The notes beneath the pieces are model-generated. The model was not told the origin of the DNA and did no database searches. It worked only from the letters and a program-made list of their open reading frames with translations. From assembly GCA_016219175.1 (NCBI GenBank), contig JACRCD010000067.1, forward strand, positions 1-61,954: a stretch of 61,954 nt of DNA, read 5' to 3'. The stretch's first letter is position 1. The number at the start of each line of letters is the position of its first letter. Positions 1 through 61,954 of the stretch are shown here, one piece after another. The stretch is from Deltaproteobacteria bacterium (GTDB lineage Bacteria; Desulfobacterota; Desulfobulbia; Desulfobulbales; SURF-16). The translations under genes and the position numbers were made by a program.

Positions 1-954
1 ATAGATGAGGGCATGGCCCGTGGTTTTATCATCATAGGCCCGGGCGAGAAACTCTCCGATCAGGCTGTTGCCGGGCATCTTGGACAAGGGATTCTGGTCC
101 CTGGCAATGGCTAGGTTTTTTTCATTCAAAATTTTAATAATGGCCGTATTGCTTAAAAAACCGACATATTTGCCGTTATTGGTCAGCATGATCCCTTCGG
201 GGTCCCTGGTCAGGGAAAAAACCTCAAGAAGTTTATCAATGGAGAGCGTCTGTTCCGTCTCCACACCTTCGGCAATCACCATGCTGCCCAGGATATGGGC
301 AAGATTCAGAACTTTTGACACAAAAAGTTTTTTTTTGGCGTCCGTGGCGATGTCATTGATGAAAAAACGGTCGATTTTGATGAAGTTCGGTTCGGCAAAA
401 TAGAGAAGCTGCAGGCCGGAGAAGCCGGAACCGAAATCGTCGATGGCGACTTTAAAATGCGCCGATTTCCTTTGCTGACAAAAATGGCAGAATCCCTGAT
501 AGTCGGTGATGGGGTGTTTTTCCGAGATTTCCAGACAGATCATATCGGCCTGTATGCCGAGTTCCGCCAGCAGGTTGGAAAAATTGCCGCACACCTCATC
601 CGGAGCATGCAGGATGCGGTTGTCAAGATTGAGAAAAAAGGTTGTCTGTTGATAATGGGGCAGTGCGACATATTTACGAATCGCTTTTTCCCGGAGCAGA
701 TACTCAAAATGCGCCAGTTTGTTGTATAGATATGCTGCGTCAAACATCTGCTGGATGGAAGAAAATCCGGCGGCGGCCCAGTTGCGGACAAGCGCCTCAT
801 AACCGAGGCAGACCCCTGTGTGAATATTGACGATCGGCTGGAAGGCGAAATCAAGGGTATCGACAATTGCCATCCAGTCCGGTCTGTTATTGTTGCCGGC
901 TGGCAAGCCTGATGGAGGAAGAAGTGTATCATAAAGCGCTTTTGCGTCTAACAT
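1..954 (-). CDS. EAL-domain c-di-GMP phosphodiesterase, 3' end beyond window, internally shortened
   Basis: Seen: an open frame from ATG at 954 to the window edge (318 codons, no stop), with a GAGGGTG ribosome-binding site just upstream. The EAL signature sits at about residues 53-55 (GYEALVRN), followed by EISE, IDDFGSG, KIDRFF and IAEGVETEQ, so most catalytic residues of the family are present. Known: EAL proteins hydrolyse c-di-GMP and end in a QG(Y/F) strand, and many relatives continue with a CBS pair and a GGDEF domain. Odd: at about residue 235 (positions 240-252) the frame jumps from VETEQ directly to IDKLLEVFS and NGKYVGFLS, text typical of the second CBS-like segment just before a GGDEF domain. 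The last EAL strand and the first CBS repeat appear to be missing, in frame. Activity is therefore doubtful. It lies 108 bases behind the chemoreceptor gene on the same strand and may be cotranscribed with it. Confidence 0.85.
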   Translation of the reverse strand, partial: MLDAKALYDTLLPPSGLPAGNNNRPDWMAIVDTLDFAFQPIVNIHTGVCLGYEALVRNWAAAGFSSIQQMFDAAYLYNKLAHFEYLLREKAIRKYVALPHYQQTTFFLNLDNRILHAPDEVCGNFSNLLAELGIQADMICLEISEKHPITDYQGFCHFCQQRKSAHFKVAIDDFGSGFSGLQLLYFAEPNFIKIDRFFINDIATDAKKKLFVSKVLNLAHILGSMVIAEGVETEQTLSIDKLLEVFSLTRDPEGIMLTNNGKYVGFLSNTAIIKILNEKNLAIARDQNPLSKMPGNSLIGEFLARAYDDKTTGHALIY

Positions 955-1062
955 ACTGTAGCACCCTCATTGCTGCCGATTTCCGCAGACTGGTGTCGGT
1001 TAAGCCCCATGCGGGGATGTGTGCATGCGATGAAATAAATAATTTCATGCGCTGGCAACTTC

Positions 1063-2901
1063 CTAATTCATCGGTTCACGATTCTGTCCCAGCAGATTCA
1101 ATTTGGCGTTGGTGAAATGAAGCAGTGCTGTCAGTTCCTCGGCAATTTTCCTGGCGCGGCTTATGACATTGCCGGAGTGGTTCAGTGTGCTGCCGGCTGC
1201 CTCATTGACAAGACGGATGTTGGCGGAGACATCCTGGGTGTTTTCCGTTGTCTGCGCCGCCAGCCCGGAAATCGTACCGGTTAGTTTTTCCTGTTTGTGC
1301 GCGGCGGTGGAAATTGTCCCTGAAACATCCATAAGATTATGAACCAGTTGATCGATCTTGCCGAGATTACCGGTCGTTGTTTTGGCGGCTTCCTCAATTC
1401 CTTTTATCTTTGACATGACAGCCGCGGTGGCTTTTTCGGTTTCCTGGGAAAGCATTTTCACCTCCGAGGCGACAACGGCAAAGCCTTTTCCCTTCTCGCC
1501 CGCCCTGGCTGCTTCAATAGTGGCATTGAGGGCCAGGAGCTTTGTCTGGTCGGTTATATTCCGGACTATTTCAATGATACTGTGTATTTCCGCTGTTGCC
1601 TGACTAAGCTGGTCAAGGTCGCCTCGTGATTTCTCCGTGTCGGCGATGATATTTTGCACGATCTCCGACTGGGTGTTGATCTGACCGTTGATGTCGGCCA
1701 CGGCTTTCAGCAGATTGCTCGACGATTTGGAGACATTTTCGATATTTTCCGCCGTATGATCAGCTCTCTTTGCCACGCTTGCCGCCTGTTGCCTGGTAGC
1801 TGAGGCGAGTTCATGCTGACTGTTGGCCAGATCGACAAGCTCGTTTGCCTTGGACTCCACATTGGCAATTACCGTGGTTGTCTCCTGGATCAGCTCATCA
1901 ATAATGGAGTCCTGATAGAGCTTTCTCTCCTCGTTCATCTGTTGCGTCACGTACTTTCGCTTCTCTTCTTCCTTAAGATTGATCAGTGTTTCCTTGAAAT
2001 TGGTAATAGCCCCGGAAAGAATGCCGATTTGATCCGTGCGGTTGCCGAAGGGCACAGCGGGAAAATGACCCGCGCGAATCTGGTCAATGATGGCGGTAAG
2101 CTTTAGCAGCGGCTTTTCAATGATGATACGGGTAAGGAAAAATAAAACGATGAGATTGCCCGCCACCGCGAAAAGGCTGATGGCCAGATCTATCTTATTT
2201 TGCTCGGAACGCATGAGTTCCAGCTTATCTTTCTTTGTGGAGATATTTTCCTGTTGCTGCACAATTTCGGTACGCGTCCGTTCGGCCTCCAGAGCCTCAT
2301 CGGCTAACATTTGATTCAACTCACTGATTTTCTTCTGTAATTCATCAGGCCCTGCCGCAACGGATTCAAGACGCTTGACGGTCTCCAGGACAAGCTGTTC
2401 GTCATGCTGTGGCCTGGTGCTTGTGATATAAAAACGTTGAATGGTGTCGGTGAATGAGTTGTCGGGCGAGAAGATGCCGCGCGAAACAACAACCCTGTCC
2501 TGCTCGGCCCGGGTGATGACTTTGCCATTGGCCAGATCGCGCCGTTCATTGCGGGTGTAAAGCTGCGTGAATTTTCCCCTGTCCTCGATCAGCTCCGGCT
2601 CACTGACCTGGTAATCCGCGGCTAGAGAGGAAATGACATCCCTGGTCTGGTTAGTTTGAAAAAAATCGCTCAAAGACAGATATTTGTCCTGCAGCTTGAC
2701 AATGGTTTCCCTCTGGTTGCTGCTCAGCTGTTCATGGATGGACAGAAGTTTGTTTGTTGATATTTCGATTTTTTGCTGGGAGTATCTATTGGTGTAGTGG
2801 ATAGCGCCTATAAAAATATTCGAGACGACCGCCACACCGAAAAGGATCTTCAAGCCCACGGTAATATGCCTGTTCTGTAATAGCCTTTTTGCCAAACCCA
2901 T
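1063..2901 (-). CDS. Methyl-accepting chemotaxis protein
   Basis: A 612-residue transmembrane chemoreceptor. Seen: transmembrane segment 1 at about residues 15-37, a mostly helical extracytoplasmic region of about 200 residues, transmembrane segment 2 at about 240-262, a HAMP-like stretch, and a signalling domain whose hairpin tip ([28 protein letters not shown]) lies at about 445-475. Known: this tip binds CheW and CheA, so the protein relays a periplasmic signal to the chemotaxis kinase. The ligand cannot be read from the sequence. The ATG at 2901 has GGAGCGG upstream. It is followed on the same strand by the EAL gene. No C-terminal NWETF-type pentapeptide is visible; the protein ends in LGQNREPMN. 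Confidence 0.95.
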   Translation of the reverse strand: MGLAKRLLQNRHITVGLKILFGVAVVSNIFIGAIHYTNRYSQQKIEISTNKLLSIHEQLSSNQRETIVKLQDKYLSLSDFFQTNQTRDVISSLAADYQVSEPELIEDRGKFTQLYTRNERRDLANGKVITRAEQDRVVVSRGIFSPDNSFTDTIQRFYITSTRPQHDEQLVLETVKRLESVAAGPDELQKKISELNQMLADEALEAERTRTEIVQQQENISTKKDKLELMRSEQNKIDLAISLFAVAGNLIVLFFLTRIIIEKPLLKLTAIIDQIRAGHFPAVPFGNRTDQIGILSGAITNFKETLINLKEEEKRKYVTQQMNEERKLYQDSIIDELIQETTTVIANVESKANELVDLANSQHELASATRQQAASVAKRADHTAENIENVSKSSSNLLKAVADINGQINTQSEIVQNIIADTEKSRGDLDQLSQATAEIHSIIEIVRNITDQTKLLALNATIEAARAGEKGKGFAVVASEVKMLSQETEKATAAVMSKIKGIEEAAKTTTGNLGKIDQLVHNLMDVSGTISTAAHKQEKLTGTISGLAAQTTENTQDVSANIRLVNEAAGSTLNHSGNVISRARKIAEELTALLHFTNAKLNLLGQNREPMN

Positions 2902-2997
2902 AGCCGCTCCGTATGTTTGATCCGAAGAATTTCATTGTTTTCTTAATTACCATAGTGGAGTTTTGTTAGATAATTGTTATGATTTTGCTAGAAATTT

Positions 2998-3320
2998 GTG
3001 ATTCCCACCCTCTCCGGCACTTACCTCAACAACATCCCCCTGACGACCATGCAGGGAAAACCGTGGTTCGTTGACGCCTCACCGTCCGGCCTGACCCAGG
3101 CCCAGACGGCCACAGCCACACGGAATACGCCGTGGTCAGCCGCGATGCGGTCAACCTTCCGGTTTACCAGATGCTTTCCGACTATCAGGAGCGCATTACC
3201 CTTATGGCTGGATCTTCGAGCCGACCAGCGGCGACGGCTGGGGCTTCCAGACAGCGGAAGGCAAGCAGTCTCCGGCCGCCCTGGTAATGGAGGTGCAAGG
3301 AGCGCCTCTGGCGCAATAAA
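2998..3320 (+). pseudogene. Decayed gene remnant with two frame changes
   Basis: Three protein-like segments follow each other in three frames: a first ending near 3110 (...GKPWFVDASPSG), a second near 3105-3200 (GHSHTEYAVVSRD, NLPVYQMLSDYQERIT), and a third from about 3208 (YGWIFEPTSGDGWGFQT) to a TAA at 3318-3320 after GAPLAQ. A strong hairpin follows 11 bases later, as expected at the end of a real gene. I do not recognise the family. Inference: a gene fragment with two small indels and no intact start. Alternatives are sequencing frameshifts in a short real gene, or chance. Confidence 0.4.
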
Positions 3321-3330
3321 CAAGCAGCAA

Positions 3331-3361
3331 AACGGGCAGACGCTGATGACGTCTGCCCGTT
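3331..3361 (+). terminator. Hairpin terminator
   Basis: A perfect 12-bp stem (AACGGGCAGACG / CGTCTGCCCGTT) with a 7-base loop lies just behind the decayed gene. The downstream tail (GTCCTATTC) is only moderately T-rich. It separates that remnant from the glycan cassette; the 200 bases from 3362 to 3562 hold nothing else I can support. Confidence 0.6.
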
Positions 3362-3562
3362 GTCCTATTCAATCTCCTTCAGAAAAACCCGCCGGAAGAA
3401 CCCTTCCTTCTTCCCCCTCCCAGCTCGCCCTGTAAAACAGATTACTCATTAAATCATAACTGAAACCAAACAATAATTGATTAATGAATCAGGGAACTGC
3501 AAACGCATGGCTTGAAAGCCAGGCAGAGAACATCTTATCAACATTATTCGTGGAAGATCGAC

Positions 3563-5368
3563 ATGCCAAGCCCAACCCTGAGACAATCCCCGCGCAGCCG
3601 CCTGCTGCCCGGCGAGCCCGAGACCCTGGCGTGGGCCGGTATCCCGCCTTCCTTTTCCCTCACCCTTTCCGGCTCAGAGCGGCTGGCCGCGGTTCTTCCC
3701 TGGCTTGCCGGTCCGCTCCTGTTCGGTTTGTTTGCCCTTTGTCTCGGGCAGGATGCCAACTGGGATCTACGCAATTATCACTTGTACAACCCCTATGCCT
3801 TTCTGCACCAGCGGCTTGACTATGATGCGGTCCCGGCCCAGGTGGCAAATTTCTATAATCCGCTGCTCTATATCCCTTATTATTTCGCGGTAACGAGCCT
3901 GCCGCCGCTTGTTGTCGCCTTTTTGCTCGGCGCGGCGCAGGGCCTTAATCTCCCGCTGCTCATCAACATTGCCCGTAACGCCATGGGGCGGGAAAAGAGC
4001 AGGGACTGGTGGCTTTATTTTCTCATTGCCCTGGTTGGTCTGCTGGGCGCAGGCAACATCTCGGAACTGGGCACCATGTTTGCCGATAATCTGGTCAGTC
4101 TGCTGGTGCTGGCCGGGATCTGGCTGCTGCTGGCCCATTACCGGCTGCTGACAACAGGCAGGCTCCGCCAGGGCTTGCTGGTGGCCGGGGCGGGTGGTCT
4201 GCTCTTCGGCCTGGCCGCCGGCCTCAAACAGCCGGCTGCAACTTTTGCCGTAGGCTGGTGCGCGGCTTTTCTGGTTTTGCCTGTACCGCCGCGGCGGCGC
4301 ATCGGCCTGGCCTTTTTTTTCGGCCTGGGGGTGCTGGGTGGCATCGCCGTTGGCGGCGGCTACTGGATGTATGAACTCTGGACCCGGTACGGCAATCCTC
4401 TTTTCCCCTATTTCAACCAATTTTTTGCCTCACCCATGGCCTCCATGGCCGATTACCGGGACGCTCGCTTTCTGCCCCGCAACCTTTGGGAAACATTGTT
4501 CTTTCCCTTTGTCATCGCCTGGGACCCGCGGCACACGGCGGAAATTCCTTTTCGCGACCTGCGCTTTCCGCTTTTTGCGGTTCTGCTGGCTGTGGCAGGA
4601 CTTGTTGCCCTGTACAAACGTTTAATGCGAACAAATAACCATGACGTCATGCCGGGCAAGCAAAGCGCAACCCGGAATCCATTGTTATTCTTGATTTCGG
4701 CGGCTCCCGGTCCCCATGCCGTTTCCGCTCCGCGTAAAAGGCTCTTCCTGCTCTGCGGCGCCTTGGTTGCCTATGCGGCCTGGCTGCGTCTGTTTGGCAT
4801 TTACCGCTACCTGCTGCCCCTTGAGATGCTGGCGCCATTGGGTATCTGGCTGCTCATCGCCGCTTTTCCCTGGCAAAAGGTCACAAAATATTGGCTGGCC
4901 CTGTGCTGCGCGCTGCTGCTTTTGGTCACTCTGCAGCCCGGCAACTGGGGGCGGGTCTCCTGGGGAGGCGATTTTTTCGGCGTTCATCCCCCACCCCTTG
5001 CCGATCCAGACCACACCATGGTGCTCATGACCGGCCTGGCCCCTTTGTCCTATGTCATCCCTTTTTTTCCGGAGCAAGTACGATTTGTTCGTATCCAAAG
5101 CTATTTCACCGAGCCGGTGGCTGGGGCCAACGGTTTTAATCTGCGCATGCAACAGCTGGTAGCCAACCATCAGGGGCCGCTCTACGTTCTCTATCATTTT
5201 GATGAAAAGGAGCAAGCAACTACCGCCCTGCGTGCCTACGGGCTTGACATTGATGGTGGGGATTGCCGCGAACTTAGCCCCCATATCGAGGAACAGCTCG
5301 ATGCTCCGCTCTCCTTTTGCGCCGCGAAACGCACCGATTCTTTCAACACCAGAGGTGAAAACAGATGA
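3563..5368 (+). CDS. Multi-pass membrane protein, probable GT-C-type glycosyltransferase
   Basis: About 601 residues with roughly ten hydrophobic helices. The N-terminal part carries an early-loop acidic motif, QDANWDLRNYHLYNPY, after the first helix; an Asp/Glu in this loop is the usual catalytic residue of GT-C enzymes that use polyprenyl-phosphate sugars. Start: an upstream in-frame ATG exists at 3512, but 3563 has GAAG at good spacing. The stop overlaps the next gene by 4 bases, so the three genes to 6769 form an operon. Known: serotype-converting cassettes pair gtrA and gtrB with a third, variable membrane transferase. Inference: this is that third protein, adding a sugar to O-antigen or another surface glycan on the periplasmic side. 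The acceptor and sugar are unknown. Confidence 0.7.
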   Translation: MPSPTLRQSPRSRLLPGEPETLAWAGIPPSFSLTLSGSERLAAVLPWLAGPLLFGLFALCLGQDANWDLRNYHLYNPYAFLHQRLDYDAVPAQVANFYNPLLYIPYYFAVTSLPPLVVAFLLGAAQGLNLPLLINIARNAMGREKSRDWWLYFLIALVGLLGAGNISELGTMFADNLVSLLVLAGIWLLLAHYRLLTTGRLRQGLLVAGAGGLLFGLAAGLKQPAATFAVGWCAAFLVLPVPPRRRIGLAFFFGLGVLGGIAVGGGYWMYELWTRYGNPLFPYFNQFFASPMASMADYRDARFLPRNLWETLFFPFVIAWDPRHTAEIPFRDLRFPLFAVLLAVAGLVALYKRLMRTNNHDVMPGKQSATRNPLLFLISAAPGPHAVSAPRKRLFLLCGALVAYAAWLRLFGIYRYLLPLEMLAPLGIWLLIAAFPWQKVTKYWLALCCALLLLVTLQPGNWGRVSWGGDFFGVHPPPLADPDHTMVLMTGLAPLSYVIPFFPEQVRFVRIQSYFTEPVAGANGFNLRMQQLVANHQGPLYVLYHFDEKEQATTALRAYGLDIDGGDCRELSPHIEEQLDAPLSFCAAKRTDSFNTRGENR

Positions 5369-6318
5369 TGCAGGCTCCTTGTATCCCTTTTCCCCAACGC
5401 ATTGCCGTTCTCGTGCCCTGCTACAATGAGGAGAAAACCGTGGTCCAGGTGGTGCGGGATTTCCACGCCGTGCTGCCAGGGGCGGCAATCTATGTCTATG
5501 ACAATAATTCCACCGACCATACCGCCCTCCGGGCCAGGGAAGCAGGGGCCATTGTCAGATCCGAAAGGCGCCAGGGCAAGGGCAACGTCATGCGCCGCAT
5601 GTTTTCGGACATCGAGGCCGATATCTATGTGCTGGTTGACGGGGATAACACCTATCATGCCGAGAGCGCGCCGGTGATGATTTCCAGATTGCTTGACGAG
5701 CAGCTGGACATGGTGGTCGGCTCACGGCTCACGGCCCATGACCAGGCCGCCTTTCGCCGCGGCCATCATCTGGGCAACCGGCTGCTGACCGGCTTTGTCG
5801 CGCTGCTGTTCGGCCGCAGTCTGACCGATATGCTGTCCGGCTACCGGGTCATGTCCCGCCGTTTTGTCAAGTCCTTCCCGGCCCTGGCCAAAGGGTTTGA
5901 AACCGAAACCGAACTTACCGTGCATGCCCTGGAGCTGCGGATGCCGACGGCCGAGGTCATCACGCCCTACGGCAACAGACCGGCCGAATCGGAAAGCAAA
6001 CTGCATACCTACCGGGACGGCTTTCGCATCCTGCTCACCATTATCCATCTTTTCAAGGCGGAACGGCCCCTGGCCTTCTTTGCCATCCTCTTTGCGCTGC
6101 TGGCCGCCATCTCCCTGGGTCTGGCCGTGCCGATCATTCTCACCTATGCGGCTACCGGCCTGGTGCCCCGTTTTCCCACCGCCATCCTGGCCACCGGCAT
6201 CATGTTGCTCGCCTTTCTCAGCCTGGTCTGCGGGCTGATTCTGGACACCGTCACCCATGGCCGCAGGGAAATGAAGCGCTTAAATTACCTTGCCATTGCC
6301 GCGTCCGGCCATGATTGA
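5365..6318 (+). CDS. Family 2 polyprenyl-phosphate glycosyltransferase (GtrB-like)
   Basis: 317 residues. Seen: an N-terminal GT-A fold with AVLVPCYNEE at about residues 13-22, a DNNSTD nucleotide-binding motif near 49-54 and a DGDN metal-binding motif near 90. Two C-terminal membrane helices follow (about 235-260 and 270-295). Known: GtrB and DPM1-type enzymes move a sugar from a nucleotide sugar to undecaprenyl phosphate on the cytoplasmic face. It overlaps the upstream gene by 4 bases and the gtrA-like gene by 8 bases, which implies coupled translation. Inference: it supplies the lipid-linked sugar that GtrA flips and the upstream membrane transferase uses. Confidence 0.9.
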   Translation: MMQAPCIPFPQRIAVLVPCYNEEKTVVQVVRDFHAVLPGAAIYVYDNNSTDHTALRAREAGAIVRSERRQGKGNVMRRMFSDIEADIYVLVDGDNTYHAESAPVMISRLLDEQLDMVVGSRLTAHDQAAFRRGHHLGNRLLTGFVALLFGRSLTDMLSGYRVMSRRFVKSFPALAKGFETETELTVHALELRMPTAEVITPYGNRPAESESKLHTYRDGFRILLTIIHLFKAERPLAFFAILFALLAAISLGLAVPIILTYAATGLVPRFPTAILATGIMLLAFLSLVCGLILDTVTHGRREMKRLNYLAIAASGHD

Positions 6319-6769
6319 CCGCCTCCTGGCCCATAATCTGCTCCCGGAATTCTGCAAATTCTGTCTGGCGGGCACGGTGGGCTTCGTGGCGGATGCCGGC
6401 AGCCTGCAGCTGCTGGTCAATGCCGGCGGCCTGAACCCGTACCTGAGCCGTCTTTTTTCCTATCTCTTTGCCGCCACCATCACCTGGTGGCTCAACCGGC
6501 GCTTTACCTTTGCCGCCTGCAACGGCGTCTGCTGGCAGGGGCAGTGGCTCCGTTATCTGGCGGTCAATGCAGCCGGAGGCGGGGTGAATTACGGGATCTA
6601 CGCCCTGGCCGTCTTTCTGTCCGGGTTTGTCCGCCATCATCTCTATCTGGGAGTGGCGGCCGGCTCGGTAGTAGGCCTGGCTGTCAATTTTACCGCCTCG
6701 CGCCTTCTGGTTTTCAGAAGGGGGCGCGACTCTGAATCCGGTGATTGGAAAAGCAAGCGCCAGGAATAA
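6311..6769 (+). CDS. GtrA-family membrane protein (probable lipid-linked sugar flippase)
   Basis: About 152 residues with four membrane helices typical of the GtrA family: FCLAGTVGFVADAG near the start, WWLNRRFTF after helix 2, and a C-terminal NFTASRLLVFRRG. Known: GtrA proteins are thought to flip undecaprenyl-phosphate-sugar across the inner membrane. Start: ATG at 6311, overlapping the stop of the preceding gene by 8 bases. TTG codons further upstream are less likely starts. It is the last gene of the cassette; no clear terminator follows in 6770-7028. Confidence 0.88.
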   Translation: MIDRLLAHNLLPEFCKFCLAGTVGFVADAGSLQLLVNAGGLNPYLSRLFSYLFAATITWWLNRRFTFAACNGVCWQGQWLRYLAVNAAGGGVNYGIYALAVFLSGFVRHHLYLGVAAGSVVGLAVNFTASRLLVFRRGRDSESGDWKSKRQE

Positions 6770-7028
6770 ATCACGGCTGCAATGGCCAACTACTCACAGA
6801 AATCCTTTGTTTGCGGTAGTCACAAAAAATATGGATTTTGGGAAGTTTCAGCAGAAGATGCGGGCCATGAAACCGATTTGGGCCATTTTGGTTATTTCCA
6901 AATACGATTCCATGCCGCGCTGTAATTTTATGAAAACATACCGCCGAAATCACTGACGACACCAAGAAAAATCGGGCTGCGCAGTGATCCCGGCGGGAGA
7001 ATTTAATAGTAACGGGACAGAAATGTCC

Positions 7029-8087
7029 TTATTTCGCGGGGGCGGCCATCGGCTTAAGCTCCTTGATGTCCTTCAGCAGTTTCGTTCTCTCGTCTTTTGA
7101 CATGGGAATCATGCCTTTGTCGGCCAGATAGCCGTCATTGCCCCAGGCCTTATCGCTGGTGAATTCATCAACGAATTCCTTGATGCCGGGGATTTCGCCC
7201 ACATGGGCTTTTTTGACATAGAAAAAGAGCGGACGGGAAACCGGGTATTTGCCGGAGGCGATATTGTCAAAGTTAGGGGATTCATTTTCCACAGTGGAGC
7301 CCTGGATCTTGTCAGCATTCTGATCAAGGAAACTGAACCCGAAGATGCCGAAGGCGTTGGGGTTCGCCTCAAGTTTCTGCACGATCAGGTTGTCGTTCTC
7401 GCCGGCCTCGACGTAAGCCCCATCCTCACGCACCGTCTGGGTAGTGGCCTTGTACTTGTCTTTGTCCTTTTTCTCCATGTCATGGATGAAACTGAAGGTC
7501 TTTGCCCCGGATTCCATGGCCAGCTCAACAAAAGCATCCCTGGTGCCGGAGGTGGGGGGAGGTCCCAGCACCTCGATTTTTGTGGCGGGAAGGGCGGGAT
7601 TCACCTCCTTCCAGGTCTTATAAGGGTTTGCCACCAGGGTTTCTCCGCCCTTGGGGTCAGGGACGTTTTTGGCCAGGGCCAGGAAGATATCTTTACGGCT
7701 CACCTGCATGGGGGCGCTTTTCTTGGCATTGGCAAGCACAATTCCATCATAGCCTATTTTGACTTCCACAATATCTTTAACACCGTTTGTCTGGCAGGTC
7801 TCGAATTCGGATTTCTTGATGGCCCGCGATGCGTTGCTGATATCAGGTGAATCAACTCCTACGCCTGAGCAGAAGAGTTTGAAACCGCCGCCGGTGCCGG
7901 TGGATTCAATTTTAGGGGTCTTAAAGTTGGAGCCTTTGCCGAACTGTTCGGCCACAACGGTGGAAAACGGATAGACCGTTGAAGAGCCGACGATGCTGAT
8001 GGTGTCACGGCCGGCAGCCTGCGCGGACGAAAAATTGAACACACCTGCCATGAGTGCCGCCGTCAACAGAATACTTTTTTTCTTCAC
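7029..8087 (-). CDS. pstS: Phosphate ABC transporter periplasmic binding protein PstS
   Basis: 352 residues. Seen: a signal peptide (MKKKSILLTAALMAG... cleaved after about residue 24, SAQAA), then ISIVGSSTVYPFSTVVAEQF, the classic phosphate-contact loop, followed by STGTGGG and SNASRAI. Known: PstS captures phosphate for PstCAB. The start is a GTG at 8087 with AAGGAG 8 bases upstream. It is divergent from phoB across 281 bases. Odd: no pstC, pstA, pstB or phoU follows, although these normally adjoin pstS; the next gene downstream on this strand is more than 4 kb away. The transporter core is either elsewhere or lost from this locus. Confidence 0.95.
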   Translation of the reverse strand: MKKKSILLTAALMAGVFNFSSAQAAGRDTISIVGSSTVYPFSTVVAEQFGKGSNFKTPKIESTGTGGGFKLFCSGVGVDSPDISNASRAIKKSEFETCQTNGVKDIVEVKIGYDGIVLANAKKSAPMQVSRKDIFLALAKNVPDPKGGETLVANPYKTWKEVNPALPATKIEVLGPPPTSGTRDAFVELAMESGAKTFSFIHDMEKKDKDKYKATTQTVREDGAYVEAGENDNLIVQKLEANPNAFGIFGFSFLDQNADKIQGSTVENESPNFDNIASGKYPVSRPLFFYVKKAHVGEIPGIKEFVDEFTSDKAWGNDGYLADKGMIPMSKDERTKLLKDIKELKPMAAPAK

Positions 8088-8368
8088 GAGAGTTCTCCTT
8101 GATAAAAGAAATTAATAACAATAACTACCAGTTGATTTCAAAACGTTGTCGTAAGAAAAGCGCTGTAACGCGTATCATTTGTAAGCTAAATTACGGGAGG
8201 GATGTTTTGGTTGGATTAGGAGATTATTAAGATTGCGTTAGATGGGTGAATTAAGCTTGCAGGACGGAATTATTAGCATAAAGTGAAGAAAAAAGAGGTC
8301 ATTTCAAACACCCTTTCCTTATCTGTTATGCTGATGGTTTTCCAAAGTTATTGTTCAAGAGGAGCCAT

Positions 8369-9067
8369 ATGGGTAAAGCCAACATACTCATTGTCGAAGA
8401 TGAAGAAGATATCCAGCAGCTGGTCAGCTACAACCTGATCAAGGCCGGTTTCCATGTCGTATGCGCCGATACGGGGGAAGAAGGACTGCAGAAGTTACAG
8501 GCCGGAGGCATTGACTGCATCCTGCTTGATCTGATGCTGCCCGGCATTGACGGTCTTGAAGTCTGCCGCGCCATTAAAAAAAACGAAGACAGTAAATCCA
8601 TACCGGTCCTGATCCTGACCGCAAAAGGCGAAGAGGATCATGTCGTTTCCGGTCTTGATTGCGGGGCGGATGACTATGTAACCAAACCTTTCAGCCCAAA
8701 GGTTCTGATTGCCAGAGTAAAAACCCTGCTGCGCCGCAGGGCGGAACAGGCTGTCGATTCTTCAGCCAAAAAAAAGGAGAAAATCATTATCCGCGGGTTG
8801 GAGATTCATCTTGGCCGCCACGAGGTGAAGTTAAACGGAGAACCCTTGCAGCTGACCATGAGCGAATTCGGGATTCTGGTGCTGCTGGCCGGCAAACCAG
8901 GATGGGTTTATACCCGGCAGCAGATAATCGATGCGGTGAGGGGCTATGACTTTCTTGTCACGCCGAGGGCCATTGATGTGCAGATCTTCGGGCTCCGTAA
9001 AAAAATGGGGGATGAGGGCACCAATATTGAAACGGTGCGCGGCGTCGGCTATCGCTTCAAGGTATGA
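8369..9067 (+). CDS. phoB: PhoB-type phosphate response regulator
   Basis: 232 residues. Seen: a receiver domain with acidic pocket VEDEED at about 9-14, phosphoacceptor D54 in LLDLMLPG, T/S switch in LTAKG, Lys in TKPF, then an OmpR-type winged helix (LTMSEFGILVLLAG, TPRAIDVQIFGLRKKMG, VRGVGYRF). Start: ATG at 8369 behind AAGAGGAG; a TTG at 8351 is less likely. Known: PhoB activates phosphate-starvation genes after phosphorylation by PhoR. Context: pstS lies upstream on the opposite strand, and the gene just downstream begins like phoR but is broken after 18 codons, so its cognate kinase is missing here. Confidence 0.93.
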   Translation: MGKANILIVEDEEDIQQLVSYNLIKAGFHVVCADTGEEGLQKLQAGGIDCILLDLMLPGIDGLEVCRAIKKNEDSKSIPVLILTAKGEEDHVVSGLDCGADDYVTKPFSPKVLIARVKTLLRRRAEQAVDSSAKKKEKIIIRGLEIHLGRHEVKLNGEPLQLTMSEFGILVLLAGKPGWVYTRQQIIDAVRGYDFLVTPRAIDVQIFGLRKKMGDEGTNIETVRGVGYRFKV

Positions 9068-9076
9068 GCGGCATCC

Positions 9077-9145
9077 ATGCATAACAGGAAATTAATCTGG
9101 CGGATTTTCCCCGCCAATCTGGCCATTACCCATCACCGTGCTTGA
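9077..9145 (+). pseudogene. phoR remnant: first ~18 codons only
   Basis: ATG at 9077, 10 bases after the phoB stop, encodes MHNRKLIWRIFPANLAIT, which matches the characteristic N-terminus of PhoR-type kinases (cytoplasmic head plus beginning of the first membrane helix). Directly after this the DNA becomes phoH-like in another frame, and the phoR frame stops at 9143-9145. The rest of the kinase (membrane helices, PAS, HisKA, ATPase) is absent. Inference: a deletion joined phoR to phoH; see the phoH fragment. The identification rests on a short stretch plus its position behind phoB. Confidence 0.65.
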
Positions 9146-9974
9146 AGAACTCGACCACTTCAAGAAAGGGAACGACGCGCTTAATTTTCACGCCCGCCAG
9201 TTCACCCATCTGCTTGATGACCTGAGCGGTGACAAGCTTTTTAACGGCGGCGTTCCCATAACACCAGGTCTCGGAAATATCAGCGTCAAAATGGAGGAAG
9301 ATTTTGACCCGGAGCTGTTGCGCATTTTCCCGGAGGGCAAACCGGATCATAGAATTCTCAATATTGCCTTCAGGCTTTCCAAGAATAACAGGAAACGGCA
9401 GGTGATCTTCGTCTCCAAGGATGTCAATCTGCGCATGAAGGCAATTTCTCTGGGGTTGGTTGCTGAAGATTACAAAAACGACCATGTTAAGGATCTTGGC
9501 GCCTTGTATAAGGGCTACCGGCGTATTGAGCCGGTCCCTGAATCTCTCATCGATCACCTTTTTACCGAAAGCAGCTCTTTGCAGAGCACCGAATTGGGCA
9601 AGGAGCCGGATATCCAGCCCAATGAATTCCTGGTCCTGAGAAACGGAAAACGTTCGGCCCTCGGCTTTCTAGATGCAACAGACGGGACAATTCGGAGAAT
9701 CGACAAGCAGATCTGTTATGGCATCACCCCTCGAAACGTCGAGCAGACTTTTGCCCTGGCCGCCTTGCTTAACCCGAACATTGAGCTGGTCACGATAACC
9801 GGCAAGGCAGGCATCGGCAAAACACTGCTGGCCCTGGCAGCGGCCCTGCACAGCCGCAAAAAGTATCGCCAGATATTCATGGCTCGCCCGGTGGTGCCGC
9901 TCAGTTACGCCCATATCAACCTGGAAAAAGGTGAACGATCCCGCCTGGCGGACCTGGCCGGTACACTTCTTTGA
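9138..9974 (+). pseudogene. PIN-PhoH family ATPase fragment, both ends missing
   Basis: Seen: from about 9129 the frame reads PITVLEELDHFKKGND, text from the middle of the PIN domain of PIN-PhoH proteins, and continues through VSKDVNLRMKA to the start of the PhoH ATPase with a Walker A loop GKAGIGKT near residue 220 and MARPVVPLS. Known: intact relatives are about 440 residues, begin with an LDTNV strand carrying the first catalytic Asp, and have a Walker B DEAQN motif. Both are missing. After PVVPLS (about 9905) the protein changes to an unrelated tail ending at 9974. In another frame the same DNA reads SVTPISTWKKVNDPAWRTWP and on to a TAA at 10041, possibly the 3' end of a third gene. A start codon exists (GTG 9138), but a functional product is unlikely. 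Confidence 0.75.
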
Positions 9975-10052
9975 TGTATTTGCAAAGCATCCCTCCTGCC
10001 ATTATCCGCATAACCAGCCGAAAAAATACAATCGATTATAAGGAGAATATAC

Positions 10053-11225
10053 ATGCCCCCGGCTGCAGTTGACCCAAGGGAAAAAGATATCATTGCAGAG
10101 CCGCTGAATCCGGCTAGAATTCTCATCGTCGAGGACGAGGAGGATCTGGCCGAACTCATTGACTTTCGCCTCAAAAATGAGAGGTACCACACCCAGATCG
10201 CCACCACCGGCAGGCAGGCCTGCGGAATGGCGGAATCATTTCAGCCCGACTGCATATTGCTTGATATCATGCTGCCGGAAATGGATGGGTGGCAGGTCTG
10301 CCGGTTTATCCGTGATCATCTGGACCCCATGCTGTCCTCGACGCCGATTATTATGCTGACCGCCCTTGGGGACCAGGACGCCAAAATCAAGGGGCTTGAA
10401 CTCGGCGCCAACAGTTACATCGCCAAACCCTACTCCATCAAGGAAGTATTGATTATCTGCGCCAAATTGATCACTGAGCGCCGCAAGCATATGCAACTGC
10501 AAAATGAGATATTCAGGCTGCAGAGTGAAAACCGTACCTCGTTTGACCTGCAGAGTCTGCTCTGTCATGAACTGAAAAACCATCTTTCCTTCATTCAGGG
10601 CTTCTGCTCCCGGCTCCGGAAATCAACCGAGGATATCCTCCCTGATAATGATAAGAAATATCTCGGACTGATCGATAGAAGCGCCTCCTACCTGCTAAAC
10701 ATCTCTGAAGAAGTGCTTCTCATCCGCCAGGTTGAAACCGGGGACTTCAACCTCAGAAGAAGGCCCTTCAATTTGAAAAACTCCCTGGATGAGGTGATGA
10801 GACTCTATGAACAGGTCGCGGCATCCAAAAGAATCACCATCCTCTCGCGGTATCCGGCAATCGAAACAGTTGATCTTAATCGTGGCGCATTCAAGCTTAT
10901 TCTCTCCAGCTTGATGGAAAATGCGGTCAAATACAGTTCTCCCGAGACCGAGATCAGGTGTACCGTTGACCTCTTTGGTTCGGGACGGGATCTTGTTCTC
11001 AGGGTCGAGGACCAGGGCGCCGGCATCCCTCTGGAGGAGCAGGCGAAGGTCTTTGACAAATACTACCGGGGCAAGAAACACCGTGAGTCAACCAAGGGGA
11101 CAGGAATTGGTCTGTACGCGGTAAAAGTACTGAGCGAATCGCTGCAGGGGTTGGTGGAGCTGAAGAGTGAGGAAGGGCGGGGAAGCAGTTTCACGGTTTA
11201 TTTGCCTCTCTCGGCAGAGCGGTGA
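10053..11225 (+). CDS. Soluble receiver-histidine kinase hybrid
   Basis: 390 residues without membrane helices. Seen: an N-terminal receiver domain (VEDEED at 27-32, phosphoacceptor D71 in LLDIMLPEMDG, Lys in AKPYS), a helical linker, a dimerisation/phosphotransfer helix with H172 in LLCHELKNHLSF, and an ATPase with N-box MENAVKY, DQGAGIP, GTGIGLYAVK and a final GSSFTVYLP. Known: such REC-first kinases are controlled by an upstream kinase rather than by their own sensor. AAGGAG lies 8 bases before the ATG. Context: it sits just behind the phoB/phoR'/phoH' scar, where a phosphate kinase would be expected, but nothing in it indicates phosphate sensing. Its last 28 bases overlap the convergent gene at 11198. 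Confidence 0.9.
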   Translation: MPPAAVDPREKDIIAEPLNPARILIVEDEEDLAELIDFRLKNERYHTQIATTGRQACGMAESFQPDCILLDIMLPEMDGWQVCRFIRDHLDPMLSSTPIIMLTALGDQDAKIKGLELGANSYIAKPYSIKEVLIICAKLITERRKHMQLQNEIFRLQSENRTSFDLQSLLCHELKNHLSFIQGFCSRLRKSTEDILPDNDKKYLGLIDRSASYLLNISEEVLLIRQVETGDFNLRRRPFNLKNSLDEVMRLYEQVAASKRITILSRYPAIETVDLNRGAFKLILSSLMENAVKYSSPETEIRCTVDLFGSGRDLVLRVEDQGAGIPLEEQAKVFDKYYRGKKHRESTKGTGIGLYAVKVLSESLQGLVELKSEEGRGSSFTVYLPLSAER

Positions 11226-12697
11226 CCGGTATGAACTTTTCTTTCCACAGCCTGGAAAATCATAGAGCAGTGGTTATGGCGCGTCTTTGACTCCCTCGTT
11301 TTTACCGCTTTTTGCCGCCAGCATACCGCTGTCATGCAGACCACCAGGGTGGCAAGCCACGCGAGGCGGCTCTGATAGCGATCGTGGGGATTGGAGAGGG
11401 CGCCGCAGATAAAAGCATTCCCAAGCAGGGCCGTTAACGTGAAAAACGCTAACCCGGCAAGATCATGACGACTGGCGCGCAGACCCCAGCCGGCAACCAA
11501 TAGTAACCCCAGCAGGGACAGATAGGCGACCGGAACATGCACTTTGTTCAAGGCGTTAAACAACGGCTGGGTGATTTGGTTTTGCTGCTGGCGGGCAGCG
11601 TTGAACGCTTCGGCCGTACGGGGGAGGACCCGGGAGAAGACATCCCGCGCCGCAGGCTGATATTCATCCAAGCCATCTCCGGTTGCCACCCTTGTCATTT
11701 GTTGGGCTGTGGCGCGCAAGGAAGTCCAGACAAAGGCGCCGGGATAGGTTTTGATGCACTCCTTTACCAGATAATTTAATTCAGCATCGGCTGTCCCGCT
11801 CCACCCGCCGATGTCCTGAAACGGTGAATTGGCGGCCCAGAGGAAATCATCGGCTGTTTTGGGGAGACGCGCTTGCAGATTGCACAGTTTGATGCCGGGG
11901 GCAGGGCAATGATCGGCCAGCCAGCGCTGGGCAATGCCATCCTGCACTAATCGCCCGAAAATAAACACAGGGCCTCCCGGAGTATATGTCGCCTCACCTG
12001 CCAGGGCCAGATGCAGCATCGGCATTAAAAGCAGGCTCGAAGCAACCACCGCCAGCGGTGGCAGGATAAACACGGTTAGCGGCCACTTTTGCCTGCGTTG
12101 GGCAACCCATGCGATGAGGATGACTAGGCTCAGCCCGATTGCCAGCGCCATGCTGGACATATGCGAGAGCAGCCCCAGCAGAAGCAGGGCCGTCAGTCCC
12201 GCACGCTCGCTTCTGCCCAGTTTTTCCCAGCGGAAACCCAGAAGCCATAGGGAGAGAACCACGAGTGACGCCAGGGCATCGGGCATTAATTGGCTGGTGT
12301 ACCAGGAAATGCCGGTCAGCAATCCCAATCCGCCGCTAAAGGTTGCGGTTGCCAGCGGGCCTGCGGGCAGGTCGTGGCAACGGAGTACGAGGTGAATGAC
12401 CCATAGGGTAAAAAGTGATTGGGCCAGCACTGGTCCCCAGAAGGACAACCAGCCAATGGATGTTGCCCAGAGAAAGAGGCCATAGAAGATTGAGCGGCCC
12501 GGAGCCAGGGTCATTTCCAGCACGCGCCCCACATAACCCCCTGTATCAAAAAAAACGAGGGCAAAACCATTCCACAGGGCGGGGAAGAGAAGAACGGCGA
12601 CGCTCATTGCCAGGGAGAGCACCCAGGCGCTGCCTTGTAGTGTCGCGGAGGAGTGGGGTGATGGGGAAGAAGCGGTGGCGGTTGTGATCGGCATCAT
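11198..12697 (-). CDS. Multi-pass integral membrane protein of unknown function
   Basis: About 499 residues with roughly ten hydrophobic helices spread over the first 470 residues and a basic cytoplasmic tail. The first loop contains FFDTGGYVGR, an acidic motif in the position typical of GT-C glycosyltransferases, but I see no other diagnostic motif, so no enzyme is assigned. Start: ATG at 12697 (MMPITTA); an upstream TTG at 12739 is possible. No strong ribosome-binding site is visible (GGGGAG lies about 20 bases upstream). It is convergent with and overlaps the REC-kinase gene by 28 bases. Confidence 0.7.
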   Translation of the reverse strand: MMPITTATASSPSPHSSATLQGSAWVLSLAMSVAVLLFPALWNGFALVFFDTGGYVGRVLEMTLAPGRSIFYGLFLWATSIGWLSFWGPVLAQSLFTLWVIHLVLRCHDLPAGPLATATFSGGLGLLTGISWYTSQLMPDALASLVVLSLWLLGFRWEKLGRSERAGLTALLLLGLLSHMSSMALAIGLSLVILIAWVAQRRQKWPLTVFILPPLAVVASSLLLMPMLHLALAGEATYTPGGPVFIFGRLVQDGIAQRWLADHCPAPGIKLCNLQARLPKTADDFLWAANSPFQDIGGWSGTADAELNYLVKECIKTYPGAFVWTSLRATAQQMTRVATGDGLDEYQPAARDVFSRVLPRTAEAFNAARQQQNQITQPLFNALNKVHVPVAYLSLLGLLLVAGWGLRASRHDLAGLAFFTLTALLGNAFICGALSNPHDRYQSRLAWLATLVVCMTAVCWRQKAVKTRESKTRHNHCSMIFQAVERKVHTGHRSAERGK

Positions 12698-12988
12698 ATT
12701 TTCTTTTGGCAGGTTACTCCCCTCGAAGCGGAAAGCCAAGGGTTTTGAAAATCAGCTCGTTAGGGGGCGGGCCAGAGCGACGGCAATGATGCAAGCAGCA
12801 ACATCGCCCTGGCCCGATTGGAAGGGAAAATTACGAACTGCCCGATTCACTTCATGCCGGCAGTTGTTTTTTATTTTAAGGGCTGATTGTTTAATTTGTA
12901 TTTTGTTTTGTTCAGTATTTGATTAACCGGTTTCGCGGTGTCATCTTGATGGTTATGTATTGTAGGCGGGGCCGGCGGGCAATTCCAG
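12698..12988. other. Upstream region without recognisable gene
   Basis: Open frames here are short and lack protein character. It presumably carries the promoter of the membrane protein gene on the minus strand. I see no strong promoter, RNA or repeat before the dispersed repeat that begins near 12989. Confidence 0.4.
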
Positions 12989-13137
12989 GGATGGCTAAAT
13001 AAAAAAAATCGATATACAAGGCGTAGTGTATTTTGGAGAGCGAGGCAATACATGTGGTATGCCGAACAAACAAAAATGCGCTACAACGCAGTAGATCGGA
13101 TTTATGCCCTTCAGGGTATTTTTTACGACGCCATCAT
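12989..13137 (+). repeat. Dispersed 183-bp element, copy A, left end missing
   Basis: About 149 bases nearly identical to copies at 23777-23959 (reverse orientation) and 61815-61954. The match runs from GGATGGCTAA through GATATACAAGGCGTAGTG, ACATGTGGTATGCCGAAC, CTACAACGCAGTAGATCGG to the right end TTTTTTACGACGCCATCA. The left terminal segment of the family (TTGATGAACTCGTAAAAAG) is absent, and unrelated sequence stands in its place. Inference: a truncated non-autonomous mobile element (MITE-like). Its frames encode nothing conserved. Confidence 0.8.
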
Positions 13138-13269
13138 CTTTTGCTTCCTGTTTTTTTTCGTAGTAACGGTAAATTAATGAGTATGTAATGATTTCTTAAT
13201 GAATTGTAGTGAGAATATTTAAAAAAATAAGATAAATCATTACGTTATAAATGCCGGGAGGTTTTTGTC

Positions 13270-13479
13270 ATGTCCATAAATTGTCATGAAAATAGAGCGC
13301 TTGAAAAAGCCGCAAAATATATATGTAGAGAAAAATGCGGCTTATGTCCGATTGCTGAAAAAGATTTCGAATGCCCGGAAGAATGTAACATTTCAACGTT
13401 GCCCTGGCACTGCTGGTTTGTCTATTTCTGTAAACAGGCAACCGAGGAAGAGAATAAAAATATATCAATGGAGTATTAA
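13270..13479 (+). CDS. Small cysteine-rich protein
   Basis: 69 residues with eight cysteines: C5, C19, C23, C26, C35, C39, C48 and C54. The central pattern CxxxCxxC followed by CPxxC looks like a metal or Fe-S site. GGGAGGT stands 8 bases before the ATG, a strong ribosome-binding site for such a short frame, and the composition is unlike random translation. It stands alone, with dispersed repeat copy A upstream and a gene-free stretch downstream. No family recognised. The metal-binding role is an inference from cysteine spacing only. Confidence 0.6.
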   Translation: MSINCHENRALEKAAKYICREKCGLCPIAEKDFECPEECNISTLPWHCWFVYFCKQATEEENKNISMEY

Positions 13480-13957
13480 ATATCTATTTCTTTTTCTTTA
13501 CAAGGATGTATGTTTTTGATTATGCGATAATTTGACATTTTGTCGGCGAGGAGGAGGTCCGCCTCAGTAATTTCATCGTCAAGCACCTCTCTTCCCCACT
13601 GCCCAATGGGTGTTGAACACAACACCGCAATCCCCCTGTCCCTTGCTCAATCCATGCTGATCGTCTGAATATTTGAATATTCTCCCTCCCCTGATTTCAT
13701 TTCTTTCCCTCCGCCCCAAAAGGCAAAACCGTCCCGCTGTTTCGATGTGCTTTTCAAGGTTTATCAACTCCTAATCATTTTTTAGAAAAAAACTAAGAAG
13801 AACCTAACCTTAACAAAATATGTACCTGTTTTAAATGTAAACAACAATATGGACCTGATCCGGAGCTGTTGCGTGTAATACCTGGGAAACTGAAATGCGC
13901 GGATTGCCCATTTCCTCACCAGGTTTTCAGGGAAGACAAATAATGACAGGAGGTGGC
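13480..13957. other. Gene-free stretch
   Basis: No frame here has both a ribosome-binding site and protein-like composition. Low-complexity pyrimidine-rich runs occur near 13580-13720. The last part should hold the promoter of the phosphoesterase-glycosyltransferase pair, but I cannot place it with confidence. Confidence 0.4.
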
Positions 13958-14770
13958 ATGAAATCAATGTACTTCAGATCGATCTGGCTATCCGATGCCC
14001 ATCTTGGCTCAAGAAACGTTAACAGTTCGTATTTGTTTGAATTTCTACAGAATACAGATTCGGAATATCTCTACCTTGTTGGTGATATTATTGATTTTTG
14101 GCAGTTGAAAAAGAAGTTCTATTGGCCCCGGATTAACAACAGGATAGTGCGTAATGTGCTGCGAAAGGCCCGCTCAGGCACCAAGGTTATCTATATACCG
14201 GGTAATCATGATGATATTGTCAGGCAGTTTGTTGGTAAAAAACTCAGGGGGGTGAGTATCGCCGCGGAGGTGATACATAATACCGCGGATGGCCGCCGCT
14301 TTCTTGTCACCCATGGCGACGAATTCGACTGCGTCGTCCAGAACAACAGATGGCTCGCCGAATTGGGCAGTTTCGCCTATGAAATTCTCCTTGCCGTCAG
14401 CGCCTTGTATAACCGGCTGCGGCTCAAAATGGGGCTTTCGTACTGGTCTCTGTCCGCCTTTCTCAAGCATAAGGTTAAGGAAGCAGTTAATTTTATGGGC
14501 AGTTTTGAAAAAGTCGTTATCGCTGAAGCCTCCAGACGCAAGGTCGATGGCCTTATTTGCGGCCATATCCACTATGCCGCCATAAAACAGATGGATCACA
14601 TTACTTACAACAACATCGGCGACTGGGTTGAAAGCTGTACCGCCCTGACGGAAACCGCCGATGGCTGTCTTTCCATAATAACATGGACTGAAAAATGCGC
14701 CTTATCCACGGCAGAGGGGGAAATCTATGCGGATTGCTATCGTAACGGACGCCTGGCACCCACAAGTTAA
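13958..14770 (+). CDS. Calcineurin-like phosphoesterase, LpxH/UDP-2,3-diacylglucosamine diphosphatase type
   Basis: About 270 residues. Seen: the metallophosphoesterase motif series SDAHLG near the start, GDIIDFW, GNHDD, THGDEFD and GHIH. Known: this family (LpxH-like) hydrolyses UDP-2,3-diacylglucosamine in lipid A synthesis, but the longer, GT4-linked relatives often have unknown substrates. Start: ATG at 13958 because AGGAGGTGGC lies immediately upstream; in-frame ATGs at 13895 and 13943 precede it. It overlaps the following glycosyltransferase by 44 bases, so the two are translated together, and a role in lipid or envelope glycan synthesis is likely. Confidence 0.85.
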   Translation: MKSMYFRSIWLSDAHLGSRNVNSSYLFEFLQNTDSEYLYLVGDIIDFWQLKKKFYWPRINNRIVRNVLRKARSGTKVIYIPGNHDDIVRQFVGKKLRGVSIAAEVIHNTADGRRFLVTHGDEFDCVVQNNRWLAELGSFAYEILLAVSALYNRLRLKMGLSYWSLSAFLKHKVKEAVNFMGSFEKVVIAEASRRKVDGLICGHIHYAAIKQMDHITYNNIGDWVESCTALTETADGCLSIITWTEKCALSTAEGEIYADCYRNGRLAPTS

Positions 14771-15806
14771 CGGGGTGGTAACCACTCTGAGCAGAACAGT
14801 TGCCCTTCTGCGCGAAGCCGACCATGAAGTAATGGTTGTCAATCCCTGGATGTTCAAGACTTTCCCCTGTCCAACCTATCCTGAAATACGTTTGTCACTG
14901 TTCCCGGGACGGAAAATTAAAGAAACGCTCTCCTTTTTTGCGCCTGATGCCATACATATTGCCACCGAGGGCTTTCTTGGCTGGTCGGCCAGGGCATACT
15001 GTCTTAAAAACGGCTTACGCTTTACCACCTCATATCATACGCGTTTTCCGGAATATGTCAGATTGCGAGCGCCCATTCCCCTGTGTTTGACCTATGCCTG
15101 CATGCGCAGGTTCCACGCCAAAGCCGTAAGGACCATGGTGGCCACGGAAGATCTCAAAGAGGAACTGTCACAATATGGATTCCAGAATCTGGCCTTATGG
15201 TCCCGCGGGGTGGATACGGAAATTTTTAAACCACGGTCCAAGGATTTTCTGGAAGATAAAAGACCTATATATATGTATGTCGGCAGGGTAGCTTTGGAAA
15301 AAAATATCGAGGAATATCTGAAAGCTGACTTGAACGGGACAAAATATGTTATCGGAGATGGGCCGGCTCTGAAGGAAATGCGTACTAAGTATCCCCAGGT
15401 ACGTTTTACGGGTTACAAAAAAGGGGTGGAGCTGGCAAAGCACCTGGCGGCATCGGATGTTTTTGTTTTTCCAAGCCGGACGGATACCTTTGGTCTGGTC
15501 ATGCTCGAGGCCCTGGCCTGCGGCATTCCTGTGGCGGCTTATCCTGTTCCCGGACCGAATAACATCATCAGGCACGGGGTGACCGGCATTCTCGGCGAGG
15601 ATTTGCAAAAGGCGGCAAACGAGGCGCTGCAGCTGGACAGCAAACAGTGCCGCTCCTTTGTGGAGGAATTTTCCTGGAAAAGGTGCACCTCTCAGTTCTT
15701 CAACAACCTTTACTTTCCTGCCGCCAGAAAAAGCAGTGTCGATATTGCAAATACCGTATTGCAGATGGCACCGGCCAGGTGTGGGAAGGCGGCGGGGAGA
15801 CAGTAG
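14727..15806 (+). CDS. GT4-family glycosyltransferase
   Basis: 359 residues with a GT-B fold. Seen: MRIAIVTDAWHPQVNGVV at the N-terminus (donor loop typical of GT4 mannosyl/sulfoquinovosyl-like enzymes), an acceptor-side TSYHTRFPEY motif, YVGRVALEKN for the donor domain, and FPSRTDTFGLVMLEALACG, which contains the conserved E-x7-E region. Known: relatives include alpha-mannosyltransferases and SqdX-like glycolipid synthases, usually acting on membrane lipids at the cytoplasmic face. The 44-base overlap with the phosphoesterase gene implies a shared pathway. The exact sugar is not readable. A bidirectional hairpin follows at 15941. Confidence 0.9.
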   Translation: MRIAIVTDAWHPQVNGVVTTLSRTVALLREADHEVMVVNPWMFKTFPCPTYPEIRLSLFPGRKIKETLSFFAPDAIHIATEGFLGWSARAYCLKNGLRFTTSYHTRFPEYVRLRAPIPLCLTYACMRRFHAKAVRTMVATEDLKEELSQYGFQNLALWSRGVDTEIFKPRSKDFLEDKRPIYMYVGRVALEKNIEEYLKADLNGTKYVIGDGPALKEMRTKYPQVRFTGYKKGVELAKHLAASDVFVFPSRTDTFGLVMLEALACGIPVAAYPVPGPNNIIRHGVTGILGEDLQKAANEALQLDSKQCRSFVEEFSWKRCTSQFFNNLYFPAARKSSVDIANTVLQMAPARCGKAAGRQ

Positions 15807-15940
15807 GCTGACTGGACTTTTCCCGTTGTTCCTGCTGGATGGGATAATACGGCACGCGCGGAATAACCGCATTGTTCAGACGTAAATGCCAGAGAAGGCG
15901 AAAGGTAGCCCGGCGGCAACCATATAAATTGTGATTACCA

Positions 15941-15977
15941 CGAAATAACCCTCGTCTGAAAGGCGAGGGTTATTTCG
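15941..15977. terminator. Bidirectional hairpin terminator
   Basis: A perfect 14-bp stem (CGAAATAACCCTCG / CGAGGGTTATTTCG) with a 9-base loop. It lies between the convergent glycosyltransferase (+) and PHP lipoprotein (-) genes, and A/T-rich stem ends give U-rich 3' tails on both strands. Confidence 0.75.
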
Positions 15978-15984
15978 TCTATAA

Positions 15985-16123
15985 CACGAGGCTCTTGCAG
16001 AATAAGCAAAAGAGTGCCTCCTGTCATTTCGACCGAAGGGAGAAATCTAATGAAATCATGGCAATTACAGATTCCTCACTGCGCTCGGAATGACACACAC
16101 GTTCATTTTGCAAGAGCCTCACA
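15985..16123. repeat. 139-bp palindromic element with terminal inverted repeats
   Basis: The ends read GAGGCTCTTGCA (15988-15999) and TGCAAGAGCCTC (16109-16120). Inside, TGTCATTTCGACCGAAGG near 16022 pairs imperfectly with CTGCGCTCGGAATGACA near 16080. Known: segments of this kind (TGTCATTTCGACC... CTCGGAATGACA) recur between genes in many bacterial genomes. Here it fills the gap between two convergent genes. No coding capacity. A MITE-like or REP-like element is inferred. Confidence 0.7.
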
Positions 16124-16134
16124 CTTAAGGTTTG

Positions 16135-17775
16135 TCAATTCCTAACCCGGACAAAAACCGGGTTTGAGTAGAACCAGAGATCGGCATAGGCCTTGGCCGC
16201 CGTGTTCGGCGCCAGGAGGTCGTCGCTCAAGGGGTTGCCCTGCGGGTCGGTCTCATTGGCCACCCCACGGCCGAGATTGGTGCCGCGCAGACGGAAATAC
16301 ATGTCGTGCGTTGGCCGGCCCAGGTGGTGGTTGATGGTCCGCCAGCCATCTTCGCCCCCTCCTTCACGCTTGTCCTGCCAGTCCTTTGCGGTAAAGGTGG
16401 TCACTACCCTGGTGGTTTCGTTGCTGTCCTTGCCGTAGTCCGGGTTCGGCGTCCTGCCGTCCTCAAGATATCTGGCCGCCTTGCCCCTCACTTCCCCCGC
16501 GATCAGATCGATATGATCCACACCCACCGCCTCTCCGTTGTTGTTTTTTGCCGGACTCCGGAAGCGGATGGTCAACTGCGCGTCGCAATCCGCGCCGGCA
16601 TCAAGAACTCCACCCATCTCCACCCTCTCTGGCTCCCGCTCCACGGGGGCATCCCTGTCCGTCACGGCTTGAGGCAGGCATCGGGCCGTAAACTGCAATC
16701 CGTCGATCAGATCGCCATGCACAATGAAGGAATTCCCGGAGCGCAGGCCAGTCAGCAGTTCGTCAAAATGATAATTTCCGTCATGGTCTTTATCCCATGT
16801 AAAGGTATAAATCTTGGCATATTCGCCGGGCCAGAAGTCGTTTGTCGTGCTGTGAAAATCGGAATTAACAAAGGCGAAGAAGCGGCGCCCCTCGCCGAGC
16901 AGGGCGTCCCATGGGCCGCCGACCTTGGCCAGCATAAAATCCGCGCCCCCGAATGTGCGGGCTCTGAAGGTTACATCCTGACCCGAACTGTCCTGGAAGG
17001 GGCCGCCGTTATAACCGCCGCGTCCCGCTGCCTTCTGGTGGCCGGGGATGCCTTCAAAACCGAAGGCCACGCCGGGGGCCGCGTTGTTGAAGTCGCGGAT
17101 GGCGGCGATGGGGTATTTCAGCTTACGGGAGGGGTGGTTGATGAGAAAATAACTGCTCTCAGGGTAGTTTTCAGCCAGCCATTTGACGCCGGCCACTGCC
17201 TTGTCGTGACTGTTCTCCGTGTTTTTTAATCCCACGAAGAGCTGGCTGTTGGCCGCGATGCCGGCATCATTTTCGTCAAACAGATACTCGTGCCGGGCAA
17301 TGGCCAGACCGCCTTCCTCCGCGGGCCCAAGGATGGCGACGCTGGCATGGTCATGGGCCGGCACATTCCATTCATACCCCTGGGCAATAAGTTTGTCCGG
17401 TCTGGCCAACCGCGTCTTGGCAACGATCGGGAAGGAATAGCGCCACAGCGACTGCCAACGCCACATCGTGCCTGCCGGCGGGTCGCCAGCCCGCACGGTG
17501 CCGACAGGCCAGGGATGCCCATCGGGGTTGCGGGCAAATGATCCGCCATGCTCTGAGTTGGTGATCCAGTCGAGACCGAACCAGAAACCATGGTCCAAGA
17601 CCTCGGCCGGGGTATGGCTGCCGTCGGTTAGAAAGGTGTGGTTGTGAAAATCCCCTGCCAGCCAGCGTCCGGTGTCCGGCTTGTCCGGCTTCTGCATCTG
17701 ACATCCGGCTAGAACGAGCCACAGAACCCCGGCTTCAGCCAGGGTCACCAGGGTTTTGATAAGGTATTTCCGCAT
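16135..17775 (-). CDS. PHP-domain phosphoesterase lipoprotein
   Basis: About 546 residues. Seen: a lipoprotein signal with lipobox LAGC (Cys at about residue 25), then DFHNHTFLTDGSHTP and TNSEHGG, the first metal-binding motifs of the PHP (polymerase and histidinol phosphatase) family; later His/Asp clusters NHPSRK and NSDFHST fit the same active site. Known: PHP enzymes hydrolyse phosphoesters using metal ions. The export signal implies a periplasmic or outer-membrane location. Start: ATG at 17775, with CTGGAG 9 bases upstream. It is divergent from the exported 5'-nucleotidase gene (193-base gap), so both may serve phosphate or nucleotide scavenging. The substrate is unknown. Confidence 0.8.
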   Translation of the reverse strand: MRKYLIKTLVTLAEAGVLWLVLAGCQMQKPDKPDTGRWLAGDFHNHTFLTDGSHTPAEVLDHGFWFGLDWITNSEHGGSFARNPDGHPWPVGTVRAGDPPAGTMWRWQSLWRYSFPIVAKTRLARPDKLIAQGYEWNVPAHDHASVAILGPAEEGGLAIARHEYLFDENDAGIAANSQLFVGLKNTENSHDKAVAGVKWLAENYPESSYFLINHPSRKLKYPIAAIRDFNNAAPGVAFGFEGIPGHQKAAGRGGYNGGPFQDSSGQDVTFRARTFGGADFMLAKVGGPWDALLGEGRRFFAFVNSDFHSTTNDFWPGEYAKIYTFTWDKDHDGNYHFDELLTGLRSGNSFIVHGDLIDGLQFTARCLPQAVTDRDAPVEREPERVEMGGVLDAGADCDAQLTIRFRSPAKNNNGEAVGVDHIDLIAGEVRGKAARYLEDGRTPNPDYGKDSNETTRVVTTFTAKDWQDKREGGGEDGWRTINHHLGRPTHDMYFRLRGTNLGRGVANETDPQGNPLSDDLLAPNTAAKAYADLWFYSNPVFVRVRN

Positions 17776-18008
17776 TGATTGCATCTCCAGACGGCAGGGG
17801 TTCGAAAACAGCATTCGAACGAGACAGATCGGACTTTTAACGACAACATCAACAATAGCACATTATTTTCACATTGGGCCACTTGAAACCTTTTATTAAT
17901 CAATCTTTAACCGCGGACTAACATTCTTCTCCCATAAATAAAGCAGTGGATACCACGATTGAGAAAAGACGACTGAAGAAAAAATGAGTTTTACAGACGG
18001 AGGATGTT

Positions 18009-19652
18009 GTGAAAATGAACACCGTACTCAAGTCATCAATATCGCCAACGGTCTTCTCCTGCTTTGCCGCGTTTAACCGACGGGGAAAATGGCCTTTCCC
18101 CAGGCCTTATTTCATTTTTTTGCTCATCATCCTGGCCTGCGTCCCCACGGCGCGGCAGGGCCTGGCGGCCGGCTCACGCGTATTAAGCCCACAGGCCGAC
18201 CGCTGGCCCGCATGCAATGACAATGCAGAGTCCCAGACAATATCATTTGTCCATGTCGCCGATGTGCATGCGCGGTATAATCCGGACCAGGGAGGATCAA
18301 GCCCGCTGGCCCGGATACGGGGCTTCGTCGAACAACTGAAAAGGGAAAATTCCTATACCGTGTTCACCAACGGTGGCGATGATTATGAAAAAGGCTCCAT
18401 CGCCGAGGAAATCTCTCAGGGGCTCACGACCCGGCAGGTGGTGCAGGCAATGCATTACGATGTCCGCACCCTCGGCAATCACGATTTTGCCTGGGGCATG
18501 GAGGAGTTGCTTGCCTTCAGCCATGATCCGGCGGGGATCGTTGTCGCTTCCAACACAAAAATGACCGGCGGCGCCCCTGGCTGGGTGGACTATGCCGAGC
18601 TCGAGGTCGGTTGCGTCCGCATCGGCTTCTTCGGTTTGGTCTCCAGACCCTGGAACGAAAAGGATGAACAATACGAAGGGTCTTTTTATCCGGAACGGCC
18701 CGAACTGCAATCCGATTTCGATTTCGTGGCAATCGCCAATGATATCATCGTCAGCCACCGGCAGGAGGTCGATCTGCTGGTGCTGGTCAGCCATCTGGGT
18801 GTCGAGGAGGACATGCGCCTGGCCCAACAGATCCGCGGCATCGATCTTATTCTGGGCGGACACAGCCATACCACCATGACCGAGCCGGTGCGGATCATAA
18901 ACACCACCATTATTCATGCCGGCGCCTTTGCCGAAAAGATCGGTCGCTTTGATCTCGACTTCGATCTGCGTGACAGAGAGATCACGGCGAGCCGCTTCCT
19001 GCTGGCGGACAACCGGGAGGGGGAGACGCCGGTCGACGAACCCACCGACCGGGAGGTGAAAAGAATAATCAGCCCGTACCTGGAGGAGATCCATGCGGAT
19101 TTCGCCAATATCAGCGCTGGCCAGAGCAAGAAAGCCATGGCGCTCATTGCCGCCCGGGCCGCAGTGGAGACCCTGGAGGCTGATGCCGCCTTTGTCAGCA
19201 GACATTCGCCCCGGAAAGAATGGCGGAGCGGACCACTGACCCGGCAGGATGTCCTTGATGCCTTCCCTGTGGAGCGGGAACCGGCCGGCAACCCGGGCTT
19301 CAGCAGCCTGTATCTGATCAGAGGGAGTGGTGCGGATCTGCTCCGCGCTCAAACATCTTTATCCGACTTCGCCTATTGGGGGCCGGAGACCATCGACCCC
19401 ACGGCAACCTATACCATCGCCATCCAGAAAGCCCAGGCCTTTCATCAGCGCCACTATTTCGGCCGGGAAATAAGTCTGACCCCGCCCCATCATGGCGCGG
19501 AATTGTGGGAGGCGGTGGTGGCCTTCGGCCACGTTAGAAACGCCGCAAGTCTTTCTGTCGACGAAAACGCGCGGGGGGCGGCGGGTCACGACCTGGTTGC
19601 CTTCCTGCAAGAAATTGGCAACCAGCTTCCGATGGAAGGCGGTGAAAACTGA
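18009..19652 (+). CDS. Exported 5'-nucleotidase/UshA-type metallophosphoesterase
   Basis: 547 residues. Seen: a long N-terminal hydrophobic export segment (about residues 33-55), then the metallophosphoesterase motifs HVADVHARY, NGGDDYEKGS, LGNHDFAWG, LVSHLG and GGHSHT, followed by a C-terminal 5'-nucleotidase domain (about 370-540; LTRQDVLDAFPVE). Known: such enzymes release phosphate from nucleotides or related esters in the periplasm. Motif two reads GGDDYEKG instead of the usual GDxxxGS pattern. Start: GTG at 18009 with GGAGG 5 bases upstream; an ATG at 18015 is the alternative. Divergent from the PHP lipoprotein, with which it may be coregulated. Confidence 0.85.
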   Translation: MKMNTVLKSSISPTVFSCFAAFNRRGKWPFPRPYFIFLLIILACVPTARQGLAAGSRVLSPQADRWPACNDNAESQTISFVHVADVHARYNPDQGGSSPLARIRGFVEQLKRENSYTVFTNGGDDYEKGSIAEEISQGLTTRQVVQAMHYDVRTLGNHDFAWGMEELLAFSHDPAGIVVASNTKMTGGAPGWVDYAELEVGCVRIGFFGLVSRPWNEKDEQYEGSFYPERPELQSDFDFVAIANDIIVSHRQEVDLLVLVSHLGVEEDMRLAQQIRGIDLILGGHSHTTMTEPVRIINTTIIHAGAFAEKIGRFDLDFDLRDREITASRFLLADNREGETPVDEPTDREVKRIISPYLEEIHADFANISAGQSKKAMALIAARAAVETLEADAAFVSRHSPRKEWRSGPLTRQDVLDAFPVEREPAGNPGFSSLYLIRGSGADLLRAQTSLSDFAYWGPETIDPTATYTIAIQKAQAFHQRHYFGREISLTPPHHGAELWEAVVAFGHVRNAASLSVDENARGAAGHDLVAFLQEIGNQLPMEGGEN

Positions 19653-19984
19653 TGAGTTTTATTCCTGCACCTCGTCTGATCCTCAAATCCATTTAGAGCC
19701 TTCGCATAGCGCAGCGACCGCCGCTTCGCTATGCCGTTTGGCTTCCTTCAAAAAAAAGCACAATACCCGCGCTTGCTGCGTTCATTAGCGGCACTGTACC
19801 TTTTCATGGCTCCATAGCTCCTATCTCAAGATACTGTTCACGGTGGGTTTGCTCGTCTCAACCAGTTGTCGCGGCGCCTGCGGAAAACTGATGCCGGATA
19901 GCGCCTTGACAGATGCAATAGACAACGTATACGATCAATCGTGGGTTTCCTTTACCTGTAAATTGTAATCTCCATTACCCGGAT
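19653..19984. other. Intergenic stretch with a small inverted repeat
   Basis: No gene supported. An inverted repeat GCATAGCG / CGCTATGC lies at 19704-19734 and could form a weak hairpin behind the nucleotidase gene, without a T-run. The remainder presumably contains the promoter of the hybrid kinase gene; no convincing -35/-10 pair is visible. Confidence 0.35.
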
Positions 19985-22900
19985 GTGCCCTTGAAGACTA
20001 CTATTAACGATAAGAATAAGGCGATCGGCATCGTCATCATGGTTGTCGTGCTCCTGTCCGGGGCGTATTTCTTCGAGGTGGGCAGACTTCATCTCAAAAC
20101 AATCAATCAACTTATCCAGGCGGAAGAACGTTCCATCAATTCAATCATTAAGGACGTTGAATATTTTTCCCTGGAACCCTATAAACAGCGGGTAAGCAAT
20201 TTACTGGACAACCATGAGGAAATTGTCCGGGCCTTTGCCCAGCGGGACCGCGATGCCCTTTACCGGCTGGCCCTCCCCAAATACAAGTCGCTGCAGAATG
20301 AAAACAGTGAGTTATATGTGATGCACTTTCATCTCCCCGACGGCACCACCCTGTTGAGGATGCACTGGCCCGACTATTACGGCGATGACTTGACCGAAAT
20401 CAGGCCTATTGTCCACGCCGTCCATCAGCTCCGGGAGCAACAGACGGGGTATGAAATCGGCCGCCAGGGGGCTTTCTACCGTATAGTCCATCCGGTTTTT
20501 TATCATGGTGATTACATCGGCGCCCTCGAACTGGGAATCCGAGTGCACCAGATCAAGAAAAACCTGCAGAAACAGATTGACTCCCCGATCACCTCCTTTT
20601 TTCTGGCGGATGAGTGGCGGAAAGTTGTGGAAGGGCCGCAATATAAAATGATTTCTTTCGGCAGGCACATTCTGAATACCCATGATGATCCGAACTTCAT
20701 GCTGCTCCCCCGGGATTTTGATTTCACCGAGGATAACAGGGAAATACAGATTCACGACAGCACCTATCTTGTTCACACCTATCCGATTTTCAAAAACCAT
20801 CAAGGCGCTACCATTGGCGGCATCCTGGTGCTGCAAGATATTTCCCAGGCTGTTGCCCGGAAAGGTAATTTTGTTATCCGGTTTTTTCTCTTTGCCGGAG
20901 TCTTATTGGCCATCTCAATCTGTACCCTCTATCTCAGTTTCAACAAAGTGATCGGCAAACTGGAAAAATCGGGGCGTTTGCTGAAAAATACGGTCGACTC
21001 GTTGAAAATGGAAATTGAGGATAGAAAGCAGGCCGAGGAAAAATTAAACAAGACACATATTTGCCTGAAAATGGCGCTGCAGTCCGCCAATATAGGGACG
21101 TGGGACTGGAATCCTGTTACCAATCAGGTAATTTTTTCACCTGAATGCCTGCAGCAGTTGGGGATGGAGGATAAAGGCGAGCCCTTCCGCTTTGCCGACT
21201 GGGAAGGGCGTCTGCATCATCAGGACAGGACCGGCGCCCTTGCCAGCCTGCGGCAATACCTCGAAGGGCGATTGCCGAAATACGCCGTGGAATTCCGTTT
21301 GCGTCACACGGATGGCTCCTATCGCTGGATTTATTCCCAAGGCGAGGCGATGTTTGATGGTGATGGAAAGCCGTGCCGCCTGCTGGGTTGCCATATGGAT
21401 ATTACGGAGCGCAAGGTGGCGGAAGAAGCATTACGGGAAAGTGAGGAAAAATACCGCTGCCTGCTGGAAAACATTACCCACGGCATTGCCATGATCAACG
21501 CCGATTACACCGTTGCCACGGTTAATAAGGCCATCGGGCAGGGATTTCAGGCAGAGGCCCGTGATTTTATCGGCAAATACTGTTTCCGGGAATTTCAGCA
21601 ACGGGACACGGTCTGCCCCGATTGCCCGGGAACGTTGGCCATGGCTACGGGGAGTCCTCAGTCGATCGAGATGACACTTCTCAAAGGGGAGCGCCTTGTT
21701 GAAAGGAATAAAACAGCCTTTCCCCTTGCCTCCGGCAACGGGCACTCCTCGGGCTTTGTCCTTATTATCGAGGATATGACAGAGCGGAGGCAGGCGGAAA
21801 AATCATTGCGGCAGTATAAGCATATCGTCAATGCCTCCCAGGATCAGATGGCATTTGTGGACAGAAACTACGTCTATATAATGGTCAATGAAACATATCT
21901 CCAGGCCCATAACAGGAAGAGGGAAGAGATTATCGGCCGCAAGGCTACCGAGGTTTTTGATCCGGAAATATTTGCGCGCGTCATCAAAGAGAAAGTGGAT
22001 AAAGCCCTGGCCGGGGAGACCATCCATTACCAGTACTGGTATGATTACCCCCTGCAGGGACGGTGCTACATGGATGTCGTCTATTCACCCTTTATTGATA
22101 AAGAGGGGAATGTCTCCGGCATTGTCGTTAATTCCCGCGATATCACGAGACGGAAACTTGCCGAGGAGGAACTGAAAAAATACCAATATATCGTTTCCGC
22201 CTCCCGGGACCATATGGCCTTTGTGGATAGAAATTATGTTTATCAGGCGGTGAATGACGCCTATTTGCGTGATTTCAAAAAAGGACGTGACGGGATAGTC
22301 GGTCATTCGGTAACGGATCTGCTGGGCAGGGAAAAATTCGAATCACTGGTGAAGAGGAAACTGGATCTGGCCTTTGGCGGAAAGCATGTCCAATATGAGA
22401 GCTGGTTTGATTTTCCCCGGCGCGGCACGGCATTTATGGAGGTACGTTACTATCCTTTTTACGATGACGATAATCGCATAACCGGAGTCGTGGTTAATTC
22501 CAGGGATATAACCGAACGCAAAAAAACGGAAGAGCGGCTGCGCGAGGCACAGAAGAAGGAGGCGTTAGGGACTCTTGCCGGAGGAATCGCCCATGATTTC
22601 AATAACATCCTGGGGGCGATTATCGGCTGCACGGAACTCACCCTGCTGGATACTCCGCCGGGAACCCCTTCTCACAGTCATTTGATGTTGGTGCGCCAGG
22701 CCGCTCAGCGGGCCGTGGACCTGGTGAAACAGATTCTCTGCTTTAGCCGGCAGCAGAAAGGGGAATACAAACCGGCCAAGATCATTCCCCTGATCAAGGA
22801 GGCCATGAAAATGGTGCGGGCCTCTTTACCGGCTACCATTGAGATCAGGCTCAGCATAGAAACCGACAATGATGTGGTGCAGGCCGATCTGACCCATATT

Positions 22901-23695
22901 CATCAAATGGTCATGAACCTCTGCACCAATGCCGCCCATGCCATGGAGGAAAAAGGAGGACTTCTGCTGCTGCGGCTGGCTGCGATGAGCCACTCCGATA
23001 TCCCGACGCAGCAGGAAATTGAACCGGGTCCATATATAATGCTGGCCATAATCGATACGGGCCACGGTATAGAAAAGAGTATCCGGGAACGGATCTTTGA
23101 CCCGTATTTTACCACCAAGGAGGTGGGCAAGGGAACAGGTCTCGGGCTAGCCATCGTTCACTCCATCGTCAAGAACCACAAGGGAATCATTGAGCTGTAC
23201 AGTGAGGAAAATAAGGGGACCACGGTCCAGGTCTATCTTCCCCTTTTCAATAAACAGGCAGCTGTGGAGAAAAACAGGGAAACCTCCCTTCCCACTGGGA
23301 ATGAGTGTATTCTGTTCGTTGATGACGAAGCGGCCCTCGCCCAGACAGGCAAGGAGATTCTGGAGCGTTTCGGTTATAAGGTGTTCATGAAAACCGGCAG
23401 TGAGGAGGCCCTGCAATTTTTCCGCGAATATCCGGACCTCTTCGATCTGGTTATTTCCGACCAGACCATGCCGCGGATGGCCGGCATGGAGCTGTTACGG
23501 GAAATCATGCGGATCCGGCCGGGAATACCGATGGTCCTCTGCACGGGTTACAGTGATTCAGTTGATGCGGATTTGGCGGAATCCTGCGGCATCAGCCATT
23601 TCATGCTGAAACCGCTGGCCGTGCGTAATCTGATCGAAACGGTTCGTAATGTGCTTGACAACAAGATTGAGGGGATGCCTGAAAAGCGAGGATAA
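19985..23695 (+). CDS. Membrane hybrid histidine kinase: Cache-like sensor, four PAS, HK, receiver
   Basis: 1236 residues. Seen in order: transmembrane helix 1 (about 13-32), a periplasmic region of about 260 residues resembling a Cache fold, helix 2 (about 297-320), four PAS domains (about 360-475, 482-598, 605-725, 728-845, each of the first, third and fourth ending in a D-I-T-E/R-R-K motif), a HisKA domain with H870 in [12 protein letters not shown], a HATPase ([17 protein letters not shown]) and a C-terminal receiver with D1159 in [12 protein letters not shown] three and four are very similar and probably arose by duplication. Start GTG at 19985 is weakly supported. Downstream, separated by a dispersed repeat, lies an NtrC-type regulator that is its likely partner. 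Confidence 0.93.
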
Positions 23696-23776
23696 CCAAT
23701 GAACGCCCGCGAGCGCATTTTTCACTGACCCCCGGTAAATTTGACACTGTCTGGGAATAACGATACATTATTAAAA

Positions 23777-23959
23777 TTGATGGCGTCGTAAAAAATACCC
23801 TGAAGGGCATAAATCCGATCTACTGCGTTGTAGTATATTTTTGTTCGTTCGGCATACCACATGTATAGCCTCACTCTCAAAAATACACTACGCCTTGTAT
23901 ATCGAATTTTGTTACGTAGCCATCCGGGCTTTGGCGCCGACTTTTTACGAGTTCATCAA
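23777..23959 (-). repeat. Dispersed 183-bp element, copy B, complete
   Basis: The complete member of the family. Its ends form imperfect terminal inverted repeats: TTGATGGCGTCGTAAAAA at 23777 and TTGATGAACTCGTAAAAA read inward from 23959. The interior matches copies A and C almost base for base. It fills most of the 302-base gap between the hybrid kinase and the NtrC-type regulator and ends 38 bases before the regulator's start. No transposase is encoded, so it must have been moved in trans. Inference: MITE-like element inserted into a two-component operon. Confidence 0.85.
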
Positions 23960-23997
23960 AATTAACGATGTTTTTATTTACCCATTGAGCGCGGAAT

Positions 23998-25410
23998 ATG
24001 GCAAACGTCCTGATTATAGATGATGACAGGGAAATGAACTACACGTTGGCGGCCATGGTCGATAAAATGGGCTATGATGTGGTGCCCGCCTATACCCTGC
24101 GGGAAGGTTTGCAGGAGGCAACCGAAAAAAAATTCGACGTTGTGCTTCTTGATATCCACCTGCCGGACGGCAATGGGCTGAATGCCCTGCCCTCCTTGCG
24201 GGAAAGTTCCGGAAGGCCCGAGGTTATCATCATCACCGGCAGCGGCGACATGGATGGGGCGGAGCTCGCCATTACAAACGGGGCGTGGGATTATATTGAA
24301 AAGACCTCTTCCATCCTGGCCATGACCCTGCCGCTGCTGCGGGCCATGCAATACAAAGAGGAAAAGAAAAAACAGGATGTCACGCCTATTCTCCTGAACA
24401 GGCAGCAGATAATTGGGGACAGCCCGGCCATCAGGCACTGCCTGGACCATGTCGCCAAAGCCTCCATCAGCGACGCCAATGTCCTCATCACCGGGGAAAC
24501 GGGGACCGGCAAGGAACTTTTTGCCAGAACAATTCATGAGAACAGCCGGCGCAGGAACGGAAATTTCGTTATTGTCGATTGCGCCTCCATGCCTGAAAAC
24601 CTGGTGGCAAGCATGCTTTTCGGCCATGAAAAAGGGGCTTTCACCGGTGCGGACAAGGCCTCTTCAGGACTGATAAAGCATGCCGACGGAGGCACGCTTT
24701 TCCTTGACGAGATTGGCGAATTACCCTTCTCCATGCAGAAGGCGTTTCTGCGGATTACCCAGGAACGCAGCTTTCGTCCGGTTGGTTCCAAACGGGAAGA
24801 GGAGAGTGATTTCAGGCTGCTGGCCGCAACCAACCGCAACCTTGATGACATGGCGCGGAATGGGCAGTTCCGCAGTGACCTCCTTTTTCGCCTGCGTACC
24901 CTGACGATCCATTTGCCGAGCCTGCGGGAGAGGAAAAAAGATATTCAGAGTCTGGCCATGTTTTACATGAACAGACTCTGCGAGCAACACTGTACTGACA
25001 TTAAAGGTTTTTCCCCCGACTTTTTCAGGTCGATTCTCGAATACGAGTGGCCCGGAAATGTGCGGGAATTATTCAACACCATTGAGACCACGTTTCTTGC
25101 CGCCTACAATGACCCCATTCTGTTTACCATGCACCTCCCCGTTCCCCTGCGGGTGAAACTGGCCCAGGCCTCCATTACCAGCCATGCTTTGGAAAAGAGC
25201 CATCTGGAGACCAGCCTTGACCCGGCCGGGCCCCACCCAAAACTTCGCGAATTCAGGCAGCAGGTGGTGAATAGCGGCGAAAAATTCTATCTGGAGAACC
25301 TCATGGGCAGAACACGGGGCAACATGAAAGAGGCCTGTGAAATCTCGGGTCTTGCCCGCGCCCGTCTTTATGAGTTGTTTACGAAACATAATATCGACAA
25401 AACTTCCTGA
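23998..25410 (+). CDS. NtrC-family sigma-54-dependent response regulator
   Basis: 470 residues. Seen: receiver domain (DDD at 8-10, phosphoacceptor D52 in LLDIHLPDG), AAA+ domain with Walker A GETGTGKE, the sigma-54 contact loop GAFTGAD, Walker B TLFLDEIGE and an arginine-finger region NGQFRSDLLFRL, then a Fis-type helix-turn-helix (NMKEACEISGLARARLYELF). Known: such proteins open sigma-54 promoters after phosphorylation. The ribosome-binding site is poor (GCGGAAT), and the copy-B repeat lies just upstream, so expression may now depend on sequences in or next to that element. The likely kinase is the upstream hybrid kinase. Confidence 0.95.
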   Translation: MANVLIIDDDREMNYTLAAMVDKMGYDVVPAYTLREGLQEATEKKFDVVLLDIHLPDGNGLNALPSLRESSGRPEVIIITGSGDMDGAELAITNGAWDYIEKTSSILAMTLPLLRAMQYKEEKKKQDVTPILLNRQQIIGDSPAIRHCLDHVAKASISDANVLITGETGTGKELFARTIHENSRRRNGNFVIVDCASMPENLVASMLFGHEKGAFTGADKASSGLIKHADGGTLFLDEIGELPFSMQKAFLRITQERSFRPVGSKREEESDFRLLAATNRNLDDMARNGQFRSDLLFRLRTLTIHLPSLRERKKDIQSLAMFYMNRLCEQHCTDIKGFSPDFFRSILEYEWPGNVRELFNTIETTFLAAYNDPILFTMHLPVPLRVKLAQASITSHALEKSHLETSLDPAGPHPKLREFRQQVVNSGEKFYLENLMGRTRGNMKEACEISGLARARLYELFTKHNIDKTS

Positions 25411-25640
25411 TCCCCGCCCTCTCTTTTCCATTTTTTCCGGAATTTTCTGATTTTCCCAGACTGAAAAAGCCTTGCGCCCGCATTTTTTTCGGCCGTTCAT
25501 AAAGGGCTTGAGTTGTAACACTCTGATAAGAGACAATATTTTATTTATCTCCGGAGAGGCCTGTTTTTTGCTGAAGAGATATGTTCGGTTGAGCATAAAG
25601 GGAGGGGTGTTGAAATCCAATTCTCATGAGGTAAAGAAAT

Positions 25641-27527
25641 ATGTTTTTTTTACGGGAGAGGAATGTCGGCTCAAAAATTGCGATCGGTTTTGGCGGGGCT
25701 TTAATCATGCTTGCGGTTATTACCATTATCACCTACCTCGGGTTTCAACGGGTTGACAAGCTGAGCCATGAAGTCAGCAACGACAATGATCATAATGCCT
25801 TTGTCCTGGCCAAGGAAATCGACCATCTGAAATGGATGGCGGAGCTGAAATCCCTTTTCCTGCGCAAGGATCTGGAATCAGTACAGGTGGAGACCGATGA
25901 TCATCAATGCGGGTTCGGCAAGTTGCTTTATGGCGAGGCCGGCAAGGAGATGGCGGCGGAGGACAAGGCGCTTGCCGTCTTTTTGGAAGAGGTCAAGGAA
26001 CCTCATAAGCGGTTGCATGAATCAGCCATGGCGATTGGCGATACATATGTTGCCTTTGATGCCACGGTTGATTCACTGTTGTCGGACCGCTGGATCGATC
26101 ATCTGGTGTGGCTCAAGGATTTAAGTAATTCCCTGCTGAGCGGCGCAAAGTTTATGGGTGGCCTGAATCCGCAGCAATGTGCTTTTGGTCAGTGGTATCA
26201 TTCGTATCATACCGAGGATGAAGAGTTGCGCGCCCTGTTGAATGGCTGGGAGGGCCCCCATGAGCGGCTGCATCAGTCCGCCCAGGAAATTGTCACGGCC
26301 ATGAATAATAATGATATGCAGCAGGCGCGCGTAATTTATCAGGAGAAAACCCTGCCCGAGCTCAATGAGCTTGCCGCCCGCTACCAGCAGACCATGGCCT
26401 GGGTGGACAGAAAAGTCGTCTCTCAGCAGAAGGCCCTGGATATATTTCAGGTGGATACCGTGGCTGCCTTAAGTGATGTAGAGAAAATACTCGAAAAAAT
26501 GAGGACACATATCGGCCGGAAATCACAACAGGCCACACTCCAGCTCAACAGTCGAATCGATACAACCCTGACTCTGGTCAGTGTAATTTCCCTTATTTCC
26601 TTATTTCTCGGCATAGGCGCGGCGTTGTTGATAAAAAGACAAATCAATAATTCCCTCAATCAGGCAATAGAAGATCTGCGGGAGAGCGCTGACGAAATAG
26701 GAGCCGCTTCCCAGCAAATCGGGGCGTCCAGCAGGGAACTGGCTGAAGGTTCTGCGGAACAGGCCGCATCCATTGAAGAAATTTCCGCTTCCCTCGAGGA
26801 AATATCCTCCATGACCCGGAGAAATGCCGATAATGCCGGCCAGGCGAAACATAAGGTGGAGGATGCCCGGCAGATTATAGCCCTGTTGGACCAACATATG
26901 AATCAGATGACGGCAGCCATCGAGGAAATAACCAGATCGAGCGAAGAGACGGGAAAAATCAACAAAACAATTGACGAGATAGCTTTCCAGACCAATCTCC
27001 TGGCCTTGAATGCCGCCGTTGAAGCGGCCCGGGCCGGGGAAGCGGGCGCGGGCTTTGCCGTTGTTGCCGAACAGGTGAGAAGCCTGGCCCTGAGGGCCAC
27101 GGAGGCCGCCAAAAATACCAGCGGTCTGATTGAAAAAACAATCCAGTCGGTGAAAGCCGGCAACGAGCTGACTTCCTCAACCCGGGCAGCGTTCGGCCAA
27201 AATGTCCATATTTCAGGAATCATCGGCAATCTCGTTGATGAGATAGCGGGAGCTTCCGAAGAACAGGCACGTGGTATCGAGCTGCTGAATGCGGCAGTCT
27301 GCGAGATGGATAAAGTAACGCAGCAAACTGCTGCAAATGCGGATCAATCGGCCTCGTCGGCCGTGCTTCTCAAGCAGCGGGATGAGAAGCTGCGGCTGAG
27401 TGTCGGCCGGTTACAGCGGATGGTCCAGGGCGGCAGGACTCATAAAAACGCGGAAGGACATGCGGTTGCGGATTATCCTTTTCCCGTTGCTTACGGGAAC
27501 ATGCGTATGGCAGCCAAAACGAGATAA
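25641..27527 (+). CDS. Chemoreceptor with two CZB-like sensor domains
   Basis: 628 residues. Seen: transmembrane helix 1 (about 12-34); two consecutive segments with the CZB pattern (His, then HQCGFGKLL and PHKRLH at about 53-130; His, then QQCAFGQWY and PHERLH at about 150-215); helix 2 (about 310-332); and a signalling domain with tip [20 protein letters not shown]. Known: CZB (chemoreceptor zinc-binding) domains use three His and one Cys to hold zinc, often sensing hypochlorite or redox state. Here they lie between the membrane helices, so they are predicted to face the periplasm. GAGG precedes the ATG. No HAMP domain is obvious. The last 20 residues are repeated in a remnant near 30670. 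Confidence 0.92.
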
Positions 27528-27690
27528 AGGCGATGACGAGGTGGGTGAAGGGAAGAAACAGCACAAGTCACCAGATACCCTTAGCGCAATAAGCCTCAGG
27601 CACAAGGGTTTCAGTGACAAAAGCCGGAAATTCCGGCAGGCAATATGGACCTGACGGGATAATGCGAACGCTACATCAAGGAGAAAAAGT

Positions 27691-29907
27691 ATGAGCTGGT
27701 TCTATAACATGACATTAAAGGGAAAGTTGCTGGCGGGCTTTATTACTGTGGCAGTCGTGGCCGCCATCATCGGCGGGGTCGGCGTCTACAACATCCGTAA
27801 AATCGATGCGGCCGGCACAAAACTGTACGAGAAGGCGACCGTCCCCTTGGGAGAGATGGCCGAGATTTCCATTGCCTTTCAGCGCGTCCGGGTGAATGCC
27901 CGCGATATTATTGCCGCCAGCACGCAGGAGGAACGAGAGAAGTTCGCCGGCCGCATCAAGGAGCTGCGGGAAGTCATCAGCAAGGAATCAGACCTTTTTG
28001 AAAAGACCATTCTGACGGACGAAGGCCGCAAATTATTCGAGGATTTCCTCCAGACTCGCAAGGCCTATGGCCCCTTGCTTGACAAGGTAGTCGTTTTGGC
28101 CTTGGCTGATAAGGACGCGGAAGCCACGGCCTTGCTTCAGGGCGAGGCGGGCAAGGCATCCAGGGACGAGCAGAACGCGATTGAAAAAATGATGGAGGCC
28201 AAAATTGAGCAGGCGAAGCTGATTTCCGATCAGAATTCCGTTGACGCCAAAAGGGCGAGCAGCATGATGACCGGCTTGCTCATCATGGGTGTTCTGCTCG
28301 CCATCGGCCTGGGGCTGTTCATCGCCCGCATCGTTTTAAAACAGCTTGGCGCAGACCCGAAAGAGGTGGGTGAAATCGCCAATCTGGTGGGCGCCGGCAA
28401 CCTCAGTCGTGAGATAGCCCTTGCCTCGGGTGACACCGCCAGCGTCATGGCCTCCATGAAAAAGATGGTCGATGCCATCCGCGCCCTGGCCAAGGATGCC
28501 GCCATGCTTACCGAGACCGCGGTGGCCGGCAAGCTGGCCAGCCGGGCCGATGCCGCCAAGCACCAGGGCGATTTTCAGAAGATCGTCACCGGCGTCAATG
28601 AAACATTAGATGCGGTTATCGGCCCGCTGAGCATGGCAGCCGGCTATGTGCACCGGATTTCCAAGGGGGATATCCCGCCGCTCATTACCGACAACTACAA
28701 TGGCGACTTCAATGACATCAAAAACAACCTGAACATCCTGATTGAAGCCACCAACAGCATTACGGCCAACGCCAGACTGGTTGCCCAGGGCAATTTGATG
28801 GTGAAGCTTAAAAAACGAAGTGAAAACGACGAGTTGATGGAGTCATTGTCCGACATGATAGCTAACCTGAAGGAAATCACCGCCAACGCCCGGTTGATTG
28901 CCCAGGGGAACCTGACAGTGGAACTCAAAAAACGAAGTGAAAACGACGAGCTTATGGAGTCTTTGTCGGGCATGGTGGCTAAGCTCAAGGAAGTCGTTAT
29001 GGAGGTGCAGAGCGCGGCCGACAACGTCGCCGGCGGCGGTCAGGAAATGTCGGCCACGGCCCAGCAGATGTCGCAAGGGGCGACGGAGCAGGCGGCCAGC
29101 GCCGAAGAGATTTCCTCCAGCATGGAGCAGATGGCCTCTAACATCCGCCAGAATACCGACAACGCCATGCAGACCGAAAAAATTGCGGTCAAGAGCGCCA
29201 CGGACGCCAAGGAAGGGGGTAAGGCCGTCACCGAAACCGTGGCCGCCATGAAGCAGATCGCCACCAAGATCTCCATCATCGAGGAAATCGCCCGCCAGAC
29301 CAACCTGCTGGCCTTAAACGCCGCCATTGAAGCGGCCAGGGCCGGCGAACACGGCAAGGGCTTTGCCGTGGTGGCCTCGGAGGTCAGGAAACTCGCCGAA
29401 CGGAGCCAGTCCGCCGCGGGCGAGATCAGCAAGCTCTCCACCAGCAGCGTGGCCATCGCGGAAACAGCGGGCGACATGTTAAACAAGATGCTGCCCGACA
29501 TCCAGAAGACCGCCGAACTGGTGCAGGAGATCAGCGCCTCAAGCAAGGAGCAGGATGCCGGGGCCGAGCAGATCAACAAGGCCATCCAGCAGCTGGACCA
29601 GATCATCCAGCAGAACGCCGGGGCGGCCGAGGAAATGGCCTCCACCACGGAGGAGCTCTCCAGCCAGGCCGAACAGCTGAAATCCACCATCGCCTTCTTC
29701 TCTCTGGAGGCGGAAAGCCGCCGGCAGATGTCAGCCGCGCCAAGGCGCGGGGCAGCCAGACAGCTTGCCCTGGGCCACCATCCCGCCGCGGCAGCCACAA
29801 ACATGCCGAAAGCAGCCATGGGGAATAAGAAAGGGGCTGTTGTCCATCTTGACATGGGGGGACTCGGGGCCGCTGACCGCCTCGACGACGAGTTTGAAAA
29901 ATACTGA
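27691..29907 (+). CDS. Chemoreceptor with four-helix-bundle sensor and serial HAMP-like repeats
   Basis: 738 residues. Seen: helix 1 (about 12-32), a four-helix-bundle-type periplasmic region (about 33-190), helix 2 (about 192-212), HAMP, a further HAMP-like unit, then two near-identical 39-residue units ([13 protein letters not shown]) joined to the signalling domain with tip [20 protein letters not shown]. The C-terminus carries an Ala-rich linker and ends in [10 protein letters not shown]. Known: the tip binds CheA/CheW; the short terminal peptide might tether adaptation enzymes, which is inference. AAGGAG precedes the ATG. It follows the CZB receptor by 163 bases and precedes cheW, so the three probably act together. 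Confidence 0.94.
28765..28998 (+). repeat. Tandem 117-bp in-gene duplication
   Basis: Two adjacent 117-base units (28765-28881 and 28882-28998) encode 39 residues each beginning ANARL(V/I)AQGNL. They include an identical run around AAACGAAGTGAAAACGACGA. The high nucleotide identity points to a recent duplication of a HAMP-linker module, or to gene conversion keeping the copies alike. Confidence 0.85.
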
Positions 29908-29947
29908 TCCCGCGCAAAGCAGCTGGCTGCCGGGCGGGGTCAACGCA

Positions 29948-30089
29948 GCATGAAAGCAGGACTTTCTATACTGTAAAGGCAATAGGCAAAAGGCAAAAGG
30001 CAAGAGAAAAGCATCTTCGCTTTTGCCTGCTGCCCATTGCCCATGTTTTGCCTGCTGCTTCATCCCCGAGGCATGAAAGCAGGACTTTC
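29948..30089. repeat. 19-bp direct repeats flanking a hairpin-rich insert
   Basis: GCATGAAAGCAGGACTTTC occurs at 29948-29966 and again at 30071-30089. The 104 bases between are low-complexity (repeated GGCAAAA and TTTTGCC, able to fold back as AGGCAAAAG / CTTTTGCCT). The second copy leads directly into the cheW ribosome-binding site. It looks like an insertion that duplicated its target, or slippage between the repeats. Confidence 0.65.
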
Positions 30090-30112
30090 ATATAATTATT
30101 AGGAGGTTTACC

Positions 30113-30607
30113 ATGAGTGTGGCGGCAATTACGGAAACCGTGCAATATCTGACCTTTAAGTTGGCCGAGGAGGTTTTTTCCCTTGATGTGGCCAAGGTCA
30201 GGGAAATCCTGGAATTCAGCTCCATCACCAAAGTGCCGCAAACGCCTGGTTTCATGCGGGGCGTCATCAACCTGCGCGGCGGGGTGGTGCCGGTCATCGA
30301 CCTGCGGCTCAATTTCGGCATGACCAGTACGGAGCAGACGGTTGACACCTGCATCATCGTGGTCGAGGTGAATCTTGATGGCGAGGTCATCGTGCTGGGC
30401 GTACTGGCCGATTCCGTGCAGGAGGTGGTGGAGATGGAGCCGGCTAACATCGAACCGGCGCCTCATATCGGCGTCAAGCTCAATACCGATTTCATTAAAG
30501 GGATGGGCAAAATCAACAAGGATTTCGTCATGATCCTTGATATTGACAAGGTGTTCTCGTCAAATGATCTGCTGGCTGTTCAGGGCGGCGCAACAAACAG
30601 TCTGTAG
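30113..30607 (+). CDS. cheW: CheW-type chemotaxis coupling protein
   Basis: 164 residues, the normal CheW size. Seen: YLTFKLAEEVFSLDVAKVREI, the conserved TKVPQTPGFMRGVINLRG, VPVIDLRLNFG and VLGVLADSVQEV, with the closing MILDIDKVF. Known: CheW links receptors to the CheA kinase. AGGAGG stands 7 bases before the ATG. It follows two receptors on the same strand, but no cheA, cheY, cheR or cheB is present in the window, so it must join a core encoded elsewhere or serve an alternative array. Confidence 0.96.
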   Translation: MSVAAITETVQYLTFKLAEEVFSLDVAKVREILEFSSITKVPQTPGFMRGVINLRGGVVPVIDLRLNFGMTSTEQTVDTCIIVVEVNLDGEVIVLGVLADSVQEVVEMEPANIEPAPHIGVKLNTDFIKGMGKINKDFVMILDIDKVFSSNDLLAVQGGATNSL

Positions 30608-30752
30608 GAAATCAATATTACAGGAATTGTCGGCAATCTTGTTGATGAAACAGCGGTTGCTTCCGCTTTCGGATTATCATTTACCCGTTGCTTACGGGAA
30701 CATGAGTTTAGCAGCCAAAACGAGATGAAGACGATGGGGAGGTGGATGAAGG
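30608..30752 (+). pseudogene. Chemoreceptor 3'-end remnant with internal deletion
   Basis: Immediately after cheW the DNA reads ITGIVGNLVDETAVAS, matching [16 protein letters not shown] of the CZB receptor (near 27208-27255), then jumps to the equivalent of 27471-27550: GTTGCTTACGGGAACATG and GCAGCCAAAACGAGAT are shared. About 215 bases of the receptor are missing between the two parts, and the join changes frame. Inference: a decayed duplicate of the CZB-type receptor left behind cheW, retaining only its last part. Confidence 0.75.
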
Positions 30753-30805
30753 GGATGGAGCAGGTGGATCTGCCCGGACCATTCATCCGCCTTCCGCAAC
30801 CATCA

Positions 30806-31282
30806 CTACTCATCCTCCTTCCCTTCACCAGCCGCCCCGGGTTCCTTTTTTACCAGCATGATCGAACAGGGCATCTTTCTGACCAGTTCCTCGTTGCCGC
30901 GCCCGAAAAGAAAGTGTTCCACATGGCCCTCTTCGTGGGCAAGCATGACCAGCAGATCAATTTTTTCCGCCTCGATGGTTTTCAGGATTTCCTCGGTGGG
31001 CTCTCCTTCCCGGACCAGTTCCTTTATGGACATGCCCTGGGTTCTCTCCGCCTCGACAAGGGCGGACAACTTGCGTCTGGCAGCGAGAATACTTTTTTCA
31101 TACTCCAGGGCCAGGGCCCGGGTCCCCAGCCCCCAGCCCTTCAGGCCGAAAGGGTTATGGATGGAATGAATAACATACAGGTCGGCCCCATATTTGCGGG
31201 CAAGTGAAACCCCGGATTGAATGGCTTTTCCGCATGACTGGATCATTCTGACCACGACAAGAATACGTTGATATTCGCCCAT
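30806..31282 (-). CDS. Universal stress protein (UspA family)
   Basis: 158 residues, one Usp domain. Seen: YQRILVVVRMIQSCGKAIQSG at the N-terminus and a C-terminal LVMLAHEEGHVEHFLFGRGNE...PCSIMLVKK, corresponding to the family's nucleotide-binding loop region, here a non-standard GHVEHFLFGRGN rather than GxxGxxxxxxGS. Known: Usp proteins are cytoplasmic stress factors, some binding ATP. The changed loop makes nucleotide binding uncertain. It is a single gene on the minus strand, divergent from the Cache protein. Confidence 0.88.
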   Translation of the reverse strand: MGEYQRILVVVRMIQSCGKAIQSGVSLARKYGADLYVIHSIHNPFGLKGWGLGTRALALEYEKSILAARRKLSALVEAERTQGMSIKELVREGEPTEEILKTIEAEKIDLLVMLAHEEGHVEHFLFGRGNEELVRKMPCSIMLVKKEPGAAGEGKEDE

Positions 31283-31420
31283 GATAAAACTCCTGATTTA
31301 TCCCCGCGGGTGATGAAAAAATGGTAATATAAGGTAGTGCCGCAAGCGCGATGCTGTATAAATCTTAAAAAAAAAGAGGCGCCATGGCAACCCCGGAATG
31401 GCCTGCCGAGTCTAATCACT

Positions 31421-32401
31421 ATGAATTCAGCTGCTAAATTAGAAAATTTCAAAATAATTACCCCATCGCTGCTTGCCATGCTGCTCTTTTGCGTCGCCAT
31501 ATTCGGCGTGGCTTTGCCGGCTTCCCGGGAAAATCTGCTGAATCAAAAACGGTTGATGCTTGTCGAGCTGGTTCACACAGTGTGCAGTACCATGGCGCAT
31601 TATGACGCCCAAGTCAGGGCGGGGAAAATATCTCTTGCCGAGGCCAAGGAATTGGCAAAGGAACAAGTCAGGGAGCTGCATTACGGGCCGGACAACAAAA
31701 ATTACTACTGGATTAATGACATGCAGCCCAGGATGGTCATGCATCCGTATCGGCCTGAACTGGAAAATCAGGATTTGTCCGCATTTTCCGATGCGTCCGG
31801 CAAGCATCTCTTCACGGAAATTGTACAGGTTGCCCTAAAGGAAGGCTCCGGATTTGTCCCCTATATGTGGCAACTAAATGATGAGCCGCTCCATATTGAT
31901 GCCAAGCTTTCCTACGTAAAGCTCTTTCAGCCTTGGGGATGGGTAATCGGCACCGGTATTTATCTGGATGACGTTTATGCCGAAATCGCGGAAATTTCTA
32001 AAAAACTGCTGTATATCTCCCTGGCAATACTGTTGTTTATTGGCTGCATATCGTTTTTTATCATCCAGCAGCGCCTTAAGGATGTCAGACGGCGGCGGCT
32101 GGCGGAAACCGAGGTGGAGAACTATCGACAGAATCTGGAAAACCTTGTCAGAGAGAGGACAGAAGAACTGCGAATGGCCCAATCAAAGATAAAAATATTG
32201 AAAGGCTTTCTGCCTATTTGCGCAAAGTGTAAAAAAATAAGAGATGATAAGGGTTATTGGAATCAAATTGAGTCTTACATCAGAGCCCACTCGGAGGCTG
32301 ATTTCAGCCATGGAATCTGCCCGGTTTGCGCAAAGGAGCTTTATCCCGGCATGGACATCTCAAGATTTTTTTCGGCGGAATCGACCGGAAAACAGCCATA
32401 A
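31421..32401 (+). CDS. Membrane Cache-domain protein with CxxC/HSxxxFSHG C-terminal motif
   Basis: About 326 residues. Seen: helix 1 (about 11-33), an sCache_2-type periplasmic domain (DNKNYYWINDMQPRMVMHPYR, SYVKLFQPWGWVIGTGIYLDD), helix 2 (about 197-220), a coiled coil, and a 45-residue end with CAKCKKIRDDKGYWNQIE, HSEADFSHGICPVCAKEL. Known: that ending occurs at the C-terminus of many PAS and response-regulator proteins in sulfate reducers and relatives; its role is unsettled, but its cysteines resemble a metal site. There is no kinase, cyclase or methyl-accepting output domain. Start: ATG at 31421 has a weak ribosome-binding site; the frame is open from 31337. Confidence 0.82.
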   Translation: MNSAAKLENFKIITPSLLAMLLFCVAIFGVALPASRENLLNQKRLMLVELVHTVCSTMAHYDAQVRAGKISLAEAKELAKEQVRELHYGPDNKNYYWINDMQPRMVMHPYRPELENQDLSAFSDASGKHLFTEIVQVALKEGSGFVPYMWQLNDEPLHIDAKLSYVKLFQPWGWVIGTGIYLDDVYAEIAEISKKLLYISLAILLFIGCISFFIIQQRLKDVRRRRLAETEVENYRQNLENLVRERTEELRMAQSKIKILKGFLPICAKCKKIRDDKGYWNQIESYIRAHSEADFSHGICPVCAKELYPGMDISRFFSAESTGKQP

Positions 32402-32557
32402 AATGAAAGGGCGGTGTTTGTGATATACCCTTGCCCTTATGGGAAAAGCTTTGTAGAGTCCCTGCTTGCCTCTGTGAGCGGCTATTAATGTTCTTGATCT
32501 CATGCTCAAGGATCCTTTTATTTCCCTCAAGTGCGTAATAAAAGAAACATTCAATTC

Positions 32558-34012
32558 ATGTCAGATTCCAGTCTGCAGACTCAGGGAAAGCTTGCAGAGG
32601 TATTTTCCCGGATAAATATGAGCGAGCTCCCTGCCATGTCCGTTCACGTCCAGGAATTGCTTGCCCTTACCGGCAACAAGATGAGCGCCAATTATGATGA
32701 TCTGGCCAGAATCATTCTTAAGGATTTTTCCCTCACCCACAAGGTTCTGCAGTTTGCCAATTCAGCTTACTATGCCCTGGGACAGAAGGTATCAACCGTT
32801 TCCATGGCGGTGGCGGTGTTGGGCTTTGACACTGTCCGGGATCTCGCCATCGGTATCGCCCTGCTTGATGATTTTGTTCAGGCAGGAGTGAACACCGAGG
32901 AGATCACCGAGCTTCTTGGCCGGTCTTTTCTGGCGGCCCTGCTTGCCCGCAGCGTCGCCGAGGCCCGGTATCTGAAGGTTTTGCCGGAAGAGGCGTTTAT
33001 CTGCGGGCTCATGCGCAATCTTGGCAAAATTATCGCCTGTATTTATCTGCCGGTTGTTTATGCCTCGGTTAAGGATCAGGTCGAAAAGGGGAGACCTGAG
33101 GATGAGTCAGCCATGTCGGTGCTCGATGGACTTACTTACGCGGGAGTCGGCAGGGAAGTCGCAATTTTCTGGAATATGACGGAAAGTGTGATAAAATGTA
33201 TGCAGACGGATCCGGAACTCACTGGCGAAGACTATGATGTTGAAAAATATCTGCATTTTATTGTCGATTTCAGTAACCGGTATGTCGAATCTCTGTGGTT
33301 ATGGCATGATGTAGAGCCGCTCATGGAAAAATACGGTTATGCCCTTTCTCTTGAAGAGGATGAGGCGGTGGAACTGCTCACCGTTGCGACACAGGCATCA
33401 GAGGCAATTTTTGCTTCGCTTTGTCCGGCCATAGTGAAATTGGATTTCCGCGGGCGGCTGGAAGAGATCAGGACGCGCAGGGTGGCGGAACCGTCTGCTG
33501 AAGGCAAAAGTATTAAAGATTTTTGGGATGAAATCACGGCCATGGCCAAGGGTCCTTTCCGGCTGCATGATTTTTTCCCTCTTTTGCTTGATGCCCTATA
33601 CCGGGGCATCGGGTTTGATCGGGTTGTTTTTGCCATGCTGCATACCCAGGGCAACAGGAAAGTGCTATTAGGGCAACTGGGGCGAGGCGATATTTCCCCT
33701 GACCAGGTCCGGAAATTTCAGGTGGTGCTGTCGCAGCCCGGGCAGGGTCTGCTGCACCAGTCATTGCTGACATGCCGGGACATTGCCCTTACTTCTGATA
33801 AAGTAGAGGCCTTGCCTGCCGCCTTGCATTTTTTGGTCAGGGGGCGCACGGTATATCTTTTCCCCGTTTGTTTAAAAGAAAAGGGGATTGCTCTTCTTTA
33901 TCTCGACAGGATTGATGAAAAACCAAAGCTGGATAAAGATCAGATACAATACATAAGAAAGTTTCGTGATTTTGTGCAAAAGACAATTGAAATGAAACGG
34001 AAAAAAGACTAG
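32558..34012 (+). CDS. HDOD-domain signalling protein with C-terminal GAF-like region
   Basis: About 484 residues. Seen: HDOD domain over about residues 15-220 (MSELPAMSVHVQELLAL, ILKDFSLTHKVLQFANSAYY, AVLGFDTVRDLAIG, EEAFICGLMRNLGKI) and a C-terminal part (about 325-480) with a GAF-like pattern (GFDRVVFAML, GRTVYLFPV, IALLYLDR). Known: HDOD domains resemble HD phosphohydrolases without catalytic residues and act as protein-interaction modules in c-di-GMP, chemotaxis and stress circuits. Position LMRNLGKI replaces the HD metal site, consistent with no hydrolase activity. It is a clear paralogue of the protein encoded at 59063-60586. The CutA-TPR gene follows 15 bases later. Confidence 0.9.
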   Translation: MSDSSLQTQGKLAEVFSRINMSELPAMSVHVQELLALTGNKMSANYDDLARIILKDFSLTHKVLQFANSAYYALGQKVSTVSMAVAVLGFDTVRDLAIGIALLDDFVQAGVNTEEITELLGRSFLAALLARSVAEARYLKVLPEEAFICGLMRNLGKIIACIYLPVVYASVKDQVEKGRPEDESAMSVLDGLTYAGVGREVAIFWNMTESVIKCMQTDPELTGEDYDVEKYLHFIVDFSNRYVESLWLWHDVEPLMEKYGYALSLEEDEAVELLTVATQASEAIFASLCPAIVKLDFRGRLEEIRTRRVAEPSAEGKSIKDFWDEITAMAKGPFRLHDFFPLLLDALYRGIGFDRVVFAMLHTQGNRKVLLGQLGRGDISPDQVRKFQVVLSQPGQGLLHQSLLTCRDIALTSDKVEALPAALHFLVRGRTVYLFPVCLKEKGIALLYLDRIDEKPKLDKDQIQYIRKFRDFVQKTIEMKRKKD

Positions 34013-34027
34013 GCCCAGGAGATGACG

Positions 34028-35347
34028 ATGTATATCGGATGGACAACGGTTGCTTCCCGTGAAGATGCTGAAAAAATAGCCAGAGAGGCTGTACAGGAAC
34101 GGCTGGTTGCCTGCGCCCAGATAGATGGGCCGATCCGTTCTTTTTATCTGTGGCAGGACAAACTGACGAGCGATGAAGAATACCGCATAACATTTAAGTT
34201 CCTGGCTAAGAATGGCGGCAAGCTTGAGGTGTGGCTCAAGGAAAATCATCCCTACGAGTTGCCCCAGTGGGTAACCGTTCAGGCCGAGCATGTCCTGGCC
34301 GAGTACCTGCACTGGGCCAAGGGAAACATGCAGTCTGATCACAAAAAGGCGATAGAGCTCTCTCGTCAGGGCTCTGAATTTTTAAAAAAAAGGTGTTGGA
34401 AAGAGGCGGAAAATTCTTTTCTGGAGGCCTTGGAGATTGACAGTGAAAATTCCTACGTTCTGGTGGGGCTTGGCGACCTGCACCGGGAAACGGGCAAATT
34501 CCATAAGGCCATCGGCTTTTATGAGAAAACGCTTGAACTTGACCCGCTGAACATGTTTGCCCTGCGCGGTGTTGGCGACTCGTACCGCGGTCTGGGCCAG
34601 GCAGGCAAGGCGATTACCTTCTGGCAGCGTTATCTCGAACAGAACAGTGATGATATCCATGTCCTGACCAGGCTGGCCGATTCATACGTGAAAATGGGGA
34701 ATTTTTCCGAGTCGGAAACACTCTATCTGAAAGCCTTGTCCCTTGACGGCACGGACAAGTATGCCCTGCGCGGCATAGGCAACCTTTACTATAAGCTGGC
34801 GGATCACGATAAAGCCCTCGCCTATTTTGAAAAATTTATTGCCTTGGATGATACGTACATCGCTGTGCTTACCATGGCCGGCAATATATACCGGCGCCGC
34901 AAGCAGTATGAGCGGGCGGTGGTTTTTTATGAAAAGGCCTTGAAGCAGGAGCCCTGGAATATCTTTGCCCTTTATGGCATGGGGGACTCCCAGCGGGGGA
35001 TGAGAAATTATGAGGAGTCTGTCTCTTTCTGGCTGAAGATTCTTGAAAAAGAACCGCAAAACCAGAACCTTCATTCCCGGGTCGGGGATGCGCTGGTCAT
35101 TCTGGGCCGGCTGGACGAAGCCATTACCCATTATCAGCAGAGCATGAAGACAGGCTTTGATCAGTTTGCCGTTCTTGGCATGGCCAAGGCGTGCCGGCTC
35201 AAAAAAGCATTTGGCGAAGCGGAAAAACACTGCAGTCAGCTTTTAGAGAAAATTCCGGAAGACGAGCGGACCCTGTCAGAGCTGCTTGCCCTCTATGAAG
35301 ATATGGGGGAGAAACAAAAAGCGGAAGAGATCCGGCGCAGGTTATAA
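34028..35347 (+). CDS. CutA1-TPR fusion protein
   Basis: About 439 residues. Residues 1-98 match the CutA1 fold: SREDAEKIAREAVQERLVAC, IRSFYLWQDKLTSDEEY, LKENHPYELPQWVTV, AEYLHWAKG. From about 105 to the end there are about ten tetratricopeptide repeats (for instance ALEIDSENSYVLVGLGDLHR, LELDPLNMFALRGVGDSYRG). Known: CutA1 is normally a free-standing ~110-residue trimeric protein linked to divalent-metal tolerance, and TPRs are protein-interaction solenoids. A fusion of the two is uncommon in my knowledge. Start: ATG at 34028, with CAGGAG 6 bases upstream (a first ATG at 34022 overlaps that site). It follows the HDOD gene by 15 bases and is probably cotranscribed. It overlaps the convergent HEAT gene by 6 bases. 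Confidence 0.85.
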   Translation: MYIGWTTVASREDAEKIAREAVQERLVACAQIDGPIRSFYLWQDKLTSDEEYRITFKFLAKNGGKLEVWLKENHPYELPQWVTVQAEHVLAEYLHWAKGNMQSDHKKAIELSRQGSEFLKKRCWKEAENSFLEALEIDSENSYVLVGLGDLHRETGKFHKAIGFYEKTLELDPLNMFALRGVGDSYRGLGQAGKAITFWQRYLEQNSDDIHVLTRLADSYVKMGNFSESETLYLKALSLDGTDKYALRGIGNLYYKLADHDKALAYFEKFIALDDTYIAVLTMAGNIYRRRKQYERAVVFYEKALKQEPWNIFALYGMGDSQRGMRNYEESVSFWLKILEKEPQNQNLHSRVGDALVILGRLDEAITHYQQSMKTGFDQFAVLGMAKACRLKKAFGEAEKHCSQLLEKIPEDERTLSELLALYEDMGEKQKAEEIRRRL

Positions 35348-36010
35348 AAGCTGCAGTGCCTTGTCAATGGCCTTGCGAAAAACGGGATCAGTGTGATTAC
35401 GGTGGGAGAGTAAGAAATTCCTGCTTTTTTCGTCATGCATCCTGCCCAGATGTTCCACCGCCATGATCGTTGCCAGGTTGCATTCTCTTTCCGGGGAGTC
35501 AAGGTTTTCATCGCTGTTAATCAAGTCAATGAGAATGTCTCTCACCTCCTCATTCTCTATCCCTGTTAACGCTTCCATGGTCCGGGACAGAATTGTCGGG
35601 TCCGGATGGAAGAGATAGGGACACAGAGTGTCTATCAGGGCCGGATCCTTAAAGGCGCCCAAGGTCATGATTATCTCTCCGATTACCGCTGTATCATCGC
35701 TTTCACTCAAGAGCTCAAGGAGCTCGGGATTTACGGAAACCATACCTGATTTCCGGCAGCAGCGTATGCTCAGCAGCTGAACGCGGTAAGAGCTGTGGCG
35801 GATGCCTTCCTTGATCCTTTCTTCATCGCCTTTCATAAGGCTGAAAAGAGTGTGGTAGATCATTTCATGGGTGGCCTGTTCGCATTTTTTTGCCGCCAAA
35901 AGCTCAAAAAGTTCCGGGATGAGCTCTTTTCTCCCGGCTTCCTTGGTGTCCTCCAGGATAGCCATCTGCTCGATCATGTCTTTTTCGGTAAATTTTTCCA
36001 GGATACCCAT
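35342..36010 (-). CDS. HEAT-repeat protein
   Basis: About 222 residues made of five to six helical-pair repeats (ELIPELFELLAAKK, ELLELLSESDDTAVIGEIIMTLGAFKDPALIDTLCPYL, ATIMAVEHLGRMHDEKSRNFLL). Known: HEAT solenoids bind partner proteins; no enzyme motif is present. Start: ATG at 36010, preceded by GGAG at 7 bases; an ATG at 36022 is also in frame. It lies behind the cytochrome bd genes on the same strand, after a long hairpin, so cotranscription is possible but not certain. Confidence 0.8.
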   Translation of the reverse strand: MGILEKFTEKDMIEQMAILEDTKEAGRKELIPELFELLAAKKCEQATHEMIYHTLFSLMKGDEERIKEGIRHSSYRVQLLSIRCCRKSGMVSVNPELLELLSESDDTAVIGEIIMTLGAFKDPALIDTLCPYLFHPDPTILSRTMEALTGIENEEVRDILIDLINSDENLDSPERECNLATIMAVEHLGRMHDEKSRNFLLSHRNHTDPVFRKAIDKALQLL

Positions 36011-36056
36011 TTTTTTCTCCATCAGTGGACAGGGACAGGCCGTAAAGGCTCAAGAT

Positions 36057-36114
36057 CAGGCGAGGCGCAGAGAAAAGCGTAGGGCGCCCGCGAAATTTCT
36101 CTGCGCTTTGCCTG
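36057..36114. repeat. 19-bp-stem hairpin between cyd small gene and HEAT gene
   Basis: Arms 36057-36075 and 36096-36114 pair over 19 positions with two G-T wobbles (CAGGCGAGGCGCAGAGAAA / TTTCTCTGCGCTTTGCCTG), around a 20-base GC-rich loop. No T-run follows on the minus strand, so it may be an mRNA-stabilising or partial-termination structure, or a palindromic repeat. Confidence 0.6.
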
Positions 36115-36116
36115 TC

Positions 36117-36215
36117 TTATAAGCAGCCGCTCTTTTTCAAAATCAAAATTGCCCCCTGGTAGGAGACAATCAAGAGGGCGATCCAGCTCAGTATGAGTAT
36201 TGTTGTCATTTTCAT
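36117..36215 (-). CDS. 32-residue membrane peptide of the cytochrome bd operon (CydX-like position)
   Basis: Encodes MKMTTILILSWIALLIVSYQ followed by GAILILKKSGCL: one hydrophobic helix and a basic tail. AAGGAG lies 6 bases before the ATG. It sits 129 bases behind cydB on the same strand. Known: cytochrome bd oxidases carry a single-helix accessory subunit (CydX, CydS or CydH) often encoded next to cydB. Position and topology fit; sequence similarity to E. coli CydX is not evident to me, so it is named by context only. An independent small membrane protein is the alternative. Confidence 0.65.
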   Translation of the reverse strand: MKMTTILILSWIALLIVSYQGAILILKKSGCL

Positions 36216-36344
36216 TCTCCTTTACAATTTTTGTAACCACTCAGGGGTTAAGGCTGCAGGCTTTAGATTGAAGGCTTGTTAATATCTGTCATCGCCCCGC
36301 CTTGTTCATTCAGCCTTCAGTTTATCTGCCGGGCAGTTTGAGGT

Positions 36345-37481
36345 TTAATACATTTCCTCGGCGTCTTCACTGCTCAGCTCCGCAAGGGAGAGCTTCTTGC
36401 TGTCCATTTGCTTCCAGACATAGGCAATATAAGCAAGGACAAATGGAACACTTAAGGCTACATAGGTCATGGCCGTCAGGGTATAGTGGCTGCTCGATGC
36501 ATTATAAATTGTCAAGCTGCTCTGCGGATCAAAGCTTGACGGGTAAAAGGCGGTATCGTTGAAGCCTGCCAGGAAAAAAACGGCCAGTCCGACAAGGACG
36601 GTGCCGATGCCGGAAAACCAGATGCCATTGTTTTTATTCTTGAAACAGGTGAGAGCAACTCCGTAAATCACCAGAATCAAACCAACCAGGAGCAAAAGCA
36701 GGGTAACGGGGTTGCCCAGGAGGTTCTGCAGGTATTTGGCGTTCTGCAGGAAGATCTCGCCTGTTGCAGGGTTAAGGGCATAGCCCTTCATAAAAAGAAG
36801 ATTGGCAACAACATAGAGCAGAAACGGCAGGGACCAGAGGAAACTTTTCCAGGCTGATTTCCGGCAACGGTCGGCCAGAGCCGCGTGTTCAACATTGTTG
36901 ATCAGATACATGGCGCCAAGTACCCGGGCATTGAAAACCAGGAATAGACCAAGGGAAAGATTGAAAAAATTTCTTGCCGCCTCCAGTCCCCGGTATGGGG
37001 TTTGCCATGTCACCTGATTGTAGTCATTTAAGGAGAAGCTGGAACCGGTAAAGAAGGTGCCGACCGCCGCGCCAATGAGGAGAATGCCGACACTGCCGTT
37101 AATGAACAGAAAGGCCTCATAGGTTGTGGCGCCGAGAAAATTGCCGGGTTTTTTCCGGTATTCGTAGCTGACGGCCTGGACGATAAAGGTAAACAGGATC
37201 AGCATCCAGACCCAGTACGCTCCGCCGAAACTGGTGGCGTAAAATTTGGGAAAGGCGGCGAAAAGAGCGCCGCCGAAAAGCACCAGGGTGGTAAAGGTCA
37301 GTTCCCATTTCCGGCCGAGGGAATTGATGATCAACGCCTTTTCCTCCGCGTCCCTGGGCACGGTAAAAAGAAGGGTCTGGCCGCCCTGGACAAAGGTGAG
37401 AAAAAGAAACAGCGAGCCAACCAGGGAGGCAATGATCCACCAGATTTGCTGCAGGGTCGAATAATCAAGATTTCCGATCAT
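36345..37481 (-). CDS. cydB: Cytochrome bd ubiquinol oxidase subunit II
   Basis: 378 residues, the normal CydB length, with about nine membrane helices. Seen: the N-terminal TLQQIWWIIASLVGSLFLFL, GRKWELTFTTLVLFGGALFAAFPKFYA and the C-terminal YTLTAMTYVALSVPFVLAYI, typical of the family. Known: CydB is the second large subunit of the quinol oxidase that reduces O2 at high affinity without proton pumping. It begins one base after the cydA stop, so the two are tightly coupled. In an otherwise anaerobe-like gene set, it would protect against oxygen. Confidence 0.95.
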   Translation of the reverse strand: MIGNLDYSTLQQIWWIIASLVGSLFLFLTFVQGGQTLLFTVPRDAEEKALIINSLGRKWELTFTTLVLFGGALFAAFPKFYATSFGGAYWVWMLILFTFIVQAVSYEYRKKPGNFLGATTYEAFLFINGSVGILLIGAAVGTFFTGSSFSLNDYNQVTWQTPYRGLEAARNFFNLSLGLFLVFNARVLGAMYLINNVEHAALADRCRKSAWKSFLWSLPFLLYVVANLLFMKGYALNPATGEIFLQNAKYLQNLLGNPVTLLLLLVGLILVIYGVALTCFKNKNNGIWFSGIGTVLVGLAVFFLAGFNDTAFYPSSFDPQSSLTIYNASSSHYTLTAMTYVALSVPFVLAYIAYVWKQMDSKKLSLAELSSEDAEEMY

Positions 37482-37482
37482 T

Positions 37483-39018
37483 TTAATTTTCCTCCGGGCC
37501 GATTTTGATTTGTTTCAGCATGATACTTATTTCAGCAATCATCAACAGCGTGAAAAGGGCGAGAAAAATAAAAAAAGTTGTCTGCACCGTACCGGTGGTA
37601 AGGTTGGAGTTCGCCACCGTGACCGGCAGCAGCCCCTGGATCGCCCATGGCTGCCGGCCAACCTCGGCAAGGACCCATCCGGCCTGCTGGCCGATGTATC
37701 CCAGAGGAATACACAGTATGCCGAGGCTCAGCAGCCAACTCTGATAGGAAAGCGTCCCTTTGGCCTGGAAATAAAGAAAAAAGAGGAAGACAAGCGGGAA
37801 AATAGTCCCTGTTATCACCATAATATGGAAGGCATAAAAGGTAATACCCACCGGCGGCACAGCCTCGGCCGGTTTGTTCAGATAGCCGTATCCCAGATTA
37901 TCCTGATAATCGCCAAACGCTTTGAGGGCGGCGTTGGCGATGTCTTTATCCCCTGCTTTCCGGGCCTCCTTGTAAGTTCGCAGCAATTCAACCGCGATCT
38001 TGCCTTTTTCAATCCTTTCCTCCGCGCCAATAATGTTGTGCTCTTTGTTGCCGAAGACAAGGTCGTTGACCCCCGGCACGAAGGAGCCGGCCTCACGGTT
38101 GGCCAGCAGCGACAAAAGACCGGGGATCTTGAGCTCAACGGCGAAAGGGGCCTGTTTGTCGCCCGGCTCTTTTGCCGCGTTGATCAGCCCGGCGGCGATA
38201 AGGGGGGCGCTGGTCCGGCCATCGTAAAGCCCTTCCATGGCCGCAAGCTTCATGGGCTGCCTCTGGGCAACGCTATAGGCGGCTTCATCCCCGGTGAACG
38301 CAACATAGGCTGAAGAAAGCAGGCCAAAGACCGAGGCGACGATGATGCTTCTTCTGGCCATGACCTGGTGGCGTTCTTGCAAGAGATACCAGGAGGAGAT
38401 GCCGAGCACGAAAAGAGAGGCCAGCAGGAATCCCGAGCTGGTGGCGTGGGTGAATTTGCTGATGGCCACCGGTGAGAAAAGCACCTCCCAGAAATTCTGC
38501 ATTTCGAAACGAGCCGTGTCCGGATTGAACCGCATGCCGACAGGGTACTGCATCCAGCCGTTGGCGACAAGGATCCACAGGGCGGAAAGGTTGGAGCCGA
38601 TAGCCACCATCCAGGTGGAGAAAAGATGAAATCCTTTGGAGACCCTGTTCCAGCCGAAAAACATGACGGCAAAAAAGGTGGCTTCAAGAAAAAAGGCAAA
38701 GATGCCTTCAACCGCCAGGGGAGCGCCGAAGATATCGCCCACCATCCAGGAATAGTTTGACCAGTTCGTGCCGAATTCAAATTCCATGATGATGCCGGTG
38801 GCAACGCCGATGGCAAAATTAATACCGAACAGGGTCATCCAGAATTTGGTAATGCGTTTCCATTCCTCATTAGCCGTGCGCACATAGATGCTTTCGAAAA
38901 ATGCCACGAGAAAGGAAAGCCCCAGGGTAAGGGGGACAAAAACCCAGTGGTACATGGCCGTGAGAGCAAACTGGGCTCGGGCCCAGTTGACCTGAGATAG
39001 ATCGATGTGTTCAACCAT
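37483..39018 (-). CDS. cydA: Cytochrome bd ubiquinol oxidase subunit I
   Basis: 511 residues with about nine helices. Seen: NWARAQFALTAMYHWVFVPL with the haem b595 ligand at His24, the WSNYSWMVGDIFGAPLAVEG and FFLEATFFAVMFFGW helices, the segment NGWMQYPVGMRFNPDTARFE preceding a second haem ligand, and a quinol-binding loop region near 250-330. Known: CydA binds all three haems and the quinol site. The start codon overlaps the stop of the DUF4492 gene by one base (TAATG type), and cydB follows at once, so this is a three- to four-gene operon. Confidence 0.97.
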   Translation of the reverse strand: MVEHIDLSQVNWARAQFALTAMYHWVFVPLTLGLSFLVAFFESIYVRTANEEWKRITKFWMTLFGINFAIGVATGIIMEFEFGTNWSNYSWMVGDIFGAPLAVEGIFAFFLEATFFAVMFFGWNRVSKGFHLFSTWMVAIGSNLSALWILVANGWMQYPVGMRFNPDTARFEMQNFWEVLFSPVAISKFTHATSSGFLLASLFVLGISSWYLLQERHQVMARRSIIVASVFGLLSSAYVAFTGDEAAYSVAQRQPMKLAAMEGLYDGRTSAPLIAAGLINAAKEPGDKQAPFAVELKIPGLLSLLANREAGSFVPGVNDLVFGNKEHNIIGAEERIEKGKIAVELLRTYKEARKAGDKDIANAALKAFGDYQDNLGYGYLNKPAEAVPPVGITFYAFHIMVITGTIFPLVFLFFLYFQAKGTLSYQSWLLSLGILCIPLGYIGQQAGWVLAEVGRQPWAIQGLLPVTVANSNLTTGTVQTTFFIFLALFTLLMIAEISIMLKQIKIGPEEN

Positions 39019-39248
39019 TACAACCTCCGCTGTTTTTTGTTTTGAGGGAGCTTGGTGATGTTGCCAAAAACATGGTCAGCCCTCTCCTCGTCATTTGCAA
39101 AATTTGTTTCTAGATAGTTTGGGAAAAAAAAGAGTTTCAGGATTGCAAACATGATGAAAAGTTTGATGAAGATAATCGTCCACAGTTTGCGGCCGGTTTT
39201 CATGGACCGGAATCCGTCCGCGTAAAAAAGGATAATTCGTTTCAGCAT
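39018..39248 (-). CDS. DUF4492 small membrane protein, first gene of the cyd operon
   Basis: About 76 residues. Seen: LKRIILFYADGFRSMKTGRK, then one hydrophobic helix LWTIIFIKLFIMFAILKLFFF and a charged tail. Known: DUF4492 proteins with this FYxDGFRxMxxGRxLW pattern are regularly encoded directly upstream of cydA in anaerobic and microaerophilic bacteria, function unsettled. Start: ATG at 39248 (a TTG two codons earlier is possible); no strong ribosome-binding site. Its stop overlaps the cydA start by one base. Inference: assembly or accessory factor for the bd oxidase. Confidence 0.88.
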   Translation of the reverse strand: MLKRIILFYADGFRSMKTGRKLWTIIFIKLFIMFAILKLFFFPNYLETNFANDEERADHVFGNITKLPQNKKQRRL

Positions 39249-39431
39249 GTTCAATTAATAATAGTTATTAAATTAGGCAAAAGTATTGAAAATCATACTG
39301 CTTGTCAAGTAGAATCCTATTTCAAGAGAGTAAAAGTCAAGAAAAAAATAAGGGAACGGGCAAGTGAGGGGGGGAACGGTCTGTAATAAAGAGGAGGAGG
39401 GTAGAAATATTTTAGGAGAATCCGGGAGGTA

Positions 39432-40481
39432 TTATCCTTCGATGCCGTATTCCTTGATCTTGTATAAAAGTGCGGGGAGGCTGATTTCGAGGAGGCTTGC
39501 CGCCTTGGTCTTGTTGCCTTTCGTTTCGGCCAGGGCCTTTGTGATGAGCTGCTTTTCAAGCTTTTTGGCGTTGGTCTTGATGGAGAATTCGTCCCAGAAA
39601 AAAATGTCATCAACATGGGCGGAGCCACTTTGCCGCAAGAGTTCCGGCGGGAGAACCTCCGTGGTTAAAACGTCCTGCTCCGCCAGCACCATGCTTCTTT
39701 CCACCACATTTTCCAGTTCTCGGACATTGCCTGGCCAGTCGTAGTTCATCAGCCTCTGCAAGCATTCGCTATGCACATTTTTGATTTCCAGCCCCAGGCG
39801 GGTATTATATTTTTGCACGAAGTGTTCAACCAGGAGGGGGATATCTTCCCTGCGCTCGCGGAGAGGAGGAACTTCTATGGTCAGGACGTTGATTCTGTAA
39901 AAGAGGTCTTCCCGGAAAAGGCCTTTATTGACCATGTCGCCGAGATGCCTGGCTGTAGCCGTAATAATCCGCACATCCACCTTGACTGTTTTGCTGTCGC
40001 CTAAAGGTCGGATTTCGTCTTCCTGCAAGGCCCTGAGCAGTTTTACCTGCAGGGAGAGGGGGAGTTCGCCCATCTCGTCAAGAAAAAGGGTGCCGCCGTC
40101 AGCCTCTTCAAAAAGGCCCTTTTTCACTTTGTAGGCATCGGTAAAAGCGCCTTTGACATGTCCGAACAGTTCGCTTTCCAGCAAGGTTTCCGGAATGCCT
40201 CCGCAATTCACGTCAATCATGGGATTGTCGCGGCGGCGGCTGTTGTAATGAATAGCCTTGGCAATCAGCTCTTTGCCCGTGCCGGATTCACCGGTAATAA
40301 GGATTGAAGTTTTATAATCGGCAATTTTTTTGACGGTTTTAAAAATTGCCTGCATTCTGTGGCTTCTGGCTATTATATTGGCGAAGCTGTATGGGGGAGG
40401 GGGGACTTCCATAATCAATTTTTTGGGTTGCTCCTGATAATCTTTACTCTGCGGGCTGTCCACCTGAGTACTTACTTGCAT
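39432..40481 (-). CDS. Sigma-54-dependent activator without receiver domain
   Basis: About 349 residues. Seen: a ~40-residue N-terminus, an AAA+ domain with Walker A GESGTGKE, Walker B TLFLDEMGE and R-finger region GLFREDLFYRI, then a Fis helix-turn-helix (NKTKAASLLEISLPALLYKI). Odd: the sigma-54 contact loop reads GAFTDAYK instead of GAFTGA. Known: the loop inserts into sigma-54, and Gly-to-Asp at that site is tolerated in some natural families but changes activity in others. With no receiver domain, control must be by expression level or a partner protein. Start: ATG at 40481, 16 bases after the prepilin peptidase stop, with no good ribosome-binding site, which suggests readthrough coupling. 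Confidence 0.9.
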   Translation of the reverse strand: MQVSTQVDSPQSKDYQEQPKKLIMEVPPPPYSFANIIARSHRMQAIFKTVKKIADYKTSILITGESGTGKELIAKAIHYNSRRRDNPMIDVNCGGIPETLLESELFGHVKGAFTDAYKVKKGLFEEADGGTLFLDEMGELPLSLQVKLLRALQEDEIRPLGDSKTVKVDVRIITATARHLGDMVNKGLFREDLFYRINVLTIEVPPLRERREDIPLLVEHFVQKYNTRLGLEIKNVHSECLQRLMNYDWPGNVRELENVVERSMVLAEQDVLTTEVLPPELLRQSGSAHVDDIFFWDEFSIKTNAKKLEKQLITKALAETKGNKTKAASLLEISLPALLYKIKEYGIEG

Positions 40482-40497
40482 ATCACAATACCATAAG

Positions 40498-41280
40498 CTA
40501 ACCCGTGAGTAAAAGGGATCGCATAAAAAATTGGATATAAGTCTCGAAAAAGAGATAAAGCAAGGCCCCGGCGGCCAGGAAGGGACCATAAGGAATAACG
40601 GTTTGCCCTCCTTTTTTCTGTTTGATCATGGCGGCTAGCCCTGCCAGCGAGCCCAGAAATGCGCTGCTGAAAATGACAAAGGGCAGCGACTGGTATCCCA
40701 GAAAAGCACCTATCATGGCCAGCAGCTTTATGTCCCCTCCTCCCATGCCTACCCGCTTGGTGAAAAAATAGTAGCCGTAGGATATGATAAAAAGGATCCC
40801 GCCGCCCAAAAAAATGCCCAGCCCCGAGTCAGTCCAGGAAATGGCGGGGTTGAGAAAGGAACAGGCGAAGCCGGCAAGGATACCGGGCAGGCTGATGATA
40901 TCGGGAATGATCTGATGTCTGAAGTCGATGACGATGATGACCAGCAGCGCCGCGGTAAAGAGGAAAAAGCCGACAAACGGCCAGGGGAAGGGGAAAAAAT
41001 GAAATAATGCCAGGGAGAAGAGCCCCATGGACAATTCAACCAGGGGGTACTGCCAGGAAATGGGACATTTGCAGTAGCGGCATTTTCTTCTGAGGAAAAT
41101 AAAACTGAATAGAGGTATATTGTCATACCACTTGAGCGGTGTTTTACATTCCGGGCAGTGGGAAGCGGGATAAACGACGGACTGATCCGGCTCGGGTATC
41201 CGGAGAATCGCCACATTAAGAAAGCTGCCGATGATGGCGCCAAACAGAAAGGAGATGAGGTAACCTGGATGTATGGTCAT
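40498..41280 (-). CDS. pilD: Type IV prepilin peptidase / N-methyltransferase
   Basis: About 260 residues. Seen: GSFLNVAILRIP near the N-terminus, a cytoplasmic loop with CPECKTPLKWYDNIP and CRYCKCPISWQYPLVE (two CxxC pairs), and both catalytic aspartates in IDFRHQIIPD and MGGGDIKLLAMIGAFLG, with about eight helices. Known: PilD cleaves and methylates type IV pilins and type II secretion pseudopilins at the inner membrane. Start: ATG at 41280; the frame is open further upstream to 41379 but only with TTG/GTG starts. No pilus structural genes are in the window. A sigma-54 activator follows. Confidence 0.92.
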   Translation of the reverse strand: MTIHPGYLISFLFGAIIGSFLNVAILRIPEPDQSVVYPASHCPECKTPLKWYDNIPLFSFIFLRRKCRYCKCPISWQYPLVELSMGLFSLALFHFFPFPWPFVGFFLFTAALLVIIVIDFRHQIIPDIISLPGILAGFACSFLNPAISWTDSGLGIFLGGGILFIISYGYYFFTKRVGMGGGDIKLLAMIGAFLGYQSLPFVIFSSAFLGSLAGLAAMIKQKKGGQTVIPYGPFLAAGALLYLFFETYIQFFMRSLLLTG

Positions 41281-41422
41281 GGTATATTGGTTGGGTTTTG
41301 TCGCCGTTTTGCCGGGCTGGGCTTGCACATGATAAAAAATATTGTTAAGAATACCATAAAATTCATTTAGGTCATACAATGAAAAATGATCGATTCAGCG
41401 GGCCGCTTCCAAGGAGAAACAA

Positions 41423-42676
41423 GTGATTCAACTATCCATCGACGAGTCAATCAAAAGGCTCAAGGTAGAAATTATTGCGCAGGATTGGGGGCTGAGCGAG
41501 AAAAGGATTGATTTGCTGGAGTCGGCCTTTTCCTGCCTGAAGCAGCGCTTTAAAAATAGAAAGGCGGCCCATGCCATCCTGATCATGGCGGGTAGTGTTT
41601 TGGAGTATGTGAAGAAGAAAGGGGAAAGCACGCCCGCGGAGTCCATTGATTTTCTCAAAGAGGCAATGGCGCATGTGGTCAATCTGTACGAATCGGATGA
41701 GCTGGATCTGGAAAAGGACGAGAAGCTGTTCAAGGGACTCTACTTCCGGTTCAATGCCCTAAAAGAAAAAATCAGGGCGGGGAAGAGACAGGGCGCCGGA
41801 GAGCAGGCCGGCTCCCAGGGCGCACAATTAACTTCCGAGGCAAGGGACGGGCAGCAGGATGACTTTGATGATGAGGTGTTAGTGCCGGAAAATATTGATC
41901 AGCTGCGGGAAAAAGTCCTGAATCTGCGGCAAAACGATCTAGAGCTCGATAGTGCCGAGGTTGACCGGTTGGTGCATGATCTCCAATCTTCTCTGGAGCG
42001 AGCTGAATATGTCGGCGAGACAATCCGGCAGCTGTTGACGGAGCTTTTGCACGTCAGGAAAGGTGTAAGTGAAGAAAATGCCAAGGAAGATTCCTTGCCG
42101 GCAGAGGAGGCATTCCTGCCTGGTATTGCGGGAGAAAGCAGCGTTCCGGCCGCGCGGCAAGACTCGGAGGATCATTCCATAAAGAATTGCCCTGCCGCCG
42201 AGCTTCGAGCAATTAAACTGGCGGGACGCCAGGTATATATCCAGGAAAATGCCATTGCCCTGATACGGGAGGTGACAAAGGACAATCTCAAGGGGTATTT
42301 GAAGAACAGCAATGTTCCTTTAAAGGATTTTGGCGGGTTATTCAAGGGGTTGGCCAAGCAGTTCAGGGGGTCGCTGGCGAATATTCCCGATAAAAAACTG
42401 AAAAAACTTTCCCTGCCGATTATGGTCCCCACCGGGCATTCTCTTCCTGATATTCCCGATGAGAATGGTGCGCACATGATTTTTTTGACAAATGGACAGT
42501 GGAATGGCGTTATTATCTGTTCGGACGTGTTGGCGGAAACCGTTACCATGGTTAAATTTAAAAAGGCCAAGAATGGTGATTTTGTGGGAGTCGGTTTTTC
42601 GGAGCGGGGCGCTGAACTTCCTCTGCTGAATGTTGTTTCGGTTTTGCGGCGGGAAGGCTTCCTGACAATGGTCTAA
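41423..42676 (+). CDS. Unrecognised two-domain protein with charged central linker
   Basis: 417 residues, cytoplasmic, no signal or membrane helix. Seen: an all-helical N-terminal domain (about 1-120; IDESIKRLKVEIIAQDWGLS, ILIMAGSVLEYVKKKGES), a low-complexity acidic linker (about 120-155), a coiled-coil-like segment (about 155-205), another acidic linker, and a C-terminal alpha/beta part (about 255-417; IFLTNGQWNGVIICSDVLAE, PLLNVVSVLRREG) loosely recalling an adaptor or PilZ/CheW-like barrel. I cannot assign a family. GTG start at 41423 with AAGGAG upstream. It is divergent from pilD and followed by a PilZ gene, so a role in pilus or surface signalling is a possibility, not a conclusion. 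Confidence 0.75.
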   Translation: MIQLSIDESIKRLKVEIIAQDWGLSEKRIDLLESAFSCLKQRFKNRKAAHAILIMAGSVLEYVKKKGESTPAESIDFLKEAMAHVVNLYESDELDLEKDEKLFKGLYFRFNALKEKIRAGKRQGAGEQAGSQGAQLTSEARDGQQDDFDDEVLVPENIDQLREKVLNLRQNDLELDSAEVDRLVHDLQSSLERAEYVGETIRQLLTELLHVRKGVSEENAKEDSLPAEEAFLPGIAGESSVPAARQDSEDHSIKNCPAAELRAIKLAGRQVYIQENAIALIREVTKDNLKGYLKNSNVPLKDFGGLFKGLAKQFRGSLANIPDKKLKKLSLPIMVPTGHSLPDIPDENGAHMIFLTNGQWNGVIICSDVLAETVTMVKFKKAKNGDFVGVGFSERGAELPLLNVVSVLRREGFLTMV

Positions 42677-42827
42677 TTCCAATTTCAAATCAAAAGTAGA
42701 ACGCGAAAGCAAGCGAGCAGCGACGCGACAGTACAATGAGTACGGCAAGGAGCCGCGCAGCGCAGCCGATTCAGTTCAATACCCCCTTGAGGGGTACAAA
42801 GTTATACAAATGATTTGGAATTGGAAT
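42676..42827. repeat. 152-bp element with 16-bp terminal inverted repeats
   Basis: TTCCAATTTCAAATCA (42677-42692) and TGATTTGGAATTGGAA (42811-42826) are inverted repeats with one mismatch. The interior is GC-rich and includes a perfect small hairpin TACCCCCTTGAGGGGTA near 42780-42796. The left end begins at the last base of the stop codon of the preceding gene. No coding capacity. It is unrelated in sequence to the 183-bp family and is inferred to be a second MITE-like element. Confidence 0.75.
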
Positions 42828-42852
42828 AATATGCTTTAAGCGGGGGATAACT

Positions 42853-43236
42853 ATGGCACATGAGGAAAAACGTAAAAATACCCGGGTTTTTTTTCATACA
42901 ACAGCCTCGGTCCGTTTTGCGGAGGATTTTTTTGACCAGCTTGAAATAAGGGACTTGAGCCTGAAAGGGGTTTATGTTGAAGGAGTTTTGGGACACCGTT
43001 CCGGCGAGCATTGCGATATTGCCCTTTTTTTGTCTGGAACCAGTAGTGAAGTGAAATTGTCCATGACAGGAGAGGTGATCAGGACAGATGGGCGCGGCGC
43101 CGGGATACGTTTTTCCGAAATCGACATAGACACTTTTTTTCACCTAAAAAACATCGTTTATTATAATGCCGCGGATCCGGACAAACTGGAACGCGACATG
43201 GATGAAATCGTCCCTGACGGGTCGTTTGTCGAATAG
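42853..43236 (+). CDS. PilZ-domain protein
   Basis: 127 residues, a single PilZ domain. Seen: RKNTR at 7-11 (RxxxR c-di-GMP arginines) and DLSLKG near 33-38 (D/N-x-S-x-x-G), the two ligand-binding motifs. Known: PilZ domains bind c-di-GMP and act as adaptors for motility, pili or polysaccharide synthesis. Both motifs are intact, so ligand binding is likely. It lies just behind the 152-bp element and ahead of the thiamine-binding cluster (27-base gap). A weak GGGG-type ribosome-binding site precedes the ATG. Confidence 0.88.
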   Translation: MAHEEKRKNTRVFFHTTASVRFAEDFFDQLEIRDLSLKGVYVEGVLGHRSGEHCDIALFLSGTSSEVKLSMTGEVIRTDGRGAGIRFSEIDIDTFFHLKNIVYYNAADPDKLERDMDEIVPDGSFVE

Positions 43237-43263
43237 CCCTCGCGGTCAGAAAAGGAGCTTGCC

Positions 43264-43584
43264 ATGGCGCTTATGCAGCTGACTATCATTCCCCTGGGCA
43301 CTGAAACCGCAAGCGTGGGTGAGTATGTGGCGGATATCCAGCAGGCGCTGGAGAAGGCCAATGCGCATTTTCAGTTAAACGACATGGGCACCCTCATAGA
43401 AGGAGAGGCTCATGAATTGCTCAACCTGGTTGCGAGCCTTTATGAGCTCCCATTTCAGCGAGGAGCCCGCCGTGTTGTGACCCAGATAGTCATGGATGAC
43501 CGCAGGGATAAACATGTTGGTATAGGCGATAAGATTGATGCCGTGCGGAAAAGAATGAAACCGCAAAAAGCCTCTGAATTATGA
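43264..43584 (+). CDS. MTH1187-family thiamine-binding protein
   Basis: 106 residues. Seen: LTIIPLGTETASVGEYVADI, LNDMGTLIEGEAHELLNLV and an RVVTQIVMDDRRDK strand, matching the MTH1187/YqgV (DUF77) fold. Known: members bind thiamine or related small molecules as tetramers; their cellular role is not established. AAAGGAG stands 8 bases before the ATG. It overlaps the next small gene by 4 bases, making a tight unit with a CXXC mini-protein and a membrane ferredoxin, an arrangement that may point to a redox-linked function. Confidence 0.88.
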   Translation: MALMQLTIIPLGTETASVGEYVADIQQALEKANAHFQLNDMGTLIEGEAHELLNLVASLYELPFQRGARRVVTQIVMDDRRDKHVGIGDKIDAVRKRMKPQKASEL

Positions 43585-43730
43585 AAAAAAAGAAACCGAT
43601 ACAAAAACTTCCCTTTATTGTTCTGGGTTTTTTTCTCATCCTTTTCCTGGCCGGGGTGATGAGCGGGGAGCCTTCCCGGGTGCTGGAACAGTCATGGCAG
43701 ATATGTCTGAGCTGCATGGGGATCGGCTGA
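43581..43730 (+). CDS. CD1871A-type CXXC mini membrane protein
   Basis: 49 residues: a basic start, one hydrophobic helix (LPFIVLGFFLILFLAGVM) and an end reading ICLSCMGIG. Known: short proteins with one helix and a terminal ICLxCxGIG motif are annotated as CD1871A-family CXXC proteins and occur next to membrane 4Fe-4S proteins. It overlaps the preceding gene by 4 bases and is followed by the polyferredoxin after one base. Inference: it is an accessory subunit of that ferredoxin, its two cysteines contributing to redox chemistry or assembly. Confidence 0.85.
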   Translation: MKKKKPIQKLPFIVLGFFLILFLAGVMSGEPSRVLEQSWQICLSCMGIG

Positions 43731-43731
43731 T

Positions 43732-44628
43732 ATGGAACTGGGCCGGAAATGGGTGCAGCTTGTTATCGCCTTTCTGACCAATGGCTACTGGGGGTTTCCC
43801 GTAACCAGAACGATTTACCAGGGGCCGCTGAAGGTGGTTTGCGCTCCCGGACTCAACTGCTACTCCTGCCCGGCGGCTACAAGTTACTGTGCCATTGGCG
43901 CCTTGCAGCAGCTGATGCTGAGCCTGCGTTTCAACCTGGAAAACGGTCAGTATTATCTTGGCTGGTATGTTCTGGGATGTATCGGTGTGCTGGGCGCCTT
44001 TTTCGGCCGGCTCGTCTGCGGCTGGGCCTGCCCTTTCGGTTTTTTTCAGGAACTGCTCTATAAGATTCCCTCGCGCAAATTCTTTGTGCCCCGCCCGTTG
44101 CGTTTTGTCAAATACGGCATGCTTTTTTTTCTGGTTATTCTGCTTCCCCTGTTTGCCGTCAATGATTTTGGCATGGGTATCCCGTGGTTTTGCGAGTACG
44201 TTTGTCCGGCAGGAACCCTTGAGGCCGGCCTCCCCTTGCTCTGGCTGCAGCCTGATCTCAGGAAAACGGTGGGGTTTTTATTTTATAACAAGCTTGCCAT
44301 CCTGGTCGTCTTTGTCGGCTGGAGCGTGGTGGCGAGCCGGCCGTTCTGCCGGGTGGGCTGCCCGCTGGGCGCGTTTTATGGGTTGTTCAGCCGGGTCAGA
44401 TTGGTGAAGCTGCAACTTGATACCGCAAAGTGCACCAACTGTGAAGCGTGTCATTATGTATGTCCCATGGGGGTGAAATTTAATGAGTCTCCTGAAGATG
44501 CGGAATGTATAACCTGTCTAGCCTGTATGGAAAAAGCCTGCAAATTTGACGCGATATCGCTGACTGTGGGGGGGGTCCCGTTACGGGCGGGTGATGTGAG
44601 AAAAACCACGCTCCCTAAGGCTGAATAA
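43732..44628 (+). CDS. Membrane-bound 4Fe-4S polyferredoxin (NapH/YccM type)
   Basis: 298 residues. Seen: several helices with cysteine clusters CYSCPAATSYC, GWACPFGFFQEL, CEYVCPAGT and CRVGCPLGAFYG, then a soluble C-terminal pair of 4Fe-4S motifs CTNCEACHYVCPMG and CITCLACMEKAC. Known: NapH/RnfB-like membrane ferredoxins pass electrons between the quinone pool or ferredoxin and periplasmic or cytoplasmic partners. Which partner is used here is not evident; no reductase lies alongside. Starts one base after the CXXC gene, so it belongs to that operon. Confidence 0.92.
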   Translation: MELGRKWVQLVIAFLTNGYWGFPVTRTIYQGPLKVVCAPGLNCYSCPAATSYCAIGALQQLMLSLRFNLENGQYYLGWYVLGCIGVLGAFFGRLVCGWACPFGFFQELLYKIPSRKFFVPRPLRFVKYGMLFFLVILLPLFAVNDFGMGIPWFCEYVCPAGTLEAGLPLLWLQPDLRKTVGFLFYNKLAILVVFVGWSVVASRPFCRVGCPLGAFYGLFSRVRLVKLQLDTAKCTNCEACHYVCPMGVKFNESPEDAECITCLACMEKACKFDAISLTVGGVPLRAGDVRKTTLPKAE

Positions 44629-44652
44629 AGGAATTTGGATCGGGAGAAAACA

Positions 44653-45090
44653 ATGAAGCAACTTGTGCTGACTATGATTTTTCTTTTAAGTTGTCTCGGG
44701 GTATCCCAGGCCGAAATGGTCAGTATTGCCGGGGAGATGGTGAACATGCGCTCAGGCCCAGGCGAAAATTATGAGGTGGTGTGGGAGCTTGGCAAGGGAT
44801 ACCCTTTAAAGGTCATTGACAAGCAGGATGACTGGCTGAAGGTGACTGATTATCAGGATGACACGGGCTGGGTGCAGAAAGATCTGGTCGACCGCAAGGC
44901 TTATTTTGTGGTGAAAGCGAAGATCGTCAACATCCGCAGCGGACCGGGCGAAAAGTACAAACTTGTCCGTCAGGCCCAGAACGGGGTCGTCCTCCGCACC
45001 TTGGAGACAAAGAGCGGCTGGGTGAAGGTCAAGCATGAAGAGGAAGACGTTACCGGCTGGGTGGTGAGAAGTGCGTTGTGGGGCTGGTAA
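44653..45090 (+). CDS. Exported protein with two bacterial SH3 domains
   Basis: 145 residues. Seen: a signal peptide (about 1-20, ending SQAE), then two SH3_3 repeats, each with a (N)MRSGPGENY or NIRSGPGEKY motif and W(L/V)KV turns and ending in a TGWV strand. Known: such domains bind cell-wall peptides or other periplasmic partners. Start: ATG at 44653 with GGGAG upstream; a TTG start at 44635 is less likely. It follows the polyferredoxin by 24 bases and may be cotranscribed. Confidence 0.88.
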   Translation: MKQLVLTMIFLLSCLGVSQAEMVSIAGEMVNMRSGPGENYEVVWELGKGYPLKVIDKQDDWLKVTDYQDDTGWVQKDLVDRKAYFVVKAKIVNIRSGPGEKYKLVRQAQNGVVLRTLETKSGWVKVKHEEEDVTGWVVRSALWGW

Positions 45091-45091
45091 A

Positions 45092-46438
45092 TTATTCTTC
45101 AGCAGAGGGAGATTGCCGGTATTTTCTGCTTACTCTCTCCTGTAGCAGGTGGGCGGGGGGGAATGGCGATACCGAGGTGTGCCGGAGAAGCATCCAGCTG
45201 ATGCGGTTGAAAATTTCATAAATCGGGCGAAAATCCGCAAGTAGTTCGCGGTCAGACAGTTCATGGCGGTTCAGCTCGTGGCGTATCCTGTCAAAGATTA
45301 TTTTCAGGCTATTGTTGCCGTCAATATGGCGCATGATAGGTGCGGTAAAACGGGAGGGCATGAACTGCAGCGATATCCGGTCCGGACTTGTCAGGCTGAT
45401 TTTTTCCCCGGGCCTCTGCTGAATCTCCTCAGCCAGTCCCTGTGGCGTGGATTTGAAGAAAAAGGGGACGTTTTCCAGGTCGTCCAGCAGGGCTTTTGTG
45501 TTTTTTCTTCTGGACAGATAAAAGCTGTGGCGCTGGATAAGGCCGGAGAGTAATTCGGCGATGGCCTGCTGATGGGGGCTTGGCAGTTTTGCTATTTTTC
45601 CGAGCAGCCCGGGGTGGCTGATGAATGTTTGCGGTTCATAGCCGATCCTGCTTTCAAATTGGGGGCCGATAAACTCCACGAGATGAAAGCCGCAATGCTC
45701 TACCCAGTCATAGAGCTCAATTACGTCAAACCCATGATCACGGGAATGCAGAAACAGGTCATAGATGCCGATGTCGCCGTATTCCTCCACCTCGCTCAAC
45801 CAATCCCGTTCATGGCGTTTAAAGAAATTTGATGGTGGGAGGCTGCCGAGAATGATCTTGGTATTCTCCACCCTTTCCTGCATGGATGTTTCTCCCCCAT
45901 TGATCAGTCCCATAAGAGACTGCATCTGGTAAACCGGTGCCCTGGCGTGCCTGCCGTATACCATGATGCCCAGACAGCCGTCCTGGGCCAGCACCGAACC
46001 TAAGGCCTGTAAGCCTTTGTGGTAATCTTCAAGATGGTGCAGCACTCCCACGCAGTTGATATAATCAAAAGCGCCGAGATCAAGTTCCGGGAGATTGAGG
46101 ATGGACCCATGTACCCAGGTTATGTTCGTAAGCCCCCGGATTTCAGCCCGTTGCCGGGCGATTTTCATGCTTTCCCGGCTGATGTCAAGGTAGACCACAT
46201 GAGAATTTTCCCGGTTGCGCAGCTGTTCGGCAAGAAAGATGGCCGCGCTTCCCGTTCCCCCTCCGGCCACCAGCGCCCTGAAGTTGTTGAAATTTTGTTT
46301 TCCGGCGTAACAGAAGTGATTGATCCTTTCAAGAAAGCTGTCCTCGGTGGACAGGAGCCTTTTTTTTTCGTCTTCGGGGTTACGCAGGGGATAGGGATAA
46401 TTTTCGTACTGATTTCGGACTTCGTGCAGGTAGTTCAT
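45092..46438 (-). CDS. SAM-dependent methyltransferase
   Basis: 448 residues. Seen: an N-terminal YENYPYPLRNPEDE typical of a methyltransferase family with a tetratricopeptide-free N-terminus, motif I ALVAGGGTGSAAIFLAEQL at about residues 55-73, VVYLDIS, and FDYINCVGVLHHLEDYHKGL, then a ~200-residue C-terminal extension of unknown role. Known: the central part is a class I methyltransferase domain; substrate unknown. Its upstream neighbour on the same strand is the tRNA-Ser pair with a terminator between, so it has its own promoter. Confidence 0.85.
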   Translation of the reverse strand: MNYLHEVRNQYENYPYPLRNPEDEKKRLLSTEDSFLERINHFCYAGKQNFNNFRALVAGGGTGSAAIFLAEQLRNRENSHVVYLDISRESMKIARQRAEIRGLTNITWVHGSILNLPELDLGAFDYINCVGVLHHLEDYHKGLQALGSVLAQDGCLGIMVYGRHARAPVYQMQSLMGLINGGETSMQERVENTKIILGSLPPSNFFKRHERDWLSEVEEYGDIGIYDLFLHSRDHGFDVIELYDWVEHCGFHLVEFIGPQFESRIGYEPQTFISHPGLLGKIAKLPSPHQQAIAELLSGLIQRHSFYLSRRKNTKALLDDLENVPFFFKSTPQGLAEEIQQRPGEKISLTSPDRISLQFMPSRFTAPIMRHIDGNNSLKIIFDRIRHELNRHELSDRELLADFRPIYEIFNRISWMLLRHTSVSPFPPAHLLQERVSRKYRQSPSAEE

Positions 46439-46465
46439 GGCTCTGGAACCAGGGGGTCGTTATGC

Positions 46466-46502
46466 AAAAAAAAAGATCCATTCTGCTTGCGCGATGGATC
46501 TT
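46466..46502 (-). terminator. Terminator of the tRNA-Ser pair
   Basis: On the minus strand, AGATCCAT - 12-base loop - ATGGATCT is followed by nine T. This ends the transcript of the two tRNA genes, 8 bases after the encoded CCA of tRNA-Ser(GCT). Confidence 0.9.
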
Positions 46503-46509
46503 CTATCTG

Positions 46510-46602
46510 TGGCGGAGAGAGAGGGATTCGAACCCTCGGTAGAACTTTTGGTCCTACACTCGCTTAGCAGGCGAGCACCTTCGGCCTCTCGGTCATCTCT
46601 CC
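46510..46602 (-). tRNA. tRNA-Ser (anticodon GCT)
   Basis: A class II tRNA of about 90 bases plus an encoded CCA. On the minus strand the acceptor GGAGAGA pairs with TCTCTCC, the discriminator is G, the anticodon loop reads CTGCTAA (GCT, codons AGC/AGU), a long variable arm follows, and the T-loop is GGTTCGAATCC. Short plus-strand frames over it with EGFEPS-like text are artefacts of tRNA sequence. Confidence 0.97.
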
Positions 46603-46621
46603 GTGTTCCGCAAAAAAAAAA

Positions 46622-46707
46622 TGGCGGAGGAAGTAGGATTCGAACCCACGGAACTTTCGTTCAACGGTTTTCAAGACCGCCGCCTTAAACCACTCGGCCA
46701 TTCCTCC
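46622..46707 (-). tRNA. tRNA-Ser (anticodon TGA)
   Basis: On the minus strand, acceptor GGAGGAA pairs with TTCCTCC, discriminator G, and CCA is encoded. The anticodon loop reads CTTGAAA (TGA, codons UCA/UCG/UCU family), with a long variable arm and T-loop GGTTCGAATCC. It lies upstream of tRNA-Ser(GCT) on the same transcript, 19 bases apart. Together with serS at 57788, both partners of serine charging are in the window. Confidence 0.97.
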
Positions 46708-46723
46708 ATTTTGTTTGCCCCGT

Positions 46724-46752
46724 TATTTACCATTTCGAAATTTTCATGTCAA
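46724..46752 (-). promoter_or_regulatory. Sigma-70 promoter of the tRNA-Ser pair
   Basis: On the minus strand, TTGACA - 17 bases - TAAATA, followed by the GC-rich stretch ACGGGGC. The -35 is a perfect consensus and the -10 differs at one base. Known: a GC-rich discriminator between -10 and the start is typical of stable-RNA promoters under stringent control. It begins just downstream of the radA stop. Confidence 0.85.
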
Positions 46753-46817
46753 TGCAAGATGTTCTTCCCGGGCCAGGGGCAACCGATTTTTATGGATGGA
46801 ATTTTTCCATTAGCGCT

Positions 46818-48182
46818 TTATTGATCCGAAATGGCAGCCAGGGCATCGGTTAATTTTTCCACGGGGAAGACAGTGAGCCCTGGGAATTTTTCCTGGGGAG
46901 CGTTGGCCTTGGGAATAATCGCCCTGCGGAAACCATGCTTGGCAGCTTCCTTGAGCCGCTCCTGTCCGTTGGGCACCGGGCGGATTTCTCCGGCCAGGCC
47001 GATTTCCCCGAAGATAATCAGATCGGTGGGCAGAGGCTTGTCCCTGAGGCTTGAGGTGATGGCCAGGAGGATGGGCAGATCCGCTCCTGTTTCGCTCACC
47101 TTGACCCCGCCCACAACATTGACGAAAACATCCTGATTGAAGGTGGCGATGCCGCCGTGTCGATGGAGAACGGCCAGGAGCATGATGAGCCGATTCTGTT
47201 CAATGCCCACCGTGATGCGGCGGGGATTTTCAGCATGACTCTCGTCAACCAGGGCCTGGACTTCCACCAGCAGTGGACGGCTGCCTTCCCAGATGACCAT
47301 GACAGCGCTGCCCGGCATGGGTTCGGAGAGACGGCTGAGAAAAATGGCCGACGGGTTGCTGATTTCCTTGAGCCCGTTTTCCGTCATGGCAAAGACGCCG
47401 AGTTCGTTTACCGCGCCATACCTGTTTTTTACGGCCCGCATGACGCGGTATCTGCTGTCACTGTTGCCTTCAAAATAACAGACAACGTCAATGATGTGCT
47501 CAAGCACCCTCGGGCCGGCAAGGTCGCCTGATTTAGTTACGTGGCCGACAAGAAAAATGGCAAGGTTGTTAAGTTTGGCGAAATGGGTGAGTTGGGCGGC
47601 TGATTCACGGACCTGGGAAACACTGCCGGGAGCGGATGAAACCGTGGCCGTCTGCATGGTCTGGATCGAGTCAATGACCATGATCTGCGGTTGCTCCTGC
47701 AGGGCGGTGGCGCAGATGTTTTCCACCTGGGTCTCCGCCATGAGCAGCAGATGCTGGTTCGGCAGGCGCAGTCTGTTGGCCCGCATGGCTATCTGTTGCG
47801 GCGATTCTTCTCCGGTAACATACAGGACCTTTATTTCTTCGCTGAGCCTGCAGCAGACCTGCAGCAGACACGTGCTTTTGCCAACCCCGGGATCACCGCC
47901 TATGAGGACAACCGATCCCCTGACGAGTCCGCCGCCAAGCACCCTGTCCAATTCCGACATGCCGGTGCTTATTCTTGGGGCGCTGGTCAGATTGACCTGC
48001 GACATGGGTTGAACAGGAGCGATCGCTCCGCTGTAACCACTGGGTAAACGAGAAGGGGAGGGTTTTTCCTGTTCCTCGATACGATTCCAGTCCTGGCATT
48101 CAGGACACTGTCCGAGCCATTTGTGGAAAGTTGCCCCGCAATTGCCGCAGACAAAGAATGTTTTAGTTTTACCTTCCTTCAT
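46818..48182 (-). CDS. radA: DNA repair protein RadA/Sms
   Basis: 454 residues. Seen: N-terminal zinc finger with C12, C15, C26 and C29 (CGNCGATFHKWLGQCPEC), RecA-like ATPase with Walker A GDPGVGKST, Walker B-like IMVIDSIQT, a KNRYGAVNELGVF motif (the family's KNRFG with F changed to Y), and a C-terminal Lon-protease-like domain (NVVGGVKVSETGADLPILLA). Known: RadA is a branch-migration helicase in recombinational repair. Its start overlaps the stop of the small upstream gene by one base. Confidence 0.95.
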   Translation of the reverse strand: MKEGKTKTFFVCGNCGATFHKWLGQCPECQDWNRIEEQEKPSPSRLPSGYSGAIAPVQPMSQVNLTSAPRISTGMSELDRVLGGGLVRGSVVLIGGDPGVGKSTCLLQVCCRLSEEIKVLYVTGEESPQQIAMRANRLRLPNQHLLLMAETQVENICATALQEQPQIMVIDSIQTMQTATVSSAPGSVSQVRESAAQLTHFAKLNNLAIFLVGHVTKSGDLAGPRVLEHIIDVVCYFEGNSDSRYRVMRAVKNRYGAVNELGVFAMTENGLKEISNPSAIFLSRLSEPMPGSAVMVIWEGSRPLLVEVQALVDESHAENPRRITVGIEQNRLIMLLAVLHRHGGIATFNQDVFVNVVGGVKVSETGADLPILLAITSSLRDKPLPTDLIIFGEIGLAGEIRPVPNGQERLKEAAKHGFRRAIIPKANAPQEKFPGLTVFPVEKLTDALAAISDQ

Positions 48183-48448
48183 TAAACTTTCTTAAGTTCT
48201 TTTTCCAGTTCATTTAACTTTTTTTTGTAAAAGCGCAAACATTTTTTGATATAACGGCCTCGTTGCCAACTGGACTCAATGTTGCCACGTTCAACAGGGG
48301 CATCTTTGCAGGCAAGCAGATGCAGGGCGGGTGATAGACGATTATTGCTCAAGCAGGCTATCTTGCTTTCATAATAGAGCTTATAGGTCTGGAGGCGGGC
48401 CAGCTTGGTGCTCTTTTCTGATTTTTCTTGCGTTGATGGCTGCATCAT
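48182..48448 (-). CDS. Small helical protein upstream of radA
   Basis: 88 residues, rich in Lys and Glu, probably all helical: KSTKLARLQTYKLYYESKIA, a short loop with CKDAPVERGNIESSWQRGR, and a C-terminal KKKLNELEKELKK coiled coil. No family recognised. Its stop overlaps the radA start by one base, which supports translation. The ribosome-binding site is weak (AAAAATT), and the two Met codons at the start leave the exact start open by one codon. Confidence 0.65.
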   Translation of the reverse strand: MMQPSTQEKSEKSTKLARLQTYKLYYESKIACLSNNRLSPALHLLACKDAPVERGNIESSWQRGRYIKKCLRFYKKKLNELEKELKKV

Positions 48449-48741
48449 AATTTTTATCCTAATCTACTTATCCGAGCAAATGCAAAAAAAAAGCCATCTC
48501 CCTATTTTGTGGCCTGGAAAAGTGATTTTCGGAAAATAAACAATGTTCATGGGTCTGTTTGCTTTCCGGATTGTTGGAAAATATCTTCCGGGAAAATGAA
48601 AAAAAGGGCAACTATTTGCTGGTCAAGGGACTATTTTCAGAATAATAAGCTGTAATTGCATTAATATTTGTGAAAGCCATTCGCGGTCTGAAAATTGCTT
48701 GATAATATAAGTAGCCATGGCAGATAACAAGGAGGACTATT

Positions 48742-48891
48742 ATGACGCCTCGACAAGCAATCAAAGTTTTAATGTTAAGTCCGATTTATTTCATGCTTGA
48801 TGTCCCTGCAAGAAGGAAACTCGTTCGCGAGTTTTGCGCACTGTACGGGGGGGAGCCGGTTAATCTCTCCTTTGCTAAGGAAGGGGAATAA
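48742..48891 (+). CDS. 49-residue conserved-looking small protein
   Basis: Reads MTPRQAIKVLMLSPIYFMLD, then VPARRKLVREFCALYGGEPV and NLSFAKEGE. AAGGAGGAC stands 6 bases before the ATG, an excellent ribosome-binding site. It has an amphipathic, basic-helical character. I recall similar short proteins starting TPRQAI in related anaerobes, but give that low weight. A TAATAT -10-like box lies near 48705. It stands alone and converges with the site-2 protease gene. Confidence 0.7.
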   Translation: MTPRQAIKVLMLSPIYFMLDVPARRKLVREFCALYGGEPVNLSFAKEGE

Positions 48892-48902
48892 AGAGACTCT
48901 GC

Positions 48903-49517
48903 TCAGCCGGTAATCATGCGTTCGGCAAAAGCGATGATCGGCATGAGCACCTTCTGTAAAAAGCCTGTATAAAAAAGGACCAGCAGGATCAGGAAGCCAA
49001 ACGGCTCGAGTTTGGCGTATGAGGCTGCCTGGCGTGGCGGCAGGATACCCATCAGAACTTTACTCCCATCCAGGGGAGGGATGGGCAAGAGATTGAAAAC
49101 CGCCAGAATGATATTTATCCAGATGCTCGCCCCCACCATCTGAAAGAGTGGAAGAAGAATCGCCTTGGGGATAAATACGGCAAAGTAGGAAAGTAATTGG
49201 GCCAGCAGGCTGCTGGCGATTGCCGTCATCAGGTTGGCGGCGGGTCCGGCCAGGGCCACCCATATCATATCTTTTAAGGGGTTTTTAAAGTAACGGGGAT
49301 TGACCGGCACAGGTTTGGCCCAGCCTATTTTCATGATGATAAAGGCCAACACGCCCAGGGGATCCAGATGTTTGAGGGGGTTTAAGGTTAAGCGTCCCAG
49401 GTTGCTGGCGGTAGGATCGCCCAAACGGTAAGCCACGATGCCATGGCTGTATTCATGGATGGTGAGGGCGAAAAGAAATGGTGGCGCAAGTATGATAATC
49501 TGCTGGATGATGTTCAT
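48903..49517 (-). CDS. Site-2 protease family (M50) membrane metalloprotease
   Basis: 204 residues with about six helices. Seen: the HEXXH zinc motif as HEYSH near residue 20, and the second metal motif NLLPIPPLDG near 150. Known: this compact RseP/SpoIVFB-like subgroup lacks PDZ domains; substrates are usually unknown. Its start overlaps the stop of the large nucleotidyltransferase gene by 4 bases, so it belongs to the rpsU-xerD-cca transcription unit. Confidence 0.92.
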   Translation of the reverse strand: MNIIQQIIILAPPFLFALTIHEYSHGIVAYRLGDPTASNLGRLTLNPLKHLDPLGVLAFIIMKIGWAKPVPVNPRYFKNPLKDMIWVALAGPAANLMTAIASSLLAQLLSYFAVFIPKAILLPLFQMVGASIWINIILAVFNLLPIPPLDGSKVLMGILPPRQAASYAKLEPFGFLILLVLFYTGFLQKVLMPIIAFAERMITG

Positions 49518-52162
49518 TTGCTATCCTTTCCATCCCTGCTTGCCAAGGGATACTCTCTCTCGAGAAATTTGATTTCGTCCTCACGGGTGTGCAGCCCGCC
49601 ATCCAGTTTTATTTCAAGAAGGTGATTCAACAGCGTTTGATAAAGGGGGCCGGGGGGGTAGCCGATTTTCTTCAAATCCTCGCCGCGCAGGCAGGTTTTT
49701 ATGTGGCGCAGCTGGGTTACATAAAGTGAGACAGCCTGCTTTCCCGCTTTGTTCCGGCAAATTGCCATCAAGAAAAGAAGCCCCTCCTGGCTTAATCCCT
49801 TCAGGAGCCAGAAAATTTCACTTGGCCGCAGGTGAACTCGTCTCTCCAGGATGCGGACAATGCGTTTTACCTCGATTTTTTCCCGGAGCAGGATCTGGGT
49901 GTATCGTTCCGGAACTTCGAATTTCCGGCAGAAAGCCAGCACGGCCCTGGTCTGGATGCGGGACATGAGGGCCAGCAGGTAAACAATCCATTTCTGGCAA
50001 TTTTCATCCAGATAAAGAAGTTTATGCCAGGAGATGGCCCGGTGCGCTTCTTCAAGTATGTCTGTCAGGCGCGCGTCAAGCAGCAGGGAATGGTGCAGGA
50101 ATTTCAGCAGGTCGAATTGCGCCAGGCGCTGGATGGCCGGCAGGGGATTATGCTCGGAAAGAATCAGCTTGATCTCCTGAAAATAGCGGCGGCCGAATTT
50201 TTGATCAAAAAGATGCATTCTTACCGCGTTCTTCAACTGTTTTTCAGTCAGTTTCCCCAGCACAAAACCCATACGCTGCTCAAGGCGGATGGCCCTGAAG
50301 ATGCGGGTCGGGTCTTCGACAAAGCTGAGATTGTGGATGATTCTGATCTGCCGGTCTTTTAAATCGTTCTGGCAGTTGAAAAAATCAACGAGGATGCCGA
50401 ATTTTTCCGGATTTAGGTGGATGGCCATGGCGTTTATGGTGAAATCGCGGCGAAAGAGATCCAGTTTGATGGAGCTGAGTTCAACCGTGGGCATGGCGGC
50501 CGGATATTCATAATATTCCAGGCGGGCCGTGGCAATATCGACTTTAAAGCCGTTGGGCAGCTTCACCACGGCGGTATTGAATTTGACATGGGTGCGCACC
50601 GCGCCCCCCACTTCCTTGGCAAGTTTTTTGGCAAATGTTATGCCGTCGCCTTCAACAACAATATCCAGGTCAAAATTTTCAACGTGCAGCAGCAGGTCAC
50701 GGACGAATCCGCCCACCGCATAGGCGGTGAAGCGGTCTTGCCGGGCCACTTCCCCTATGGTCTGCAGGAGAATGAGCATTTCCCGGTTCAGTGATTGGGT
50801 TAACAGGTTAGTCAGGTTTCTGTTGCGTTCTGTCGAGGGCTGGTTCTGGGTGGTGTTCAGGCTGGGAAGATAAGCCGGATCATTGATCAGGAGATTAAAC
50901 AGGTCTGTCCTGGTGATGACCCCCACCAGCAGATCGCTTTCAATTATCGGGATGAAACGTTGCCGGTGTTCAATGATGAGCTCCTGGATGTCGGCCAGGG
51001 TGGCGGAGGCAGGCAGGGTGGCGAAATCCGTGGTCATGAATTCCGTGACCGGCAGAGTTCCCAGGTTGTGATGAATGGCCTTGCTGGCATCCCGGCGCGA
51101 AAAAATTCCCAGGATTTTGCCCTCTTTCATGATCGGCAGCATGGTGATGCCGTATCGTATCAGGATGTCGTTTGCTTCCAGGATTGACAGTTCGGGGCCT
51201 GCTGAAATGATCGGCGATGACATCAGTTCCCAGGCCTTGCTTTCCGGGCGGACATGTTTGTGCAGGAGACGGATTAGCTTTTCTTCAGCCTCGATCAGGG
51301 TCATATCGTTAATGGTTGCCGCCGCGGCCGAGGCATGTCCGCCCCCATTGAATTCCATGGCGATCATGCCGACATTGACTTCGGGAATCCTGCTCCGGGC
51401 AATGAGGTAAATTTTTTCCCCCATGCTGGCCAGGGCAAAGATGACATTGAGATTTTCCATGCTCATGTACTGGCGGACAATGAGGGAAAATTCGTCAACA
51501 TATTCGCTGCAGGAGATCCTGGTTACGGTGATGGGGATGGATTGAATTGTGTACGTTGTGGCGGATTTGATCAGCTCGTTAAGCAGCGAAACCTCGTGGC
51601 TTGTCAGTTTCTGGGTGATATACTGGGCAACCGTATTGAGGTTGGCCCCGCAGTCAAGCAGCCAGGCCATGGCTTGCAGGTCGGCGGACGTCGTGGTGTT
51701 GAAGGTGAAGGAGCCGGTATCCTCATGCTCGGCCAGGGCCAGCAGGGTCGCTTCATCTTTGTCTATGATAATGTTTTTGGCCTTGAATATTTCGACAAAG
51801 ACGGTGGCGGTTGAGCCCACCGGCCTGACTACTTCGACATCCCCTTTCATGTCGTCTGGGGTATCGGGATGGTGGTCATAAAGGTGAACCTGTATCCCCG
51901 GGTTTTCCAGACATTTGGCAAAGTTGCCTATCCGTGATGCCAGCCTGGTGTCAACCACGATCAGTTTGCTAACCTTGTCCAGCTCGATGTTTTTGATACG
52001 CTGGAAATCATAGATCATCAGCGACTGGACAAAAAATTTACGCAGGTTTTTTTCCTGCGAACCGGAAAAGGACAAGATTGCCTTGGGGTAAAGCTTTTTG
52101 GCGGCAATCATTGATGCCATGCTGTCGAAATCAGCATTTAAATGAGTGGTTATGACTTCCAT
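49514..52162 (-). CDS. DHH-CBS-poly(A) polymerase/tRNA nucleotidyltransferase fusion
   Basis: 882 residues. Seen in order: a DHH phosphoesterase domain (NADFDSMAS, VVDTR, YDHHPDTPDD), a DHHA1-like part with NGGGHASAAA, two CBS motifs (about 310-430), and a class II nucleotidyltransferase with YAVGGFVRDLLL and the two metal aspartates in FDLDIVVEGD, followed by RNA-binding helices. Known: such fusions occur in deltaproteobacteria and Aquifex-like lineages, where CC- and A-adding activities can be split between enzymes. Which activity this one has cannot be read here. Both tRNA genes in the window already encode CCA, so its role on them would be repair. It is followed by the M50 protease with a 4-base overlap. 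Confidence 0.93.
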   Translation of the reverse strand: MEVITTHLNADFDSMASMIAAKKLYPKAILSFSGSQEKNLRKFFVQSLMIYDFQRIKNIELDKVSKLIVVDTRLASRIGNFAKCLENPGIQVHLYDHHPDTPDDMKGDVEVVRPVGSTATVFVEIFKAKNIIIDKDEATLLALAEHEDTGSFTFNTTTSADLQAMAWLLDCGANLNTVAQYITQKLTSHEVSLLNELIKSATTYTIQSIPITVTRISCSEYVDEFSLIVRQYMSMENLNVIFALASMGEKIYLIARSRIPEVNVGMIAMEFNGGGHASAAAATINDMTLIEAEEKLIRLLHKHVRPESKAWELMSSPIISAGPELSILEANDILIRYGITMLPIMKEGKILGIFSRRDASKAIHHNLGTLPVTEFMTTDFATLPASATLADIQELIIEHRQRFIPIIESDLLVGVITRTDLFNLLINDPAYLPSLNTTQNQPSTERNRNLTNLLTQSLNREMLILLQTIGEVARQDRFTAYAVGGFVRDLLLHVENFDLDIVVEGDGITFAKKLAKEVGGAVRTHVKFNTAVVKLPNGFKVDIATARLEYYEYPAAMPTVELSSIKLDLFRRDFTINAMAIHLNPEKFGILVDFFNCQNDLKDRQIRIIHNLSFVEDPTRIFRAIRLEQRMGFVLGKLTEKQLKNAVRMHLFDQKFGRRYFQEIKLILSEHNPLPAIQRLAQFDLLKFLHHSLLLDARLTDILEEAHRAISWHKLLYLDENCQKWIVYLLALMSRIQTRAVLAFCRKFEVPERYTQILLREKIEVKRIVRILERRVHLRPSEIFWLLKGLSQEGLLFLMAICRNKAGKQAVSLYVTQLRHIKTCLRGEDLKKIGYPPGPLYQTLLNHLLEIKLDGGLHTREDEIKFLEREYPLASRDGKDSK

Positions 52163-52237
52163 CGCACGTTTCGCTCCCCTGTGCCGGCATAATGATCAAT
52201 ATTGTCCTGGAAGTAAAGAACCACGGAGTCTGAGCGT

Positions 52238-53227
52238 TTATTTCTCTTTTTTACTGGTGCGGGGGTGGAATTTCTCATAGATGGCCTTCAGCCTTCGGCT
52301 GTCCACATGGGTGTATATTTGTGTTGTCGCGATATCGGCATGCCCCAGCATGAGCTGCACGGATCGCAGGTCAGCGCCATGAGACAACAGGTGGGTGGCA
52401 AAGGAGTGGCGCAGCATGTGGGGGCTGATTTTTTTTTCAATCCCAGACTTGTAAGCTGTTTCCTGGAGAATCTGCCAGAAGCGCAGTCGGCTCATGGCCT
52501 TGCCCCGGCTGGTCACAAACAGAGTGTTGCTTCTTTTGCCGCCAAGGAGCATTTCCCGGCTGCTCTGCAGGTAAAGAATGAGTTTGTCTTTTGCCTGATC
52601 GCCAAAAGGGATGAGTCTTTCCTTTGTTCCCTTGCCAAGGACGCGAACAAAGCCCGCGTTGAGGTTGACGGCCATGAACGGCAGGGTGACAAGCTCGGAG
52701 ACCCGCACGCCCGTGGCATAAAGAAGATGCAGCATGGCTGTGTTGCGCACGGCCAGAGGGGTCATTTCTCCTTGACCGTTCAGGATCACATCGACGTCGG
52801 CCACGGAAAGATCCGCCGGAAGCGGACGGGAGCTCCTGGGGATTTCCAGGATGGCAGTTGGGTCACGGTCGATGATTTTTTCAGCGCGCAGAAAACGGAA
52901 AAAACTTCTGAGACAGGAAAGGCGTCGGGCATTGCTGCGATTTGCTAACCCCTTTTTTTTGCTGGCGGAAAAAAAGTCTCTAATATGGGTGGTTCCGGTT
53001 TGCGGCAAGGATACATCGGCAATGGCGAGAAAGGCCAAAAAAGAAGTAAGATCAGCCTGGTAGGAGCGGATTGTATTGTCGGACAGTCTTTTTTCGGCGG
53101 CAAGGTAATGAAGAAACAGGTCCTGGCAATGCAACAGTTCCTTGGGGAGAACGATGCCAGGATGCCTGTTTTGATGGCCTTGCGATGTGCGGGAGCGTAA
53201 TTGAGCAATTCCCCGTTTTGTTGTCAT
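52238..53227 (-). CDS. xerD: Tyrosine recombinase XerC/XerD
   Basis: 329 residues. Seen: N-terminal SAM-like domain (LAAEKRLSDNTIRSYQADL, NARRLSCLRSFFRFL) and catalytic domain with Arg in ATGVRVSEL, Lys in LGKGTKERLIP, HMLRHSFATHLL, GHADI and the nucleophile in TQIYTHV. Known: XerC/D resolve chromosome dimers at dif. Both paralogues share these motifs, so the XerD assignment is provisional. The neighbouring rpsU is 16 bases upstream on the same strand. No dif-like site was noticed. Confidence 0.9.
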   Translation of the reverse strand: MTTKRGIAQLRSRTSQGHQNRHPGIVLPKELLHCQDLFLHYLAAEKRLSDNTIRSYQADLTSFLAFLAIADVSLPQTGTTHIRDFFSASKKKGLANRSNARRLSCLRSFFRFLRAEKIIDRDPTAILEIPRSSRPLPADLSVADVDVILNGQGEMTPLAVRNTAMLHLLYATGVRVSELVTLPFMAVNLNAGFVRVLGKGTKERLIPFGDQAKDKLILYLQSSREMLLGGKRSNTLFVTSRGKAMSRLRFWQILQETAYKSGIEKKISPHMLRHSFATHLLSHGADLRSVQLMLGHADIATTQIYTHVDSRRLKAIYEKFHPRTSKKEK

Positions 53228-53243
53228 CCGAGGAGGGAGGTCG

Positions 53244-53441
53244 CTACCCTTCCCGCTCTATGCGGTACATAACCTTGCGGAGTTTCCTTTTCGCCTCGGC
53301 CTGCTTGCGGCGCTTCTTGACACTCGGTTTCTCGTAGTGCTCGCGACGTTTCAGCTCTTTTTTGATGCCGTCAAGCTGCAGTTTCTTCTTCAGCTGGCGA
53401 ATAGCGTATTCGATGTCTCCTCTTACCTCAACTTCGATCAT
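53244..53441 (-). CDS. rpsU: 30S ribosomal protein bS21
   Basis: 65 residues, entirely typical: VEVRGDIEYAIRQLKKKLQL near the start, then KRREHYEKPSVKKRRKQAEA. Known: bS21 is a late-assembling small-subunit protein near the anti-Shine-Dalgarno region. It is the first gene of a unit including xerD and preceded by a clear sigma-70 promoter. GGAGC stands ahead of the ATG. Confidence 0.97.
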   Translation of the reverse strand: MIEVEVRGDIEYAIRQLKKKLQLDGIKKELKRREHYEKPSVKKRRKQAEAKRKLRKVMYRIEREG

Positions 53442-53506
53442 GGTCGCTCCGAAAAAAATAAGTTATGTAAAATGTGCAATTGATTCTTTACTTCTGAAAA
53501 CATAAC

Positions 53507-53535
53507 CCTATATCTAAACGGCTTCTCTTTGTCAA
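53507..53535 (-). promoter_or_regulatory. Sigma-70 promoter of rpsU
   Basis: On the minus strand, TTGACA - 17 bases - TATAGG, about 70 bases before the rpsU start. The -35 is perfect. It overlaps the last codons of the glcD-like gene, so rpsU transcription starts inside that gene's 3' end. Confidence 0.8.
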
Positions 53536-54929
53536 TTGTTTTTTTTGTGGCACTGCGTGACGAACATCTTGCCGGGATTAAGTATGTTGTTGGGATCAAA
53601 GAATTTTTTTATGCCCTGCATAACCGTAAGACTTGTTTTGTCAAGTTCCAGGGGCAGGAACTCCGCCTTGGTGAGGCCGATGCCGTGTTCGCCGGAGAGG
53701 GTGCCGGACAGCCGGATTACCTGCCGGAAAAGAGACGCCCTGGCCTTTTCGGCCCTGGCGACTTCCCGCGGCAGACTCTTGTCGAGCATGATATTGACGT
53801 GGATGTTGCCGTCACCGGCGTGTCCGAAGGTGAAAATGGTCAGATCGTGTTCGGCGGCAAGGCCCTCGGTAAAAGAGACCAGCTCCGGGATCCTGCTGCG
53901 GGGCACGACCACGTCTTCACTGATTTTGTGGGGTTTCAAGCTGAAGGCCGCCGGAGAGACCGAGCGGCGGGCGCTCCAGAGAGCGGCGGCTTCCTCCGGG
54001 CTTTCAGCCTCCATTATGGCAAGCAGATCATTGTTTGTTGCCAGAAACTTCCCGAGGGAAGCGGCCTGGATGTCAACCTCAAGGGCGTCACCGTCAACTT
54101 CGAGGAGAAGAATGGCTTCCGTGCCGGGGGCTGGGGTAAAAGGCAGCTTGCCGCTGACGATCTCAAGGGCCGTGCGGTCCATGTATTCGAGGGTGCAGGG
54201 GCGGTGTTTGGACAGGATCCCAGCAACAAGAGAGGTGGCCTGGAATATGCTCCGGCACAGGATCAGAAAGGTTTTCCTGGACGCCGGGTAAGGAATGAGC
54301 CTGACGGTAATCTTGGTAATGATGCCCAGGGTTCCTTCTGAACCTGTAAAAAGACGGGTGAGGTCATAGCCGACAACGCCCTTGGCCGTCCTTACTCCGG
54401 TCTGGATGATCCCGCCGTCCGGCAGGACCACCTCGAGACCCAGCACATAATCCCTGGTGACCCCGTATTTCACGGCGCTTGGCCCGCCGGCGCATTCGGC
54501 CACATTTCCCCCCATGGTGCAGAACTTCAGGCTCGCCGGGTCGGGAGGATAGTAGAGGCCCCTGGCTTGCAGTGTTTCCCGCAGAGTGCCGGTAATCACC
54601 CCTGGCTCTACCACCGCCACCTGGTTTAATTCGTCGATTTCCAGGATGCGATTCATCCGGCTCAGGGCGATGACCAGTCCGCCGGCAACAGCCAGGGCCC
54701 CCCCTGTCATGCCGCTGCCCGCACCCCTGGGCACCACGGGAAAAGGGGTGGAGTTGGCAAGTTTCATGATGGCGCTTATCTCCTCCGTGCTTTCGGGAAA
54801 AACTACGGCTTCGGGCAGATACTCCCGGCCGGCGCCATCGTAAGAATAGCAGAGGAGTTCTTCCCGGGCCGTGGCCAGACGGTTGTTGCCGACAATACTT
54901 TTCAGCTTGTGCAGAGTTTCATGTTTCAT
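53532..54929 (-). CDS. FAD-binding oxidase, GlcD/lactate-glycolate dehydrogenase type
   Basis: 465 residues. Seen: the PCMH FAD-binding region with PFPVVPRGAGSGMTGGALAV, ALSRMNRILEID and MGGNVAECAGGPSAVKYG, and a C-terminal FAD-oxidase domain ending in EHGIGLTKAEFL and NPGKMF. Known: GlcD oxidises glycolate or D-lactate, usually together with GlcE/GlcF subunits passing electrons to the membrane; neither is nearby, so the precise substrate and electron acceptor are open. It is divergent from ddl with a 71-base gap. Confidence 0.92.
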   Translation of the reverse strand: MKHETLHKLKSIVGNNRLATAREELLCYSYDGAGREYLPEAVVFPESTEEISAIMKLANSTPFPVVPRGAGSGMTGGALAVAGGLVIALSRMNRILEIDELNQVAVVEPGVITGTLRETLQARGLYYPPDPASLKFCTMGGNVAECAGGPSAVKYGVTRDYVLGLEVVLPDGGIIQTGVRTAKGVVGYDLTRLFTGSEGTLGIITKITVRLIPYPASRKTFLILCRSIFQATSLVAGILSKHRPCTLEYMDRTALEIVSGKLPFTPAPGTEAILLLEVDGDALEVDIQAASLGKFLATNNDLLAIMEAESPEEAAALWSARRSVSPAAFSLKPHKISEDVVVPRSRIPELVSFTEGLAAEHDLTIFTFGHAGDGNIHVNIMLDKSLPREVARAEKARASLFRQVIRLSGTLSGEHGIGLTKAEFLPLELDKTSLTVMQGIKKFFDPNNILNPGKMFVTQCHKKNN

Positions 54930-54933
54930 TACA

Positions 54934-54962
54934 TTGCTAATGTATTATGGAATATGTAATAT
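54934..54962 (+). promoter_or_regulatory. Possible sigma-70 promoter of ddl
   Basis: TTGCTA - 17 bases - TAATAT, 39 bases before the ddl start. The spacing is ideal and the -10 is close to consensus; the -35 is moderate. Confidence 0.5.
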
Positions 54963-55000
54963 GCAAGCCCAATTAATATTATCCAAAAAAGAGGACGGCT

Positions 55001-55939
55001 ATGAGTAAGAAATTACGGGTTGCCCTGCTGGCCGGCGGGAAATCCGGAGAACGCGAGGTGTCGCTTGCCGGCGCTCAAGGTGTGCTGGCAGCCCTTGATA
55101 AAGAAAAATATGATGTGTTCCGCTATGATCCGGCGGTTGATCTGGCCAGACTGGCTGAGGATGCGTCCCGTCTTGATGTGGCCTTTATCCTCCTGCATGG
55201 TCCCCTGGGTGAAGATGGTTCCATGCAGGGCTTTCTCGATTTGCTGGGTTTGCCCTATCAGGGATCCGGTGTGTTGGGCAGCGCCATCGCCATGAACAAA
55301 AATCTGGCCAAAATTCATTACAAGCAGGCGGGTTTGCGGGTTGCGGACTGGCAGATGGCTTCACCTGACGATATCGACAACCCGGCAACTCTTTCCCGGC
55401 AATTACGTTTTCCCCTGGTTGTCAAACCGGTTGGGCAGGGATCGAGCCTGGGCATGAGTATCGCCCATGACAATGATCAACTGTCCGAGGGGCTTAGGCG
55501 CGCCTTTGCCTTTGGCGGGGAGGTGATGGTGGAGGAGTTTGTCCGGGGCAGGGAAGTAACAGGCGGGGTGCTGGGCAATGATACTCTTACGGCCTTGCCG
55601 TTGGTTGAGATTATTCCGGGTGAGGAATATCCTTTTTTTGATTATGAGGCCAAATACACGGTAGGGGCCAGCAGGGAGGTCTGCCCGGCTGAGTTCCCCG
55701 AGATGATAGCGGGTGTGGCGCGGGATTATGCCTTGCGGGCTCATCGCGCCTTGCGCTTAAGAGGTTACAGTCGTACTGATATGATTGTTTCCGAGCAGGG
55801 AGAGGTTTTTGTTATTGAGACCAACACGATTCCGGGCATGACCCCGACAAGTCTGCTCCCGCAGGCGGCCAAGGCCGCGGGTTTAGATTTTCCCCGGCTT
55901 CTCGATCGGCTGATAGGGCTGGCCCTGGAGAAAAAGTAA
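55001..55939 (+). CDS. ddl: D-alanine--D-alanine ligase
   Basis: 312 residues. Seen: VALLAGGKSGEREVSLAGAQ at the N-terminus, LHGPLGEDGSMQGFLDLLGL (dipeptide/ATP loop), VVKPVGQGSSLGMSIA (ATP-grasp), and the metal and substrate end TDMIVSEQGEVFVIETNTIP. Known: Ddl makes the D-Ala-D-Ala used in peptidoglycan. All diagnostic motifs are intact. It is not accompanied by mur genes. AGAGGACGG precedes the ATG. Confidence 0.96.
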   Translation: MSKKLRVALLAGGKSGEREVSLAGAQGVLAALDKEKYDVFRYDPAVDLARLAEDASRLDVAFILLHGPLGEDGSMQGFLDLLGLPYQGSGVLGSAIAMNKNLAKIHYKQAGLRVADWQMASPDDIDNPATLSRQLRFPLVVKPVGQGSSLGMSIAHDNDQLSEGLRRAFAFGGEVMVEEFVRGREVTGGVLGNDTLTALPLVEIIPGEEYPFFDYEAKYTVGASREVCPAEFPEMIAGVARDYALRAHRALRLRGYSRTDMIVSEQGEVFVIETNTIPGMTPTSLLPQAAKAAGLDFPRLLDRLIGLALEKK

Positions 55940-55941
55940 AC

Positions 55942-56136
55942 CTACTGAATCTTTTTCAGGTCCTTGCTGTCAATGCGTGAGGGTTTGATGGTGTATCCGG
56001 TCACCAGCATTCCCAGCGGCGTGCAGATGTAGTGCCACTCTATGGCTTCGCTTGGGTATACCCAAACCCCCTTGCTGGTTGTCCCTTCAGCCTCCGGACT
56101 TTTGATCCATATCTGGCCGTTATCTCGGGTAAACAT
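55942..56136 (-). CDS. Small hypothetical protein
   Basis: 64 residues, beginning MFTRDNGQIWIKSPEAEGTT and containing GVWVYPSEAIEWHYICTPLG. Start: ATG at 56136, because GCAGGAGCACCAA lies directly upstream; an ATG five codons earlier overlaps that site. Composition (Trp, Tyr, Gly turns) suggests a small beta-rich domain. No family recognised. It converges with ddl, leaving 2 bases between the stops. Confidence 0.6.
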   Translation of the reverse strand: MFTRDNGQIWIKSPEAEGTTSKGVWVYPSEAIEWHYICTPLGMLVTGYTIKPSRIDSKDLKKIQ

Positions 56137-56320
56137 TTGGTGCTCCTGCATATATAGTTTCTTTATATTCAGAGAAAAGGTATCAACAATAGTTTATACT
56201 ATGCCAAAGCAATAAGAATGCCAGCTCTTGGGTTTGATTTTTTTTGGGTGGCTTTATTTTTTTAACTATTGGATATAACAAAGTTTAATGATGTCTGTCT
56301 CTGTTGAGCGCGGGGGGGTG

Positions 56321-56379
56321 CCTGGTGCGGGGAGAGCTCCTCGGTTGGGGCAAATGACCAGGTTTTGAGGGGCACCAGG
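56321..56379. other. Hairpin in the ddl-PEP-CTERM gap
   Basis: CCTGGTGC (56321-56328) pairs with GCACCAGG (56372-56379) around a 43-base GC-rich interior that can fold further. No T-run follows. Together with the terminator at 56548-56587 it suggests structured RNA in this 520-base non-coding gap; the first part of the gap (56137-56300) holds nothing I can support. Confidence 0.4.
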
Positions 56380-56404
56380 TAAACGAAACGGGGTATTTTT
56401 GGGG

Positions 56405-56587
56405 CAATAGACTTAGTAATGACTCATCTGCTTATGAGTATTTATTGGGAAAATGAGCGCAGCGACGCAGAGGACGCCGGTAAAAAGCTGTTGCGGATAT
56501 GTCAGCCAGGCCGCATCGGAAAGTCTCCGGCAATCCTCTCGACGGCCAAAGCCGCCGTTTTCCTCGCTAAGAGGGGGCGGCTTTTTT
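56405..56587 (+). ncRNA. Candidate small RNA ending in a strong terminator
   Basis: A stretch of about 180 bases with no convincing protein frame, reading from an A/T-rich lead (TATGAGTATTTATTGGG near 56434-56450) through GC-rich segments that can pair (GACGCCGG, GCCGCATCGGAAAG, CTCCGGCAATCC) into a perfect plus-strand terminator. No gene lies upstream on this strand except ddl, more than 450 bases away with other structures between. I compared it by eye with c-di-GMP-I, cobalamin, 4.5S and 6S RNAs and saw no match. The 5' end is a guess. Confidence 0.4.
56548..56587 (+). terminator. Rho-independent terminator
   Basis: AAAGCCGCC and GGCGGCTTT form a 9-bp GC-rich stem, extended inside by CCTC/GAGG around GCTAA, followed by a T6 run. 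A textbook plus-strand terminator with no plus-strand protein gene immediately ahead of it. Confidence 0.85.
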
Positions 56588-56656
56588 GAGGGGGGAACGG
56601 GCAAAAAAAAGCGGAGCCGGGTGGCTCCGCCCGGGGGAGAGTAGAAGAGTGCTTGG

Positions 56657-57439
56657 TTATTTTTTACTCAATCTCCGGCGTTGCAAGCCTGCCAGGCCCG
56701 CGATGCCGGTGCCGAAGAGCAGCATGGTTGCCGGTTCGGGAATCGGGGCCGCTGCGTGGCCGTCAATTGCATCGTTGCCGCAGGACATGGTCCAATGGGC
56801 ATCCAGGGCCACGAAATTGCCGATGGAGGTAATGTCAAAGGAAAAGGTTCGCCAATAGGAATCAAGCGTGCTGTCAGCACCGGCTGCGGTTGTGCCGTTG
56901 GCATTGGCGACCAGGGTGCCGCCATCCATGGCGAATGGGTTTGAGACGGTGAAGTAAATGCCCTGGTTCCAGGTTGAGACGGCGTAGAGGCCGGCCGCGT
57001 CTTTGCCGTCCGGCAGGGAGGTGTCGGCATCCACTAAGTGTCCGTAATAATCTTTGGTGAACAGGCCGAAATCAAAGGCGTACTCGTAGGTGGAATCATC
57101 ACCGTCAAAGGAGAGGGCCAGGTCGCCGGCATAGTAGTTTCTGCCATGCAGCACATGTCCGTCAACCAGGTCGAATCCTGACTGCAGGCCGATGGAAAGG
57201 GTGTTCCCCGCTAATTTGTAATAAAGGTATTCGGCATCAAAATCCTGGCCACCCCATCCCGGGTTGACATAGCCGTTTGCGCCCACGTTGTCTTCGGCGG
57301 TTATCTGGGTCCAGCTTGAACCAAAAACACTGGTGATCGGATCCGCGCTGGCAGCCTGGCAGCAGGCTGCCGTGATTGCCAAGGCGACAACGCTTTGAAT
57401 GGCGTATTTCTTTAAAAAAGGCAACCGGATCCTTTGCAT
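56657..57439 (-). CDS. PEP-CTERM sorting-domain protein
   Basis: 260 residues. Seen: signal peptide (about 1-33, ending QAASA), a beta-rich central domain with many Gly, Asp and Tyr (GFDLVDGHVLHGRNYYAGDL, YEYAFDFGLFTKD), and a C-terminal PIPEPATMLLFGTGIAGLAG followed by LQRRRLSKK. Known: PEP-CTERM tails are recognised by exosortase/EpsH and removed during export to the surface, commonly in exopolysaccharide-forming bacteria. No exosortase is in the window. Start: ATG at 57439 behind AAAGGAGAGC; the frame is open upstream to 57562 but this is the first good start. A sigma-54 promoter candidate lies at 57528-57543, fitting the known sigma-54 control of many such genes. Confidence 0.9.
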   Translation of the reverse strand: MQRIRLPFLKKYAIQSVVALAITAACCQAASADPITSVFGSSWTQITAEDNVGANGYVNPGWGGQDFDAEYLYYKLAGNTLSIGLQSGFDLVDGHVLHGRNYYAGDLALSFDGDDSTYEYAFDFGLFTKDYYGHLVDADTSLPDGKDAAGLYAVSTWNQGIYFTVSNPFAMDGGTLVANANGTTAAGADSTLDSYWRTFSFDITSIGNFVALDAHWTMSCGNDAIDGHAAAPIPEPATMLLFGTGIAGLAGLQRRRLSKK

Positions 57440-57527
57440 GATTTTATGCTCTCCTTTGTCTTGCTCGGCATAGGGGTGGGCGGCTCTTTTGGGCGCCTCA
57501 CCTTTTTTATGTCTTTGTAATTGTTCT

Positions 57528-57543
57528 AGCAGTATCTGTGCCA
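57528..57543 (-). promoter_or_regulatory. Sigma-54 promoter candidate of the PEP-CTERM gene
   Basis: On the minus strand, TGGCACAGATACTGCT: the -24 element TGGCAC and the -12 element CTGCT have the exact sigma-54 spacing (GG to GC of 11 bases centre to centre), with one deviation from consensus (C for T at -14). The predicted transcript would have a leader of about 75-80 bases. Confidence 0.65.
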
Positions 57544-57724
57544 GCGCTTGTTCGTGTGGCATTTTGCCGCGTTATCAACAGGTTGTAGCTCTAGCGGGCT
57601 GTTTGCGCTAGTGGTAAGCGCCTTGATTTTTCATTATTTTGGAATTTTAATTCCGGAAATTTGGAAAAATATGGACCAGTCGTTGTGGAAAATAGCGAGT
57701 GAGAGGTTCGGAGATATTGAAAAG

Positions 57725-57775
57725 ACGGCGTTTCCGTTTGCCCGCTTTGCAGAGCGCGGCAAGCGGAAGCGCCGT
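57725..57775. terminator. Long hairpin behind serS
   Basis: ACGGCG(T)TTCCG(T)TTGCC pairs with GGCAA(G)CGGAA(G)CGCCGT over about 20 bp; the bracketed positions are G-T wobbles on the plus strand. On the minus strand a short CTTTTC follows, so it probably ends the serS transcript 12 bases after its stop. The rest of 57563-57787 holds a small CTAGCG/CGCTAG inverted repeat and no gene. Confidence 0.55.
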
Positions 57776-57787
57776 GTTGGGTAAAGC

Positions 57788-59056
57788 TCAGGCAAAGCGG
57801 TTGCTGAAATAGTGGGCAAGCACTTCCGGGAGCTTGATGGTGCCGTCTTCCTGCTGGTAGTTTTCGTAGATGGCGGCCAGGGTGCGGCCCACGGCCAGGC
57901 CGCTGCCATTCAGGGTGTGGACCAGGGCGCTCTTTTTTTCGCCCTTGGGCCGGTAACGGATGCCGCCCCGTCTGGCCTGGAAATCAAGAAAATTGCTGCA
58001 GGAGGAAATTTCCCGGTATTTGTTCTGGGCCGGCATCCACACCTCGATGTCATAGGTCTTGGTGGCGGAAAAACCCAGATCCCCCGTGCACAGCACCACC
58101 ACCCGGTAAGGGAGCTTTAGCAGCTGCAGGACTTCTTCGGCATCGGCCAGCAGGGCTTCAAGTTCCGCGTCGGAGGTCTCCGGGGTGGTGAACTTGACCA
58201 GCTCGACCTTGTCAAACTGGTGCTGGCGGATGAGGCCCTTGGTGTCCTTGCCGTATGAGCCCGCCTCGGAGCGGAAACAGGGGGTGTAGGCGCAGTATTT
58301 GATGGGCAGCTCCTCCGCCGTAAGGGTTTCGTCGCGGTGTATGTTGGTTACCGGCACCTCGGCGGTGGGGATCAGATAAAGATCCCAGCCCCTGGCATTA
58401 AACAGGTCCGCTTCAAATTTCGGCAGCTGGCCGGTGGCGGTCATGGAGGCGCTGTTGACCAGGAATGGCGGCAGCACCTCCTGGTAGCCATGCTTCTGGG
58501 TGTGCAGGTCAAGCATGAAGTTGATCAGCGCCCGCTCAAGCCTTGAGGCGAATCCCTTCAACAGGGCAAAACGGGCTCCGGAAATTTTGGCCGCCCGCTT
58601 GAAGTCCAGGGTGCCGTCGGCCTCGCCAAGTTCGGAGTGATCCTTGGGGGTAAAGGAAAAGCGGGTGGGCTCGCCCCATTTTTTCACTTCGACATTGTCA
58701 CTGTCGTCCTTGCCGGCGGGGAGCGTGTCATGGCAGATATTGGGAATTTCCATGACAATGGTCTGGAGATCCTCCTCGATTTTCGTAAGGCTCCCCTCCA
58801 GCTCCTTAATTCTGTCGCTGACCTGTCTCATTTCGGTGATGAGGTTGTCCGCATCAACATTCTGCTTTTTCAGCTCGGCGATTTCCTGGGACACGGTTTT
58901 GCGGCGGTTGCGCAGCTCTTCCACTTCAGCAAGCTGCTCCCTGCGGCTACGGTCGATGTCGATGAATTCGTCAATACGGCTGTTGGTGATGCCGCGGAGT
59001 TTTATTTTTTCTTTAACCAGATCGATATGCTCGCGAATGAAACGAAGTTCCAGCAT
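57788..59056 (-). CDS. serS: Seryl-tRNA synthetase
   Basis: 422 residues, normal length. Seen: N-terminal coiled-coil arm (about 30-105; [20 protein letters not shown]), then class II motifs: motif 2 [20 protein letters not shown] with QFDKVELV, and motif 3 [20 protein letters not shown]. Known: SerS charges all tRNA-Ser. AAAGGA precedes the ATG. It follows the HDOD gene by 6 bases on the same strand, so the two are probably cotranscribed. A long hairpin follows. Confidence 0.97.
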
Positions 59057-59062
59057 GTTGAA

Positions 59063-60586
59063 TTATCCTTTCTTGCTGCTTTTCTTGATTGCCATGGCTG
59101 CAAAGTCTCGAAACAGCCTGAGTGCCTTGACCCTGTTTTTGCTTAATCTGGACCGGCCCGATTTGCGATCCATATAAAGAAGGGCAATGGCCTTATTGTT
59201 AACCACGATGGGGAAAAGATAAACGGTCCTGCCCTTGACGAGGTAATGCAGTTTTTCCGGGAAGGCCCCGGCCGCCGCATCCGCTTCAATGGCGAAGTCC
59301 TTGCAATGTTTCATGGCCCTGGGAATGGCTTGGTCAACATTGGACAGGGGCTGTTCAAAGTTGACGATATCCGCGGCGTCAATGTCGCCAAGGCCAAAAC
59401 GGCCCACCAGGGCGATTTTGGTGGCCTGAATGCTCATGACGCAGAGGATGACCCGGTCGAAGCCGACTCCCCGGTAAATGGCTTCAAGCAGGTTGGCATA
59501 AAATTCATTGAGTTGAAATGGCCCCATCAGGGTCTCGGTCATTTCCTTGATAAATTCGTTGATGGATTTGTCGCTTGACGGCAGTTCGTCCATCTCCGTA
59601 ATTTGCTGTAGTCCTGTCCTGCCGCCAGCGAGGCCTGCTTTTTCCGCCGGGACAGGGGCCTCAGGCCCCGTGCGGACCGCCTTTTCCAGCTTGCTTTGTA
59701 TTTTTAGTTTCGACAGACCATAGCGGACGGAGTCGGAAATGTCCTGGGACGCCTCCACGCATTTGGCCAGCATTGCCAGGGCCTGTTCCTGGTTAATGGC
59801 GAGGATCTCTCCGTAACGGTTTATAAGGGCGCTGGTATCTTCTCCGTTGCAGACCTGATCGACAAAGCGGTTGCTGAAATCAGCAAGGTTCTGCAGATAG
59901 CCTTCAGTGTCGTAGCTGTTTTTAGGCCTGATCGGGTGAGTATCCATGGCGGAAATAACCTTGTCGGAAAGATTCCAGAATTTTGCGATCTCCCGGCCCA
60001 GGTCGGCAAAGGTGAGATCTTCGAGAATTTCCCGTGTTGCAGCGTCTTCCGGTGCGCCGGTTGCGACCAGGGTTTCAATTCTTTTATATATTTCCGGCAG
60101 GTAGATGAAGGTGATAATTCTGCCCAGGTTATGGAGGAGCCCGCAGATGAAGGCCTCTTCCGGCGGAACGTTAAGTTTTTTCTCCGCGGCCAGATCCCTG
60201 CATTGCAGGGCGCTGAGGAAGGAGCGGGTCATCAGTTTGCTGATGCCTTCTTTTTCCACGCCTGACTTGATGAAATCTTCAAAAATGGCGATGGCCGTGG
60301 CCAGGTCCCGCACCGCGTCGAAACCGAGAATGGTCACCGCTTTTGAAATGGAGCTGACGGACTGGCTGAGGGAATAATAGGCGGAGTTGACAACCTGTAA
60401 TACTTTGTTGGTCAGGGAATAATCCTTGAGGATGACGCGTGACAAATCGTAGGCCGCACTGCGGCTGCTGTGCACCAGGGAAATAAGTTCCTGGACATGA
60501 GTGGACATTGCCGGCAGTTCGCTCATGTTCATTTTGGAAAAGATTTCAGCTAATTTTCCTGCTGGCTTTCCTGTAGAATCTGTCAT
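59063..60586 (-). CDS. HDOD-domain signalling protein, second paralogue
   Basis: 507 residues. Seen: LAEIFSKMNMSELPAMSTHV, VILKDYSLTNKVLQVVNSAY, TILGFDAVRDLATA and FICGLLHNLGRI in the HDOD domain (about 10-215), a Gly/Pro-rich linker, and a C-terminal GAF-like part (about 340-500; GFDRVILCVM, GRTVYLFPIVVNNKAIALLY). It aligns along its whole length with the protein at 32558-34012. Known: HDOD proteins lack HD catalysis and work through interactions. Here HNLGR retains the His of the HD motif but not the Asp. No ribosome-binding site is evident at the ATG. The serS gene follows 6 bases later, an unusual pairing. Confidence 0.9.
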   Translation of the reverse strand: MTDSTGKPAGKLAEIFSKMNMSELPAMSTHVQELISLVHSSRSAAYDLSRVILKDYSLTNKVLQVVNSAYYSLSQSVSSISKAVTILGFDAVRDLATAIAIFEDFIKSGVEKEGISKLMTRSFLSALQCRDLAAEKKLNVPPEEAFICGLLHNLGRIITFIYLPEIYKRIETLVATGAPEDAATREILEDLTFADLGREIAKFWNLSDKVISAMDTHPIRPKNSYDTEGYLQNLADFSNRFVDQVCNGEDTSALINRYGEILAINQEQALAMLAKCVEASQDISDSVRYGLSKLKIQSKLEKAVRTGPEAPVPAEKAGLAGGRTGLQQITEMDELPSSDKSINEFIKEMTETLMGPFQLNEFYANLLEAIYRGVGFDRVILCVMSIQATKIALVGRFGLGDIDAADIVNFEQPLSNVDQAIPRAMKHCKDFAIEADAAAGAFPEKLHYLVKGRTVYLFPIVVNNKAIALLYMDRKSGRSRLSKNRVKALRLFRDFAAMAIKKSSKKG

Positions 60587-60776
60587 TTTGTGGTTGTTGA
60601 TTTGTTAAAAAAATACACCTTGTATGGATAATAATGATATTATACGGGAAATATAAAAGAATTGCCATAGTATAGGTTCAACATTCTCCGGCCGGGGCGA
60701 TTCGTGGTAAAAACCATGAGTCATTACCCGCATAACGTTGATGGGGCGCTAATACATCCATGATTATGATGAGAAC

Positions 60777-61760
60777 ATGACAAATAGTACCCCACCTGAA
60801 GCCTTTATAAAAATAGTCGACGGCGGAGAGGAAAAGAGCTGGCCGTTGACCGGCAAGAGCACGTACCGTCTGGGACGGGGTGACGGCAGTGATATTTTAC
60901 TGCCGTACCCGTGGGTATCCCGGCAGCATGCCATGATCCAGGTTGAAGCAAATTTCAGCCACAATATCGTTGATCTGGGCAGCGCAAACGGCACTTTTGT
61001 CAATGGCAGGAGAATCTATACCCCCACCAGATTGAGCTCGCAGGACCGCATCAACATAGGCCAATCGGAACTGTGCTTCGTGCAGGAAGATTGGGCTGGA
61101 GCAGCGGACTCAGGCGATGAGACGGAAAGCGGCGGAGAAAAAACCGTCACCTTTCTGCGGAAAGGGCTAGTCACGATAATGGTTTGTGATATCCGGCAGT
61201 TCACTCCGTTGTCAGAGGAGATAGGGGCGGACAATATTTCGGAATTTTTGGGGCAGTGGAGCAGGAAAGTCGACAGCATTGTCCAGAAAAACGGCGGCCG
61301 GGTGGACAAATTCATCGGTGATGCGGTTCTTGCCGTGTGGCCTGCGGGCGCGGATTTTGCCACGGCGGCCCGCTCTTTGCTCTCCGCCCTGGAGATCAGC
61401 ATGTGGACGGGTAAAATCGGCCGGGATACGCCAGGCATCGGCCGGGACTTGAAAATAGGCGCCGCCCTTAACACCGGGGAGGCGGTCATGGGGAATGTCG
61501 GCGTCGACGGACAGCGGGATTTTACCATAGTGGGAGATGCGGTTAATGTGGCCTTCCGGCTGCAAGAGATGACCTCCCGGCAACAGGTGGATGTCATCCT
61601 TGGCGAAAAGACATACCGGCAACTCAAGGATGCCTCGACGTATTTCAGACCCAGGAGCTACAGCGTCAAGGGGAAGGCGCAACCTTTAGAGGCCTACAGT
61701 GCCTCGTTTGAGGATGTGCGCCGTTATCTCTCCAACTGGAAATCACTTTTGCCGCTTTAG
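60777..61760 (+). CDS. FHA-domain class III adenylate/guanylate cyclase
   Basis: 327 residues. Seen: N-terminal FHA domain (about 10-105) with RLGRGDGSDI, VSRQHAMI and DLGSANGTFVNG, the phosphothreonine-binding pattern, then a cyclase catalytic domain (about 130-310) with metal aspartates in VCDIRQFTPLS and FIGDAVLAVWP and IVGDAVNVAFRLQ near the nucleotide site. Known: class III enzymes make cAMP (rarely cGMP); FHA recruits phosphorylated partners. Both metal aspartates are present, so activity is likely. It is divergent from the HDOD gene across 190 bases. Confidence 0.93.
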   Translation: MTNSTPPEAFIKIVDGGEEKSWPLTGKSTYRLGRGDGSDILLPYPWVSRQHAMIQVEANFSHNIVDLGSANGTFVNGRRIYTPTRLSSQDRINIGQSELCFVQEDWAGAADSGDETESGGEKTVTFLRKGLVTIMVCDIRQFTPLSEEIGADNISEFLGQWSRKVDSIVQKNGGRVDKFIGDAVLAVWPAGADFATAARSLLSALEISMWTGKIGRDTPGIGRDLKIGAALNTGEAVMGNVGVDGQRDFTIVGDAVNVAFRLQEMTSRQQVDVILGEKTYRQLKDASTYFRPRSYSVKGKAQPLEAYSASFEDVRRYLSNWKSLLPL

Positions 61761-61814
61761 CCCGGGGACTGCCGGCCGCGGTAAAACAAGGGCAAAAAAT
61801 GACATTTTTAAAAT

Positions 61815-61954
61815 TGATGAACTCGTAAAAAGTCGGCGACAAAGCCCGGATGGCTAAGTAACAAAATTCGATATACAAGGCGTAGTGTATTTTTGAGAGT
61901 GAGGCTATACATGTGGTATGCCGAACGAACAAAAATGCGCTACAACGCAGTAGA
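61815..61954 (+). repeat. Dispersed 183-bp element, copy C, cut by window end
   Basis: Begins with the left terminal repeat TTGATGAACTCGTAAAAAG 54 bases behind the FHA-cyclase gene and matches copy B to the last base of the window, near CAACGCAGTAGA. The right end lies outside. Same orientation as copy A, opposite to copy B. Confidence 0.85.

What the first reader, a model, noticed from the sequence alone, without database searches (positions are those of the whole stretch)
9077..10041. phoR-phoH deletion scar behind phoB
Seen: 18 codons that look like the start of phoR join, within about 10 bases (9121-9131), to the middle of a PIN-PhoH gene in another frame; after PVVPLS (about 9905) the phoH text stops and a third, unidentified coding-like segment (SVTPISTWKKVNDPAWRTWP) runs to a TAA at 10041. 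Three gene pieces therefore lie head to tail without the missing parts. The join region has GCCATTACC next to CCCATCACC, which could be microhomology. If real, phoB has lost its own kinase and the cell has lost a PhoH at this locus.
Basis: partly seen in the sequence, partly recalled or inferred. Interest (0 to 1): 0.65.

Follow-up and report, generated by a model that had tools for sequence, protein, structure and literature searches.

The report
Phosphate-sensing operon split across two loci
A bacterium related to Desulfurivibrio seems to have carried two copies of its phosphate-sensing gene cluster and then lost the sensor gene from one copy and its partner regulator from the other, so that two genes that sit side by side in its closest relatives now survive as complementary halves.

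Summary
The join at 9131 is present as described: 18 phoR codons run into codon ~36 of a PIN-PhoH gene. The join near 9905 is real too, but there is no third gene. Read in the phoH frame, the tail is the PhoH C-terminus, so phoH has an in-frame 127-codon deletion. 'phoB lost its kinase' holds only locally. Contig C65 of the same genome carries a second copy with pstB-pstS-pstA-pstC-phoU and an intact 614-aa phoR. There phoB is the lost gene, reduced to a frameshifted 93-bp stub. The window copy keeps pstS, the promoter block and phoB. In 5 of 5 same-genus genomes phoR directly follows phoB. The pstS copies differ at dS 0.13, dN/dS 0.21. Best reading: two copies of the locus, then complementary deletions, leaving a split but complete PhoBR system. 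phoH' is probably dead; two other PhoH-family genes remain. A known kind of event.

The parts
6824..6890 (+). scrap of the 3' end of yqeY (left end of the copied pho segment)
   Evidence: 84% match to C65:43049-43116 (L006 5050-5117), the 3' end of yqeY there
6890..8163 (-). pstS copy (CDS 7029-8087) with flanks; pstB is missing at its left (at most 75 bp of the longest pstB frame left), pstA-pstC-phoU at its right (39 bp of pstA left)
   Evidence: 92% match to C65:44051-45326; PF12849; dS 0.134, dN/dS 0.21 against the C65 copy; edge lengths
8173..8299 (.). conserved promoter block between pstS and phoB, with two TTA[AG]-type sites 11 bp apart (candidate PhoB box)
   Evidence: 84% match to C65:48695-48819; the 11-bp pair is present in 8 of 9 aligned loci
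8369..9067 (+). phoB, intact; the only phoB match found in the genome
   Evidence: PF00072 and PF00486 full length; 82-84% identical to PhoB of 4 same-genus genomes; one match in G000 at E<=1e-40, 137 of 159 candidates scored
9077..9145 (+). phoR remnant: 18 phoR codons, then 4 read-on codons and TGA
   Evidence: 9060-9131 matches C65 at 93% up to 9131, the last 43 bases exactly; translation; intact phoR of 614 aa at C65:48920-50764
9129..9974 (+). PIN-PhoH pseudogene: lacks about 35 N-terminal codons and 127 internal codons (join at 9905/9906); frame open from GTG 9138 to TGA 9972-9974
   Evidence: alignment to the intact 442-aa G040 protein; in 50 of 51 other genomes of the order with this gene the open frame is 420 aa or more
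10053..11225 (+). REC-HisKA-HATPase hybrid kinase behind the phoH remnant; not part of the pho segment
   Evidence: Pfam; best relative 44% identical

Best explanation
The genome once held two copies of the locus yqeY-pstB-pstS-pstA-pstC-phoU|phoB-phoR. The left side of C65 is the ancestral place; the window holds the second copy, lying in front of a PIN-PhoH gene. The copies then decayed in complementary ways. In the window, deletions removed pstB, pstA-pstC-phoU, and phoR together with the start of phoH; a further in-frame deletion gutted phoH. At C65 a deletion removed most of phoB, joining the promoter block to a 3' stub of phoB and to phoR. The result is a split but complete PhoBR-Pst system: pstS and phoB diverge from the promoter block in the window, phoU-pst and phoR flank the same block at C65. 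PhoR from C65 would phosphorylate PhoB from C40 in trans. Shown: two copies, gene content, junctions as assembled, one phoB and one phoR found, purifying selection on pstS. Inferred: duplication as origin, order of events, working promoters, signalling in trans. Resting on the assembly alone: which right half belongs to which left half across the 43 identical bases at 9131.
For: Four collinear pieces of the window (6824-6890, 6890-8163, 8173-8299, 8975-9131) match C65 at 84-92%, same order and orientation. Against C65 the window lacks nearly all of pstB and pstA, and all of pstC and phoU; against the window C65 lacks phoB but for 93 bp. The unbroken order is present in 4 of 5 same-genus genomes (G005 is cut inside phoR by its contig end); G002 is cut after pstA but has phoU|phoB-phoR; phoR follows phoB in 5 of 5. 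On the left the synteny runs on: C65:30287-50764 is collinear with G001, G003 and G005 over 22 genes, phoB and pstS counted. G000 gave one phoR at E<=1e-60 (61 of 186 candidates scored) and one phoB at E<=1e-40. The C65 phoB stub decays: two extra A in a run, VRGVG changed to ARGAG. The promoter block is kept in both copies. The pstS pair is a clade with support 1.000.
Against: No reads; 97 contigs; no second assembly of the species. A 43-base exact match to C65 ends at 9131, so a mis-resolved graph there could have swapped the right halves. Synteny does not settle it: in relatives the genes right of phoR match neither C40-right nor C65-right, save a PhoH 13.6 kb behind phoR in G001; the block right of phoR on C65 lies on other contigs than the pho locus in G001, G003, G004, G005 and G011, and on C65 a dispersed repeat sits exactly between phoR and that block. 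Duplication cannot be told from import of a near-identical locus. How the copy reached phoH is unexplained.
Confidence: 0.73

Rival explanations
1. Contig swap: at the 43 identical bases before 9131 the assembler joined the wrong halves (or the cells recombined there recently). The true loci would be pstS-phoB-phoR (compact, partners together) and pst operon-phoB stub-phoR'-phoH'. Two partial copies remain, but phoBR is not split.
For: The exact match is 43 bases and ends at the join. A PhoH of this type lies on the right of the ancestral locus in G001, 13.6 kb behind phoR, and beside phoB in G013 and G029.
Against: 43 bases is shorter than ordinary short reads and than the final k-mer of common assemblers (recalled), so reads should bridge it. 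The G001 PhoH is on the other strand and not of the same clade as phoH'.
Confidence: 0.11
2. Import: the second copy came from a close sister species by horizontal transfer, and the native phoB was lost afterwards.
For: phoH' groups with G040 of another family (support 0.999), not with the same-genus PhoH, so foreign DNA at this place is plausible. pstS dS 0.134 fits a sister species as well as a duplication.
Against: No donor was found among the genomes searched. GC of the genes is ordinary, 0.52-0.53.
Confidence: 0.1
3. Chimera: C40 and C65 belong to two strains or species binned together.
For: Draft genome; reads unavailable; the copies differ by 8%. Composition does not help: C65 is nearest to the window (distance 0.086), but G001 and G003 loci (0.109, 0.105) are nearer than C38 and C1 of the same genome (0.167, 0.175).
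Against: Contamination 0.14%. C40 and C65 share a dispersed repeat at 85-96% identity, though I did not test whether sister species have it. Each strain would have to lack the other's gene.
Confidence: 0.05
4. One reading: a one-locus deletion scar that left the cell without a PhoB kinase, three gene pieces head to tail.
For: phoR' and phoH' are truncated here.
Against: Intact phoR at C65; the third piece is the phoH C-terminus.
Confidence: 0.01

Closest known systems
PhoB-PhoR / Pst-PhoU locus of the same-genus genomes G001-G005 (four of them are records titled Proteobacteria bacterium, Desulfurivibrio sp. SURF_16 and Desulfobulbaceae bacterium)
   Same: same genes and orientation, same conserved promoter block, PhoB 82-84% identical
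   Different: there phoB and phoR are adjacent at one locus; here each locus keeps one of them
Duplication followed by reciprocal loss (duplication-degeneration-complementation; recalled, best known from yeast and plants)
   Same: two copies, complementary losses, one gene (pstS) kept in both under constraint
   Different: at the level of one bacterial operon, with deletion junctions still readable
PhoH2 (PIN-PhoH, NF053827)
   Same: phoH' aligns to it over residues 1-255
   Different: lacks the PIN N-terminus and the part with VDEAQN
G011 (same family): second pstS set divergently beside phoB
   Same: a pstS lies divergently next to phoB, as in the window
   Different: an independent pstS pair; phoR stays next to phoB

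Membership tests
PhoB (TIGR02154) | receiver plus winged-helix domains, full length | tested here: met
   PF00072 and PF00486 full length; aligns without truncation to 5 relatives
PhoB (TIGR02154) | score above NCBIfam cut-off 296.2 bits | tested here: not met
   219.5 bits; the G001 homologue beside phoU and phoR also scores only 221.2; the name rests on synteny
PhoR (TIGR02966), C65 copy | score above cut-off 334.2 bits | tested here: not met
   307 bits; PnpS model 397.3 against a cut-off of 400; the G001 homologue 296 bits; the name rests on synteny with phoB and pst in relatives
PhoR, window remnant | HisKA and HATPase domains | tested here: not met
   only 18 codons remain
Pst transporter, C65 | PstB, PstA, PstC, PhoU above NCBIfam cut-offs | tested here: met
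   403.3/343.2, 212.5/193.45, 286.1/196.45, 197.1/130.25 bits
PstS, window copy | substrate-binding protein of the Pst system | tested here: inconclusive
   PF12849 E 3.3e-49, but TIGR02136 156.7 bits against a cut-off of 206.6
PhoH2 (PIN-PhoH) | complete PIN domain and complete PhoH ATPase core | tested here: not met
   PIN_4 from position 28, PhoH only to 61 of 205; 127 residues including VDEAQN missing
Pho box | PhoB binding in vitro | not testable with these tools
   only conserved sites with 11-bp spacing were seen

The most novel reading that the evidence does not exclude
The split is adaptive rather than neutral. The window keeps a compact pstS-promoter-phoB module that raises the dose of binding protein and response regulator apart from PhoR, and the open 278-aa phoH' frame, 70 bp behind phoB and overlapping the end of the phoR' frame (GTG at 9138, TGA at 9143), is still made under phosphate control with a new, non-catalytic role.
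Probability: 0.08. Interest if true: 0.55.

Novelty: new member of a known kind. Interest (0 to 1): 0.33.

Why it matters
If the linkage holds, it is a readable case of how a cognate kinase-regulator pair becomes unlinked in a bacterium: copy the locus, then delete one partner from each copy while both keep the shared promoter. In G008, G009 and G013 the best phoB and phoR matches also lie on different contigs (I looked at the neighbourhood only in G013), so separation as such is not new; the scar that tells how is. It also shows how a broken copy in one window can look like loss of a pathway when the rest of the genome holds the missing half.

Tried and rejected
Lost kinase: rejected, phoR is intact at C65. 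Third gene after PVVPLS: rejected. A third fragment of the locus elsewhere: searched with the 19.9-kb C65 stretch; among the listed matches (40 of 223 candidates scored) only itself, the dispersed repeats and the four C40 pieces. RNA element: no Rfam hit in window 1-30000. Synteny test of the contig swap: 22 genes left of and through phoR at C65 are collinear in G001, G003 and G005. The three genes left of the window copy (3512-6769) lie together in G001, G002 and G005, and the block right of phoR at C65 lies together in G001, G003, G004, G005 and G011, away from the pho locus. No fetched relative joins C40-left with C40-right or with C65-right, so the test did not decide. phoH' as orthologue of the same-genus PhoH: first favoured because the gene 13895-14770 lies near this PhoH type in 5 of 30 loci, then weakened because phoH' groups with G040 and gene order differs. 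Recurrent phoB-phoH linkage: 2 of 30 phoH loci have a phoB at 50% identity or better (G013, G029). The 30 are the ten best other genomes plus 20 picked by hand, out of the 51 other genomes; several are short contigs, so neighbours may be missed. Constraint on phoH': 5 deviations at 67 columns invariant in the other 30, against 0-3 (of 67-70) for each of the others: mildly relaxed, not decisive. The deleted-column count printed (0) is an alignment artefact and was not used; the 127 comes. Papers: seven searches, listings shown 15 of 113, 15 of 21, 6 of 6, 10 of 79, 6 of 20, 8 of 33 and 0 of 0 (one search was about PhoH2). Nothing listed describes such a split of phoBR, by title and start of abstract. 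Of one paper (PMC4136832) two passages were seen and do not bear on it; no other paper was opened.

Full report
What is there. phoB (8369-9067) is intact. Behind it a phoR start (ATG 9077) gives 18 phoR codons and then runs into the PIN-PhoH stretch, meeting TGA at 9143-9145. The phoH frame is open from a GTG at 9138 to TGA at 9972-9974. Pfam sees PIN_4 from profile position 28 and PhoH only to position 61 of 205. The C-terminal parts of intact relatives match it at 69-78% (G040, G027, G054). The alignment with the 442-aa G040 protein shows residues 294-420 cleanly missing and about the first 35 residues absent. The lost parts hold LDTN of the PIN domain and VDEAQN of the ATPase (that these are catalytic is recalled), so the product is most likely inactive. 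Among the 51 other genomes of the order with this gene at E<=1e-80, 50 have open frames of 420 aa or more; the exception (G097) lies at a contig end.

The missing half. Searching the window's own genome with 9060-10060 found, besides itself, one match: 9060-9131 at C65 with 93% identity. With window 1-20000, three pieces match C65 besides dispersed repeats: 6890-8163, 8173-8299 and 8975-9131; a fourth, 6824-6890, appears. C65 carries, in order, yqeY, pstB, pstS, pstA, pstC, phoU and, facing away, phoR of 614 aa. In place of phoB it has the promoter block joined to the last 93 bp of phoB, with two extra A in a run of A and VRGVG changed to ARGAG. The window copy lacks pstB (at most 75 bp of its longest frame left), pstA (39 bp left), pstC, phoU and phoR; the C65 copy lacks phoB. 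One phoR (E<=1e-60) and one phoB (E<=1e-40) were found in the genome, with 61 of 186 and 137 of 159 candidates scored.

Ancestral state. In 4 of 5 same-genus genomes (G001, G003, G004, G005) the order yqeY pstB pstS pstA pstC phoU | phoB phoR stands at one place; in G005 the contig ends inside phoR. In the fifth, G002, a contig end cuts the locus inside pstA, but phoU|phoB-phoR is there. The synteny on the left runs on: C65:30287-50764 is collinear with G001, G003 and G005 over 22 genes. So the left side of C65 is the ancestral place. The right side is not: the genes that follow phoR at C65 lie together in G001, G003, G004, G005 and G011, but on other contigs than the pho locus, and a dispersed repeat sits at C65:50762-50939, right at the phoR stop. 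Separation of phoB and phoR is not unique: in G008, G009 and G013 the best matches lie on different contigs.

Age and selection. The two pstS copies form a clade (support 1.000), with dS 0.134 and dN/dS 0.21; to G001 dS is 1.2-1.3, and G001 to G003 is 0.24. The copy is therefore younger than the split from the sampled genus members, and the pair as a whole shows purifying selection. G011 has its own pstS pair.

Regulation. Between pstS and phoB the window keeps a block of 127 bp, 84% identical to the block between phoU and the phoB stub at C65. Its core has two TTA[AG]-type sites 11 bp apart in 8 of 9 aligned loci: window, C65 and six of seven relatives, not G011. It is a candidate PhoB box by spacing; binding is inferred. 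The deletions on both copies stop short of this block.

Joins, and what they do not show. At the phoR/phoH join phoR reads GCCATTACCC and the G040 phoH reads GCCATTCCC, consistent with a deletion at short similarity; the true parents are not available. On re-checking I found that the last 43 bases before 9131 are identical to C65 and that identity stops exactly at the join. Homology between two copies must end at a deletion edge, so this is expected; but it also means that a mis-resolved assembly graph could have exchanged the right halves. The true loci would then be pstS-phoB-phoR and pst operon-stub-phoR'-phoH', with phoBR still together. Shared exact stretches of 70 bases or more also exist inside pstS, where a swap would move other linkages. 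Gene order in relatives did not decide: no fetched relative joins C40-left with C40-right or with C65-right, and the one hint, a PhoH 13.6 kb behind phoR in G001, leans slightly towards the swap.

PhoH status of the cell. Two other PhoH-family genes are present: C1:4883-5494 (open frame 349 aa) and C38 (open frame 491 aa). The C38 protein matches NF053827 from end to end, with 300.7 bits against a cut-off of 680; the intact G040 protein scores 274.8, so the cut-off is not informative here. phoH' groups with G040 of another family, not with the same-genus PhoH, so its origin may be foreign.

Limits. No reads, no second assembly, 97 contigs. Contamination is 0.14% and both contigs carry the same dispersed repeat. 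Composition does not discriminate: loci of G001 and G003 are nearer to the window than C38 and C1 of its own genome. Duplication against import is open. Function in trans is expected from ordinary PhoB-PhoR biochemistry (recalled) but untested.

Verdict. Observation partly confirmed, interpretation partly supported. The likeliest truth is a PhoBR system split by complementary deletions between two copies of its locus: tidy and instructive, but a known kind of event, and dependent on one assembly.

Noticed in passing
window 12989-13141, 23770-23959, 61813-61953; L006 12763-12942, 15331-15520: Dispersed ~150-180-bp repeat with dozens of listed matches in the genome, on both strands (MITE-like); several contigs begin or end in it, and one copy starts right at the phoR stop on C65. 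No Rfam match within window 1-30000.
   Followed up: partly
C65:50764-51131 (L006 12765-13132): Behind phoR the ancestral gene order breaks at a copy of the dispersed repeat: the following block (51131-57197 and on) lies on other contigs than the pho locus in G001, G003, G004, G005 and G011. Repeat-mediated rearrangement or a misjoin at the repeat.
   Followed up: partly
window 15984-16123: A second dispersed ~140-bp repeat that folds into a strong hairpin (-51 kcal/mol).
   Followed up: no
window 10053-11225: REC-HisKA-HATPase kinase with no close relative in the 57 other related genomes searched (best 44%, G018), standing on the side of phoB where phoR is in relatives.
   Followed up: partly
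L068 (G013) 5593-8124; L069 (G029) 5687-8679; G001:C165:84683-85480: PIN-PhoH genes of the same type lie next to phoB without an adjacent phoR in 2 of 30 phoH loci, and 13.6 kb behind phoR in G001.
   Followed up: partly
L096 (G011) 9131-10174: Extra pstS placed divergently beside phoB, an independent pstS pair.
   Followed up: partly
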